The notes beneath the pieces were generated by a model that did no database searches, was not told where the DNA came from, and was given only the letters and a program-made list of their open reading frames with translations. 64,000 nucleotides of DNA from Costus lasius (Eukaryota > Streptophyta > Magnoliopsida > Zingiberales > Costaceae). The stretch spans positions 48,264,596 to 48,328,595 of the forward strand of contig CM050454.1 in assembly GCA_027563935.2 (NCBI GenBank), written 5' to 3'. The first letter of the stretch is position 1. The number at the start of each line of letters is the position of its first letter. Positions 1 through 64,000 of the stretch are shown piece by piece. The position numbers were made by a program, and so were the translations under genes.

Positions 1-523
1 GAAAATACTTCTCATTAAATTGAGATAGGAAGTAAGGCCAATCCACTGTTTCCTGCCTTTCCGCTGCTAGTCTCACAACTCCTTTCCACCACTCATCTGC
101 GTCGCCACGCATCATATAGGTGGACAAACATAGCTTATCCTCATCTGAGCAGCGCATAACTTGGAAAATCTTTTCCAAGACCAACTGCCAGTTCTCAGCA
201 GTACTGGATTCTGAGCCCCCATAAAATGAGCTAGGACCCAGTTTCTGAAATTCACTCACTAACGAGGCATAACGCCTGTGAGCGCCCTCCTGAGAGTCAT
301 CCCCCACTGCCCGAGTAGTAGTCTGGGGTCTCTCTTGAGTCAACTGCTGCAAAAGCTGATGTTGTGCTTCTTGGTGCTGAGTCTGCTGCTGCTGCAGCAT
401 CTGAGCTTGCCTCTCTATCATAGCACCTTGTTGCTGTACCATGCCAGTCAAAGCCTCAATAGTCCTAGTGAGATTCGGGGTCTGCTCGCCCTCATCACTA
501 GCATTACCTCTGGTTCGCACCAT
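1..523 (-). CDS. gag: Gag N-terminus of the second A unit (partial)
   Basis: This minus-strand frame is the first about 174 codons of a gag-pol matching the complete copy at 4018-8622, starting at the same ATG (521-523) and running off the left edge. It contains the glutamine-rich N-terminal stretch and the start of the retrotransposon Gag domain. No difference from the right-hand copy was noticed. It shows that coding sequence continues beyond the leftward LTR, which a single element would not do. Small plus-strand frames over this region are antisense shadows. Confidence 0.85.
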   Translation of the reverse strand, partial: MVRTRGNASDEGEQTPNLTRTIEALTGMVQQQGAMIERQAQMLQQQQTQHQEAQHQLLQQLTQERPQTTTRAVGDDSQEGAHRRYASLVSEFQKLGPSSFYGGSESSTAENWQLVLEKIFQVMRCSDEDKLCLSTYMMRGDADEWWKGVVRLAAERQETVDWPYFLSQFNEKYF

Positions 524-654
524 CTTAAATTCAGATTCCTACACGCACATATCATAGTCACACACATATCATAGTCAGGAAAACAACATAACCTATTAGG
601 TGTCTAGCAATACACAAACATGTTTTCCCCAAACTAAGTTTTAGCTAGCCAACT

Positions 655-666
655 CCTCTGATACCA
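655..666 (-). other. Primer-binding site of the second A unit
   Basis: The minus strand reads TGGTATCAGAGG three bases inside the LTR at 670, the same as at 8754-8765. It matches 11 of 12 bases of the usual initiator tRNA-Met site (TGGTATCAGAGC). Its presence here means the LTR at 670-3988 also serves as a 5' LTR for the unit to its left. Confidence 0.8.
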
Positions 667-669
667 TTC

Positions 670-3600
670 TGTAACATCCCACATACTTAACCCCAAGCAA
701 ATAACACAATCGCAAAAGTAATAGGATGTTTCATATAAGATCGATCAAATGCTAGGTAAAACCGAGTTCAAGAAAAACACAAAAACACGATCTGAAAATT
801 TTCAAAACTCCAAACACATAAAATCTTCGAATCACAAATCTCATAAATCACATAAAGGTACCTGCCACCACGCAATACGTGCACTAGACATATGCACGTT
901 ACAGTTATCTCAAAACCGATTGCAAAAATATACATCAACTTCAATTTCAAAACAAATCCACAAAATCGATTTTATAAACTAATACCAAACACCGAAACCA
1001 GGCCAAAGCCCGCGGTGACACAAAAATCAGACTCGTAAAACCGCCACAATCTGGCATTACAAGTTCACGTAGTTCACATCATTCATATCACATGGTTCAC
1101 ATAATTCATAGAATTTAGCCACAACCGGCATCATAAGCATAAATACATTAAGCATAAATCACAGCATCCCTATAATGCTAACTGCGCCCCTGCTCTACAC
1201 CTGAAAATAGTGAGGGGTGAGCTACACAGCCCAGTGAGTGGATAGTCTAATTGACCATCCATAACATACTCTCAAAAACATATGCAGATTATTTTAAAAA
1301 TCTTTAACAGGATATCATGTCAACACATAATAACAAATTCAATGCAAAAGTCATATAAGCAGCCAAAAATATACACACCAACATATAATAACCTCAGGTT
1401 CTAGAGTTATACTCTAAACCAACCGAACACACATATTCTAAACCAACTAAACACACCATACTTAATTAACCTAGTTGTCCAGCATATTCACAAAGTGACC
1501 AATATGGTCTAACCCGGCTTGGCCAAAGCACTGGGAGCTGCAAAATCTCGTGCAACACATAAACATGGACAGTGAATAGAATCAGGAGGTGGCCCCCGTC
1601 AGGTCACGACGTGGCACGCTGGTCTATCACGCCATAACATAAAACGAGAATAGAATCAGGAGGTGGCCCCCGTCAGGTCACGACGTGGCACGCTGGTCTA
1701 TCACGCCATAACATAAAACGAGAATAGAATCAGGAGGTGGCCCCCGTCAGGTCACGACGTGGCACGCTGGTCTATCACGCCATAACATAAAACGAGAATG
1801 ATGACATCAAGAGGTGGCCCCTGTCTGACCAAGACATGGCACTTTGGGTCTTATATCATTCCCAACACATAAAAGAGTAATGACATCAAGAGGTGGCCCC
1901 TGTCCGACCAAGACATGGCACTTTGGGTCAAAACCCGTTCTCCCAAAAGGTTCCTACTGGACAACACACATATCTTATTTCATAATTTCACATAGGTGGA
2001 CATATTTCACAAAGGTGGACTCCTAAGTGTCAACTTGACTCTAGGATAGCCATCACAAAAATCACATCGGACAGGCTGAACTTCAACCCCCATCACAATA
2101 ATCATAATAGGCAGGTTGAACATCAACCCCCTCACATATCACAGTACAGGGCTGAAATTCAAACCCTTCACATATCACATAAGAACTATCCCCTTGAGTT
2201 CATAGTCACACCTAGCCTTAGTCCTAACCATCACATGACCACATAATTTTCCAAAAACACAACCCCACATAATTATCAAAGAATCACATAATGAAGATCA
2301 CATAGTGTAGTCCTTATATTTCATGCTGATTAGTTCAGTGTAATCTTGCTATGTTATCACCCAATTCTTCTCAAACAAGGGTACATGCTACACTCATAAA
2401 GAAACATAAAATTACAACAAGCATTCATCATAAAATCAACATAAAATGTAATACATACAAATTACCACAATTTATCAAACAATCCATAAATACACATAAA
2501 GGAATATTCATGATTTGCATTTAACAAGCATCCAAAAATTGACATAAAAATCATGTATTCATATTAATTACTACATGTGATCCACGGTTAACATAACATA
2601 TTATTTACTAAATTTTAAACCTTAGTTAACATCAATCTCATGCTCAAAATCATTGATTTAAAACCTCCTAAATTCCATAAAAGAATACCTTAATTTTCAT
2701 GTTGCTAACTTTCGGATTTCATAAATAAAATCATCAAAATTTCGGTTTTCAAAATATACACCCATTTGCCAAATTTCGGTTTTCACAAAAATACATCTTA
2801 ATTCCATTGTTAGCATGATAAAATTTCCAACTTAAATCAAACCCTTAGTTAACAAGAATCATCATGAATAAATTAGGTTTTCATTATAAATATCTCCTTG
2901 CCATTTTCGATTCTTCACATGAGATATACATCCATTAAACTTTCGGTTTTTCATGTTATATATATATACCTTTGCATAAATTCGATTTTTCATCAAAATA
3001 AGAAGTTCTACCATTGTAAAAAATTCGGTTTTTCATCAAAATAAGAAGATCTTAAATTCGGTATTTAACATGGTGAAATCTTGAATTTCGATTTAGCATG
3101 ATCAAATTTCTAATCAATCTCATGCATCAATTAATACAACCAAATTACTAGAAATCAAAAAAACACTCCACTCACCTCTTAAACCGTGAACACAAGGATG
3201 AAAACCCTTCCAAAATTTCGTCCAAAGCCTTGGGGTCGCCCAAAGGATCTCCAAGACTCACCAAGGAAATTTCTTCACTTCAAGAAGATCGCCAAGAGGA
3301 AGAAGATGAAGAAGAAACACCAAAAAAAATCGCCTCCAAGCTTTCCAAGAGTCGCCAAGTTCTTTCAAGCCGCCACCTCAATTTTCTCAAGACTCCAAAA
3401 TCGCCACTAATCTCACCCTAATCGATATTATCACCTAAACTTTGGGTTTTAAAATTTTAAACCCAATAACCAATTTATTCCAATAGGGTTTAACCCATTT
3501 AACTAATAATTTCGAATTTTAAACCCAATAACCCAATATCTCATAATTAACTAATTATTTAATTAACTTAACCATTAACCAATCACTTAACGAAAATCCA

Positions 3601-3988
3601 TTAAGGATTTAACTAACATCCAATAAGGATTTAATTATCCAATAGAGTATAATTAATTAACCAATAAGGTCTAATTAATTAACTTAAAATTTGCAACCCA
3701 AAATCCTAATTAATTTATCACAAACAACCAATGATAATTTATCATAAATTAACAGTCAATAAACAAATAAATAATCTCTAATTAATTTACAATAAATTAA
3801 CAACCAAATAACCTCAAATCAATTAATTACAAATTAACAATCAATTAGCCAATTAATTAGCACCCAACAATTTTATTTAAATCATAATACAATATCACAG
3901 CTAATGATTTTATTTAAATCCAAATAATTTATCATAATTTATCATAGAAAATAATGCTTACCAGAACTTAAGATCCTTGGATCTTACA
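670..3988 (-). repeat. Element A LTR, left copy (3319 bp)
   Basis: The plus strand begins TGTAACATCCCAC and ends GGATCTTACA; the partner is 8769-12087. It acts as 3' LTR for the unit to the right and as 5' LTR for the unit to the left. Inside it are the 74-bp array (1575-1796), a conserved small hairpin block (1201-1240), degenerate repeats of an ATTCGGTTTTTCAT-type motif (about 2700-3070), and an AT-rich stretch with many ATTAATTAA-type motifs (about 3480-3960). A TATA-like TATAAAA reads on the minus strand at 976-970. Small open frames at 1844 and 3186 are not supported as genes. Confidence 0.95.
1575..1930 (-). repeat. LTR tandem array with ACGTGGC (ABRE/G-box-like) cores
   Basis: Three units spaced exactly 74 bp start at 1575, 1649 and 1723. 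They are followed by two diverged units (about 1797 and 1875) in which the core has decayed to GACATGGCAC. Each perfect unit carries GGTGGCCCCCGTC then GACGTGGCAC. ACGTGGC is the known plant ABA-response/G-box type of bZIP site. The same layout recurs in the LTRs of element B. A role as an enhancer is inference. Confidence 0.85.
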
Positions 3989-4001
3989 TTCCTCCCTCCT
4001 T
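3989..4001 (-). other. Polypurine tract of element A
   Basis: Immediately outside the 3' LTR the minus strand reads AAGGAGGGAGGAA and then the LTR start TGTAAG. This is the position and composition expected of the plus-strand DNA primer. Confidence 0.85.
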
Positions 4002-4017
4002 ATAAAGCTTTAGTCCT

Positions 4018-7000
4018 CTAAAGCTCAGCATCCATATCATCAAAAAGGTAAGCATAATTTTTCCTCATATCAGCTTCAGTCTCCCAAGTCGCTTCTTCAA
4101 CTGATTGATTTCCCCAGATAACCTTTACCAAAGGTATAGTCTTGTTCCTCAGAACTTTATCCTTTCTATCCACAATCCGGAGAGGTCTTTCCTCAAAAGT
4201 CAAGTCACTCTGAATCTGAAGAGGTTCCAACTCCAACACATGAGATGGATCAGGATGATACTTCCTCAAAGCAGAGACATGGAATACATTATGTACATGA
4301 TCCATAGTAGGAGGTAAAGCTAAACGGTAAGCTACTGGACCAACTCTCTCAATAATATCAAAAGGGCCTACAAACCTAGGGCTCAACTTGCCCTTTTTGC
4401 CAAACCTCATAACACCCTTAGTAGGTGACACCTTCAAGAACACATGGTCTCCTACCATAAACTCCAAAGGACGACGACGGTCATCAGCATAACTCTTCTG
4501 TCTGTCCCGAGCAATTTTCAGTTTATCCTGAATCTCTCTGACCTTATCAGTAGTCTCCTGAACTGCCTCAGATCTCAAAATCATTCTGTCACCAGTTTCT
4601 TCCCAACACAAGGGAGTCCTACACCTTCTCCCATACAAAGCCTCATAAGGAGCCATCTGAATACTGGAGTGGAAACTATTATTATAAGTAAACTCCATTA
4701 AAGATAGATCTCGGTTCCACTCAGAACTCCAATCGACCACATAGGCTCTCAACAAATCCTCTAGAGTCTGTATAGTACGCTCCGTCTGGCCATCAGACTG
4801 AGGATGGTATGCTGTACTAAAACTCAACTTAGTACCCAAACCCTCCTGTAAACTCCTCCAAAATCTGGACAGAAATCGAGAATCCCTATCAGACACAATG
4901 TCAACTGGCACTCCATGTAGTCTGACTATCTCATCAATGTACAATCTGGCCAGCCTCTCTAATGAATAAGTCATCTTAATCGGGAGAAAATGGGCTGATT
5001 TAGTAAGTCTATCAACAATCACCCAAATAGCATCATGACCCAATCTGGTTCTGGGCAAACCACACACAAAATCCATACTGATGCATTCCCACTTCCACTC
5101 AGGAATAGGAAGAGACTGCAACAAACCCCCAGGTTTCTGGTGTTCGGCCTTTATAGTCTGACAAGTCAAACACCTAGAGACAAAATCAAGCACTTCTTTC
5201 TTCATACCCGGCCACCAAAAATTTTTCTTGAGGTCCTGATACATTTTAATCACGCCAGGATGTAGAGAATATTTGGAGTTATGGCTGTCCTCCAATATTT
5301 CTTTCCTCAAGCTCGGTTCCTCAGGGACACATACCCTTCCACGAAACCGAAGAATACCATCATCAGACAGGCTAAAATCCTGAACTGCGCCATCAACCAG
5401 ACTATCCCTGATCTGAACTAATCTCGGATCCACAGACTGCTGATCTCTGATCTTCTGCAACAAAGCAGACTGTACTCTGAGAAAAGCCACATAACCCGAC
5501 TGAACTCCAGGAGTAACACTGATCCTGAGATCTCTGAACTCCTGCAGTAACTGCCACTCACTGACCCGCAGTGCAGCTACTGAAGTAACTGGATGTCTGC
5601 TCAGAGCATCCGCCACCACATTGGCCTTTCCAGCCTGATACTGAATGGAGAAGTCATAGTCTTTGATCAACTCCATCCATCTTCTCTGTCTCATGTTCAA
5701 CTCCTTCTGAGTGAAGATATACTTGAGACTCTGGTGATCAGTGAACAGATCAAATTCCTGACCCAACAAATAGTGACGCCATATCTTCAATGCAAAGACT
5801 ACGGCCGCCAACTCTAAATCATGAGTAGGGTAGTTCAATTCATACTCCTTCAGTTGTCTCGAAGCATAGGCTACTACAGAACCCTTCTGCATCAAGACAC
5901 AACCCAACCCTTTGCCTGAAGCATCTGTATAGACAGTAAACCTTTCCCCATCACTAGGAATAATGAGGATCGGTGTACTAGTCAACCTTCTCTTCAGCTC
6001 TTGGAAGCTCTCTTCACACTTATCATCCCAAATAAACTTAGCCTCCTTTCTGGTCAATTTAGTTAAAGGACCCGCCAGCTTGGAGAATCCCTCAACAAAT
6101 CTCCGGTAATAACCTGCTAAACCCAGAAAACTCCTGATCTCAGTAGCACTAGTCGGTCTTCCCCAATCAAGAATGGCTTGCACTTTAACTGGATCCACAG
6201 ACACCCCCTGACCAGAAATCACATGCCCAAGAAAACTGATCTTCTCTAGCCAGAACTCACACTTACTAGCCTTGGCATATAACCGGTTCTTCCTCAGAAC
6301 CTCCAGTACCTTGCGCAAATCACTGACATGATCTGAAGTAGTCCGAGAGTACACCAATATATCGTCTATAAAGACTACCACACAAGAGTCAAGCAATTCA
6401 TGGAATACCCTGTTCATCAAATCCATGAAGACAGCAGGTGCATTCGTCAGTCCAAAAGGCATAACTAGAAATTCAAAATGCCCATACCTGGTCCTGAAAG
6501 CAGTCTTAAATATATCCTCATCCTTGACCCTAAGCTGATAATACCCTGATCTCAGATCAATCTTAGAGAACACTGTAGCTCCCTGTAATTGATCAAATAG
6601 ATCATCAATTCTGGGAAGAGGATACTTATTCTTGATAGTCACTTGGTTCAATTGCCTGTAGTCTATACACATCCTCAGGGTTCCATCTTTCTTCTTTACA
6701 AATAGCACTGGCGCTCCCCAGGGAGAAGCACTAGGCCGAATATACCCTTTCTCTAGCAATTCCTCCAGTTGTTTCTTAAGCTCGGCCAACTCTGAAGTAG
6801 CCATACGATAAGGAGCTCTGGAGATAGGTGCCGTACCCGGCGTCAACTCAATGCCAAACTCCACTTCTCTAACTGGTGGCAAACCTGAAAATTCCTCAGA
6901 GAACACATCAGGAAATTCTTTCACCACCGCCATCTGAGTCAAATCAGAAGTAGAATCTTCTTGCACCTTAACATGCGCAAGATAACCCTTGCATCCACTA

Positions 7001-8622
7001 GCAAGTAACTTCCTGGCCTGCAGGAAAGATATCACATATGGTCCTTGGTCTGACACTAGACCTCTCACAAAAAGCCGATTCCCATCAAGCATATTCAAAG
7101 TGATCACTTTCTCAAAGCAATCCACAGAGGCATGATGTGAAGACAACCAATCCATTCCTAGGATGACATCATAATCTTGCATGTCTAAAAGGATTAGATC
7201 TACCAAAAACTCATAACCCTCTACATGCACTACACAATCAGCACATACAGTGTCTGTAGACAATGACTTTCCTAAAGGAGTACTGACAGACACAGCATAA
7301 TCTAGCATCTTAGGTACAACAGGTAAACAAGCAGCAAACTTAACAGAGACAAAAGATAAATTTGCACCAGGGTCAAATAGAATGCGAGCTAACTGATCAA
7401 ATACAAATAATGTACCTTCCACAACGGATCGGGAAGCTCGTGTATCCTTCTCAGCCACAGCATAAACTCTAGTCTGGACTGTAGGCTTATCTGCGCCTCT
7501 AGGCTGCATCTCAGGCTCCTTGCAGTCCCTGGCCATGTGCCCAGGTTTCTTACATTTGAAGCACACGCCATTCTTCCTATGACAATCTTTCATTAGATGT
7601 CCCCTGAGCCCACAGTAGCTGCAAGTCCCGTTCTCAGTGTTACTGTTTCTTACATCCCTGGCACCTCTGAACTGCTGCGGTGCATCCCTGGACTGCTGCG
7701 GTGCCTTGTAGGAGTAAGGCTTATACCTGCTCTTCTTATAATATTTATGCCTAGGGTACTTCTTACCCTTGCCGCCACTGCCATACTGAGGAACCGCCGC
7801 CTCAGCTGCAGGAACTACTGTCACCGTAGCATGAGAACTCCTCTCAGATATATACCTCTCTATAGTGCGTGCTCGCCCAACTGTCTCGACATAGGTCTCC
7901 AAGTGCTGAGCACCAACCTGCTCTCGAATATCCCATCTGAGACCTCTCAGAAACTTGGTAGCTCTCCTCTTTTCAGTGTTTATCAGGTGAGGAGCATACT
8001 TTCCCAATTTCGTGAACTGTAGCTCATACTGGTCCACTGTCATATCACCCTGCTCCAGGTGAATAAATGCCACCTCTCGGTCCTCTACCAAGCTATCTGG
8101 AAAATACTTCTCATTAAATTGAGATAGGAAGTAAGGCCAATCCACTGTTTCCTGCCTTTCCGCTGCTAGTCTCACAACTCCTTTCCACCACTCATCTGCG
8201 TCGCCACGCATCATATAGGTGGACAAACATAGCTTATCCTCATCTGAGCAGCGCATAACTTGGAAAATCTTTTCCAAGACCAACTGCCAGTTCTCAGCAG
8301 TACTGGATTCTGAGCCCCCATAAAATGAGCTAGGACCCAGTTTCTGAAATTCACTCACTAACGAGGCATAACGCCTGTGAGCGCCCTCCTGAGAGTCATC
8401 CCCCACTGCCCGAGTAGTAGTCTGGGGTCTCTCTTGAGTCAACTGCTGCAAAAGCTGATGTTGTGCTTCTTGGTGCTGAGTCTGCTGCTGCTGCAGCATC
8501 TGAGCTTGCCTCTCTATCATAGCACCTTGTTGCTGTACCATGCCAGTCAAAGCCTCAATAGTCCTAGTGAGATTCGGGGTCTGCTCGCCCTCATCACTAG
8601 CATTACCTCTGGTTCGCACCAT
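4018..8622 (-). CDS. gag-pol: Element A Gag-Pol polyprotein, intact, 1534 codons
   Basis: One uninterrupted frame encodes every function of a Ty3/gypsy chromovirus. In order: Gag domain about 118-235; two CCHC zinc knuckles at 334-347 and 354-367; aspartic protease with DPGA at 417-420; reverse transcriptase about 640-800 with FIDD at 751-754; RNase H with D900, E937, D962 and D1005; integrase with an H/H/C/C finger (C1151, C1154) and catalytic D1184, D1245 and E1281; a chromodomain-like tail about 1475-1530. The start is the ATG at 8622, the first in frame and about 130 bp inside the primer site. No stop or frameshift is present and all catalytic residues I checked are there, so the copy could be autonomous. 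No separate frame divides gag from pol. Confidence 0.96.
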
Positions 8623-8753
8623 CTTAAATTCAGATTCCTACACGCACATATCATAGTCACACACATATCATAGTCAGGAAAACAACATAACCTATTAGGT
8701 GTCTAGCAATACACAAACATGTTTTCCCCAAACTAAGTTTTAGCTAGCCAACT

Positions 8754-8765
8754 CCTCTGATACCA
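8754..8765 (-). other. Primer-binding site of element A (iMet tRNA)
   Basis: The minus strand reads TGGTATCAGAGG, three bases inside the 5' LTR that begins at 8769. It matches the initiator tRNA-Met 3' end at 11 of 12 positions. Confidence 0.85.
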
Positions 8766-8768
8766 TTC

Positions 8769-11700
8769 TGTAACATCCCACATACTTAACCCCAAGCAAA
8801 TAACACAATCGCAAAAGTAATAGGATGTTTCATATAAGATCGATCAAATGCTAGGTAAAACCGAGTTCAAGAAAAACACAAAAACACGATCTGAAAATTT
8901 TCAAAACTCCAAACACATAAAATCTTCGAATCACAAATCTCATAAATCACATAAAGGTACCTGCCACCACGCAATACGTGCACTAGACATATGCACGTTA
9001 CAGTTATCTCAAAACCGATTGCAAAAATATACATCAACTTCAATTTCAAAACAAATCCACAAAATCGATTTTATAAACTAATACCAAACACCGAAACCAA
9101 GCCAAAGCCCGCGGTGACACAAAAATCAGACTCGTAAAACCGCCACAATCTGGCATTACAAGTTCACGTAGTTCACATCATTCATATCACATGGTTCACA
9201 TAATTCATAGAATTTAGCCACAACCGGCATCATAAGCATAAATACATTAAGCATAAATCACAGCATCCCTATAATGCTAACTGCGCCCCTGCTCTACACC
9301 TGAAAATAGTGAGGGGTGAGCTACACAGCCCAGTGAGTGGATAGTCTAATTGACCATCCATAACATACTCTCAAAAACATATGCAGATTATTTTAAAAAT
9401 CTTTAACAGGATATCATGTCAACACATAATAACAAATTCAATGCAAAAGTCATATAAGCAGCCAAAAATATACACACCAACATATAATAACCTCAGGTTC
9501 TAGAGTTATACTCTAAACCAACCGAACACACATATTCTAAACCAACTAAACACACCATACTTAATTAACCTAGTTGTCCAGCATATTCACAAAGTGACCA
9601 ATATGGTCTAACCCGGCTTGGCCAAAGCACTGGGAGCTGCAAAATCTCGTGCAACACATAAACATGGACAGTGAATAGAATCAGGAGGTGGCCCCCGTCA
9701 GGTCACGACGTGGCACGCTGGTCTATCACGCCATAACATAAAACGAGAATAGAATCAGGAGGTGGCCCCCGTCAGGTCACGACGTGGCACGCTGGTCTAT
9801 CACGCCATAACATAAAACGAGAATAGAATCAGGAGGTGGCCCCCGTCAGGTCACGACGTGGCACGCTGGTCTATCACGCCATAACATAAAACGAGAATGA
9901 TGACATCAAGAGGTGGCCCCTGTCTGACCAAGACATGGCACTTTGGGTCTTATATCATTCCCAACACATAAAAGAGTAATGACATCAAGAGGTGGCCCCT
10001 GTCCGACCAAGACATGGCACTTTGGGTCAAAACCCGTTCTCCCAAAAGGTTCCTACTGGACAACACACATATCTTATTTCATAATTTCACATAGGTGGAC
10101 ATATTTCACAAAGGTGGACTCCTAAGTGTCAACTTGACTCTAGGATAGCCATCACAAAAATCACATCGGACAGGCTGAACTTCAACCCCCATCACAATAA
10201 TCATAATAGGCAGGTTGAACATCAACCCCCTCACATATCACAGTACAGGGCTGAAATTCAAACCCTTCACATATCACATAAGAACTATCCCCTTGAGTTC
10301 ATAGTCACACCTAGCCTTAGTCCTAACCATCACATGACCACATAATTTTCCAAAAACACAACCCCACATAATTATCAAAGAATCACATAATGAAGATCAC
10401 ATAGTGTAGTCCTTATATTTCATGCTGATTAGTTCAGTGTAATCTTGCTATGTTATCACCCAATTCTTCTCAAACAAGGGTACATGCTACACTCATAAAG
10501 AAACATAAAATTACAACAAGCATTCATCATAAAATCAACATAAAATGTAATACATACAAATTACCACAATTTATCAAACAATCCATAAATACACATAAAG
10601 GAATATTCATGATTTGCATTTAACAAGCATCCAAAAATTGACATAAAAATCATGTATTCATATTAATTACTACATGTGATCCACGGTTAACATAACATAT
10701 TATTTACTAAATTTTAAACCTTAGTTAACATCAATCTCATGCTCAAAATCATTGATTTAAAACCTCCTAAATTCCATAAAAGAATACCTTAATTTTCATG
10801 TTGCTAACTTTCGGATTTCATAAATAAAATCATCAAAATTTCGGTTTTCAAAATATACACCCATTTGCCAAATTTCGGTTTTCACAAAAATACATCTTAA
10901 TTCCATTGTTAGCATGATAAAATTTCCAACTTAAATCAAACCCTTAGTTAACAAGAATCATCATGAATAAATTAGGTTTTCATTATAAATATCTCCTTGC
11001 CATTTTCGATTCTTCACATGAGATATACATCCATTAAACTTTCGGTTTTTCATGTTATATATATATACCTTTGCATAAATTCGATTTTTCATCAAAATAA
11101 GAAGTTCTACCATTGTAAAAAATTCGGTTTTTCATCAAAATAAGAAGATCTTAAATTCGGTATTTAACATGGTGAAATCTTGAATTTCGATTTAGCATGA
11201 TCAAATTTCTAATCAATCTCATGCATCAATTAATACAACCAAATTACTAGAAATCAAAAAAACACTCCACTCACCTCTTAAACCGTGAACACAAGGATGA
11301 AAACCCTTCCAAAATTTCGTCCAAAGCCTTGGGGTCGCCCAAAGGATCTCCAAGACTCACCAAGGAAATTTCTTCACTTCAAGAAGATCGCCAAGAGGAA
11401 GAAGATGAAGAAGAAACACCAAAAAAAATCGCCTCCAAGCTTTCCAAGAGTCGCCAAGTTCTTTCAAGCCGCCACCTCAATTTTCTCAAGACTCCAAAAT
11501 CGCCACTAATCTCACCCTAATCGATATTATCACCTAAACTTTGGGTTTTAAAATTTTAAACCCAATAACCAATTTATTCCAATAGGGTTTAACCCATTTA
11601 ACTAATAATTTCGAATTTTAAACCCAATAACCCAATATCTCATAATTAACTAATTATTTAATTAACTTAACCATTAACCAATCACTTAACGAAAATCCAT

Positions 11701-12087
11701 TAAGGATTTAACTAACATCCAATAAGGATTTAATTATCCAATAGAGTATAATTAATTAACCAATAAGGTCTAATTAATTAACTTAAAATTTGCAACCCAA
11801 AATCCTAATTAATTTATCACAAACAACCAATGATAATTTATCATAAATTAACAGTCAATAAACAAATAAATAATCTCTAATTAATTTACAATAAATTAAC
11901 AACCAAATAACCTCAAATCAATTAATTACAAATTAACAATCAATTAGCCAATTAATTAGCACCCAACAATTTTATTTAAATCATAATACAATATCACAGC
12001 TAATGATTTTATTTAAATCCAAATAATTTATCATAATTTATCATAGAAAATAATGCTTACCAGAACTTAAGATCCTTGGATCTTACA
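8769..12087 (-). repeat. Element A 5' LTR, right copy (3319 bp)
   Basis: It is collinear with 670-3988 at an offset of 8099, with one substitution noticed. It carries the same 74-bp array (9674-9895, diverged units to about 10029) and hairpin block (9300-9339). It ends CTTACA at 12087, where H gag resumes. The LTR supplies the promoter of the intact unit; a TATA-like TATAAAA reads on the minus strand at 9075-9069, which I hold only weakly. Confidence 0.95.
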
Positions 12088-12361
12088 ACTCGGCTTGAGC
12101 ATGAGTGGCTCTAAGGGTTTGAGAGTGAGGTCCTAGGTCATTTGGTTCCCTTGTGTGAGATCCACTATTAGGCCTACTAGTGTTTGGAGGATCCATTTTA
12201 GAGTTAGACTCTAGGGTGTTAAGCCTATTGTCTATGACACCTATAGTGTGTTGAAGGCTTGCTAGAGTGTCTTTAATGGAAGCCATATCAATTGAAAGGG
12301 CACTAACCTCATGGTCAAGAGCTTGATTAAGACCATAGGGAGCACCAGATCTAGTGGCCAT
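12088..12361 (-). pseudogene. gag: Element H gag, N-terminal fragment cut by element A
   Basis: A minus-strand frame starts at the ATG at 12361 and runs about 91 codons before it is cut by the A LTR at 12087. The product begins MATRSGAPYG and then has a heptad-like stretch resembling the coiled-coil N-terminus of gypsy Gag proteins. No domain is complete. Its upstream leader is found at 56643-56768, on the far side of element D, because the D TSD gtcct sits at 12392-12396 and again at 56638-56642. The rest of gag should lie left of element A, outside the window. Confidence 0.6.
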
Positions 12362-12396
12362 TTTGAAAACAACTCTAATTTTCGAAATTAAGTCCT

Positions 12397-13552
12397 TGAA
12401 AGTCCCCAAGGGGGGGCGAAACCCTATGCATGTAGATATAAATCTATGCAAGGCAGAATCTAGGGTTTCCTAGGATCGCTAATATGACATATGATCAACT
12501 TGTATAGAATGCAAAAAATTCTTACCAATGCCATTTCTTGGATGGCGACTTGGAAGCAGAGAGTGATGCTGCTCTCCTCCTAAGTAGACGCACACAAATG
12601 AGATCGCTTCCTCCTTGGCGTTCCTTGTGCTAGCAAAGATCTCCAAGAGTCCTGATCGAATGGAAGGGGATGAGATCAATTCCTGCTTGGCGTATCACTT
12701 TTCTCCTCCTTGGCGTGAGCCTTCTTCACCACACGAGAGAGCAAGTGGGGACGAGAGAAGAGGAGAGGCGAGAATAGAGGCAAATCCCTCAAACGTGAGG
12801 CGTGGTCTCAACTTGAGATCATGGCTTCTAAAAATAGCAAGCCACCTCTTCATGCGACCATGGGTTTACCCCAATCGCATTTTCCTCTTCCCTTTGAACC
12901 ATGCGCTCACATAATGAGCCGGTTCATTTTGGTTTGGTTCAAAGACCAAATAAACCCAAGCATCTGGTCCAGATCACAATAAACCCTAAAGGTTCAAGAT
13001 CCAACCGTTCATCTCTTGATGCTCCTGATCTCACCGATCTAGCATCAATTCTCTCGATCGAAGCTTACCGATCTCAAGCCCTAATCAATCAAACATGATC
13101 AGACCAGATCTCACTTACAATCAGAGATTAAATCCCTTTAAACTGAACCAAAATAATTCAGTCCACACGATCTGACTTAAGTAAGCCATATCATCAAATT
13201 GTGCGACCCTAAGGGTTTCCTTTAAATGTCGGTAACGATAACTTACGTTATCACGATCAATGAGGGGTATCTAGCAACACATCACTGTCTCCCGATATAA
13301 AGGAAAGAGTCTTCCAAGACTACACCCAAACCACAGTACAAGTGTGAATCCATTTCACTAGGCATACAAGTTTCCTTTGCCACTGGATGTTCTTATTGGA
13401 CAAGCGTGTCAAGCCTGTAGCTCCAATATGATGAGCATGATTAGATCAGATGAACATAGTCATCTGGGTATGGCCATACACTTTCTCAATCATCTCATCC
13501 AGGGGGCCCCTTTAGAACATCACACTCCAAACTAGGAGATGGCAATCCTATG
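12397..13552 (-). repeat. Element D 3' LTR, part 1 (left of E)
   Basis: The left boundary is TGAAAGTCCCC at 12397. The sequence matches 54967-56120 in the same orientation, with scattered substitutions. It includes the copia exon-1 signal (minus-strand ATG at 12534) and the TATA-like CTATTTTTAG read on the minus strand at 12838-12828. It is interrupted at 13552 by element E; ctatg (13548-13552) is the left TSD copy. Confidence 0.9.
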
Positions 13553-15202
13553 TAATGGAGGCAGCAGCCCTGCTTTAAAGAGACACGCTTGGGCTCGGAG
13601 GAAACCTCCTCAACATGGGCTCACCTAGAGCTCACTTGCTTTCTATTGTTTTGCATTGCATTTCATGGCATTTAGGTTAGTTTAAGCTTTCAAATAAAGC
13701 CATGCATCATATAGTCAATTATGGCAAGTTCAATTGTAGTAGGTTGTGCATTGTAATGCATGTAGTTCTTATGTACTTTGCATCATGGTAGGATAGTGCA
13801 TCCTTGCATTGGTTATATTTTTGGCAGGTCATTCAAGCTAAAGGTCAGCTCAATCTCCACTCCAAGGGCAGCTCAAACTCCACTCAACAAGTTCAGCTCA
13901 AGGAAGGAAAGAATGCTTCAACTCCTTCAACTCCAAGTTCAAAGATGAACTCACTTGCCAACTCAACTTCCACATTAGTTGGACGCCTCTCCCAATCAGC
14001 CACCTCAACCACCCAACCATGGATATGCGCCAACACATCAGCCAATCAAAGGAAGAATTCGAAATCAGCCCCAATCTAGATCCACAATCAAAGGGGAGCC
14101 TTTAATGAAAGATTCTATCAATGTCTTGCCGCCTAACTTTCTCAAGGAAGGAATTCAAATTTCGAATTCCTCATTTATGCGCCCACAACAAGCAAGGAAA
14201 GAGGTCATCTCGCCAACACAATGAGCCATTCAAATTTCAAATAACTTCCAAAGAAGCTTCACCAAAGAAGGAAAGAATCCACACTCTTAATTGCATTTAC
14301 ACCTTGAATTAAATGCTGAATTTTCTCTCCAATTTTGTAAGTGGCGCCTAAGGGGCAAATGACCACCTTGCCCACCCTCTACCTTGCCTATAAATGTAGC
14401 CTTCCTCATGTATTTTCGTAGCTTTGGATGAAATGAGAATTGTCTACTAGTTTCCTAAGTAAACATTAGTGTCGCCATAGTAGTAGTAGTGTTCTTCTAA
14501 GGGCCGAACCCTTCTTCTTCCATCTTCTCCACCAAAATTCTAAGAGGACTCCTCCCTTACATCTTCTAGCCGAAAGCTCTTCATCTCATAACCTCCATCT
14601 TGAGGCCAAGAACTCTCCAAGAGGACATGATGCGCAAGGAACAAGAAGGAGGGATCTTCAAACCAAGCAAGCTAAGTTTCTCCCTTTTTCCTTTGCTTTG
14701 TTTCCTCTTGTCATCCGAATAGCATCTACACTACTCTTTAATTTTGTAGTTGGCACAAGGAGGACAAGCAAATTGGTGGCGCATCTCCTCTTCTCTTTTC
14801 CCCCCTCTTCTAGTTAGGGTTCATATTAGCAAGGGAACTTGCGAGGACTAGCCTCCCCCTTGATTTAAGTGTGTAATATGAATCCGAGACTTGTTCGGAT
14901 CCCTTTATGTGTTTGTGTGTAATGCTCAACCATTTCTACACCTTCCATCAGAGTTGGACCGGTGAAGAACGGGGTGATACGATCCTTCAATTCTCAAGGG
15001 TCGCTCTGTAAGTTTAATTTCAGCATTTACTGCTTTTAGTAGTTGTAATCCCGGGTTTTTCCTTTACTATTATAAAATACAAAAAAAATTAGCTTCTCAA
15101 AATCTCGTTAGTTTAAATCCGGTTTTCCCTTATTATCTACTTATCTATCAAAACGGATTTTGAAAATCGTTGTTTGAGTGTTATAGACCCCGCCCTACAT
15201 CA
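13553..15202 (+). repeat. Element E 5' LTR (1650 bp)
   Basis: The first base pair of the terminal motif is mutated (TA rather than TG); the 3' copy at 17996 begins TGATGGAGGC. It ends CCCTACATCA at 15202. Near its end lie the sequence TTGGACCGGTGAAGAAC (from about 14953) and a 5' splice-site-like GTAAGT at 15008, both shared in modified form with the H LTR. Small frames at 13804-14312 are repeated in the other LTR and look like noise. Confidence 0.92.
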
Positions 15203-15204
15203 GT

Positions 15205-15216
15205 TGGTATCAGAGC
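15205..15216 (+). other. Primer-binding site of element E
   Basis: TGGTATCAGAGC matches the initiator tRNA-Met site exactly, two bases after the 5' LTR end. Confidence 0.9.
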
Positions 15217-15278
15217 ATAGGTTCCTAGTTTAGATTTTTAAAGCCTCAAAACTTTATTTTCTAACTCCTAGGCGATCT

Positions 15279-18071
15279 TTGGAATTAGGTTGTTTGAAAG
15301 AATTTGGATCCATAACAGACTACGTATCTATCTATCACTTTGCCCTATTTTCAAAAACTTATATTCTTTCAAAAACACCCATGCAAACTCGGTCTAAAAC
15401 TCAACAACAAGAACAAGAACTCACAATGGATAATACTTCTTTGAATGAGAAATTTGACTTCTTGACTGAGCAAATAGGAGCCCTTACCCGAGGTCTTACC
15501 CAACTTACCACTGAGTTCCATGACTTTAGAGAAAGGTCTTCTAACCATGTTCCTAGTGAACCACCTCCTAGTCCAATTCATGTGGAAACTCAACAACCAC
15601 CTGTATGGAATGGGCCTCAAAATCCAAACCATACTGGGACTCAACCACCCCCTATGTGGAATGGACAACAAGTTCCAACCCATGTAGGAACTCAACCCCC
15701 ACCTATGTGGAATGGGCATCAAACCCCAAACCATGTAGGAACCCAACCACCCCCTATGTGGAATGGATATCCCAATCCAAACCATGTAGGAACCCAACCA
15801 CCCCCTATGTGGAATGGATATCCCAATCCAAACCATGTAGGAACCCAACCACCCCCTATGTGGACTGGATATCCCAATCCAAACCATGTAGGAACCCATC
15901 AACCACCTATGTGGAATGGACACCCAGCTCCAACTCCACCTCAACCCAGATTTAGGGAGGATGATGTGCACCGCGCCATCAAACTCAATCCCCCAACCTT
16001 CAATGGGTCCTTAGATCCCCGTGACTTCCTAGATTGGTCAACCAAGCTTGAACAGTACTTTGAATGGAGCATGATACCCGACCATAGCAAAGTTCGGTTT
16101 GCCAAATGTCTCCTAGAAGGGAATGCTAGGTTGTACTGGACCAACATAGAAAACAACCTAGAGAGATCCAACCGACCTCCCATAGACAACTGGATAGAGA
16201 TGCGTCAGCAGCTCAAAATGAAGTAAGTTCCCTCATACTTTCAAAACAAGTTGTATGACCAAGCTAGCAGCCTAACCCAAGGAGCCATGACTGTAGACCA
16301 ATACACTGCCAGTTTTGAGGAGTTGCTCCTTAGAGGTAACATAAGGGAAGAACCCCAATTCTCCCTTAGTAGGTATAAGAATGGCCTCAGATCTGAAATT
16401 AGGAAAGGCCTTACCTACTACCAAATAGACTCCATAGAGGTTGCCCACCTTAGAGCTAAGGAAATAGAACAAGAAATTAAGAATGCCTTTAGGAAAGAAG
16501 TTAGTACCCCTAACCCAAGTCCTAAACCCACCAATCCCTCTAGCTCTAGCATTCCCAAACCCAAGCCCTCTAGCTATCAAGAACTATCAAGGGTCACATG
16601 TCATGCTTGTAGGCAACCTGGACATTTTATGAAAGACTGCCCTAAAAAGGTTTTGTACCTAGGAGAAGAAACCCAAACCCCTAGCCTTGAAGACCTTAAT
16701 GACCCTGATTCTAAATGTCAAGTCTTTGAAGAACTAGAGTATGATAGTAATGAAGAATCAGCCCAAAACACCTTAGGAGTCATTAGGTGTAACTTGATCC
16801 AACCCTCACCCACTGATGACTGGCGAAGAACTAGTATCTTCCATACTTACACGAAATGCAATGGAAACATGTGCAAAGTAGTGATAGATGGGGGTAGTAG
16901 CCTCAACGCAGTCTCCCACTCTGCTGCCGCCAAGTTCAAACTTAAGGTAGAGGTTCACCCTATACCTTACAATATCTCCTGGGTCAATCAAACAAATGTG
17001 CCTGTAACCCATAGGAGTCTTGTGCCATTACAGTTTGGTAGCTATGAAGGACGAGTCTGGTGTGACATCATCACTATGGATGTTGCACAAGTCCTACTAG
17101 GCAGACCCTGGCTATATGACATGAATGTAGTCCACTATGCCCGGACTAACACTTATGTCTTCAGCCACTCAGGTCAGAAGATCAAACTAAAACCATCCAT
17201 GCCTAGAGAACTTAGAGCTTCAACCAACAAGGGAGTCATAGCTGAGTCTAAACCAACCCAAACAACCCTCCAACTGATGATACCTCAAGAATTACTTAGG
17301 GACACCCAACCTGATCAACCCTTATGCCCCATAGTCCTTAAGGAAACCGACCTAGGTGAACAACCCAAACCAAAGCCACCCCTTGAGATAGAGCCTCCTA
17401 CTGAAACACTCATACCCTACCAAGACCCTTATGAGTTTCCAAAGCTAGGAGTTGACCTAGACCCTAAGTCCTCTAAACCATCTCTTGAATTAGGACTTTT
17501 AGCTCCTCATCCTCTGAACTATAGATCCTGTCTTATAGAACTTGGCCCCAAGACTTCAGGGTTAAATAACATTGATACTGCTTTACTTCCCCTACATGTT
17601 GTTGAACATATAGACTTTGTTATGCCTAGCCAATTTAGTAGCACTATGAAGCTTTATCCTAAGTGTACTAATAAGCATGGCCGGAAAAGGTACTCTAATG
17701 TAGGAGACCCTGAACCCAAGATCCCCACCCCTATCCATGAGGAGGATCCCCCTCTCTACCAAGAGCCCCTCTTTATGCCTGATTCAAATGTCAAACATGA
17801 GCTAGAGATTGAGGCTATCATTGGGGATCAAACCCGACTGACCACTGAAGAGATACAAGTGACTTACAGAGTTAGATTCCTCAATGGTGTTGAGGACTGG
17901 CTCTTTGAGGAAGAACTTGATAAGGCCACCCCTATGTTACTCCAAGGGTACAAGGACAATTCTCCAGAGGAGAATTTTTTCAACCCGGGGAGAGCTGATG
18001 GAGGCAGCAGCCCTGCTTTAAAGAGACACGCTTGGGCTCGGAGGAAACCTCCTCAACATGGGCTCACCTAG
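15279..18071 (+). pseudogene. gag-pro: Element E Gag-protease-chromodomain ORF with one in-frame stop
   Basis: A single reading frame is broken only by TAA at 16224-16226; both sides are in the same frame. The conventional Gag start is the ATG at 15381. Before the stop come a proline-rich repeat region and the start of the retrotransposon Gag domain; the domain resumes right after the stop. Counting from 16251, a CCHC knuckle lies at codons 117-130, a protease motif VIDGGSS with D213 follows, and a segment about 518-560 resembles a chromodomain. The frame ends at 18071, about 25 codons inside the 3' LTR. No RT, RNase H or integrase motif exists between protease and chromodomain, so the core of pol is deleted. 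The stop may be a nonsense mutation or a readthrough site; the former seems likelier. Confidence 0.85.
15583..15939 (+). repeat. Seven-unit 51-bp coding minisatellite in element E gag
   Basis: About seven tandem copies of a 17-residue unit with the core GTQPPPMWNG lie in frame in Gag. The middle copies are nearly identical and the outer ones diverged, as expected of recent expansion. The period is a multiple of three, so copy-number change keeps the frame. An antisense open frame across this stretch is a by-product of the repeat. Confidence 0.9.
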
Positions 18072-19645
18072 AGCTCACTTGCTTTCTATTGTTTTGCATT
18101 GCATTTCATGGCATTTAGGTTAGTTTAAGCTTTCAAATAAAGCCATGCATCATATAGTCAATTATGGCAAGTTCAATTGTAGTAGGTTGTGCATTGTAAT
18201 GCATGTAGTTCTTATGTACTTTGCATCATGGTAGGATAGTGCATCCTTGCATTGGTTATATTTTTGGCAGGTCATTCAAGCTAAAGGTCAGCTCAATCTC
18301 CACTCCAAGGGCAGCTCAAACTCCACTCAACAAGTTCAGCTCAAGGAAGGAAAGAATGCTTCAACTCCTTCAACTCCAAGTTCAAAGATGAACTCACTTG
18401 CCAACTCAACTTCCACATTAGTTGGACGCCTCTCCCAATCAGCCACCTCAACCACCCAACCATGGATATGCACCAACACATCAGCCAATCAAAGGAAGAA
18501 TTCGAAATCAGCCCCAATCTAGATCCACAATCAAAGGGGAGCCTTTAATGAAAGATTCTATCAATGTCTTGCCGCCTAACTTTCTCAAGGAAGGAATTCA
18601 AATTTCGAATTCCTCATTTATGCGCCCACAACAAGCAAGGAAAGAGGTCATCTCGCCAACACAATGAGCCATTCAAATTTCAAATAACTTCCAAAGAAGC
18701 TTCACCAAAGAAGGAAAGAATCCACACTCTTAATTGCATTTACACCTTGAATTAAATGCTGAATTTTCTCTCCAATTTTGTAAGTGGCGCCTAAGGGGAA
18801 AATGACCACCTTGCCCACCCTCTACCTTGCCTATAAATGTAGCCTTCCTCATGTATTTTCGTAGCTTTGGATGAAATGAGAATTGTCTACTAGTTTCCTA
18901 GGTAAACATTAGTGTCGCCATAGTAGTAGTAGTGTTCTTCTAAGGGCCGAACCCTTCTTCTTCCATCTTCTCCACTAAAATTCTAAGAGGACTCCTCCCT
19001 TACATCTTCTAGCCGAAAGCTCTTCATCTCATAACCTCCATCTTGAGGCCAAGAACTCTCCAAGAGGACATGATGCGCAAGGAACAAGAAGGAGGGATCT
19101 TCAAACCAAGCAAGCTAAGTTTCTCCCTTTTTCCTTTGCTTTGTTTCCTATTGTCATCCGAATAGCATCTACACTACTCTTTAATTTTGTAGTTGGCGCA
19201 AGGAGGACAAGCAAATTGGTGGCGCATCTCCTCTTCTCTTTTCCCCCCTCTTCTAGTTAGGGTTCATATTAGCAAGGGAACTTGCGAGGACTAGCCTCCC
19301 CCTTGATTTAAGTGTGTAATATGAATCCGAGACTTGTTCGGATCCCTTTATGTGTTTGTGTGTAATGCTCAACCATTTCTACACCTTCCATCAGAGTTGG
19401 ACCGGTGAAGAACGGGGTGATACGATCCTTCAATTCTCAAGGGTCGCTCTGTAAGTTTAATTTCAGCATTTACTGCTTTTAGTAGTTGTAATCCCGGGTT
19501 TTTCCTTTACTATTATAAAATACAAAAAAAATTAGCTTCTCAAAATCTCGTTAGTTTAAATCCGGTTTTCCCTTATTATCTACTTATCTATCAAAACGGA
19601 TTTTGAAAATCGTTGTTTGAGTGTTATAGACCCCGCCCTACATCA
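17996..19645 (+). repeat. Element E 3' LTR (1650 bp)
   Basis: It begins TGATGGAGGC just after the purine-rich CCGGGGAGAGC (polypurine tract, about 17985-17995) and ends CATCA at 19645. The TSD ctatg follows at once, and D LTR sequence resumes. Confidence 0.93.
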
Positions 19646-20167
19646 CTATGTCTATCACCAACGCCCCAACATGACTCATGCTCACCATCCAAGATAGTCT
19701 ATAACCATTATGTTTCAAATGATATCGAACTACCTCAAAACAATGCCAATCATCATTTAGAAACACAAGTGATCTCAAGTCAGAGGAAGTATGCCACTTG
19801 TTCGCATACAAGGATTATTCACATTGTGACAAGCAATTGAACATCCTAGTAGGGTCTGTCCAGTACATCCAATGTACCCATGAGTCTACATCTTATTCCA
19901 TGCTCGAAGCATCCTATAAGATTAGAACACATATTAGTCTCAATCATATCAAGGTTGTCTCATGTTCACCAAGATATCTCGACTAAGGACTATACTGCAT
20001 GTCAGCCTAGTTGAACATCATTGAGACATTATTCAGAAGTATACATATTGCAGTAGATAATGTAACAACCTGAATAAGAACCATTGCCATTATAAACATG
20101 AAGTTTATGCATGATACTACTATAATCCCAAGGCCTCAAACATTATCCTTAAGGTCATACCCCAACA
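19646..20167 (-). repeat. Element D 3' LTR, part 2 (right of E)
   Basis: The sequence continues the LTR interrupted at 13552 and matches 56116-56637. It ends at 20167 with ATACCCCAACA, the reverse complement of the family LTR start TGTTGGGGTAT. Purine-rich minus-strand sequence at 20168-20176 (GTGGGAGAT) is the polypurine tract. Confidence 0.9.
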
Positions 20168-20187
20168 ATCTCCCACTTGCACTTAAT

Positions 20188-22037
20188 CTAATGGTTGAGA
20201 AATCTCAAACCCATATTATTACAGTGCTTCTCATGCTTCTGCTGCGCCAGAGGCTTTGTAAGTGGGTCAGCCAGATTGTCGTCTGTATGAACCTTGCAGA
20301 CTTTGATCTCGCCACGATCAATGATCTCCCGGATCAAGTGAAACCGTCTCTGTATGTGCTTGAACTTCTGGTGCGACCGTGGTTCCTTTGCCTATGCTAT
20401 GGCTCCAGTGTTATCACAGAAGATAACCAAAGGATCTGCACTCGAAGGAACAACACCAAGTTCCTGAATGAACTTACGAATCCACACTGCCTCCTTAGAT
20501 GCTTCTGAGGCTGCAACATACTCGGCTTCTGTTGTGGAATCAGCAACAATAGATTGTTTGAAACTTTTCCACACCACTGCACCTCCATTCAAGCTAAAAA
20601 CATAGCCTGATTGCGATCGGAAATCATCCTGGTCAGATTGGAACGAAGCGTCAGTATATCCTTCAATACTGAGTTCTTCCTGACCACCATACACCAAGAA
20701 CATATCTTTGGTCCACCGAAGATATTTCAAAATGTTCTTGACTGCAATCCAGTGCGCCTGACCTGGATTACTTTGGAACCGACTGGTCACGCTTAACCCG
20801 TAAGCGACGTCTGGGCGAGTACACAACATCGCATACATAATGGATCCAATAGCCGAAGCATAAGGCGTATTGTCCATTTCATCTTTCTCAGTCTGTGTTT
20901 GTGGACACTGACTCTTCGAAAGATTCAGACCATGTCTGACTGGAAGATATCCTCTTTTAGAATTTTCTAAATGAAATCGCTCCAGGACTTTATCGATGTA
21001 AGTACTCTGGCACAGCCCGAGAAGCCTCTTAGATCTATCTCTGTAGATCTTCACACCTAATACATAGGCTGCTTCTCCTAAATCTTTCATCTGGAAACAT
21101 TTTCTTAACCATGCTTTAACCGCATGCAGTTCAGGAATATCATTTCCAATGATTAAGATATCATTAACGTAGAGGACTAGGAAAGTAATTACGCTCCCAC
21201 TAAACCTCTTATATACACACGGGTCATCTTCATTCTTGATGAAACCAAACTCACAGATTGATTCATCAAAATGAATATTCCAGCTTCTTGATGCTTGCTT
21301 AAGTCCATAAATGGACTTCTTTAACTTGCATATTTTATGACGATCTGATGGATTGGTGAAACCTTCAGGTTGTGTCATATACACATCCTCATCCAGTTTT
21401 CCATTAAGGAAAGCAGTCTTCACATCCATCTGCCAGATCTCATAATCATAATATGCTGCTATCGCGAGAATAATCCGAATAGACTTGAACATAGCTATAG
21501 GAGAGAAAGTTTCATCATAATCTATCCCGTAGATTTGTTTGAAACCTTTCGCAACTAGCCTGCCTTTATAGGTAACCACGTTACCATCCATGTCAATCTT
21601 CTTCTTGAAGATCCATTTATAGCCTATAGGGATTACTCCCAGAGGCGGATCAACCAAATCCCAGACTTGGTTATCTGACATGGAGTCCATCTCGGCTCGC
21701 ATAGCTTCAAGCCATCTCGCTGATTCTGGTCCACTGACCGCATCCCCATAAGTGAGGGGTTCATCATCAATGATGTAGACTCCGTCATAGCGCTCAGGCT
21801 ATCGACGGATCCTTCCCGATCTTCGCGGTTCCCGTGATATCTGAGCCTCAGGTTGTTCAGTAACCTGATCTACTGGCTCAGGCTCATCCAACTGTGCATG
21901 ACTACTTTGTCCTTCTTCTGGATTCTCATCCAGCTTTATTTCTCTCCCACTGGCCTCTTGCAGAAGAAATTCCTTCTCAAGAAAAATAGCCGTCCGAGCA
22001 ACAAACACCTTGTTCTCTTTGGGATCGAAGAAATAAT
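20188..22037 (-). pseudogene. pol: Element D pol, 3' segment (integrase C-terminus, RT, RNase H)
   Basis: This is the downstream part of D gag-pol, cut by element C at 22037 and continuing from 42022. It encodes the end of integrase, reverse transcriptase and RNase H. Three lesions are visible: TAG at 21799-21801 replacing a glutamine codon after the RRSGRIRR motif, an RT active site reading YVND instead of YVDD (Asn codon 21163-21165), and TAG at 20392-20394 in RNase H. The normal family stop is at 20188-20190. With these defects the copy cannot make active enzyme. F supplied the reference for judging each change. Confidence 0.9.
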
Positions 22038-23747
22038 TGTTGGGGTATGCCCTTAAGGCTAATGTTTGAGGCCTTGGGATTCTTTCAGTATCATGTATAA
22101 ACTCTTAAGTGTATAAACTCTTAAGTTTATAAAGGCAATGGTTGTTATTCAGTTTGTTACATTGTCTGCTGCAATAAGTGTGCTTCTGAATAATGTCTCA
22201 ATGCTGTTCAGCTAGGCTGACATGCTCTATGTCCTTAGTCGAGATATCTTGGTGAACATGAGACAGCCTTGATATGATGGAGACTAATATGTGTTCTAAT
22301 CTTATAGGATGCTTCGAGCATGGAATAAGATGTAGACTCATGGGTACATTGGATGTACTGGACAGACCCTACTAGGATATTCAATTGCTTGTCACAATGT
22401 GAATAATCCTTGTTTGCAACAAGTGGCACATATCCTCTGACTTGAGATCACTTGTGTTTCTAAATGATGATTGTCATTGTTTTGAGGTAGTTCAATATCA
22501 TTTGAAACATAATGGTTATAGATTATCTTGGATAATGATCATGAGTCAGGTTAGGGCACTAGTGATAGATATAGGATTGCCGTCTCCTTGTTTAAGGAGT
22601 GTGATGTTCTAAAGGGGCCCCCTGAATGAGATGATTGAGAAAGTGTATGGCCATACCCAGGTGACTATGTTCATCTGATCTAATCATGCTCATCATATTG
22701 GAGCTACAGGCTTGACACGCTTGTCCAATAAGAACATCCAGTGGCAAAGGAAACATGTATGCCTAGTGAAGTGGATTCACACTTGTGCTGTGGTTTGGGT
22801 GTAGTCTTGGAAGACTCTTTCCTTTATATCGGGAGACAGTGATGTGTTGCTAGATACCCCTCACTGATCGTGATAAAGTAAGTTATCGTTACCGACATTT
22901 AAAGGAAACCCTCAGGGTCGCACAATTTGATGATATGGCTTACTTAGGTCAGATCGTGTGGACTGAATTGTTTTGGTTCAGTTTAAAGGAGTTTAAACTC
23001 TGATTGTAAGTGAGATCTGGTCTGATCATGTTTGATTGATTAGGGCTTGAGATCGGTAAGCTTCGATCGAGAGATTTGATGCTAGATCAGTGAGATCAAG
23101 AGCATCGAGAGATCAACGGTTAGATCTTGAACCTTTAGGTTCAATGAGATCGACCATGGCTTGGGCTGATTTAATTTGGTCTTGAACCAAATTCAATTGA
23201 ACCGGCTCATCATGTGAGCGCTTGGTTCAAAAGGATCAAAGGGTGAAGAGGAGTTGCGTTCGGTTCACTTGAAGTGAACGCATAACGCTTGAGAAATAAT
23301 GGGTTGCTATTTTTGGAATGTTTTTGCAACGCCTCCACGTTCATGAGGAACGTTTTCTCTTATCGCCTCTCATCACCTCTTGACGTTTTGCTTGCTCTCG
23401 TGTGACGACTCTCTCGACGAGTGTAGAGAAGGCTTTCGGCAAGCACCAAGAGATCTCATCTCCTCCACGCAAAGAACTCCTTAGAACCTTGCTAGCACAA
23501 GGAGCACTAAGGGAGTAGGCGACATCATTTGTGTGCGTACCATTTGGAGGAGAAGCGCTTGAGTCTCTTCTTCCTAAACGCCATCCAAGCAATGGCTTTG
23601 GTAAGAATCGTTTCCTTGATTCTTGTTTGCAATCGCATATAAGTTGATCTTATAATATGTAAAGATCCTAGAAACCCCCTTCCGCTGCATGAAAAACTCC
23701 ATATGCGCCTATCTAGGGTTTCGCTCCCCCTTGAAGGGGACTCTTCA
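22038..23747 (+). repeat. Element C 5' LTR (1710 bp)
   Basis: Starts TGTTGGGGTATG, ends GGGGACTCTTCA. Within it are the TATA-like GCTATTTTT at 23306-23314 and the candidate first coding exon ATGGCTTTG at 23592-23600, followed by GTAAGA. Short open frames at 22235 and 23341 recur in the other LTRs and are not supported. Confidence 0.95.
23306..23314 (+). promoter_or_regulatory. Candidate copia TATA element (C; also D, F, G, I)
   Basis: The motif CTATTTTT(A/G) lies 280-308 bp upstream of the exon-1 ATG in every LTR of the family: 23306 (C), 46511 (F), 59104 (G), 62743 (I), and minus-strand 12838 (D 3' LTR). Constant spacing over diverged flanks supports a core-promoter role, but no start site can be seen. 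Confidence 0.35.
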
Positions 23748-23749
23748 AT

Positions 23750-23761
23750 TGGTATCAGAGC
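23750..23761 (+). other. Primer-binding site of element C
   Basis: TGGTATCAGAGC matches initiator tRNA-Met exactly, two bases after the LTR end at 23747. Confidence 0.92.
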
Positions 23762-24649
23762 GAGGTTTGTGCATATTTTATGATTGCTTTAGCCTTTGTG
23801 ATCCTTGTATGCTTAGATCTTCTTTACATGCGAGATTTACATGTAAGTTATTCATGCCGAAACTTGATATATGTTTCCTTTGCGCATGGTTGTTTGCGCT
23901 TGTTGTTTTTCTCAAAAACTTCATGACATGCGCGACTATCATTAGATCTAAGCAGCGCCTACTATAAACCCTTAGACGGGTTAGTAGGGTTGAAGTCATC
24001 TTCTAGGAAGGATCCAAATAGTCTGATCAGACCATCTGACAGCCTAGATGGGTCGACCAGATGGCACCTATGCGCATGCATAAGGTGGCTATAGGTCGAC
24101 TGCATCAAGGGCGTGTAGCGAGGTCTGGTTGAGACAACCCTTGAACGCGCATGAGTTAGGCCCGGGGTCACACCCGCTTGCCAGAACTCATGAAGGCTGT
24201 TCAGCCCTTGGCGCATGCATGGTTGACCATTAGGTCAACTCAAGTCAGTTAGGACTTGGTGCATGTAAGGGCAGTGGATCTGACTAGTCATGATGAGTGG
24301 ATCCCTATTAATGGACCGTTGTAAGGTGGTAGGGCACATAAGAAAAATAAAATTGATTTCAATGGGATTTTGAAATTTTATTTTGTCTGTGGATCACATG
24401 TTGATTGTAAGCATATGCTTGTTTATTTAATCTTATGTGGGATGCCTAATTTAATGTGTGCTGTGCTGGGGCCTGCGTGCCTGGAATAAATTATAAATTA
24501 ATTTTTATTGTGATCTGCGCATCACATTTTATTTAATTTATAAAGTGTAATTGACCTGCGAGTCAAACTTGTCTAGATAGATTAAATTGTAATTTAATCA
24601 GACAAGAGCACAGAGCACACTTGGCAGAGGCGCATGCAGCAGAGGCTTG

Positions 24650-24700
24650 ACCAGGTGGGAGGTCCAGGGTTCGACCCTGTGACAGGCGCAATTACCTGGT
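24650..24700 (+). other. Leader hairpin with UUCGA loop (element C)
   Basis: The core stem CAGGG/CCCTG closes a TTCGA loop (24665-24679). An outer stem ACCAGGT (24650-24656) pairs with ACCTGGT (24694-24700). Homologous hairpins occur in F (47887-47903), G (60434-60450) and D (minus, 44948-44932) with compensatory changes. The loop region also matches a Pol III B-box (GGTTCGACCC), but there is no convincing tRNA. Confidence 0.6.
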
Positions 24701-25017
24701 GGGCGCACCTGAGCTGCAGTGGGCGCTTGGGCCCTGGGTTGGGCCAGATGAGATGCAAAAGACCCATGAAGAAAGCTCAAGTGAAGACTTAAGTGAAAAT
24801 TAAGGTCTTACTTAGGGTTAATGGGCTTTTACCACATAAGATCAGCATGCTTTCTACTTATCGTTTTTATAATTAGAAGTGCATGATTTGTTTATCTTCT
24901 GCTATCACCATAGGGTTTGCATGATAGTTAAGAAGATAAAAGACCGTTAAAATCCAACGCTAGAAATATCAAGCACGTAAGCCTTCTGACGCGAAACCTC
25001 ACTGTTCTGACTATCGT

Positions 25018-25053
25018 TGGGGCCGTGTTGTACCCACTCAGTGGGCACGCCCA
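25018..25053 (+). other. Leader twin hairpin 1 (element C)
   Basis: From the outside in: TGGG pairs CCCA, a GC bulge, CGTG pairs CACG, a TTGTA bulge, CCCAC pairs GTGGG, loop TCA. The 36-base arrangement is kept in F (48229-48264), G (60784-60819) and D (minus, 44601-44566). In F the outer stem is TGGA/TCCA, a double compensatory change. Confidence 0.65.
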
Positions 25054-25228
25054 TCTATCTTCAGACGGTGTGCGATTTCACCTGCGTGTTACAGAGAAGG
25101 GATTTATCGCTTCTCGTTGCTCAGCATAGCACGTGGTGGTGCAGGGAGTAGGTCAGGTCAGCTTGACCATGTAGGCTACATACTGAGCATATGTGAGCTA
25201 TATGGAGGCAGCCATCTGTGGGATCAGA

Positions 25229-25260
25229 GACTGTGTTGTACCAACTCAGTTGGCACAGTC
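25229..25260 (+). other. Leader twin hairpin 2 (element C)
   Basis: GACTGTG pairs CACAGTC, with the same TTGTA bulge, then CCAAC pairs GTTGG around the same TCA loop. It is a paralogue of the hairpin at 25018-25053: one inner pair is C-G there and A-U here. Copies are at 48441-48472 (F), 60995-61026 (G, outermost pair lost) and 44388-44357 minus (D). Confidence 0.65.
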
Positions 25261-25540
25261 TGCTAGATTGCCCAGATGAAGGGGAATCGCACGGGTTGGC
25301 GATTGGCAGGGACTGCCTACCAGAAATTAGTGCTTGTACTCTCTGTGCATCTTATCTCGCCTGAGCGGGACGCGGAGACCAAGTATGAAATCTGGATCCC
25401 ATCTCACTAAAAGAGTGTTACTCTTTCGGACTGTTTAATGGATTTTTCAGTCAGATAAAATAGTGAGAAAAGAATCTTTCTTAAGTCCTGGATTGATTCT
25501 AAACATTGATACTGACCTTGCTATTCTTGCATTGTTGTAG

Positions 25541-28500
25541 ATTCCTGCAGCAACGAACACCATGAGCTTCAATGTGCGATCCCTACTGGAAAGGGAGAAG
25601 TTTGCAGGGCCAAACTTCTCAGACTGGTACGGACACCTTAAGATTGTTCTTAAGGCAGAGAGGAAACTGTATGTCCTCGAGACGGCTACACCGCCTCAAC
25701 CCGCTCCGAACGCCGCAAGGGCGGTTCGGGAAGCCTATGAAAAGCATGTCAATGATAGCATTGATGTTGCTTGCCTGATGCTAGCGTCTATGACGCCACA
25801 GCTGCAGCGTCAGCATGAGGATATGTCTGCTATAGAAATGATAGCAAACCTCAAGATGCTATATGCTGCACAGGCGAGGACTGAGCGCTATAATTTGACC
25901 AAGCTTTTCTTTCAGAGCAAACTGGCTGAAGGGAGTCCAGTGGGAGCTCATGTGCTCAAGATGATTGGGCACAAAGAGGCTCTAGAGAAACTGGGGCATA
26001 CCATCAATCAGGAGCTTGCTGTAGACATTATTCTGCAGTCTCTCCCGGCCTCTTTCGATCCGTTCATTATTAATTTTAATATGAACAAGATCGACTGTAC
26101 TCCGGTAGAGTTGCTGAATATGCTCTTGACTACAGAGGAAACTCTAAAGGGAAAGCCTTCAACCTCTGTCTTGATGTTTCCTTCTAGGAACAAGAAGAAG
26201 GGGAAGAAGGGCAAAGCCCCTGTCAAGAATTACAACAAGGCTCTGAAACAGAAGGTTAAGCGGTCGAAGGAATACAGGTGTTTCCACTGTGGCCAGCTAG
26301 GTCACTGGAAAAAGGACTGTAAAGCGCTCCAAGGAGACAAGAAGGGAAGCATCGCTTCTGGCTCAGGTATTTTCGTGACTGAAGTCATGATATCCTCTTC
26401 TTCTATTTCATGGGTGTTGGACACTGCATGTGGAGTTCACATTTGTTCAAATGTACAGGAACTCAAGAGAAGAAGACAGGTGGGACAGCATGAGGTGGAC
26501 CTACGAGTTGGAAACGGGGCACGGGTTGCTGCTGTTGCTGTAGGGGTTTATTACATCTCATTACCATCTGGTCTTGTATTAGAACTGGACAATTGTTATT
26601 TTGTTCCGAGTATTACGAAAAATATTATCTCTATTCCTGCTCTTGTCAGGAAAGGATTTTCCTTTGAATGCAATATTTCAAAGTGTGTTCTTACTTATGA
26701 TAATATTGTTTATGCTACTGGATCAATTAACAATGGGTTATTCATGTTGGACATGGAATGTTCTGTACAAAACATTGATAATAAGAAAGCCAAGTATGCT
26801 GATGACAGCACCTTGTTATGGCATAGTCGTTTAGGCCATATTAACAAGAAACGCATTAAGCGGTTGCATGATCATGGACTACTGGGATCATTCTCCTATG
26901 AGGAGATTGATACATGCAAAGCTTGTTTATTGGGTAAAATGACGAAGTCTCCTTTTCCTAACAAAGGTCAAAGGGCTTCAGGTTTACTTGACCTTATACA
27001 CAGTGATGTGTGTGGGCCATTTAGTAAACATGCCAGAGGTGGCTATTCATACTTCATTACCTTTACTGATGATTTCAGTAGATATGGGTATGTCTATCTA
27101 ATGAGACATAAGAGTGAATCCTTTGACAAGTTCAAAGAGTTCAAAAATGAAGTACAGAATCAACTAGGCCGAAATATCAAGGCACTTCGTTCTGATCGAG
27201 GTGGAGAATACCTAAGTCGAGAGTTTATTGACTATCTGAAGGAGTGTGGGATGATCTCACAGCTCACTCCGCCAAGAACACCGCAATGGAATGGTGTGTC
27301 CGAGAGGAGGAACAGAACATTACTGGATATGGTTCGTTCTATGATGAGTCAGGCTGCTCTACCTTACTCCTTTTGGGGATTTGCACTGGAAACAGCTGCA
27401 AAGGTACTAAACCGAGTGCCATCCAAGGCAGTTTCAAAGACTCCATATGAGTTATGGTATGGGAAACAGCCTAGCTTGACATTTATTAAGATCTGGGGTT
27501 GCGAGGCTTATGTCAAAAAGCTCGCCTCTGGGAAACTAGAGAACAGATCTGAGAAATGCATCTTTGTCGGTTACCCTAAGGAAACTAAGGGTTATTATTT
27601 CTACGATCCCAAAGAGAATAAGGTATTTGTTGCTCGGACGACCATTTTTCTTGAGAAGGAGTTTCTTCTGCAAGAGGCCAGTGGGAGAGAAATAAAGGTG
27701 GATGAGAATCCACAGGAAGGACAAAGTAGTCAAGCACAGTTGGATGTGCCTGAGCCAGTAGAACAGGTTATTGAACAACCTGAGGCTCAGATATCATGGG
27801 AACCGCGAAGATCGGGAAGGATTCGTCGACAGCCTGAGCGCTATGACGGAGTCTACATCATTGATCATGATGAACCCCTCACTTATGCGGATGCGGTCAG
27901 TGGACCGGAGTCAGCTAGATGGCTTGATGCTATGCGAGCCGAGATGGACTCCATGTCAGATAACCAAGTCGGGATTTGGTTGATCCGCCTCCGGGAGTAA
28001 TCCCTATAGGCTGTAAATGGATCTTCAAGAAGAAGATTGACATGGATGGTAACGTGGTTACCTATAAAGGCAGGCTAGTTGCGAAAGGTTTCAAACAAAT
28101 CTACGGGATAGATTATGATGAAACTTTCTCTCCTGTAGCCATGTTCAAGTCTATTCGGATTCTTTTCGCGATAGCAGCATATTATGATTATGAGATCTGG
28201 CAAATGGATGTGAAGACTGCTTTCCTTAATGGAAAACTGGATGAGGATGTGTATATGACACAACCTGAAGGATTCACTAACCCATCAGATCGTCATAAAA
28301 ATATGCAAGTTAAAGAAGTCTATTTATGGACTTAAACAAGCATCTAGGAGCTGGAATATTCGTTTTGATGAATCAATCTCTGAGTTTGGTTTCATCAAGA
28401 ATGAAGATGACCCGTGTGTATATAAGAGGTTTAGTGGGAGCGTGATTACTTTCCTAGTCCTCTACGTCGATGATATCTTAATCATTGGAAACGATACTCC

Positions 28501-28877
28501 TGAACTGCATGCTGTTAAAGCATGGTTAAGAAAATGTTTCCAGATGAAAGATCTAGGAGAAGCAACCTATGTATTAGGTGTGAAGATCTACAGGGATAGA
28601 TCTAAGAGGCTTCTCGGGCTGTGCCAGAGTACTTACATCGATAAAGTCCTGGACAGATTTCATTTAGAGAATTCTAAAAGAGGATATCTTCCAGTCAGAC
28701 ATGGTCTGAATCTTTCAAAGAGTCAGTGTCCACAAACACAGACTGAGAAAGATGAAATGGACAATACGCCTTATGCTTCGGCTATTGGGTCCATTATGTA
28801 TGCGATGTTGTGTACTCGCCCAGACGTCGCTTACGGGTTAAGCGTGACCAGTCGATTCCAAAGTAATCCAGGTCAGG
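25541..28877 (+). pseudogene. gag-pol: Element C gag-pol, 5' segment
   Basis: The conventional Gag ATG is at 25562, with seven in-frame codons back to the putative splice acceptor. The product has copia Gag, one CCHC knuckle (CFHCGQLGHWKKDC), a protease with the unusual DTACG active site, integrase with D/D/E residues, and RT with YVDD. The first open frame ends at 28000. Compared with F, one base is lost near 27970 and one gained near 28297, so the middle of RT is read in a different frame. The frame is then open up to 28877, where element B cuts it after the SNPG codons. Confidence 0.9.
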
Positions 28878-31800
28878 TGTAACGTCCCTCAGAATCACAC
28901 CCCACACGCATACAAGTAAAATACGGGGTTTCAAAAAATTTTTACTCTTCCATTAAAAACACAAGAAGAAAGCGGTATCGAAGGACATTACTACGGAACT
29001 GAAACCGCACAGAACTGAGTAGGATCGATTACTAGGAAATAGAAATCCGGAAATCCAAGAAAATCCGGTAGCAAGTATACTAAATTACTGCTGTACAGAC
29101 TCACATATCTTGGAACAGAACAGATGTCCACACTACACATATGTGGAGAACACAATTGCAGAAATATTCAGAAACTGATTAACCAAATACAACAATAACT
29201 CAGTTACACATCTCAAGGTATTTCGACTACAATAAATCTCAAATCGGACATTTCAGAATAATAACAATTTTCAATTCTCATGATTCCAAAACTCGTATCC
29301 AACAATTAAAACGAGACAACTATAACATAATATAATATCCTGAAAACAGGCATAAGCCCTCAGGTGATAAAACATATCATATAATTAAGTTAGGCATGCA
29401 GGCCCGATAGATCTTTAGAAGACAACTCTTAGAATTTATAGAAAACATTAGCATTATAACAATTAAGTAGCTGTAGCAATCACTGTCTTGATGTCTCACC
29501 TGAAAATATTTAAACAACGGGGGTGAGCTAAAAAGCTCAGTGAGTAAAAGACACTAAAAGCCATCCATAATACACATCAAAAATATCATGCTTAACAGAT
29601 AAGATACTTAACATACACACTCATATCAAAAACAAATCATAATCAAATACAGATGCTTATAACATTGGGCATCAAGCATGAAGTAGGATATAAGTATACC
29701 AACCCATCCCAACTAATCACACCGCCCAACACATCTATACTACAGATCGAAACAAAACTACAGAAATCAGAACAGACAGACAGACTGACAGACAGAAAAT
29801 CAGAATTTTCAGAATCCAAACGGATAGTCTACATCGGAAACAGAAAGGCCACAGAAGGCCTGAAGACCACAGAAGGTCTGACCCCACCTCTGCCGAGGAC
29901 GAGACATGCATGCATATCAGAAACAGAATAGTAGAGGAGGTATCAGTGGGTGGCCCCCGTCTTGTCAGGACGTGGCACTCTGGCCTCCAATACTGGTAGA
30001 GGAGGTATCAGTGGGTGGCCCCCGTCTTGTTAGGACGTGGCACTCTGGTCTCCAATACCCAGAACAGAATGGTAGAGGAGGTATCAGTGGGTGGACCCCA
30101 TCTTGTTAGGACGTGGCACTCTGGCCTCCAATACCCAAACAGAATGGTAGAGGAGGTATCAGTGGGTGGCCCCCGTCTTGTTAGGACGTGGCACTCTGGC
30201 CTCCAATACCCAGAATAGAACAGAAATAGTGGAGGGAGAACGGAAGGTGAGACTAGCTCACATCTACCCTTCACTAGTGTCTCAAGGGTCATAGTAGACT
30301 ATCAGCACCATTACAGCGCCACAAAAGGAGGGTAAGGACACGGAAGAGTGCTACACTTGGGCATAATTTTTACAGAACAGGTCATGCTGAAACGGAGGAG
30401 TAGGACTAACTACTACTCAATTCTCACATCATGCCCAAAGTGTCTCACAAACCAGAAAATGACACACCCCAATATCCAGTCCTTAACAAAATTACAATTT
30501 GCAAATAAATCAAAGCTGAACACACATCATACTTTTTACCATCAACCAGAAGTAATATATGAGTGAATTCCTTAGATTTCATGCAACTATCCTTAATTCA
30601 TGTCAAACCATTCTATGTTCTCACAAAGGTTGTAACACATTCAAAGTTTCAGAACATTCACAACATATACAGAATAGACAGAAAATTCACAACATATATA
30701 TACAGAATAGAAATTATTCACATAACGAACAATTAAACAGATGTTTCAGAAAAACAGATTAATATATCATAATTGCAACAGATGTTTCAGACTGAGTAAG
30801 TGACCTAAAATAGGCAATATGATATTCACAATAAATCTGTTTGAATCTACTTTCCAATAGAACTGAATCCGTTGGATTTGGAGTTATAACCGGGAAGATA
30901 TGGGTGTTCGAACATAGAAAGGTCGGGATTTCAGAATTTCAGAAAACAGATTCGTATATCAGAATTGCGACACAATTTCAGATCCAATAACTAACAGAAA
31001 ATAGGCGACATGGTAGTCAAATTGAACCCCTTCGAGTCTACTTTCTAATAAAACTGATTTGACAAGATTTCGAGCTATACCTAGGGAGATATGATGGTTC
31101 GAACACATAAAGGTCGAAATCCAGATTTCCAGAAAACTGATTTTGTACAGTTAGATTGCAATACAGATTGAAATACGAATACAGTTCGGATATGGTCGAT
31201 ATCATATTCAAATTAAAGCCGAATGTATCTAGTTTCATACAAAATTTATTTCGTGCGATTTGGATCTATATTCCATGAGATGTTGGTGTTATAGTCCACA
31301 AAGGTCAGATTAGGGAATGCAGATTTCAGCAGAACAGGATTTTAAAACCCTATAAATAATTGAATTCAACCCCATACGGATAATCATTGCAACTAACGAA
31401 TTTTAATTGAATGATAATCTATAATTTAGCGGATTAAACTCCTTAGGATCGAATTACTCACCGAAAAATCGTCCACAGAGAAAAAAACGCCAAAACAGAG
31501 GATCAGGGATGTCCAGGAGATTCGTCCACCACCAGTCTGCCTCCACCAGCGTCAGAAATTTGCAGGAGGCGCCAAGCACAGTGAGGGCGACAACCACAGG
31601 TGGCTAGGGCAAGAAAAACCACAAAAGTCATGAGGGAGAGAAGCCCTCACGCAATTCCCCATTTTTTTTCCACCCCAAACGGATCCAAGATCCAATAACC
31701 CAGTTAACTTAAGTGAAAAATTCGGTTTTATGGGCTTACCTGGGCTTAACCACCCTGCGCCACTCCAATAACATCAGAAATATGCGCCACCATGGTGGAA

Positions 31801-31977
31801 GAATTCCAGGAGCAAAGAATCAAGGTTGAGGGTTCAAATCCCCAACCAAAATAATTATTTTTGTCCTGTAGGAAAAATTCCTACATTTAGGCAAAAATCC
31901 CAAAATTTTAACAGATAAAAATACAGAAACAGAATTTCTAACCTTAAATCATAATTCAGAAAAATCAAGGCGTTACA
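28878..31977 (-). repeat. Element B 3' LTR (3100 bp)
   Basis: Starts TGTAACGTCCCTC on the plus strand and ends GGCGTTACA. It contains a perfect small hairpin GAGCT-AAAA-AGCTC at 29526-29539, shared in modified form with A, and the repeat array at 29931-30221. A B-box-like GGTTCAAATC near 31833 is isolated. Short frames here are repeat artefacts. Confidence 0.95.
29931..30221 (-). repeat. Four-unit LTR array with GACGTGGCAC cores (element B)
   Basis: Units begin at 29931, 29996, 30072 and 30147 (spacing 65, 76 and 75 bp). Each carries GGTGG, a C-rich stretch, GTC, then GGACGTGGCACTCTGG. This is the same order of motifs as the 74-bp array of element A. The copy in the other LTR starts at 37643. 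Confidence 0.85.
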
Positions 31978-31990
31978 TCCTCCCCCCCTT
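31978..31990 (-). other. Polypurine tract of element B
   Basis: The minus strand reads AAGGGGGGGAGGA directly before the 3' LTR start. Confidence 0.85.
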
Positions 31991-32006
31991 ATAGAGCTTT
32001 AGTCCT

Positions 32007-35000
32007 CTAAAGCTGACCAAGCCCGTCACTGAACAGGTGAGGATGCTCCTTTCTCATATCTGCTTCAACTTCCCAAGAGGCTTCTTCAACAGACTGATTT
32101 CCCCAGATGACTTTCACAAGTGGAATAACCTTATTTCTCAGCACTTTCTCTTTTCTATCTTCAATTCTGAGAGGTTTCACCACAAAAGTCATGTTCTCTT
32201 CAAGCTGAAGAGGTTCCAACTCTAGAACATGAGAAGGATCAGAACAATATTTTCTGAGTGCAGAAACATGGAACACATTATGGAGGTGTTCCAGTGATGG
32301 GGGCAGAGCAAGTCGGTATGCCACAGGTCCAACCCTCTCAATGATATCAAAGAGACCAATGTACCTAGGACTCAATTTTCTCCTCTTCCCAAATCTCATC
32401 ACCCCTTTCATAGGTGAGACCTTTAGGAAAACATGCTCTCCCACCAAAAACTCAAGAGGACGCCGCCTCACATCAGCATAACTCTTCTGTCTATCCTGAG
32501 CAATCTTCATCTTTCTATGAATTTCTCTGATCTTCTCAGTAGCTTCCTGAACAGCATCAGACCTTAGCACTGTTCTGTCCCCAGTTTCCTCCCAGCATAT
32601 AGGTGTTCTGCATTTCCTCCCATATAGGGCCTCATACGGAGCCATCTGTATGCTAGAGTGAAAACTATTGTTGTAGGTGAACTCTATCAGTGATAAGTCC
32701 AGATCCCACTCAACAGACCAGTCAACCACATAAGATCTCAGAAGATCCTCAAGTGTCTGAATAGTTCTCTCTGTCTGACCATCAGATTGAGGATGATATG
32801 CAGTGCTGAAACTCAGATTAGTTCCCAAATCTTCCTGTAATTTCTTCCAAAACCTGGACAGAAATCGAGGATCACGGTCAGAGACAATGTCCAAGGGAAC
32901 TCCATGCAATCTGACAATCTCATTGATGTACAGTTTTGCTAACCGATCCAAACTGTAAGTCATTTTGATCGGTAAGAAGTGAGCTGACTTCGTGAGTCTG
33001 TCCACAATCACCCATACGGCATCATGATTCCTTCTGGTATTGGGCAGTCCACACACAAAGTCCATACTGATATGCTCCCACTTCCACTAAGGAATAGGGA
33101 GAGACTGCATCAAACCGCCCGGCCTCTGATGCTCAGCCTTCACGGTTTGGCAAGTCAAACATCTGGACACAAACAAATGCACATCCTTCTTCATACCATG
33201 CCACCAGAAAGTCTTTTTCAGATCCTGATACATCTTGGTACTACCAGGATGAACGGTATACTTAGTGCAATGACTTTCCTTAAGAATTTCATTCCTCAAC
33301 TCAGGGTCCTCAGGGACACAGACCCTTCCACGGAATCTGAGGAGACCATCATCCGACATACTGAAATTCTCAACCCAGCCTTGCTCAGACCTCTCTTTCC
33401 ACCGTAAAATATCCAGATCTGACTGCTGCCCTGATCTCAGTCTCTGTAGTAACTCTGACTAAACCCTGAGAGAAGCTAGAAGACCGCCTCTCTCACCCGG
33501 AGTCACACTCAGATGCATGTCACTGAACTCCTGCAATAGTCGCCACTCCTGGACTCGTAGTGCAGCTATCTGAGTCACAGGATACCGACTAAGAGCATCT
33601 GCCACCACATTGGCTTTACCAGACTGATATTGGATGGTGAAGTCATAATCCTTTATCAATTCAAGCCATCGCCTCTGTCTCATATTCAGCTCTTTCTGAG
33701 TGAAGATATACTTCAAGCTCTGGTGATCTGTAAACAATTCAAATGTCTGTCCAAACAGATAGTACCTCCAGATCTTCAAGGCAAAAACTACAGCTGCCAA
33801 CTCCAGATCATGAGTGGGGTAGTTTACCTCATAGTTTTTTGAGTTGCCTTGAAGCATAAGCAACTACCTTTCCTTGCTGCATCAGTACAGCACCCAGACC
33901 CTTACCAGAGGCATCAGTGTACACAGTGAACTTCTCTCCATCACAGGGAATGATGAGGATAGGAGCACTGGTCAGTCTCCTTTTCAGTTCTTGAAAACTA
34001 AACTCACAATCATCAGACCACTCAAACTTCAAATTCTTTCTAGTTAGCTTAGTCAGAGGACCAGCCAGCTTGGAAAAACCCTCCACAAAGCGGCGGTAGT
34101 ATCCAGCTAAGCCCAGAAAACTTCTGACCTCAGTCGCTGTAGTTGGTCTTCCCCAGTGAAGAATGGCCTCCACCTTCACTGGATCCACAGACACACGCTG
34201 GCCAGAAATAATGTGCCCCAGAAAGCCAATCTGATATAGCCAGAACTCACATTTGCTGGCCTTAGCATACAGCTGCTTCAGCCGCAGAATCTCCAGCACC
34301 TTGCGCAAATCCTGAGAGTGATCTTGCGCATTCTTGGAGTAGATCAGAATATCATCAATGAAGACGACCACACATTTGTCCAAGAGCTCATGAAATACCC
34401 TGTTCATCAGATCCATAAATACCGCAGGGGCATTTGTCAGTCCAAAGGGCATAACAAGAAACTCATAGTGCCCATACCTGGTCCTGAATGCAGTTTTAGG
34501 TACATCCACCTCCTGAACTCTCAGCTGATGATAGCCAGACCTCAGGTCAATTTTAGAGAATACAGTAGCACCCTGCAACTGATCAAAGAGATCATCAATA
34601 CGGGGTAATGGGTACTTATTCCTAACAGTCACTTGATTGAGTTGACGGTAATCGATGCACATGCGCAAAGTACCATCCTTCTTCTTCACAAATAACACAG
34701 GTGCTCCCCATGGAGAAACACTGGGTCGAATATACCCCTTCTCTAATAGTTCTTCCAGTTGCTTCTTCAGCTCCGTCAGTTCTGAAGTTGCCATCCTGTA
34801 AGGAGCTTTAGATATCGGTGCCGTGCCTGGCAACAACTCGATACCAAACTCAACTTCTCTGCTGGGTGGTAACCCAGATAAATCATCAGAGAAGACGTCA
34901 GCAAACTCTCTTACCACAGGAATTTTAGCCAGATCCAAATCATACTCAATCTGCACCTTGACATGCGCCAGATACCCCTTGCAGCCCTGGGCTAAAAGCT

Positions 35001-36447
35001 TCCTGGCCTGCAGATGAGATATCACCAAAGGCTCCTGTTCTGAAATCCGGCCTTGGATAACCAGTTGTTGTCCATCACTTAGATGCAGAGTAATTAACTT
35101 TTCAAAACAATCTAAAGTAGCATGATAGGCAGACAGCCAATCCATGCCCAGAATGATGTCATAGTCTTTCATAGGAAGACTAATCAAATCAATAGGTAAA
35201 TCATATCCTTCAACCTTAATCAAACAGTCAGGATATGTTATATCTGTAGATACGGCCTCACCCATAGGTGTATGAACAGAAATACAGAAATCAAGTATCC
35301 TAGGCAACACAGGCAGACATGGTGCAAAACATGCAGACACAAAGGATAAATTGGCACCAGGGTCAAAAAGAATGCGTGCCAAATAACTAAACACATAAAG
35401 TGTACCTTCCACCACAGACTTCGAAGCCGAAGCATCCCTCTCCGCGATGGCATACACGCGAGTCTGCACAGTAGGCTTCTCACCCTGTCCTCTAGCATCC
35501 GGCATAGGACAGTCCTTAATCATATGCCCCACCTTACCACATCTGAAGCAAGCGCCAGTCTTCCTGTAGCACTCATTATCCTGATGTATAGTGCTCCCAC
35601 AGTGGAGACACTTCTTGCCATTCTGAGAAACTGTGCTGGCTGGCTTCTGATAAGGTTTGTATCTGCCCTTATTGTCTTTCTTCTTATTCCTGAAATTCTT
35701 CTTATCCTTACCACCCAGAGTGGGTGCGTAAGTCACAGAAGTAGGGGCGGACGCAGTGACTGGAATAGTATCAACAGCCATCTCAGCAATGCACCTCTCA
35801 GCAGTGCGAGCCCTGTCTACCACTTCAGCATAAGACTCCAAGTGTAGCATAGCTACCCTTGTCCTGATGTCTTTCCTCAAACCCCGCTGAAACTTCTTGG
35901 CTCTTCTTTCCTCGGTGTTGACTAAGTGAGGAGCATACCCCGACAACCGAGCGAATGTGGCCTCATACTGATCCACCGTCAGGTCACCCTGCTCAAGATG
36001 AATAAACTCCACCTCGCGCTCCTCAGATAAGCTAGAGGGGAAAAACTTGGCATTGAACTTCATCATGAAGTACTGCCAATCAACAACTCCGGATTCAGTT
36101 GCCGCCAGTCTGACGACTCCCTTCCACCAGTCTTCGGCATCTCCACGCAACATGAAGACAGACAAACATAGCTTGTCTGCATCATCACAGCGCAAAACCT
36201 GGAAAATCTTTTCCAGTGTCAAAAGCCAATCCTCAGCCGCTCTGGGCCCCGGACTACCATAAAATGCAGTCGGGTTCAGGTGCTGAAACTCTCGAACCAA
36301 CCGAGCATATCGTTGATGTGCGCTATCACCCAGAGGAGAACCAGCGCCACCCACACAGTGTGCAGCCGGTTGTGACTGCGACTGAGACTGTGTCTGCGAC
36401 AGCCGCTGCAATAACTGTTGCTACTGCTAGATCTTGGTCGCACCATT
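32007..36447 (-). pseudogene. gag-pol: Element B gag-pol, degenerate
   Basis: The expected start ATG lies at 36447-36445, but its frame differs from that of Gag: relative to A, part of the N-terminal coding sequence is missing and the frame is shifted. The main 860-codon frame (36411-33829) covers Gag, two CCHC-type knuckles, protease (DPGA) and RT with FIDD. An extra A in a six-A run (33835-33840) shifts the frame inside RNase H. The following frame (33863-32007) completes RNase H and integrase with a chromodomain-like tail, but has TAG at 33459-33461 (Gln in A) and TAG at 33087-33089 (Glu in A). It ends at 32007. The copy cannot be autonomous. Confidence 0.92.
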
Positions 36448-36575
36448 TTTACCTGCATCACATAACACAGTAGAATAACAACCAATATTCAATCACAAAT
36501 CAGATCCTAACTTGGTTTTTAGCAATACACAAACAAAGTTTTCCTTCCCCGGAGTTTCTAATTGCTAGTAATATT

Positions 36576-36587
36576 GCTCTGATACCA
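36576..36587 (-). other. Primer-binding site of element B
   Basis: The minus strand reads TGGTATCAGAGC, two bases inside the 5' LTR; an exact initiator tRNA-Met match. Confidence 0.9.
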
Positions 36588-36589
36588 TC

Positions 36590-39500
36590 TGTAACGTCCC
36601 TCAGAATCACACCCCACACGCATACAAGTAAAATACGGGGTTTCAAAAAATTTTTACTCTTCCATTAAAAACACAAGAAGAAAGCGGCATCGAAGGACAT
36701 TACTACGGAACTGAAACCGCACAGAACTGAGTAGGATCGATTACTAGGAAATAGAAATCCGGAAATCCAAGAAAATCCGGCAGCAAGTATACTAAATTAC
36801 TGCTGTACAAACTCACATATCTTGGAACAGAACAGATGTCCACACTACACATATGTGGAGAACACAATTGCAGAAATATTCAGAAACTGATTAACCAAAT
36901 ACAACAATAACTCAGTTACACATCTCAAGGTATTTCGACTACAATAAATCTCAAATCGGACATTTCAGAATAATAACAATTTTCAATTCTCATGAATCCA
37001 AAACTCGTATCCAACAATTAAAACGAGACAACTATAACATAATATAATATCCTGAAAACAGGCTTAAGCCCTCAGGTGATAAAACATATCATATAATTAA
37101 GTTAGGCACGCAGGCCCGATAGATCTTTAGAAGACAACTCTTAGAATTTATAGAAAACATTAGCATTATAACAATTAAGTAGCAGTAGCAATCACTGTCT
37201 TGATGTCTCACCTGAAAATATTTAAACAACGGGGGTGAGCTAAAAAGCTCAGTGAGTAAAAGACACTAAAAGCCATCCATAATACACATCAAAAATATCA
37301 TGCTTAACAGATAAGATACTTAACATACACACTCATATCAAAAACAAATCATAATCAAATACAGATGCTTATAATAGTAGGCATAAAGCATGAAGTAGGA
37401 TATAAGTATACCAACCCATCCCAACTAATCACACCGCCCAACACATCTATACTACAGATCGAAACAGAACTACAGAAATCAGAACAGACAGACAGACTGA
37501 CAGACAGAAAATCAGAATTTTCAGAATCCAAACGGATAGTCTACATCAGAAACAGAAAGGCCACAGAAGGCCTGAAGACCACAGAAGGTCTGACCCCACC
37601 TCTGCCGAGGACGAGACATGCATGCATATCAGAAACAGAATAGTAGAGGAGGTATCAGTGGGTGGCCCCCGTCTTGTCAGGACGTGGCGCTCTGGCCTCC
37701 AATACTGGTAGAGGAGGTATCAGTGGGTGGCCCCCGTCTTGTTAGGACGTGGCACTCTGGTTTCCAATACCCAGAACAGAATGGTAGAGGAGGTATCAGT
37801 GGGTGGCCCCCGTCTTGTTAGGACGTGGCACTCTGGCCTCCAATACCCAAACAGAATGGTAGAGGAGGTATCAGTGGGTGGCCCCCGTCTTGTTAGGATG
37901 TGGCACTCTGGCCTCCAATACCCAGAACAGAACAGAAATAGTGGAGGGAGAACGGAAGGTGAGACTAGCTCACATCTACCCTTCACTAGTGTCTCAAGGG
38001 TCGTAGTAGACTATCAGCACCATTACAGCGCCACAAAAGGAGGGTAAGGACACGGAAGAGTGCTACACTAGGGCATAATTTTTACAGAACAGGTCATGCT
38101 GAAACGGAGGAGTAGGACTAACTACTACTCAATTCTCACATCATGCCCAAAGTGTCTCACAAACCAGAAAATGACACACCCCAATATCCAGTCCTTAACA
38201 AAATTACAATTTGCAAATAAATCAAAGCTGAACACACATCATACTTTTTACCATCAACCAGAAGTAATATATGAGTGAATTCCTTAGATTTCATGCAACT
38301 ATCCTTAATTCATGTCAAACCATTCTATGTTCTCACAAAGGTTGTAACACATTCAAAGTTTCAGAACATTCACAACATATACAGAATAGACAGAAAATTC
38401 ACAACATATATATACAGAATAGAAATTATTCACATAACCAACAATTAAACAGATGTTTCAGAAAAACAGATTAATATATCATACTTGCAACAGATGTTTC
38501 AGACCGAGTAAGTAACCTAAAATAGGCAATATGATATTCACAATAAAGCTGTTTGAATCTACTTTCCAATAGAACTGAATCCATCGGATTTGGAGTTATA
38601 ACCGGGAAGATATGGGTGTTCGAACATAGAAAGGTCGGGATTTCAGAATTTCAGAAAACATATTCGTATATCAGAATTGCGACACAATTTCAGATCCAAT
38701 AACTAACAGAAAATAGGCGACATGGTAGTCAAATTGAACCCCTTCGAGTATACTTTCTAATAAAACTGATTTGACAAGATTTCGAGCTATACCTAGGGAG
38801 ATATGATGGTTCGAACACATAAAGGTCGAAATCCAGATTTCCAGAAAACTGATTTTGTACAGTTAGATTGCAATACAGATTGAAATACGAATACAGTTCG
38901 GATATGGTCGATATCATATTCAAATTAAAGCCGAATGTATCTAGTTTCATAAAAAATTTATTTCGTGCGATTTGGATCTATATGCCATGAGATGTTGGGG
39001 TTATAGTCCACAAAGGTCAGATTAGGGAATACAGATTTCAGCAGAACAGGATTTTAAAACCCTATAAATAATTGAATTCAACCCCATACGGATAATCATT
39101 GCAACTAATGAATTTTAATTGAATGATAATCTATAATTTAGCGGATTAAACTCCTTAGGATCGAATTACTCACCGAAAAATCGTCCACAGAGAAAAAAAC
39201 GCCAAAACAGAGGATCAGGGATGTCCAGGAGATTCGTCCACCACCAGTCTGCCTCCACCAGCGTCAGAAATTTGCAGGAGGCGCCAAGCACAGTGAGGGC
39301 GACAACCACAGGTGGCTAGGGCAAGAAAAACCACAAAAGTCGTGAGGGAGAGAAGCCCTCACGCAATTCCCCTTTTTTTTTCCACCCCAAACGGATCCAA
39401 GATCCAATAACCCAGTTAACTTAAGTGAAAAATTCGGTTTTATGGGCTTACCTGGGCTTAACCACCCTGCGCCACTCCAATAACATCAGAAATATGCGCC

Positions 39501-39689
39501 ACCATGGTGGAAGAATTCCAGGAGCAAAGAATCAAGGTTGAGGGTTCAAATCCCCAACCAAAATAATTATTTTTGTCCTGTAGGAAAAATTCCTACATTT
39601 AGGCAAAAATCCCAAAATTTTAATAGATAAAAATACAGAAACAGAATTTCTAACCTTAAATCATAATTCAGAAAAATCAAGGTGTTACA
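36590..39689 (-). repeat. Element B 5' LTR (3100 bp)
   Basis: It has the same length as 28878-31977. The array with ACGTGGC cores lies at about 37643-37932; one unit has GATGTGGC and another GGCGCTC in place of GGCACTC. It ends GGTGTTACA and C pol resumes after the TSD. Confidence 0.95.
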
Positions 39690-40290
39690 TCAGGCGCACT
39701 GGATTGCGGTCAAGAACATTTTAAAATATCTGCGGAGGACCAAAGATATGTTCTTGGTATATGGTGGTCAGGAAGAACTCAGTGTAGAAGGATATACTGA
39801 CGCTTCGTTCCAATCGGACCAGGATGATTTCCGATCGCAATCAGGCTATGTTTTTAGCTTGAATGGAGGAGCAGTGGTGTGGAAAAGTTTCAAACAGTCT
39901 ATTGTTGCTGATTCCACAACAGAAGCCGAGTATGTTGCAGCCTCAGAAGCATCTAAGGAGGCAGTATGGATTCGTAAGTTCGTTCAGGAACTTGGTGTTG
40001 TTACTTCGAGTGCAGATCCTTTGGTTATCTTTTGTGATAACACTAGAGCAATCGCATAAGCAAAGGAACCACGGTCGCACCAGAAGTCCAAGCACATACA
40101 GAGACGGTTTCACTTGATCCGGGAGATCATTGATCGTGGTGAGATCAAAATCTGCAAGGTTCATACATACCGGATCATTGATCACTTGATCCGGGAGATC
40201 ATTGATCGGGAGATCATTACCAAGCCTCTGGCGCAGCAGAAGCATGAGAAGCACTGTAATAATATGGGTTTGAGATTTCTCAACCATTAG
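39690..40290 (+). pseudogene. pol: Element C pol, 3' segment (RNase H)
   Basis: This continues the C pol frame interrupted at 28877; removing B and one TSD restores collinearity with F. It encodes the RNase H domain (YTDAS, then STTEAEY). TAA at 40057-40059 replaces a CAA codon of F. About 40160-40214 is scrambled: copies of the nearby GATCCGGGAGATCATTGAT motif replace the conserved segment that F has there. The family stop is TAG at 40288-40290. The polypurine tract GTGGGAGAT follows at 40302-40310. Confidence 0.88.
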
Positions 40291-40310
40291 ATTAAGTGCA
40301 AGTGGGAGAT

Positions 40311-42021
40311 TGTTGGGGTATGCCCTTAAGGCTAATGTTTGAGGCCTTGGGATTCTTTCAGTATCATGTATAAACTCTTAAGTGTATAAACTCTTAAGTT
40401 TATAAAGGCAATGGTTGTTATTCAGTTTGTTACATTGTCTGCTGTAATAAGTGTGCTTCTGAATAATGTCTCAATGCTGTTCAGCTAGGCTGACATGCTC
40501 TATGTCCTTAGTCGAGATATCTTGGTGAACATGAGACAGCCTTGATATGATGGAGACTAATATGTGTTCTAATCTTATAGGATGCTTCGAGCATGGAATA
40601 AGATGTAGACTCATGGGTACATTGGATGTACTGGACAGACCCTACTAGGATATTCAATTGCTTGTCACAATGTGAATAATCCTTGTTTGCAACAAGTGGC
40701 ACATATCCTCTGACTTGAGATCACTTGTGTTTCTAAATGATGATTGTCATTGTTTTGAGGTAGTTCAATATCATTTGAAACATAATGGTTATAGATTATC
40801 TTGGATAATGATCATGAGTCAGGTTAGGGCACTAGTGATAGATATAGGATTGCCGTCTCCTTGTTTAAGGAGTGTGATGTTCTAAAGGGGCCCCCCTGAA
40901 TGAGATGATTGAGAAAGTGTATGGCCATACCCAGGTGACTATGTTCATCTGATCTAATCATGCTCATCATATTGGAGCTACAGGCTTGACACGCTTGTCC
41001 AATAAGAACATCCAGTGGCAAAGGAAACATGTATGCCTAGTGAAGTGGATTCACACTTGTGCTGTGGTTTGGGTGTAGTCTTGGAAGACTCTTTCCTTTA
41101 TATCGGGAGACAGTGATGTGTTGCTAGATACCCCTCACTGATCATGATAACGTAAGTTATCATTACCGACATTTAAAGGAAACCCTCAGGGTCGCACAAT
41201 TTGATGATATGGCTTACTTAGGTCAAATCGTGTGGACTGAATTGTTTTGGTTCAGTTTAAAGGAGTTTAAACTCTGATTGTAAGTGAGATCTGGTCTGAT
41301 CATATTTGATTGATTAGGGCTTGAGATCGGTAAGCTTCGATCGAGAGATTTGATGCTAGATCAGTGAGATCAAGAGCATCGAGAGATCAACGGTTAGATC
41401 TTGAACCTTTAGGTTCAATGAGATCGACCATGGCTTGGGCTGATTTAATTTGGTCTTGAACCAAATTCAATTGAACCGGCTCATCATGTGAGCGCTTGGT
41501 TCAAAAGGATCAAAGGGTGAAGAGGAGTTGCGTTCGGTTCACTTGAAGTGAACGCAAAACGCTTGAGAAATAATGGGTTGCTATTTTTGGAATGTTTTTG
41601 CAACGCCTCCACGTTCATGAGGAACGTTTTCTCTTATCGCCTCTCATCACCTCTTGACGTTTTGCTTGCTCTCGTGTGACGACTCTCTCGACGAGTGTAG
41701 AGAAGGCTTTCGGCAAGCACCAAGAGATCTCATCTCCTCCACGCAAAGAACTCCTTAGAACCTTGCGAGCACAAGGAGCACTAAGGGAGTAGGCGACATC
41801 ATTTGTGTGCGTACCATTTGGAGGAGAAGCGCTTGAGTCTCTTCTTCCTAGACGCCATCCAAGCAATGGCTTTGGTAAGAATCGTTTCCTTGATTCTTGT
41901 TTGCAATCGCATATAAGTTGATCTTATAATATGTAAAGATCCTAGAAACCCCCTTCCGCTGCATGAAAAACTCCATATGCGCCTATCTAGGGTTTCGCTC
42001 CCCCTTGAAGGGGACTCTTCA
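40311..42021 (+). repeat. Element C 3' LTR (1711 bp)
   Basis: Starts TGTTGGGGTATG, ends GACTCTTCA; one base longer than the 5' LTR because of an extra C in the run near 40890. D pol resumes after the TSD ataat. Confidence 0.95.
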
Positions 42022-44076
42022 ATAATAACCCTCAGTTTCCTTAGGGTAACCGACAAAGATGCATTTCTCAGATCTGCTCTCTAGTTTCCCAGAGGCGAGC
42101 TTTTTGACATAAGCCTCGCAACCCCAGATCTTAATAAATGTCAAGCTCGGCTGTTTCCCATACCATAACTCATATGGCATCTTTGAAACTGCCTTGGATG
42201 GCACTCGGTTTAGTACCTTTGCAGCTGTTTCCAGTGCAAATCCCCAAAAGGAGTAAGGTAGAGTAGCCTGACTCATCATAGAACGAACCATATCCAGTAA
42301 GGTTCTGTTCCTCCTTTCGGACACACCATTCCATTGCGGTGTTCCTGGCGGAGTGAGCTGTGAGATAATCCCACACTCCTTCAGATAGTCAGTAAACTCT
42401 CGACTCAAGTATTCACCACCTCGATCTGAACGAAGTGCCTTGATATTTCGGCCTAGCTGATTCTGTACTTCATTCTTGAACTCTTTGAACTTGTCAAAAG
42501 ATTCACTTTTATGTCTCATTAGATAGACATACCCATATCTACTGAAATCATCAGTAAAGGTAATGAAGTATAGATAGCCACCTCTGGCATGTTTACTGAA
42601 AGGCCCACACACATCACTGTGTATAAGGTCAAGTAAACCTGAAGCCCTTTGACCTTTCTTAGGAAAAGGAGACTTCGTCATTTTACCCATTAAACAAGCT
42701 TTACATGTATCAATCTCCTCATAGGATAATGATCCCAGCAGTCCATGATCATGCAACCGCTTAATGCGCTTCTTGTTAATATGGCCTAAACGACTATGCC
42801 ATAGCAAGGTGCTATTATCATCATACTTGGCTTTCTTAATATCAATTTGTTGTATAGAACATTCCATGTCCAACATGAATAATCCATTGTTAATCGACCC
42901 AGGAGCATAAACAATATTATCAAAAGAAATAATACACTTTGAAATATTGCATTCAAAGGAAAACCCTTTCCTGACAAGAGCAGGAATAGAGATAATATTT
43001 TTCATAATGCTTGGTACAAAGTAACAATTGTCCAGTTCCAATACAAGTCCAGATGGTAAAGAGATGTAATAAACGCCTACAGCAACAGCAGCAACCCGTG
43101 CCCCGTTTCCAACTCGTAGGTCCACCTCATGCTGTCCCACCTGTCTTCTTCTCTTGAGTTCCTTTACATTTGAACAAATGTGAACTCCACATGCAGTGTC
43201 CAACACCCATGATATGGAAGAAGAAACCATGACCTCAGTCACAAAAATACCTGAGCCAGAAGCGAAACTTCCCTTCTTGTCTCCTTGGAGCGCTTTACAG
43301 TCCTTTTTCCAGTGACCCAGCTGGCCACAGTGGAAACATCTGTATTCCTTCGACCGCTTAACCTTTTGTTTCAGAGCCTTGTTGTAGTTCTTGACAGGGG
43401 CTTTGCCCTTCTTCCCTTTCTTCTTGTTCCTAGAAGGAACCAGCAAGACAGTGGATGAAGGCTTTCCCTTTCGAGTCAACTCTGTAGTCAAGAGCATATT
43501 CAGCAACTCTGCCGGGGTACAGTCGATCTTGTTCATATTAAAATTAATGATGAACGGATCAAAAGTAGCCGGAAGAGACTGCAGGATAATGTCTACAGCA
43601 AGCTCCTGATTGATGGTATGTCCCAGTTTCTCAAGAGCCTCCTTGTACCCAATCATCTTGAGTACGTGAGCTCCCACTGGACTCCCTTCAGCCAGTTTGC
43701 TCTGAAAGAAAAGCTTAGTCAAATTGTAGCGTTCAGTCCTAGCCTGTGCAGCATACAGCAGCTTGAGGTTTGCTATAATTTGTATAGCAGATAGATCCTC
43801 ATGCTGACGCTGCAACTCTGGCGTCATAGACGCAAGCATCAGGCAAGCGACATCAATGCTATCATTGACATGCTTCTCATAGGCATCCCGAATCGCCCTT
43901 GCGGCGTTCGCAGCGGGTTGAGGCGGTATAGCCGTCTCGAGGACATACAGCTTCCTCTCAGCCTTAAGAACAATCTTAAGGTGTCCGTACCAGTCTGAGA
44001 AGTTTGGTCCAGCAAACTTCTCCCTTTCCAGTAGGGATCGCATATTGAAATTCGTGGTGTTCGTTGCTACAGTAAT
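42022..44076 (-). pseudogene. gag-pol: Element D gag-pol, 5' segment (Gag, protease, integrase)
   Basis: The minus-strand frame is open from the putative splice acceptor (AG at 44078-44077) to the C insertion at 42022. It encodes Gag, a CCHC knuckle, a protease with DTACG, and most of integrase with its catalytic residues. The codon that is ATG in C and F is ACG here, so the conventional start is lost; the first in-frame ATG is at 44043, four codons later. The segment itself has no stop, which fits initiation elsewhere (see the LTR exon). Translation beyond it is cut by element C. Confidence 0.9.
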
Positions 44077-45283
44077 CTACAACAATGCAAGAACAGCAAG
44101 GTCAGTATCAATGTGAGAATCAATTCAGGACTTAAGAATGATTCTTTTCTCACTATTTTATCTGGCTGAAAAATCCAGCAAAACAGCCCGAAAGAGTAAA
44201 ACTCTTTTAGTGAGATGGGATCCAGATTTCATACTTGGTCTCCGCGTCCCGCTCAGGCGAGATAAGATGCACAGAGAGTATAAGCACTAATCTCTGGTAG
44301 GCAATCCCTGCCAATCGCCAACCCGTACGATTCCCCTTCATCCGGGCAATCCAGCAGACTGTGCCAACTGAGTTGGTACAACACAGTCTCTGATCCCACA
44401 GATGGCTGCCTCCATATAGCTACCATATGCGCCACATATGTAGCCTACATGGTCAAGCTGACCCGACCTACTCCCTGGACCACCACGTGCTATGCTGAGC
44501 AACGAGAAGCGATAAATCCCTTCCCTGTAACACGCAGGTGTAATCACACACCGTCTGAAGATAGATGGGCGTGCCCACTGAGTGGGTACAACACGGCCCC
44601 AACGATAGTCAGAACAGTGAGGTTTCGCGCCAGAAGGCTTACGAGCTTGATATTTTAGCATTGGATTTTAACGGTCTTTTATCTTCTTAACTATCATGCA
44701 AACCCTATGGTGATAGCAGCAGATTAAATCATGCAATTCTAATTATATAAACAATAAATAGAAAGCATGCTGATCTTATGTGGTAAAAGCCCATTAAGCC
44801 TAGGTAAGACCTTAATTTGACTTAAGTCTTCACTTGAGCTCTTGATGGGTCTTTTGCATCTCATCTGGCCCAACCCAGGGCCCAAGCGCCCACTGCAGCT
44901 CAGGTGCGTCCACCAGGTAAATGCACCTGTCCCAGAGTCGAACCCTGGACCTCCCACCTGGTCAAGCCACTGCTGCATGCGCCTCTGCCATGTGTGCTCT
45001 GTGCTCATGTCTGATTAAAATTACAATTCAATCTATCTAGACATGATTGACACGCAGGTGAATTACACTTTATAAATTAAATAAAATGTGATGCACAGAT
45101 CACAATTATAATAATTTACAGTTTAATCCAGGCACGCAGGCCCCAGCACAGCACACATTAAATTGGGCAGCCCACATAAGATTAAATAGACACCAAACAT
45201 GGTATACATTCAACATGTGATCCAATAATAAGAAAATAAAATTTTCAAAAACCCATTGGCATTAATTTTATTTTCCTTATGTG
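44077..45283 (-). other. Element D leader, proximal part
   Basis: This is the 5' leader between gag and the F insertion, homologous to the C leader in reverse. It holds the splice acceptor (44078-44077), twin hairpins 2 (44388-44357) and 1 (44601-44566), and the UUCGA-loop hairpin (44948-44932). There is no gene. The TSD atgtg of F is at 45279-45283. Confidence 0.8.
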
Positions 45284-46947
45284 TGTTGGGGTATGCCCTT
45301 AAGGCTAATGTTTGAGGCCTATGGGAATGTATCTGTATCATGTAATAAACTCTTATGTTTATAAAGGCATGGTTGTTATTCAGTTAGTTACATTGTCTGC
45401 TGCAATATATGTTCTTCTGAATAATGTCTCAAAGCTGTTCAGCTAGGCTGACATGCAGTTAAGTCCTTAGTCGAGATATCTTGGTGAACATGAGACAGCC
45501 TTGATATGATTGAGACTAATATGTGTTCTAATCTTATAGGATGCTTCGAGCATGGAATAAGATGTAGACTCATGGGTACATGGGATGTACTGGACAGACC
45601 CTACTAGGATGTTCAATTGTTTGTCGCAATGTGAATATTCCTTGAGTATGACAAGTGGCACATTTCCTCTGACTTGAGATCACTTGTGTTTTCTAAATGA
45701 TGATTGTCATTGTTTTGAGGTAGTTCAATATCATTTGAAACATAATGATTATAGACTATCTTGGATGGTGAGCTTGAGTCAGGTTAGGGCACTAGTGATA
45801 GACATAGGATTGCCGTCTCCTTGTTTAAGGAGTGTGATGTTCTAAAGGGGCCCCCTGGATGAGATGATTGAGAAAAGAGTATGGCCATACCCAGGTGACA
45901 GTGTTCATCTGTTCTAATCATGCTCATCATATTGGAGTTACAAGCTTGACATGCTTGTCCAATAAGAACGTCCAGTGGTAAAGGAAATATGCATGCCTTG
46001 TGATTTGATTCACATTTGTGCTGTTTTTGGGTGTAGTCTTGGAAGACTCTTTCCTTTATATCGGGAGACAGTGATGTGTTGCTAGATACCCCTCACTGAT
46101 CGTGATAATGTGAGTTATCGTTACCGACATTTAAAGGAAACCCTCAGGGTCGCACAATTTGATGATATGGCTTACTTAAGTCAGATCGTATGGACTGTAT
46201 TGTTCGGATTCAGTTTAAAGGGATTTAATCTCTGATTGTAAGTGAGATCTGGTCTGATCATGTTTGATTGATTAGGGCTTGAGATCGGTAAGCTTCGATC
46301 GAGAGAATGAATGCTAGATCGGTCAGATCAGAAGCATTAAGAGATCAACGGTCAGATCAAGAACCTTGTGGTTTAATTATGATTTGGACTGGTTGCTTGG
46401 CTTGATTAGTTCTTAAACCGAACCAATGTGAACCGGCTCATGAAATGAGCGCATGGTTCAAGGCTTGGCGAGTTGTTCACTTGGCGTGAACATTGGAGCG
46501 AACGTGGTGGCTATTTTTAGTAACCATGATCTCCACTTGGAGATAACGCTCACGTTCGAATAGTGCTTACTACTCTCGCCTCTCAAGCGACCTCTTCTCT
46601 TGACGCTTTCGTGTGTGGCGACGTCTTGAAGGTTGAGGAGGATTCGGCCAAGAAGTTCATCATCCCTTTCCATTCGATCAAGGACACTTTGTAGCCTTGC
46701 TAGCACAAGGAGCAACAAAGAGTTTGCCATCATCCTCTTGTGTGCGAGACTTTGGAGAAGTGGCATTTGCGATTTTTCTTCCAAGGCGCCATCTAGAAAT
46801 GGCTATGGTATGAATCGTTTTATTCATGCTGATTTTATAAGCTAATCATAATGCATGCAAAGATCATTGAAACCCTTTTTCCGCTGCATCTATATCTCCA
46901 TATGCGCCTGTAGGGTTTTACCTCCCCTTATTCTAGGGGATCTTTCA
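45284..46947 (+). repeat. Element F 5' LTR (1664 bp)
   Basis: Starts TGTTGGGGTATG, ends GGGGATCTTTCA. The candidate coding exon ATGGCTATG lies at 46799-46807, followed by GTATGA. The TATA-like motif is at 46511-46520. Confidence 0.95.
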
Positions 46948-48754
46948 ATTGGTATCAGAGGGCTGGTTGAAGCATGTTTTTTTATGATTGCTTAACGCTT
47001 GAGCCATTTTTGTGATCCTTGTATGCGCCATATTGCTAGATCTAGGCTACATGCGAACCTTTACTTGTTGTGTATTGTAGTTGACGCATGTAGTAAGGTA
47101 GCGCTTCTATATGTTCTTGTTGATGTTTTCTTAAAAACTCAAACGACTTGCGCGCACACCATTAGATCTAAGTGCCGCCTGCATTAAACCCTTAGACGGG
47201 TTATTAGGGTTGAAATCATCCCCTGTGTTAGATCCAAACAGTCTGATCAGACCATCTGACAGCCTGAATGGGTCGACCAGTTAGCACTTTGGCGCAAGCC
47301 TATGGTGGCTATAGGTCGACTGCAGACAGGTGTGTAGCGATGTCTGATTGAGACACCCAATGAACGCACCTGAGTTAGGCCCGGGGTCACGCCCGCTTGC
47401 CAGACCTCAGTGTGGTCGTTCAGCCCTGGCGCATGCATGGTTGACCTTATGGTCAACACAAGTCAGTTAGGACTTGGTGCATGCAAGGGCAGTGGATTTG
47501 ACTAGGTTGGTTGAGTGGATCCCTAGTAATGGACCGTTGTAAGGTTGTAGGGGAAATAAGGAAAAAATTAAAATTGATCCCAAGGGGTTTTTCGAAAATT
47601 TTAATTTTTATGATGGATCACATGATGCTGATTGGATGCATATGTTTGTCTATTTAGTCTTATGTGGGCTGCTCATATTAATTGTGTGCTGTGCTGGGGC
47701 CTGCGTGCCTGTATTAAATTGTAAATTAATTATTGTGATCTGCGCATCACTGTGTTTTAATTTATAAATGTTAGTGACCTGCGTGTCACTCTTGTCTAGA
47801 TAGTTAAATTTGTAATTTAATTAGACAAGAGCACAAAGCACACTTGGCAGAGGCGCATGCAGCAGTGGCTGGACCAGGTGGGAGGTCCAGGGTTCGACTC
47901 TGGGACCAGGCGCAAATTCCTGGTGGGCGCACCTGTGCTGCAGATGGCGCTTGGGCCCAGGTTTGGGCCAGATGAGCAGCAAAAGACCCATGAAGAGCAA
48001 ATGAAGACTTAAGTTAGGTTAAGGTCTTCTAGGGCTATGGGCTTTTACCACATAAGATACATGCTTTCTTTTATTGCTTAAATATTGGAATTGCATGATC
48101 AAATTATCTTCTGCTATCACCATAGGAATTGCATGATAGGCAAGAAGATAAAAGACCGTTAAAATCCAACGCTAAAATATCAAGCTCGTAAGCCTTCTGA
48201 CGCGAAACCTCACTGTTCTGATTATCGTTGGAGCCGTGTTGTACCCACTCAGTGGGCACGTCCATCTATCTTCAGAGGGTGTGGGATTACACCTGTGTGT
48301 TACAGAGTAGGGATTTATCCCTTCTCGTTGCTCAGCATAGCACATGGTGGTCCAGGGAGTAGGTCGGGTCAGCTTGACCGTGTTGGCTACATATGTGGCG
48401 CATATGGTAGCACATGGAGGCAGCCATCTGTGGGATCAGAGACTGTGTTGTACCAACTCAGTTGGCACAGTCTGCTGGATTGCCCAGATGAAGGGGAATC
48501 GCACGGGTTGGCGATTGGCTGGGACGCCTACCAGAAACTAGTGCTTGTACTCTCTGTGCATCTTATCTCGCCTGAGCGGGACGCGGAGACCAAGTATGAA
48601 ATCTGGATCCCATCTCACTAAAAGAGTTCTACTCTTTCGGGCTGTTTTGCTGGATTTTTCACGCCTGATAAAATAGTGAGAAAAAGAATCTTTCTTAAGT
48701 CCTGATTGATTCTTATACATTGATACTGACCTTGCTGTTCTTGCATTGTTGTAG
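46808..48754 (+). other. Candidate leader intron of element F
   Basis: Donor GTATGA at 46808, acceptor ending TTGTAG at 48754; length 1947 bp. Exon 1 (three codons) joins in frame to seven codons before the gag ATG at 48776. It contains the primer site TGGTATCAGAGG (46950-46961), the palindrome GTCTGATCAGAC (47241-47252), the UUCGA-loop hairpin (47887-47903) and twin hairpins (48229-48264 and 48441-48472). Confidence 0.58.
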
Positions 48755-51700
48755 ATACCTGCAGCAACGAACACCATGAACTTCAATGTGCGATCCCTAC
48801 TGGAAAGGGAGAAGTTTGCTGGGCCGAACTTCTCTGACTGGTTTGGACACCTTAAGATCGTTCTTAAGGCAGAGAGGAAACTGTATGTCCTCGAGACGGC
48901 GATATCGCCGCAGCCCGCTCCGAACGCCGCAAGGGCGGTTCGGGAAGCCTATGAAAAGCACGTCAATGATAGCATTGATGTCGCTTGCCTGATGCTAGCG
49001 TCTATGACGCCACCGCTGCAGCGTCAGCATGAGGATATGTCAGCTATACAGATTATAGCAAACCTCAAGATGCTGTATGCTGCACAGGCGAGGACTGAAC
49101 GCTATAATTTGACTAAGCTCTTCTTTCAGAGCAAACTGGCTGAAGGGAGCCCAGTGGGAGCTCACGTGCTCAAGATGATTGGGCACAAGGAGGCTCTGGA
49201 GAAACTGGGGCACACCATCAACCAGGAGCTTGCTGTGGACATTATTCTGCAGTCTCTCCCGCCATCATTCGACGCGTTCATTATTAACTTTAATATGAAC
49301 AAAATCGATTGTACGCCGGCAGAGCTGTTGAATATGCTCTTGACTACTGAGGAAACTCTGAAGGGTAAGCCTTCAACCTCTGTCTTGATGGTTCCTTCTA
49401 GGAACAAGAAGAAGGGGAAGAAGGGCAAGGCCCCGGTCAAGAATTACAGCAAGGCTCTGAAGCAGAAGGTGAAGCGGTCCAAGGAATACAGGTGTTTCCA
49501 CTGTGGCCAGCTGGGTCACTGGAAAAAGGACTGTAAAGCGCTCCAAGGAGACAAGAGGGGAAGCTTTGCTTCTGGCTCAGGTATATTCGTGACTGAGGTC
49601 ATGTTTTCATCTTCTTCTATATCATGGGTGTTGGACACTGCATGTGGAGTTCACATTTGTTCAAATGTGCAGGAACTCAAGAGAAGAAGGCAGGTGGGAC
49701 AGCATGAGGTGGACCTACGCGTTGGAAACGGGGCACGGGTTGCTGCTGTTGCTGTAGGAGACTACTTCATTTCTTTACCATCTGGAATTGTATTGGAACT
49801 AAACAGTTGTTACTTTGTTCCCAGTATAACTAAAATATTATCTCCATTCCTGCTCTTGTCAGGAAGGGATTTTCCTTTGAATGCAATATTTCAAAGTGTA
49901 TTTTGTCTTTAGATAATATTGTTTATGCAACTGGTTCAATTAACAATGGGTTATACATGTTGGACATGGAATGTTCGATACAGCAAATTGATATTAAGAA
50001 AGCCAAGTATGCTGATGACAGCACCTTGCTATGGCATAGTCGTTTAGGCCATATTAACGAGAAACGCATTAAGCGGTTGCATGATAATGGACTGCTGGGA
50101 TCATTCTCCTGTGAGGAGATTGATACATGCAAGGCTTGTTTAATGGGTAAAATGACGAAGTCACCTTTTCCTCACAAAGGTCAAAGGGCTTCAGGTTTAC
50201 TTGACCTTATACACAGTGATGTGTGTGGGCCATTCAGTAAACATGCCAGAGGTGGCTATCAGTACTTCATTACCTTTACTGATGATTTCAGTAGGTATGG
50301 CTATGTCTATCTGATGAGACATAAGAGTGAATCTTTTGACAAGTTCAAAGAGTTCAAGAATGAAGTACAAAATCAGCTAGGCCGTAATATCAAAACACTT
50401 CGCTCAGATCGAGGTGGTGAATACCTAAGTCATGCGTTTACTGACTATCTAAAGGAGTGTGGGATTATCTCACAGCTCACTCCACCAGGAACACCGCAAT
50501 GGAATGGTGTGTCCGAGAGGAGAAATAGAACGTTACTTGATATGGTTCGTTCTATGATGAGTCAGGCTTCTTTACCCAACTCCTTTTGGGGTTTTGCACT
50601 GGAAACAGCTGCAAAGGTACTAAACCGAGTGCCATCCAAGGCAGTTTCTAAGACGCCATATGAGTTATGGTATGGGAAACAGCCGAGCTTGACATTTATC
50701 AGGATCTGGGGCTGCGAGGCTTATGTCAAAAAGCTCGCCTCTGGGAAACTAGAGAGCAGATCTGACAAATGTATCTTTGTCGGTTACCCTAAGGAAACTA
50801 AGGGTTATTATTTCTACGATCCCAAAGAGAACAAGGTTTTTGTTGCTCGGACGGCCATATTTCTTGAGAAGGAGTTTCTTCTGCAAGAGGCCAGTGGGAG
50901 AGAAATAAAGCTGGATGAGAATCCAGAGGTAGGACAAAGTGACCAAGCAGAATTGGATGAGCCTGAGCCGGTAGAACAGGTTATTGAACAACCTGAGGCT
51001 CAGATATCACGGGAACCGCGAAGATCGGGTAGGATCCGTCGACAGCCTGAGCGCTATGACGGAGTCTACATCATTGATAATGATGAACCCCTTACTTATG
51101 CGGAAGCGGTCAGTGGACCGGAGTCAGCGAGATGGCTTGAAGCTATGCGCGCCGAGATGGACTCCATGTCAGATAACCAAGTTTGGGATTTGGTTGATCC
51201 GCCTCCGGGAGTTATCCCTATAGGCTGTAAATGGATCTTCAAGAAGAAGATTGACATGGATGGTAACGTAGTTACCTATAAAGGCAGGCTAGTTGCGAAA
51301 GGTTTCAAACAAATCTACGGGATAGATTATGATGAAACTTTCTCACCTGTTGCCATGTTTAAGTCTATTCGGATTCTTTTCGCGATAGCTGCATATTATG
51401 ATTATGAGATCTGGCAGATGGATGTGAAAACAGCTTTCCTTAATGGAAATCTGGATGAGGATGTGTATATGACACAACCTGAGGGTTTCACTAATCCAGC
51501 GGATCGTCATAAGATATGCAAGTTAAAGAAGTCCATTTATGGACTTAAGCAAGCATCTAGAAGCTGGAATATTCGTTTTGATGAATCAATCAGTGAATTT
51601 GGTTTCATCAAGAACGAGGATGACCCGTGTGTTTATAAGAGGTTTAGTGGGAGCGTGATTACTTTCCTAGTCCTCTACGTCGATGACATCTTGATCATTG

Positions 51701-52659
51701 GAAATGACATTCCTGAAATGCATGCTGTGAAGGCATGGCTGAGGAAATGTTTCCAGATGAAAGATTTAGGAGAAGCAGCCTATGTATTAGGTGTGAAGAT
51801 CTACAGGGATAGATCTAAGAGGCTTCTCGGGCTGTGCCAGAGTACTTACATCGATAAGGTCCTGGAGAGATTTCATTTAGAGAATTCTAAACGAGGATAT
51901 CTTCCAGTCAGACATGGTCTGAATCTTTCGAAGAGTCAGTGTCCACAAACACAGACTGAGAAAGATGAAATGGACAATACGCCTTATGCTTCGGCTATTG
52001 GATCCATTATGTATGCGATGTTGTGTACTCGCCCAGACGTCGCTTACGGGTTAAGCGTGACCAGTCGTTTCCAAAGTAATCCAGGTATGGCGCACTGGAT
52101 TGCAGTCAAGAACATTTTAAAATATCTGCGGAGGACCAAAGATATGTTCTTGATTTATGGTGGTCAGGAAGAACTCAGTATAGAGGGATATACTGACGCT
52201 TCGTTCCAGTCGGACCAGGATGATTTCCGATCGCAATCAGGCTATGTTTTTAGCTTGAATGGAGGTGCAGTGGTGTGGAAGAGTTTCAAACAGTCAACTG
52301 TTGCTGATTCCACAACAGAAGCCGAGTATGTTGCAGCCTCGGAAGCATCCAAGGAGGCAGTATGGATTCGTAAGTTCGTGAGAGAACTTGGTGTTGTTCC
52401 TTCGAGTGCAGATCCTTTGGTTATCTTCTGTGATAACACTGGAGCAATCGCACAAGCAAAGGAACCACGGTCGCACCAGAAGTCCAAGCACATACAGAGA
52501 CGGTTTCATTTGATCAGGGAGATCATAGATCGTGGCGAGATCAAAATCTGCAAGGTACATACAGATGACAATCTGGCAGACCCGCTTACTAAGCCTCTGG
52601 CGCAGCAGAAGCATGAGAAGCACTGTAATAATATGGGTTTGAGATTTCTCAACCATTAG
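48755..52659 (+). CDS. gag-pol: Element F gag-pol, one frameshift
   Basis: The conventional start is the ATG at 48776. From it, codons 1-300 hold Gag, the CCHC knuckle at 240-253 and the protease motif DTACG at 287. Compared with C, one base is missing in the A-run near 49831-49835, which moves the rest of the frame; the second open frame is marked from 49903 to 52659. Numbered from 49903, it holds the integrase catalytic residues D106, D169 and E205, RT with YVDD at 592-595, and RNase H with D765, E806 and D844. All other parts appear intact. The order protease-integrase-RT-RNase H defines Ty1/copia. A programmed frameshift is unlikely because C and D read through this point in one frame. 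Confidence 0.93.
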
Positions 52660-52679
52660 ATTAAGTGCAAGTGGGAGAT

Positions 52680-54343
52680 TGTTGGGGTATGCCCTTAAGG
52701 CTAATGTTTGAGGCCTATGGGAATGTATCTGTATCATGTAATAAACTCTTATGTTTATAAAGGCATGGTTGTTATTCAGTTAGTTACATTGTCTGCTGCA
52801 ATATATGTTCTTCTGAATAATGTCTCAAAGCTGTTCAGCTAGGCTGACATGCAGTTAAGTCCTTAGTCGAGATATCTTGGTGAACATGAGACAGCCTTGA
52901 TATGATTGAGACTAATATGTGTTCTAATCTTATAGGATGCTTCGAGCATGGAATAAGATGTAGACTCATGGGTACATGGGATGTACTGGACAGACCCTAC
53001 TAGGATGTTCAATTGTTTGTCGCAATGTGAATATTCCTTGAGTATGACAAGTGGCACATTTCCTCTGACTTGAGATCACTTGTGTTTTCTAAATGATGAT
53101 TGTCATTGTTTTGAGGTAGTTCAATATCATTTGAAACATAATGATTATAGACTATCTTGGATGGTGAGCTTGAGTCAGGTTAGGGCACTAGTGATAGACA
53201 TAGGATTGCCGTCTCCTTGTTTAAGGAGTGTGATGTTCTAAAGGGGCCCCCTGGATGAGATGATTGAGAAAAGAGTATGGCCATACCCAGGTGACAGTGT
53301 TCATCTGTTCTAATCATGCTCATCATATTGGAGTTACAAGCTTGACATGCTTGTCCAATAAGAACGTCCAGTGGTAAAGGAAATATGCATGCCTTGTGAT
53401 TTGATTCACACTTGTGCTGTTTTTGGGTGTAGTCTTGGAAGACTCTTTCCTTTATATCGGGAGACAGTGATGTGTTGCTAGATACCCCTCACTGATCGTG
53501 ATAATGTGAGTTATCGTTACCGACATTTAAAGGAAACCCTCAGGGTCGCACAATTTGATGATATGGCTTACTTAAGTCAGATCGTATGGACTGTATTGTT
53601 CGGATTCAGTTTAAAGGGATTTAATCTCTGATTGTAAGTGAGATCTGGTCTGATCATGTTTGATTGATTAGGGCTTGAGATCGGTAAGCTTCGATCGAGA
53701 GAATGAATGCTAGATCGGTCAGATCAGAAGCATTAAGAGATCAACGGTCAGATCAAGAACCTTGTGGTTTAATTATGATTTGGACTGGTTGCTTGGCTTG
53801 ATTAGTTCTTAAACCGAACCAATGTGAACCGGCTCATGAAATGAGCGCATGGTTCAAGGCTTGGCGAGTTGTTCACTTGGCGTGAACATTGGAGCGAACG
53901 TGGTGGCTATTTTTAGTAACCATGATCTCCACTTGGAGATAACGCTCACGTTCGAATAGTGCTTACTACTCTCGCCTCTCAAGCGACCTCTTCTCTTGAC
54001 GCTTTCGTGTGTGGCGACGTCTTGAAGGTTGAGGAGGATTCGGCCAAGAAGTTCATCATCCCTTTCCATTCGATCAAGGACACTTTGTAGCCTTGCTAGC
54101 ACAAGGAGCAACAAAGAGTTTGCCATCATCCTCTTGTGTGCGAGACTTTGGAGAAGTGGCATTTGCGATTTTTCTTCCAAGGCGCCATCTAGAAATGGCT
54201 ATGGTATGAATCGTTTTATTCATGCTGATTTTATAAGCTAATCATAATGCATGCAAAGATCATTGAAACCCTTTTTCCGCTGCATCTATATCTCCATATG
54301 CGCCTGTAGGGTTTTACCTCCCCTTATTCTAGGGGATCTTTCA
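52680..54343 (+). repeat. Element F 3' LTR (1664 bp)
   Basis: Follows the polypurine stretch GTGGGAGAT (52671-52679). It is almost identical to 45284-46947 and is followed by the TSD atgtg and D leader. Confidence 0.95.
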
Positions 54344-54966
54344 ATGTGCCCTACTACCTTACAACGGTCCATTAATAGGGATCCACTCATCAGATCTAGT
54401 CAGACCCACTGCCCTTGCATGCACCAAGTCCTAACTGACTTGAGTCGACCCAGTGGTCAACAATGCATGCAATTGGGCTGAATGACCCTCATGAGTTCAG
54501 GCAAGCGGGTGTGACCCCGAGCCCAACTCATGCGCGTTCACTGGTTGTCTCAACCAGACATCGCTACACGCCTGTATGCAGTCGACCTATAGCCACCTCA
54601 TGCTTGCGCACAGGTGCCATCTGGTCGACCCATCTAGGCTGTCAGATGGTCTAATCAGACTTGTTGGGTCTGGACTGGATGATGACTTCAACCCTAATAA
54701 CCCGTCCAAGGTTTTACAGTAGGCGCTTATAGATCTAAGTGAGGCGCGCAAGTTAACAAGTTTTGAACAAAAACTACAACATGCGCCTACATAAGCATAC
54801 TAAATACATGCGCCACAAGTAAAATACATTCATCTAGTATTTTCGCTTGATGAGAAAACTATCATGAACATTCGCATGTAATTAACCTTAGATCTATGCA
54901 TCAACATAAACATGGATCACAAAGCAATCATATGATTCATACATCAACCAATCCTCTGATACCAAT
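54344..54966 (-). other. Element D leader, distal part with primer site
   Basis: This carries the D leader between F and the D 5' LTR. The primer site reads TGGTATCAGAGG on the minus strand at 54964-54953. The leader palindrome is degenerate here (GTCTAATCAGAC at 54649-54660). No gene. Confidence 0.85.
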
Positions 54967-56637
54967 TGAAAGTCCCCAAGGGGGGGTGAAACCCTATGCA
55001 TGCAGATATAAATCTATGCAAGGCGGAATCTAGGGTTTCCTAGGATCGCTAATATGACATATGATCAACTTGTATAGAATGCAAAAAATTCTTACCAATG
55101 CCATTTCTTGGATGGCGACTTGGAAGCAGAGAGTGATGCCGCTCTCCTCCAAAGTAGACGCACACAAATGAGATCGCTTCCTCCTTGGCGTTCCTTGTGC
55201 TAGCAAAGATCTCCAAGAGTCGTGATCGAATGGAAGGGGATGAGATCAATTCCTGCTTGGCGTATCACTTTTCTCCTCCTTGGCGTGAGCCTTCTTCACC
55301 ACACGAGAGAGCAAGTGGCGACGAGAGAAGAGGAGAGGCGAGAATAGAGGCAAATCCCTCAAACGTGAGGCGTGGTCTCAACTTGAGATCATGGCTTCTA
55401 AAAATAGCAAGCCACCTCTTCATGCGACCATGGGTTTACCCCAATCGCATTTTCTCTTCCCTTTGAACCATGCGCTCACATAATGAGCCGGTTCATTTTG
55501 GTTTGGTTCAAAGACCAAATAAACCCAAGCATCTGGTCCAGATCACAGTAAACCCTAAAGGTTCAAGATCCAACCGTTCATCTCTTGATGCTCCTGATCT
55601 CACCGATCTAGCATCAATTCTCTCGATCGAAGCTTACCGATCTCAAGCCTAATCAATCAAACATGATCAGACCAGATCTCACTTACAATCAGAGATTAAA
55701 TCCCTTTAAACTGAACCAAAACAATTCAGTCCACACGATCTGACTTAAGTAAGCCATATCATCAAATTGTGCGACCCTAAGGGTTTCCTTTAAATGTCGG
55801 TAATGATAACTTACGTTATCACGATCAGTGAGGGGTATCTAGCAACACATCACTGTCTCCCGATATAAAGGAAAGAGTCTTCCAAGACTACACCCAAACC
55901 ACAGCACAAGTGTGAATCCATTTCACTAGGCATACAAGTTTCCTTTGCCACTGGATGTTCTTATTGGACAAGCGTGTCAAGCCTGTAGCTCCAATATGAT
56001 GAGCATGATTAGATCAGATGAACATAGTCATCTGGGTATGGCCATACACTTTCTCAATCATCTCATCCAGGGGGCCCCTTTAGAACATCACACTCCAAAC
56101 TAGGAGATGGCAATCCTATGTCTATCACCAGCGCCCCAACATGACTCATGCTCACCATCCAAGATAGTCTATAACCATTATGTTTCAAATGATATCGAAC
56201 TACCTCAAAACAATGCCAATCATCATTTAGAAACACAAGTGATCTCAAGTCAGAGGAAGTATGCCACTTGTTCGCATACAAGGATTATTCACATTGTGAC
56301 AAGCAATTGAACATCCTAGTAGGGTCTGTCCAGTACATCCAATGTACCCATGAGTCTACATCTTATTCCATGCTCGAAGCATCCTATAAGATTAGAACAC
56401 ATATTAGTCTCAATCATATCAAGGTTGTCTCATGTTCACCAAGATATCTCGACTAAGGACTATACTGCATGTCAACCTAGCTGAACATCATTGAGACATT
56501 ATTCAGAAGTATACATATTGCAGCAGATAATGTAACAACCTGAATAACAACCATTGCCATTATAAACATGAAGTTTATACATGATACTGGTATAATCCCA
56601 AGGCCTCAAACATTAGCCTTAAGGGCATACCCCAACA
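54967..56637 (-). repeat. Element D 5' LTR (1671 bp)
   Basis: Uninterrupted partner of 12397-13552 plus 19646-20167. On the minus strand the coding exon ATGGCATTG spans 55104-55096, followed by GTAAGA. The LTR ends at 56637 and the TSD gtcct follows. Confidence 0.94.
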
Positions 56638-57871
56638 GTCCTAAGGTGGTAAAATATGGTAGTCAAATTCTTTCAAACACCTAGGTCCAAAAATCGTCCA
56701 AGTAGTATAAAATTAAGATTTTGGTCTTGTAAAATTCTACACTAAGAGCCTAAGCTTTGATACCAAGATGATGGGGTGGCCGAACATGCAAGCATTCAAA
56801 CAACGCGATTTTGAAATTGTTTTGGTATTTAGCTTATAGTAGTGAAAGTCGAATTATTCTAATGCCTTTGGAAACTAGTTTGTTTTTGTGTTTTAATAGG
56901 GAAACCGAAATTAACAAGGAAAATAACTCTAGCATGCAACCCTAGGCAAGGAAGGAAATTAAATAACAAGCTAATCCTAGCATGCGGTTCTGAACAAGAA
57001 GTAGAACAAAGAAAAACCTAAACATGCTGTTCAAAGGCTAGAAAGAAACTTAACTAGGGAGGAACTCACCTTGCGCCCCTTGAGAATAGAAGGGACGTCC
57101 ATCCTGTTCTTCACCGGTCCAATGGTTGAATCACATGAAGTAAGGCCCTAGGAGCTTACATCCACAACATTGCAGCACCCCACACATGCGTGGGGGAGTT
57201 TAGAAAGAATATTAAGAGGCCAAAATACAAGCAAACCAAGGGGGGAGACTAGCTCTCCAAGTTCCCTTGCTAACAGCCTATGGGACTAACTAACTAGAGG
57301 GGGAAGGAGGGCTTCGGTTGGGCTGTTCCATGCTCCATGTGTGACCAGCAAAACCATGCCGTGAGTGTAGGGAATGCTCAGCTACAAAGAAGACCACACA
57401 AGGAAGGAGGGAGAAGACTTAGCTAGCAAGAGGATGCTCATGATGGAAGTTGGCCTCTGCAAGCTTAGGTCCTTGCATCTTGGACAAGTTGTGGATTGCT
57501 CCTTCTCAAGACTACTGAACTCTTGATGTGAAGAGCCTAAGGGAGCTTCCACTCTTAGCTGGAGAAGAAGTGGCAGGTTGGCGAAGCTCTCGGCAGCAAG
57601 GTGGAAGAAGAGAGGGAGCTCTCGGCTGGGTTTGGGAGAAAGGAGAGTTGAGGTGACACACACCACTAGAAACTAGAAGCTCTTTGGTGGGCGAGAGCAG
57701 CAAGCAATTCCAGAAATAGAGGGGCAGCAACCTGCGCATGGAAGGGTGGAGTGATGGCTGCTCCATGCATTAATGGGCTGGCACAACTTCCTTCTTGGGG
57801 CTGTAGAAAAGCTGATAGGTGGCTGACTTTGTCCCCATTACTCCCAAAGGGAAAGTGGCGGTTGGGGAGTG
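56638..57871 (-). mobile_element. Element H: leader, primer site and truncated 5' LTR
   Basis: The minus strand shows an LTR end GGCCACCCCATCA (56781-56769), then a primer site TGGTATCAAAGC (56765-56754), and a leader that continues at 12391 after removing D. The LTR is cut at 57871 by element G. Its sequence TTGGACCGGTGAAGAAC, CTCAAGGG and a splice-donor-like AAG/GTGAGT near 57070 parallel the E LTR, so H and E belong to related lineages. The rest of the LTR lies beyond G and I, outside the window. Short frames near 57382-57766 have no support. Confidence 0.75.
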
Positions 57872-59392
57872 TGTTGGGGTATGCCCTTAAGGCTAATGTT
57901 TGAGGCCTTGGGTTGTTATCAGTATCATGTATAAACTCTATGTTTATAAAGGCAATGGTTGTTATTCAGGTTGTTGCATTATCTGCTGCTATATGTATAC
58001 TTCTGAATAATATCTCAATGGTGTTCAGCTTGGCTGACATGCAGTATTGTCCTTAGTCGAAATATCTTGGTGAACATGAGACAACCTTGATATGATTGAG
58101 ACTAATATGTGTTCTAATCTTATAGGATGCTTCGAACATGGAATAAGATGTAGACTCATAGGTACATTGGATGTACTGGACTGACCCTACTTAGGATATT
58201 CAATTGTTTGTCACAATGTGAATAATCCTTATATGCAAACAAGTGGCATATTTCCTCTGACTTGAGATCACTTGTGTTTCTAAATGATGATTGGCATTGT
58301 CTTGAGGTAGTTCAATATCATTTGAAATATAATGGTTATAGATTATCTTGGATAATGGGCATGAGTCATGTTAGGGCATTAGTGATAGATATAGGATTGC
58401 CTCTCCTTGTTGGAGTGTGATGTTCTAAAGGGGCCCCCTGTATGAGATGGTTGAGAAAGTGTATGGCCATACCCAGATGACTATGTTCATCTGATCTAAC
58501 CACTCTCATCATGTTGGAGTTACAGGCTTGACACGCTTGTCCAACGAGAACATCCAGTGGCAAAGGAAACACATATGTCAAGTGAATTGGATTCACACTT
58601 GTGCTATGGTTTGGGTGTAGTCTTGGAAGACTCTTTCCTTTATATCGGGAGATAGTGATGTGTTGCTAGATACCCCTCTCTGTTCGTGATAATGTAAGTT
58701 ATCATTACCGACATTTAAAGGAAACCCTTAGGGTCGCACAATTTGATGATATGGCTTACTTATGTCAGATCGTGTGGACTGAATTGTTTTGGTTCAGTTG
58801 AAAGGAGTTTAAACTCTGATTGTAAGTGAGATCTGGTCTGATCATGTTTGATTGATTAGGGCTTGAGATCGGTAAGCTTCGATCGAGAGAATTGATGCTA
58901 GATCGATGAGATCAAGAGCATCAAGAGATGTGTGGTTAGATCTTGAGCCTTTCGGTTTAATAAGGTCTAGACCAAGGCTTGGTTTGATTTGGTCTTTGAA
59001 CCAAATTCTATAGAACCGGTTCATTATATGAACGCATGGTTCAAAGGGAGAAGAAGAGGCGATCGGTTCACTTGGAGTGAACGCATCATGCGTTGAGGGC
59101 TTGCTATTTTTGGAAGTTGAATTTTTTTCCAAAATAGAAGCACGCCTCCACGTTCGAGGGTAACGCTTCTCTCGTCGCCCATCTTCTACTCTCGAGACTC
59201 CTCTCATTTTGAGGAAGAGAGACTTCCGCCAAGAGAGCATCTCATTCTCCTCACACGGCTAGGACACCTTGGAGAGCTTTGCTAGCACAAGGAACGCCAA
59301 GAAGGAAGCCATCACCATCTTGTGTGCGTTCACTTTGGAGGAGAGCCACATCGCCCTCTTATTTCCAAGTCGCCATCCAAACAATGGCTATG

Positions 59393-61306
59393 GTGAAATC
59401 TTTGTGTTGATCTATGAAGGCTTTAAGTTAATCATATGTTCATGCCACATGCGATCATGTTGAAATCCTTATTTCCGCCCATGCAAAATTCTAGAAGTGC
59501 ATGCGTTTAGGGTTTCACCCCTTTCAATTGGTATCAGAGCTGTGTTATGGCATGATCTTATATGATTGCTTTTTGTGTGATCCATGTATGCGTTGAATAG
59601 ATCTAAACCTAAACATCATGCGAAACTACATGCTAGTCTTTAGATGTATGTTTTTGCTGTTGGCGCATGTTGAAGATTTTTGTCAAAACTTAATATCATG
59701 CGCGACTCCACTTAGATCTAAAAGCGCCTACTTGAGATACTTAGACGGGTTACTAGGGTTGAAGTCATCAGTCTAGTCTAGACCCAACAGTCTGATCAGA
59801 CCATCTGACAGCCTAGATGGGTCGACCAGATAGCACCTATGCGCAAGCATTAGGTGGCTATAGGTCGACTGCAGAAAGGTGTGTAGCGATGTCTGATTGA
59901 GGCGATCAGTGAACGATTATGATTAAGGCCCGGGGTCACACCCGCTTGCCAGAAATCATGTGGGACGTTCAGCCCTTAAGGCATGCATTGTTGACCATGA
60001 GGTCGACGCAAGTCAGTTATGACTTGGTGCATGCAAGGGCAGTGGGTCTGACTTGGTCTGATGAGTGGATCCCTATTAATGGACCGTTGTAAGGTAGTAG
60101 GGCACATAAGGAAATAAAATTGATGCCATGGGGTTTTTTCAAAATTTTATTTTCCTGTTTGGATCACATGTTGTTTGTTTAACCTGATTGGATGTCTATT
60201 TCATCTTATGTGGGCTGCCCTATTTGTATGCTGTGCTGGGGCCTGCGAGCCTGGATTAATTAATTATAAATTTTTCTTGTGATCTGCGAATCACACTTTA
60301 ATTTATAATAATGTACAATTGACCTGCGTGTCAATTCATGTCTAGATAGATTAAAATGTAACTTAATCAGACATGAGCACAGAGCACACATGGCAGAGGC
60401 GCTTGCAGCAAGTGGCTTCACCAGGTGGGAGGTCTAGAGTTCGACTCTAGAACAGGCGCAACCAATCTGGTGGGCGCATTTGGACTGCAGAGGGCGCTTG
60501 GGCCCGGGCTGGGCCAGATGAAATGCAAAAGACCCATGAAGAGCTTAAGTGAAGACTTGTGTAAAACTAGGGTTTTTATTTAGGCTTAATGGGCGTTTAC
60601 CACATAAGATCATTGTGCTTTCTATTTACTGTTTAAGTAATATTAGCACCTACATGATTTATCATTCTACTATCACCATAGGATATGCATGGCAGTAAGA
60701 AGATAAAAGGACCGTTAAAATCCAACGTTAAATATCAAGCACGAAAGCCTTCTGACGCGAAACCTCACTGTTCTGACTATCGTTGGGGCCGTGTTGTACC
60801 CACTCAGTGGGCACGCCCAGCTATCTTCAGACGGTGTGTGATTACACCTACGTGTTACAGAGAAGGGATTTATCGCTTCTCGTTGCTCAGCATAGCACGT
60901 GGTGGTCGAAGGAGTAGGTCGGGTCAGCTTGACCATGTAGGCTACATATTGAGCATATGTTAGCTATATGGAGGCAGCCATCTGTGGAATCAGAAACTGT
61001 GTTGTACCAACTCAGTTGGCACAGTCTTCTGGATTGCCTAGATGAAGGGGAATCGCACGGGTTGGCGATTGGCATGGATAGCCTACCAGTGATTAGTGCT
61101 TGAACTCTCTGTGCATCTTATCTCGCCTGAGCGGGATGCGGAGACCAAGTATGAAATCTGGATCCCATCTCACTAAAAGAGTTTTACTCGTTCGGACTGT
61201 TTTATTGGATTTTTCAGTCAGATAAAATAGTGAGAAAGGAATCATTCTTAAGTCCTGGATTGATTCTAACATCGATACTGACCTTGTTGTTCTTGATTTG
61301 TTGTAG
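59393..61306 (+). other. Candidate leader intron of element G
   Basis: Exon 1 is ATGGCTATG at 59384-59392 in the context AACAATGGC, which equals the plant start-codon consensus. The donor GTGAAA is weaker than in the other copies. The acceptor is TTGTAG with AG at 61305-61306. The joined frame is open into Gag. It contains a palindrome (59790-59801), the UUCGA-loop hairpin (60434-60450) and twin hairpins (60784-60819, 60995-61026). Confidence 0.5.
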
Positions 61307-61507
61307 ATTCCTGCAGCAACGAACACCACAGGGTTCAATGTGCGATCCTTACTGGAAAGGGAGAAGTTTGCTGGGCCAAACTTCTCAGACTGGTACGGAC
61401 ACCTTAAGATTGTTCTTAAGGCTGAGAGGAAGCTGTATGCCCTTGAGACGGCAATACCGCCTCAACCCGCTGCGAACGCCGCAAGGGCGGTTCGGGATGC
61501 TTATGAG
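61307..61507 (+). pseudogene. gag: Element G gag, N-terminal fragment
   Basis: About 67 codons of copia Gag are open from the acceptor to the insertion of element I. The codon that is ATG in C and F is ACA here and the first residues differ, so the conventional start is missing, yet the frame from the acceptor is clean. The remainder of G should lie beyond I, outside the window. Confidence 0.85.
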
Positions 61508-64000
61508 TGTTGGGGTATGCCCTTAAGGCTAATGTTTGAGGCCTATGGGAATGTATCTGTATCATGTAATAAACTATTATGTTTATAAAGGCATGGTTAT
61601 TATTCAGTTGTTTACATTGTCTGCTGCAATATATGTTCTTCTGAATAATGTCTCAAAGCTGTTCAGCTAGGCTGACATGCTATAAGTCCTTAGTCGAGAT
61701 ATCTTGGTGAACATGAGACAGCCTTGATATGTTTGAGACTAATATGTGTTCTGATCTTATAGGATGCTTCGAGCATGGAATAAGATGTAGACTCATGGGT
61801 ACATTGGATGTACTGGACAGACCCTACAAGGATGTTCAATTGTTTGTCACAATGTGAATATTCCTTGAATGTGACAAGTGGCACATTTCCTCTGACTTGA
61901 GATCACTTGTGTTTTCTAAATGATGATTGTCATTGTTTTGAGATAGTTCAATATCATTTGAAACATAATGATTATAGACTATCTTGGATGGTGAGCTTGA
62001 ATCAGGTTAGGGCACTAGTGATAGACATAGGATTGCCGTCTCCTTGTTTAAGGAGTGTGATGTTCTAAAGGGGCCCCCTGGATGAGATGATTGAGAGAGT
62101 GTATGGCCATACCCAGATGACTGTGTTCATCTGATCTAATCATGCTCATCATATTGGAGTTACAAGCTTGACAGGCTTGTCCAATAAGAACATCCAGTGG
62201 CAAAGGAAATTTGCATGCCTTGTGAATTGGATTCACACTTGTGCTGTATTTTGGGTGTAGTCTTGGAAGACTCTTTCCTTTATATCGGGAGACAGTGATG
62301 TGTTGCTAGATACCTCTCACTGATCGTGATAATGAGAATTATCGTTACCGACATTTAGAGGAAACCCTCAGGGTCACACAATTTGATGATATGGCTTACT
62401 TAAGTCAGATCGTGTGGACTGAATTGTTTGGGTTCAGTTTAAAGGGATTTAATCTCTGATTGTAAGTGAGATCTGGTCTGATCATGTTTGATTGATTAGG
62501 GCTTGAGATCGGTAAGCTTCGATCGAGAGAATGGATGCTCGATCGGTGAGATCAGGAGCATCAGGAGATGAACGGTTAGATCTGGAGCCTTAGGGTTTAT
62601 TTGAGATCTAGACCATATTGCTTGGGTTAATTGGTCTTGGACCAAACCGAAATGAACCAGCTCATTGGTTGAGCGTGTGGTTCAATTTAAGAGAGGTTTG
62701 CGATTGGGGTAAACCCATGATCGCATATGGAAGAGTGGCTTTCTATTTTTAGAAAGCATGTCACTTACGTGACCACGATTCGTGTGGTCTCTCTTCACGC
62801 CTCCCTCTCGCTCTATTGTCGTCGCTTGACTTTGCTCTTGGGGCATTCTCTCGTGAAGAAGAAGTGGACGACATTGGGAGAGTTTTTCGCCAAGCAAGAA
62901 ATTTTTCTCCTTCCCTTTCCATTCGATCAAGGATACTTGGACGATCCTTGCTAGCACAAGGGACGACAAGAAGAAGCGCATCTTCATCTTGTGTGTGACG
63001 ATTTGGAGAAGATCTTCTTTGGTCTTTGCTTCCAAGGCGCCATCCAATCGATGGCCATGGTATGAATCACATCCTATTTGTTTAAGCTTTCAAAGTTGAT
63101 CATCTTATACATGCTTTGCGATTCTTGAAACCCCCTTCCGCTGCTATATTCCCTTATATGCGCCATGCTGGGTTTCGCCCCCCTCCTGAAAGGGGTTCCT
63201 ACAGTTGGTATCAGAGCATGGTTAAACGCATGTTTATATGATTGCTTTGGTGTTGTGATCCATGAATGCCGATATGTGCTTAGATCTAGAACATGCGTAA
63301 ATTAACATGTTAAATTATATCATGCCGAAACTTGTTTTTGTTTCATTTGCGCATGTATGTTGTATGTTGGCGCATCTTAGTTGGTTTTTACAAAACTTGA
63401 ACACTTGCGCGATTAACACTAGATCTAAGACCTTGCTGTAAACCCTTAGACGGGTTACTAGGGTTGAAGTCATCCCCTAGGTTAGATCCAACAGTCTGAT
63501 CAGACCATCTGACAGCCTGAATGGGTCGACCAGTTAGCACCTTGGCGCAAGCCTATGGTGGCTATAGGTCGACTGCAGACAGGTGTGTAGCGATGTCTGA
63601 TTGAGACAACTAATGAACACACATGAGTTAGGCCCGGGGTCACACCCGCTTGCCAGACCTCATTGTGGTTGTTCAGCCCTGGCGCATGCATAGTTGACCT
63701 TATGGTCGACTCAAGTCAGTTAGGACTTGGTGCATGCAAGGGCAGTGGATCTGACTAGGTTGGATGAGTGGATCCCTAGTAATGGACCGTTGTAAGGTAG
63801 TAAGGGCAAATAAGGAAAAATTAAAATTGATCCCATGGGGTTTTCGAAAATTTTAATTTTATGATGGATCACATGATTGCTGATTGGATGCATATGTTTG
63901 TCTATTTAGTCTTATGTGGGCTGCTCATATTAATTGTGTGCTGTGCTGGGGCCTGCGTGCCTGGGATTTAAAAATTGTAAATTAATTATTGTGATCTGCG
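61508..64000 (+). mobile_element. Element I: Ty1/copia retrotransposon, 5' LTR and leader only
   Basis: The LTR is 61508-63203 (1696 bp; TGTTGGGG to CCTACA), followed by an exact iMet primer site at 63206-63217 and a leader with the palindrome GTCTGATCAGAC (63494-63505). The exon-1 signal ATGGCCATG lies at 63051-63059, before GTATGA. Atgag (61503-61507) is the expected left TSD. Leader sequence continues to the window end, so this is not a solo LTR. The internal coding part is not visible. Confidence 0.9.

Follow-up and report, generated by a model that had tools for sequence, protein, structure and literature searches.

How one retroelement RNA can act as both mRNA and genome is an old question, and it is raised anew by a family of LTR retrotransposons in a 64,000-nt stretch of Costus lasius DNA (the window), in which translation of Gag may start within the 5′ LTR. 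A first-pass annotation had claimed, from element C and its counterparts F, G and D, that splicing out of the LTR may generate the Gag start codon and set translation apart from packaging. The evidence bearing on this claim is presented for five lineages, C, F, G, D and I, and conservation throughout refers to these lineages, which share ancestry and lie in one window.

Results

Elements of the family

Consistent with Ty1/copia elements, the LTRs are paired, with TG...CA ends in C and F, and are followed by a primer-binding site (PBS), which is TGGTATCAGAGC 3′ of the C, G and I LTRs and TGGTATC 3′ of the F and D LTRs. The LTR pairs are near-identical (1702/1711 positions in C, 1662/1663 in F), indicating that the C and F copies are young. 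A copia-type Gag is indicated through relatives, whose proteins carry PF14223. The ORFs of C carry what we take, by eye, to be integrase-like and then RT-like residues, and the long LTR and leader presumably resemble those of BARE (Angela lineage). All coordinates proposed earlier for C were verified, including the branch-like motif and the 21 nt between acceptor and gag ATG.

22038..23747, + strand: 5′ LTR of C, TG...CA
23307..23314, + strand: CTATTTTT motif, 280-308 nt upstream of the LTR ATG in 5/5 lineages
23592..23600, + strand: proposed coding exon 1 of C, ATG GCT TTG (ATGGCTTTG), followed by GTAAGA
23601..25540, + strand: proposed intron of C, GTAAGA ... TTGTAG, 1940 nt, containing the LTR end, PBS and leader
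23750..23761, + strand: PBS of C, TGGTATCAGAGC
25510..25516, + strand: branch-point-like TACTGAC, kept in all of C, F, G and D
25541..28000, + strand: proposed exon 2 of C, IPAATNT and the gag-pol frame, open until a stop at 28000
25562..25564, + strand: "conventional" gag ATG of C, 21 nt after the acceptor
41866..41874, + strand: exon 1 copy in the 3′ LTR of C

The same frame-keeping arrangement was confirmed in F, G and D, and exon 1 with its donor is present in I.

46799..46807, + strand: exon 1 of F, ATG GCT ATG, donor GTATGA
46808..48754, + strand: proposed intron of F, 1947 nt, PBS at 46950
48755..49912, + strand: proposed exon 2 of F, gag frame, stop at 49912
54195..54203, + strand: exon 1 copy in the 3′ LTR of F
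55096..55104, − strand: exon 1 of D, ATG GCA TTG, donor GTAAGA
43000..44076, − strand: proposed exon 2 of D, ITVATNTTNFNM..., read in part and open as read
12526..12534, − strand: exon 1 copy in an LTR that is presumably the 3′ LTR of D
59384..59392, + strand: exon 1 of G, ATG GCT ATG, weak donor GTGAAA
59393..61306, + strand: proposed intron of G, 1914 nt, PBS at 59529
61307..61507, + strand: proposed exon 2 of G, 67 codons, interrupted by the insertion of I
63051..63059, + strand: exon 1 of I, ATG GCC ATG, donor GTATGA; gag lies outside the window

A candidate exon and donor in the LTR

All eight LTR copies in the window that cover the site read ATG-GCN-(T/A)TG followed by GT, and of the two exon-1 bases that vary, one is the silent third position of the Ala codon and the other exchanges Leu and Met. 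The pattern ATGGCNWTGGTAWGAAT has seven matches in the window, whereas 100 shuffles gave 0.00 on average; since these are homologous LTRs, the matches reflect conservation in the family rather than independent origins. The eighth LTR, that of G, falls outside the pattern because its donor reads GTGAAATC. Within the hypervariable part of the LTR (23280-23748), 126 of 469 columns are invariant across the five lineages, as are 9 of the 11 columns of exon 1 plus GT (hypergeometric P ~2e-4), a level that 18 of 459 such 11-column windows also reach, in four places. Against the whole LTR, a 30-nt window placed on exon 1 was unremarkable, with 65% of windows equally high; that comparison is uninformative because the first 1.08 kb of the LTR is very conserved, which leaves the hypervariable part as the only informative test of LTR conservation.

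Donors were ranked among GTs with weights of our own rather than a trained predictor, and over the first 800 nt only for D and I. The exon-1 donor ranked 4/129 in C, 2/141 in F, 12/131 in G, 3/63 in D and 2/65 in I; GTs with higher scores are present in every lineage, and the G donor (GTGAAA) is weak. One higher-scoring donor, just 3′ of the C PBS (GAG/GTTTGT), was set aside, as by eye the other lineages do not retain it. The 240 nt 5′ of exon 1 are free of ATG in 5/5 lineages, and in C there is an upstream ATG 249 nt away. By shuffles the chance of such a stretch is 0.18, 0.05, 0.30, 0.05 and 0.03 per lineage, which is weak singly, and the ATG-free stretch was dropped as proof.

A predicted acceptor that opens the gag frame

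By a home-made acceptor score, likewise in place of a trained predictor and applied to C, F and G, the proposed acceptor ranks first among 143, 129 and 133 AGs, respectively. The junction has the same frame in C, F, G and D, with no stop within the lengths read, and the joined N-termini would be MALIPAATNTM (C), MAMIPAATNTM (F), MAMIPAATNTT (G) and MALITVATNTT (D). Two more AGs within gag also give an open frame when fused to exon 1. The proposed intron has a GC content of 0.44-0.45 versus 0.48-0.50 for gag, so slightly lower that an AU-rich intron hardly holds as support.

When each GT was considered as a donor, an open fusion of the first AUG to gag resulted from 3/125 GTs in C, 1/136 in F and 1/126 in G (in G with a 198-nt exon 2, since 300 nt runs into the I insertion). 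The GT at +9 of the LTR ATG is the only one to give this result in all three. This bears on whether the LTR motif might do something else (act in the promoter, the R region or poly(A) control, or be the donor for a different product), with transcription starting elsewhere and the junction a by-product. Such a role would be in keeping with the leader GTs of higher score, with the three further equally conserved places in the hypervariable part, and with TATAAA sites at about LTR positions 59-92, near the LTR 5′ end, which if used would leave 42 ATGs upstream in C. A precedent is the foamy virus LTR donor, which suppresses 5′-LTR polyadenylation through U1 (PMC3694450). Against it stand the uniqueness of the +9 GT and the exon-1 variation at a silent site and a Leu/Met exchange, and we regard this explanation as quite improbable. 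We infer that transcription starts downstream of CTATTTTT, a TATA-like or CArG-like motif.

As claimed earlier, the unspliced LTR ATG opens only a short frame, of 16 codons in C and 4 in F, and likewise of 8 in G, 24 in D and 4 in I. In 4/4 copies the TAG that ends the acceptor puts a stop in frame immediately 5′ of exon 2, so that IPAATNT cannot be reached in that frame from an upstream AUG on unspliced RNA; splicing from the LTR ATG would reach it. Short ORFs of this kind in 5/5 lineages might be regulatory, with unspliced RNA yielding Gag through internal entry, ribosome shunting or reinitiation; pararetroviruses are described as shunting over long leaders (PMC5902531). Against this stand the 44-54 ATGs within the proposed intron and the frame shut by TAG, and the conserved branch-like motif, pyrimidine tract, acceptor and donor-like sequence would be left unexplained. 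Translation without splicing thus appears highly improbable.

The N-terminus of Gag

IPAATNT, encoded by the seven codons that separate the acceptor from the "conventional" gag ATG, looks like the beginning of related plant Gag proteins. Compared with 50 distinct N-terminal strings that fit a pattern, drawn from 152 proteins after non-fitting proteins were dropped, no leader window, of 600 scored, reached the score of IPAATNT, and 4 of 400 permutations did. In an alignment with 12 chosen relatives, the start Met of the relatives corresponds to the third codon of exon 2, and the ATG at 25562 is probably an internal Gag codon. D and G have no "conventional" ATG and keep the frame open, and the 67 visible gag codons of G contain no Met. 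The first-pass annotation had taken D and G to have lost this ATG; its absence stands, but this may not amount to the loss of a start codon, since the alignment places the ancestral start further upstream.

These observations also bear on ordinary 5′-UTR splicing of an AUG-rich leader, in which Gag would start at the conventional ATG and the LTR AUG would be incidental or an optional extension. C and F do retain that ATG in fair context, and GTs upstream of the LTR ATG that would make it the first AUG number 10/125 in C and 12/136 in F, yet none of these scores above 2. Further in favor of such splicing is L001, a distant relative whose gag ATG is immediately preceded by an acceptor-like TTTATTTCAG. 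The open frame of D and G without the ATG, the relative-like residues upstream of it, and the +9 donor, which puts the LTR AUG first and in frame, all argue against 5′-UTR splicing, which we consider unlikely.

Among relatives, drawn partly from 120 of 490 matches listed, none of the proteins whose N-termini were inspected (163 of 167 retrieved) starts with MAL or MAM followed by exon-2-like sequence, and the inspected gene models start at their own ATG without such an exon. One protein that starts MAL (P0022) was rejected by eye as a mis-frame of the Gag core. A scan for DNA of relatives gave none in viral contigs and, in genome contigs, one distant copia contig (L001, 1/131 pattern matches), filed under a bacterium and with 138 nt available 5′ of its gag ATG.

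The primer-binding site and leader

The PBS lies within the proposed intron in C, F and G, and in D TGGTATC at 54964 is likewise placed; a spliced mRNA could therefore not prime reverse transcription. To this extent the predicted separation of translation from replication would hold, though only in part. The leader hairpins invoked in its favor found little support, as searching the leader of C for inverted repeats gave three weak pairs.

Discussion

Proposed mechanism

Exon 1, donor, acceptor and frame are confirmed, and the splicing that they suggest is probably real. That an LTR splice makes the Gag start is well supported at the level of sequence by exon 1, the acceptor rank, the in-frame stop and the relatives' N-termini. 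Splicing itself, the transcription start site and packaging of the unspliced RNA are predictions of this model. In this young plant Ty1/copia family, the LTR would contain the transcription start, probably some tens of bases 3′ of CTATTTTT, and the first AUG would be that of ATG-GCN-(T/A)TG, with a splice donor immediately behind it. Removal of ~1.9 kb, comprising the LTR end, PBS and leader, would fuse the 9-nt coding exon to IPAATNT... with the frame kept, giving a Gag mRNA whose start codon lies in the 5′ LTR. Unspliced RNA would retain the primer site as the sole form open to reverse transcription; with a 4-24 codon ORF at the LTR AUG and 44-54 further AUGs in the intron, it should yield little Gag. 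We assign a probability of about 0.73 to this explanation for the family as a whole, including unspliced RNA as the genome.

If this is true, start codon and primer site flank the splice donor such that translation and replication cannot share a molecule, and Gag dosage would be tied to host splicing. ORF-based annotation would misplace the Gag start in such families, as may have happened for one protein (P0157). The exact junction is available to be sought in plant RNA-seq. It is a tentative and rather doubtful extension that an LTR-encoded Gag start is general and overlooked in a plant copia lineage, the gag AUG having shifted into the LTR so that Gag comes from spliced RNA only and copying is left to the unspliced form, and that the LTR donor may also, by analogy with foamy viruses, block 5′-LTR poly(A) via U1; if so, the same dozen bases would govern start codon, splicing and RNA fate.

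Comparison with known systems

In Rous sarcoma virus a few AUG-bearing codons are similarly spliced onto a downstream ORF to form env mRNA; there, however, the AUG belongs to gag and lies outside the LTR, and Env is the protein made. The barley Ty1/copia elements BARE1 and BARE2, placed in the Angela lineage by one table (PMC6317226), are among the closest known systems: splicing favors Gag and RNA pools for translation and replication are separate (PMC3735527). In BARE, however, a 104-nt intron inside gag creates a stop and leaves the start codon unmoved, and the pools are separated via two promoters, capping and poly(A) (PMC3735527). EVADE, an Arabidopsis Ty1/copia element, likewise has a spliced Gag mRNA, but the intron takes out the protease region 3′ of gag, not the leader (PMC12786077). 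The intron proposed here precedes gag, unlike the BARE and EVADE type, which is placed at the end of gag or beyond it and cuts off Pol.

LTR donors and acceptors flanking the gag start were also predicted for Diaspora, a soybean Ty3/gypsy element, although these are predictions only, of relevance called unknown, and the accessible text does not propose an LTR start codon (PMC1142308). Foamy viruses likewise have their major splice donor in the LTR, where it acts on poly(A) choice (PMC3694450), but their Gag is made from full-length RNA (PMC9143442). In rice tungro bacilliform virus a splice joins a leader short ORF to a distant ORF in P4 mRNA, although this is a pararetrovirus without LTRs and the product is P4, not Gag (PMC5902531). 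By anatomy, C, F, G and D share its arrangement, a short upstream ORF with a donor that keeps the frame of the ORF behind the acceptor. If real, as is probable, an LTR-located Gag start joined by splicing would be a new variant of retroelement splicing.

Nested elements of one copia-type family

The window consists of LTR retrotransposons nested in one another, among them five lineages of one copia-type family, arranged as follows.

C, plus strand; by its coordinates, apparently inserted within the D polyprotein region
F, plus strand; likewise apparently inserted within the D leader
G, plus strand
I, plus strand; inserted within gag of G
D, minus strand; its coordinates suggest a single element broken up by later insertions
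56637-54954, minus strand; D 5′ LTR
20169-19646 and 13551-12396, minus strand; LTR pieces, by their coordinates the apparent D 3′ LTR

These apparent D 3′ LTR pieces are identical to the 5′ LTR at 1133 of 1145 aligned positions. Since the LTR pairs of C (1702/1711 identical) and F (1662/1663, one position differing) are nearly identical, both elements are young. Counted from its conventional gag ATG, C has 812 open codons. The F gag frame stops at 49912, with the following long ORF in a different frame; the F gag-pol region (48776-52659) is read as two ORFs overlapping at 49903-49912, despite LTRs that differ at 1 of 1663 positions, an arrangement that may reflect either damage or expression control. 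Elsewhere, a gag-like region belonging to another element (primer-binding site, PBS, at 15205) contains 51-nt tandem repeats at 15566-15933 that seemingly encode a proline-rich repeat, and 74-nt tandem repeats with the same internal pattern occur at 1488-1873 and 9587-9972, 8.1 kb apart.

A proposed short LTR exon and its junction with gag

The first-pass annotation had proposed that a 9-nt coding exon in the LTR (exon 1; 23592-23600 in C) is spliced to the gag frame (exon 2; from 25541 in C), and its coordinates for exon 1, donors, acceptors and gag starts proved correct. ATG-GCN-(T/A)TG followed by GT is present in all eight LTR copies spanning the site; seven carry exactly ATGGCNWTGGTAWGAAT, which was absent from 100 shuffles of the window, and the G LTR has GTGAAATC in its place. 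Across the five lineages, 907 of the first 1080 LTR positions (84%) do not vary, so conservation in that stretch is uninformative. The LTR end (23280-23748) is hypervariable, with 126 of 469 columns invariant (27%). Here exon 1 plus GT has nine invariant columns of 11, against 9/58 directly after it (23603-23660). The remaining two columns vary at a silent site, the third base of Ala (T, A or C), and at the first position of a Leu/Met codon. This level is matched by 18 of the 459 11-column windows in the same part, in four places, and across the whole LTR the 30-nt window at exon 1 is ordinary (65% of windows are equally high); the signal in the hypervariable part is clear, but not unique. The change from 22038-23116 (84% invariant) to 23280-23748 (27%) is abrupt and may mark recombination or rapid promoter/leader evolution.

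Upstream of exon 2, the four copies C, F, G and D all carry TACTGAC, a tract rich in pyrimidines and TTGTTGTAG. With a simple home-made score, the proposed acceptor ranks first of 143 (C), 129 (F) and 133 (G) AGs. Ranked by home-made plant weights, the proposed donor places 4/129 in C, 2/141 in F, 12/131 in G, 3/63 in D and 2/65 in I; it is good without standing out, and in G it is weak. As the annotation had noted, the junction falls in the same frame, open over the stretch read, at all four visible gag starts:

C, joined frame: MALIPAATNTMSF
F, joined frame: MAMIPAATNTMNF
G, joined frame: MAMIPAATNTTGF
D, joined frame: MALITVATNTTNF

Across the stretch from 240 nt before the LTR ATG to the acceptor, 3/125 GTs (C), 1/136 (F) and 1/126 (G) let the first AUG read in frame into gag, the GT at +9 being the sole such site common to the three. 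With exon 1, each of these three elements has three AGs that give open fusions (out of 133 in C, 120 in F and 125 in G), namely the proposed acceptor and two within gag. Counted against splicing, the proposed intron is only mildly GC-poorer than gag (0.44-0.45 versus 0.48-0.50 in C and F), and the G donor is weak.

The Gag N-terminus

Exon 2 opens with IPAATNT. Related plant Gags have N-termini like it (MATNTQTLSLRS, MAANTNTLSLRS, MAPTASNTSSFNLRS and similar). Scored against 50 distinct N-termini of related Gags, IPAATNT exceeded 600/600 stop-free leader windows and 396/400 of its own permutations. If Gag began instead at the conventional ATG (25562 in C), which would become the first AUG after an alternative splice from a GT upstream of the LTR ATG, the 21 nt encoding IPAATNT would be untranslated, and its likeness to Gag N-termini speaks against this. 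Suitable GTs, which count against the LTR start, number 10 in C and 12 in F, but none scores above 2. At the 25562 position C and F have Met, and G and D have Thr; it would be an ordinary residue position if the LTR exon supplies the start. In all four copies the acceptor contributes a TAG codon directly upstream of exon 2, so no upstream AUG on unspliced RNA reaches IPAATNT in that frame.

In an alignment with 12 relatives hand-picked from the matches, their start Met falls at the third codon of exon 2 (Ala in the family, Val in D), a placement made approximate by nearby gaps; the ancestral Gag start therefore probably lay near the acceptor and was later replaced. Of 115 sorted relatives' N-termini, 72 start with Met-Ala, many from Hibiscus copies; in the family the LTR exon would supply the Met-Ala. 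Among database proteins the closest relative is P0157, 96 aa long and 91% identical, which was predicted on a contig of 897 bp; its annotated start is a later internal Met, at a site where D also has Met.

Possible transcription start and the two predicted RNAs

All five lineages carry CTATTTTT 280-308 nt upstream of the LTR ATG, followed by pyrimidine-rich stretches; in the zone 240-160 nt ahead of the ATG, the best pyrimidine window is surpassed by 0 (C), 0.5 (F), 1.7 (D), 0 (G) and 5.9% (I) of LTR windows. The extended form CTATTTTT(A/G)G, at 23307-23316 and the equivalent LTR sites of all five, lies within the diverged stretch and is compatible with either a TATA-like element or a CArG motif of the MADS type. 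Transcription starting after this motif would make the LTR ATG the first AUG. The preceding 240 nt are ATG-free in 5/5 lineages, with shuffle chances of 0.18 (C), 0.05 (F), 0.30 (G), 0.05 (D) and 0.03 (I) for lineages that are related; the margin is thin, since C has an ATG at 249 nt. TATAAA sites near the 5′ end of the LTR count against this start, as in C their use would put as many as 42 ATGs upstream.

Unspliced, the LTR AUG opens only a short frame, as first reported, with a stop after 4-24 codons. The proposed introns contain 44 (C), 44 (F) and 54 (G) ATGs, together with the PBS. Spliced RNA would yield Gag without being able to prime reverse transcription, and unspliced RNA would prime it without yielding Gag; if the splice is real, translation is separated from replication. 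An inverted-repeat search of the C leader gave only three weak pairs. Of the earlier interpretation, the splice-made Gag start is now better supported than on first reading, and selective packaging of unspliced RNA is a guess. Taken together, the sequences of these related copies in one window give about a three in four chance that the Gag start is spliced from the LTR.

Comparison with known systems

Titles and abstract openings among the matches listed from the open-licence literature yielded no gag start codon in an LTR, and the portions available of PMC6317226 and PMC2829016 mention no leader intron in copia elements. For Diaspora, the published account predicts donors in the LTR and acceptors around the gag start, of relevance that its authors called unknown, and states in 2005 that an intron upstream of gag was not yet reported (PMC1142308). 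In a distant copia gag (L001:94-200), an acceptor-like TTTATTTCAG directly precedes the ATG, a hint that leader introns may occur more widely. The L001 contig is assigned to the bacterium Labilibacter sediminis, and a plant-like copia Gag (P0129) lies on a 2.9-kb contig assigned to the bacterium Weizmannia coagulans; both are probably contamination.

By the accounts cited, BARE1 splices out 104 nt within gag to give a Gag-only RNA, with RNA pools kept separate (PMC3735527), and EVADE splicing removes the protease region (PMC12786077, a review); in neither is the Gag start moved, unlike the LTR start proposed here. In foamy viruses an LTR donor is described as blocking 5′-LTR polyadenylation (PMC3694450). 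The nearest mechanism among those compared is that of RTBV, where splicing fuses a leader uORF to ORF IV (PMC5902531). Beside these systems, splicing from a start codon in the LTR would be a new form of retroelement splicing.
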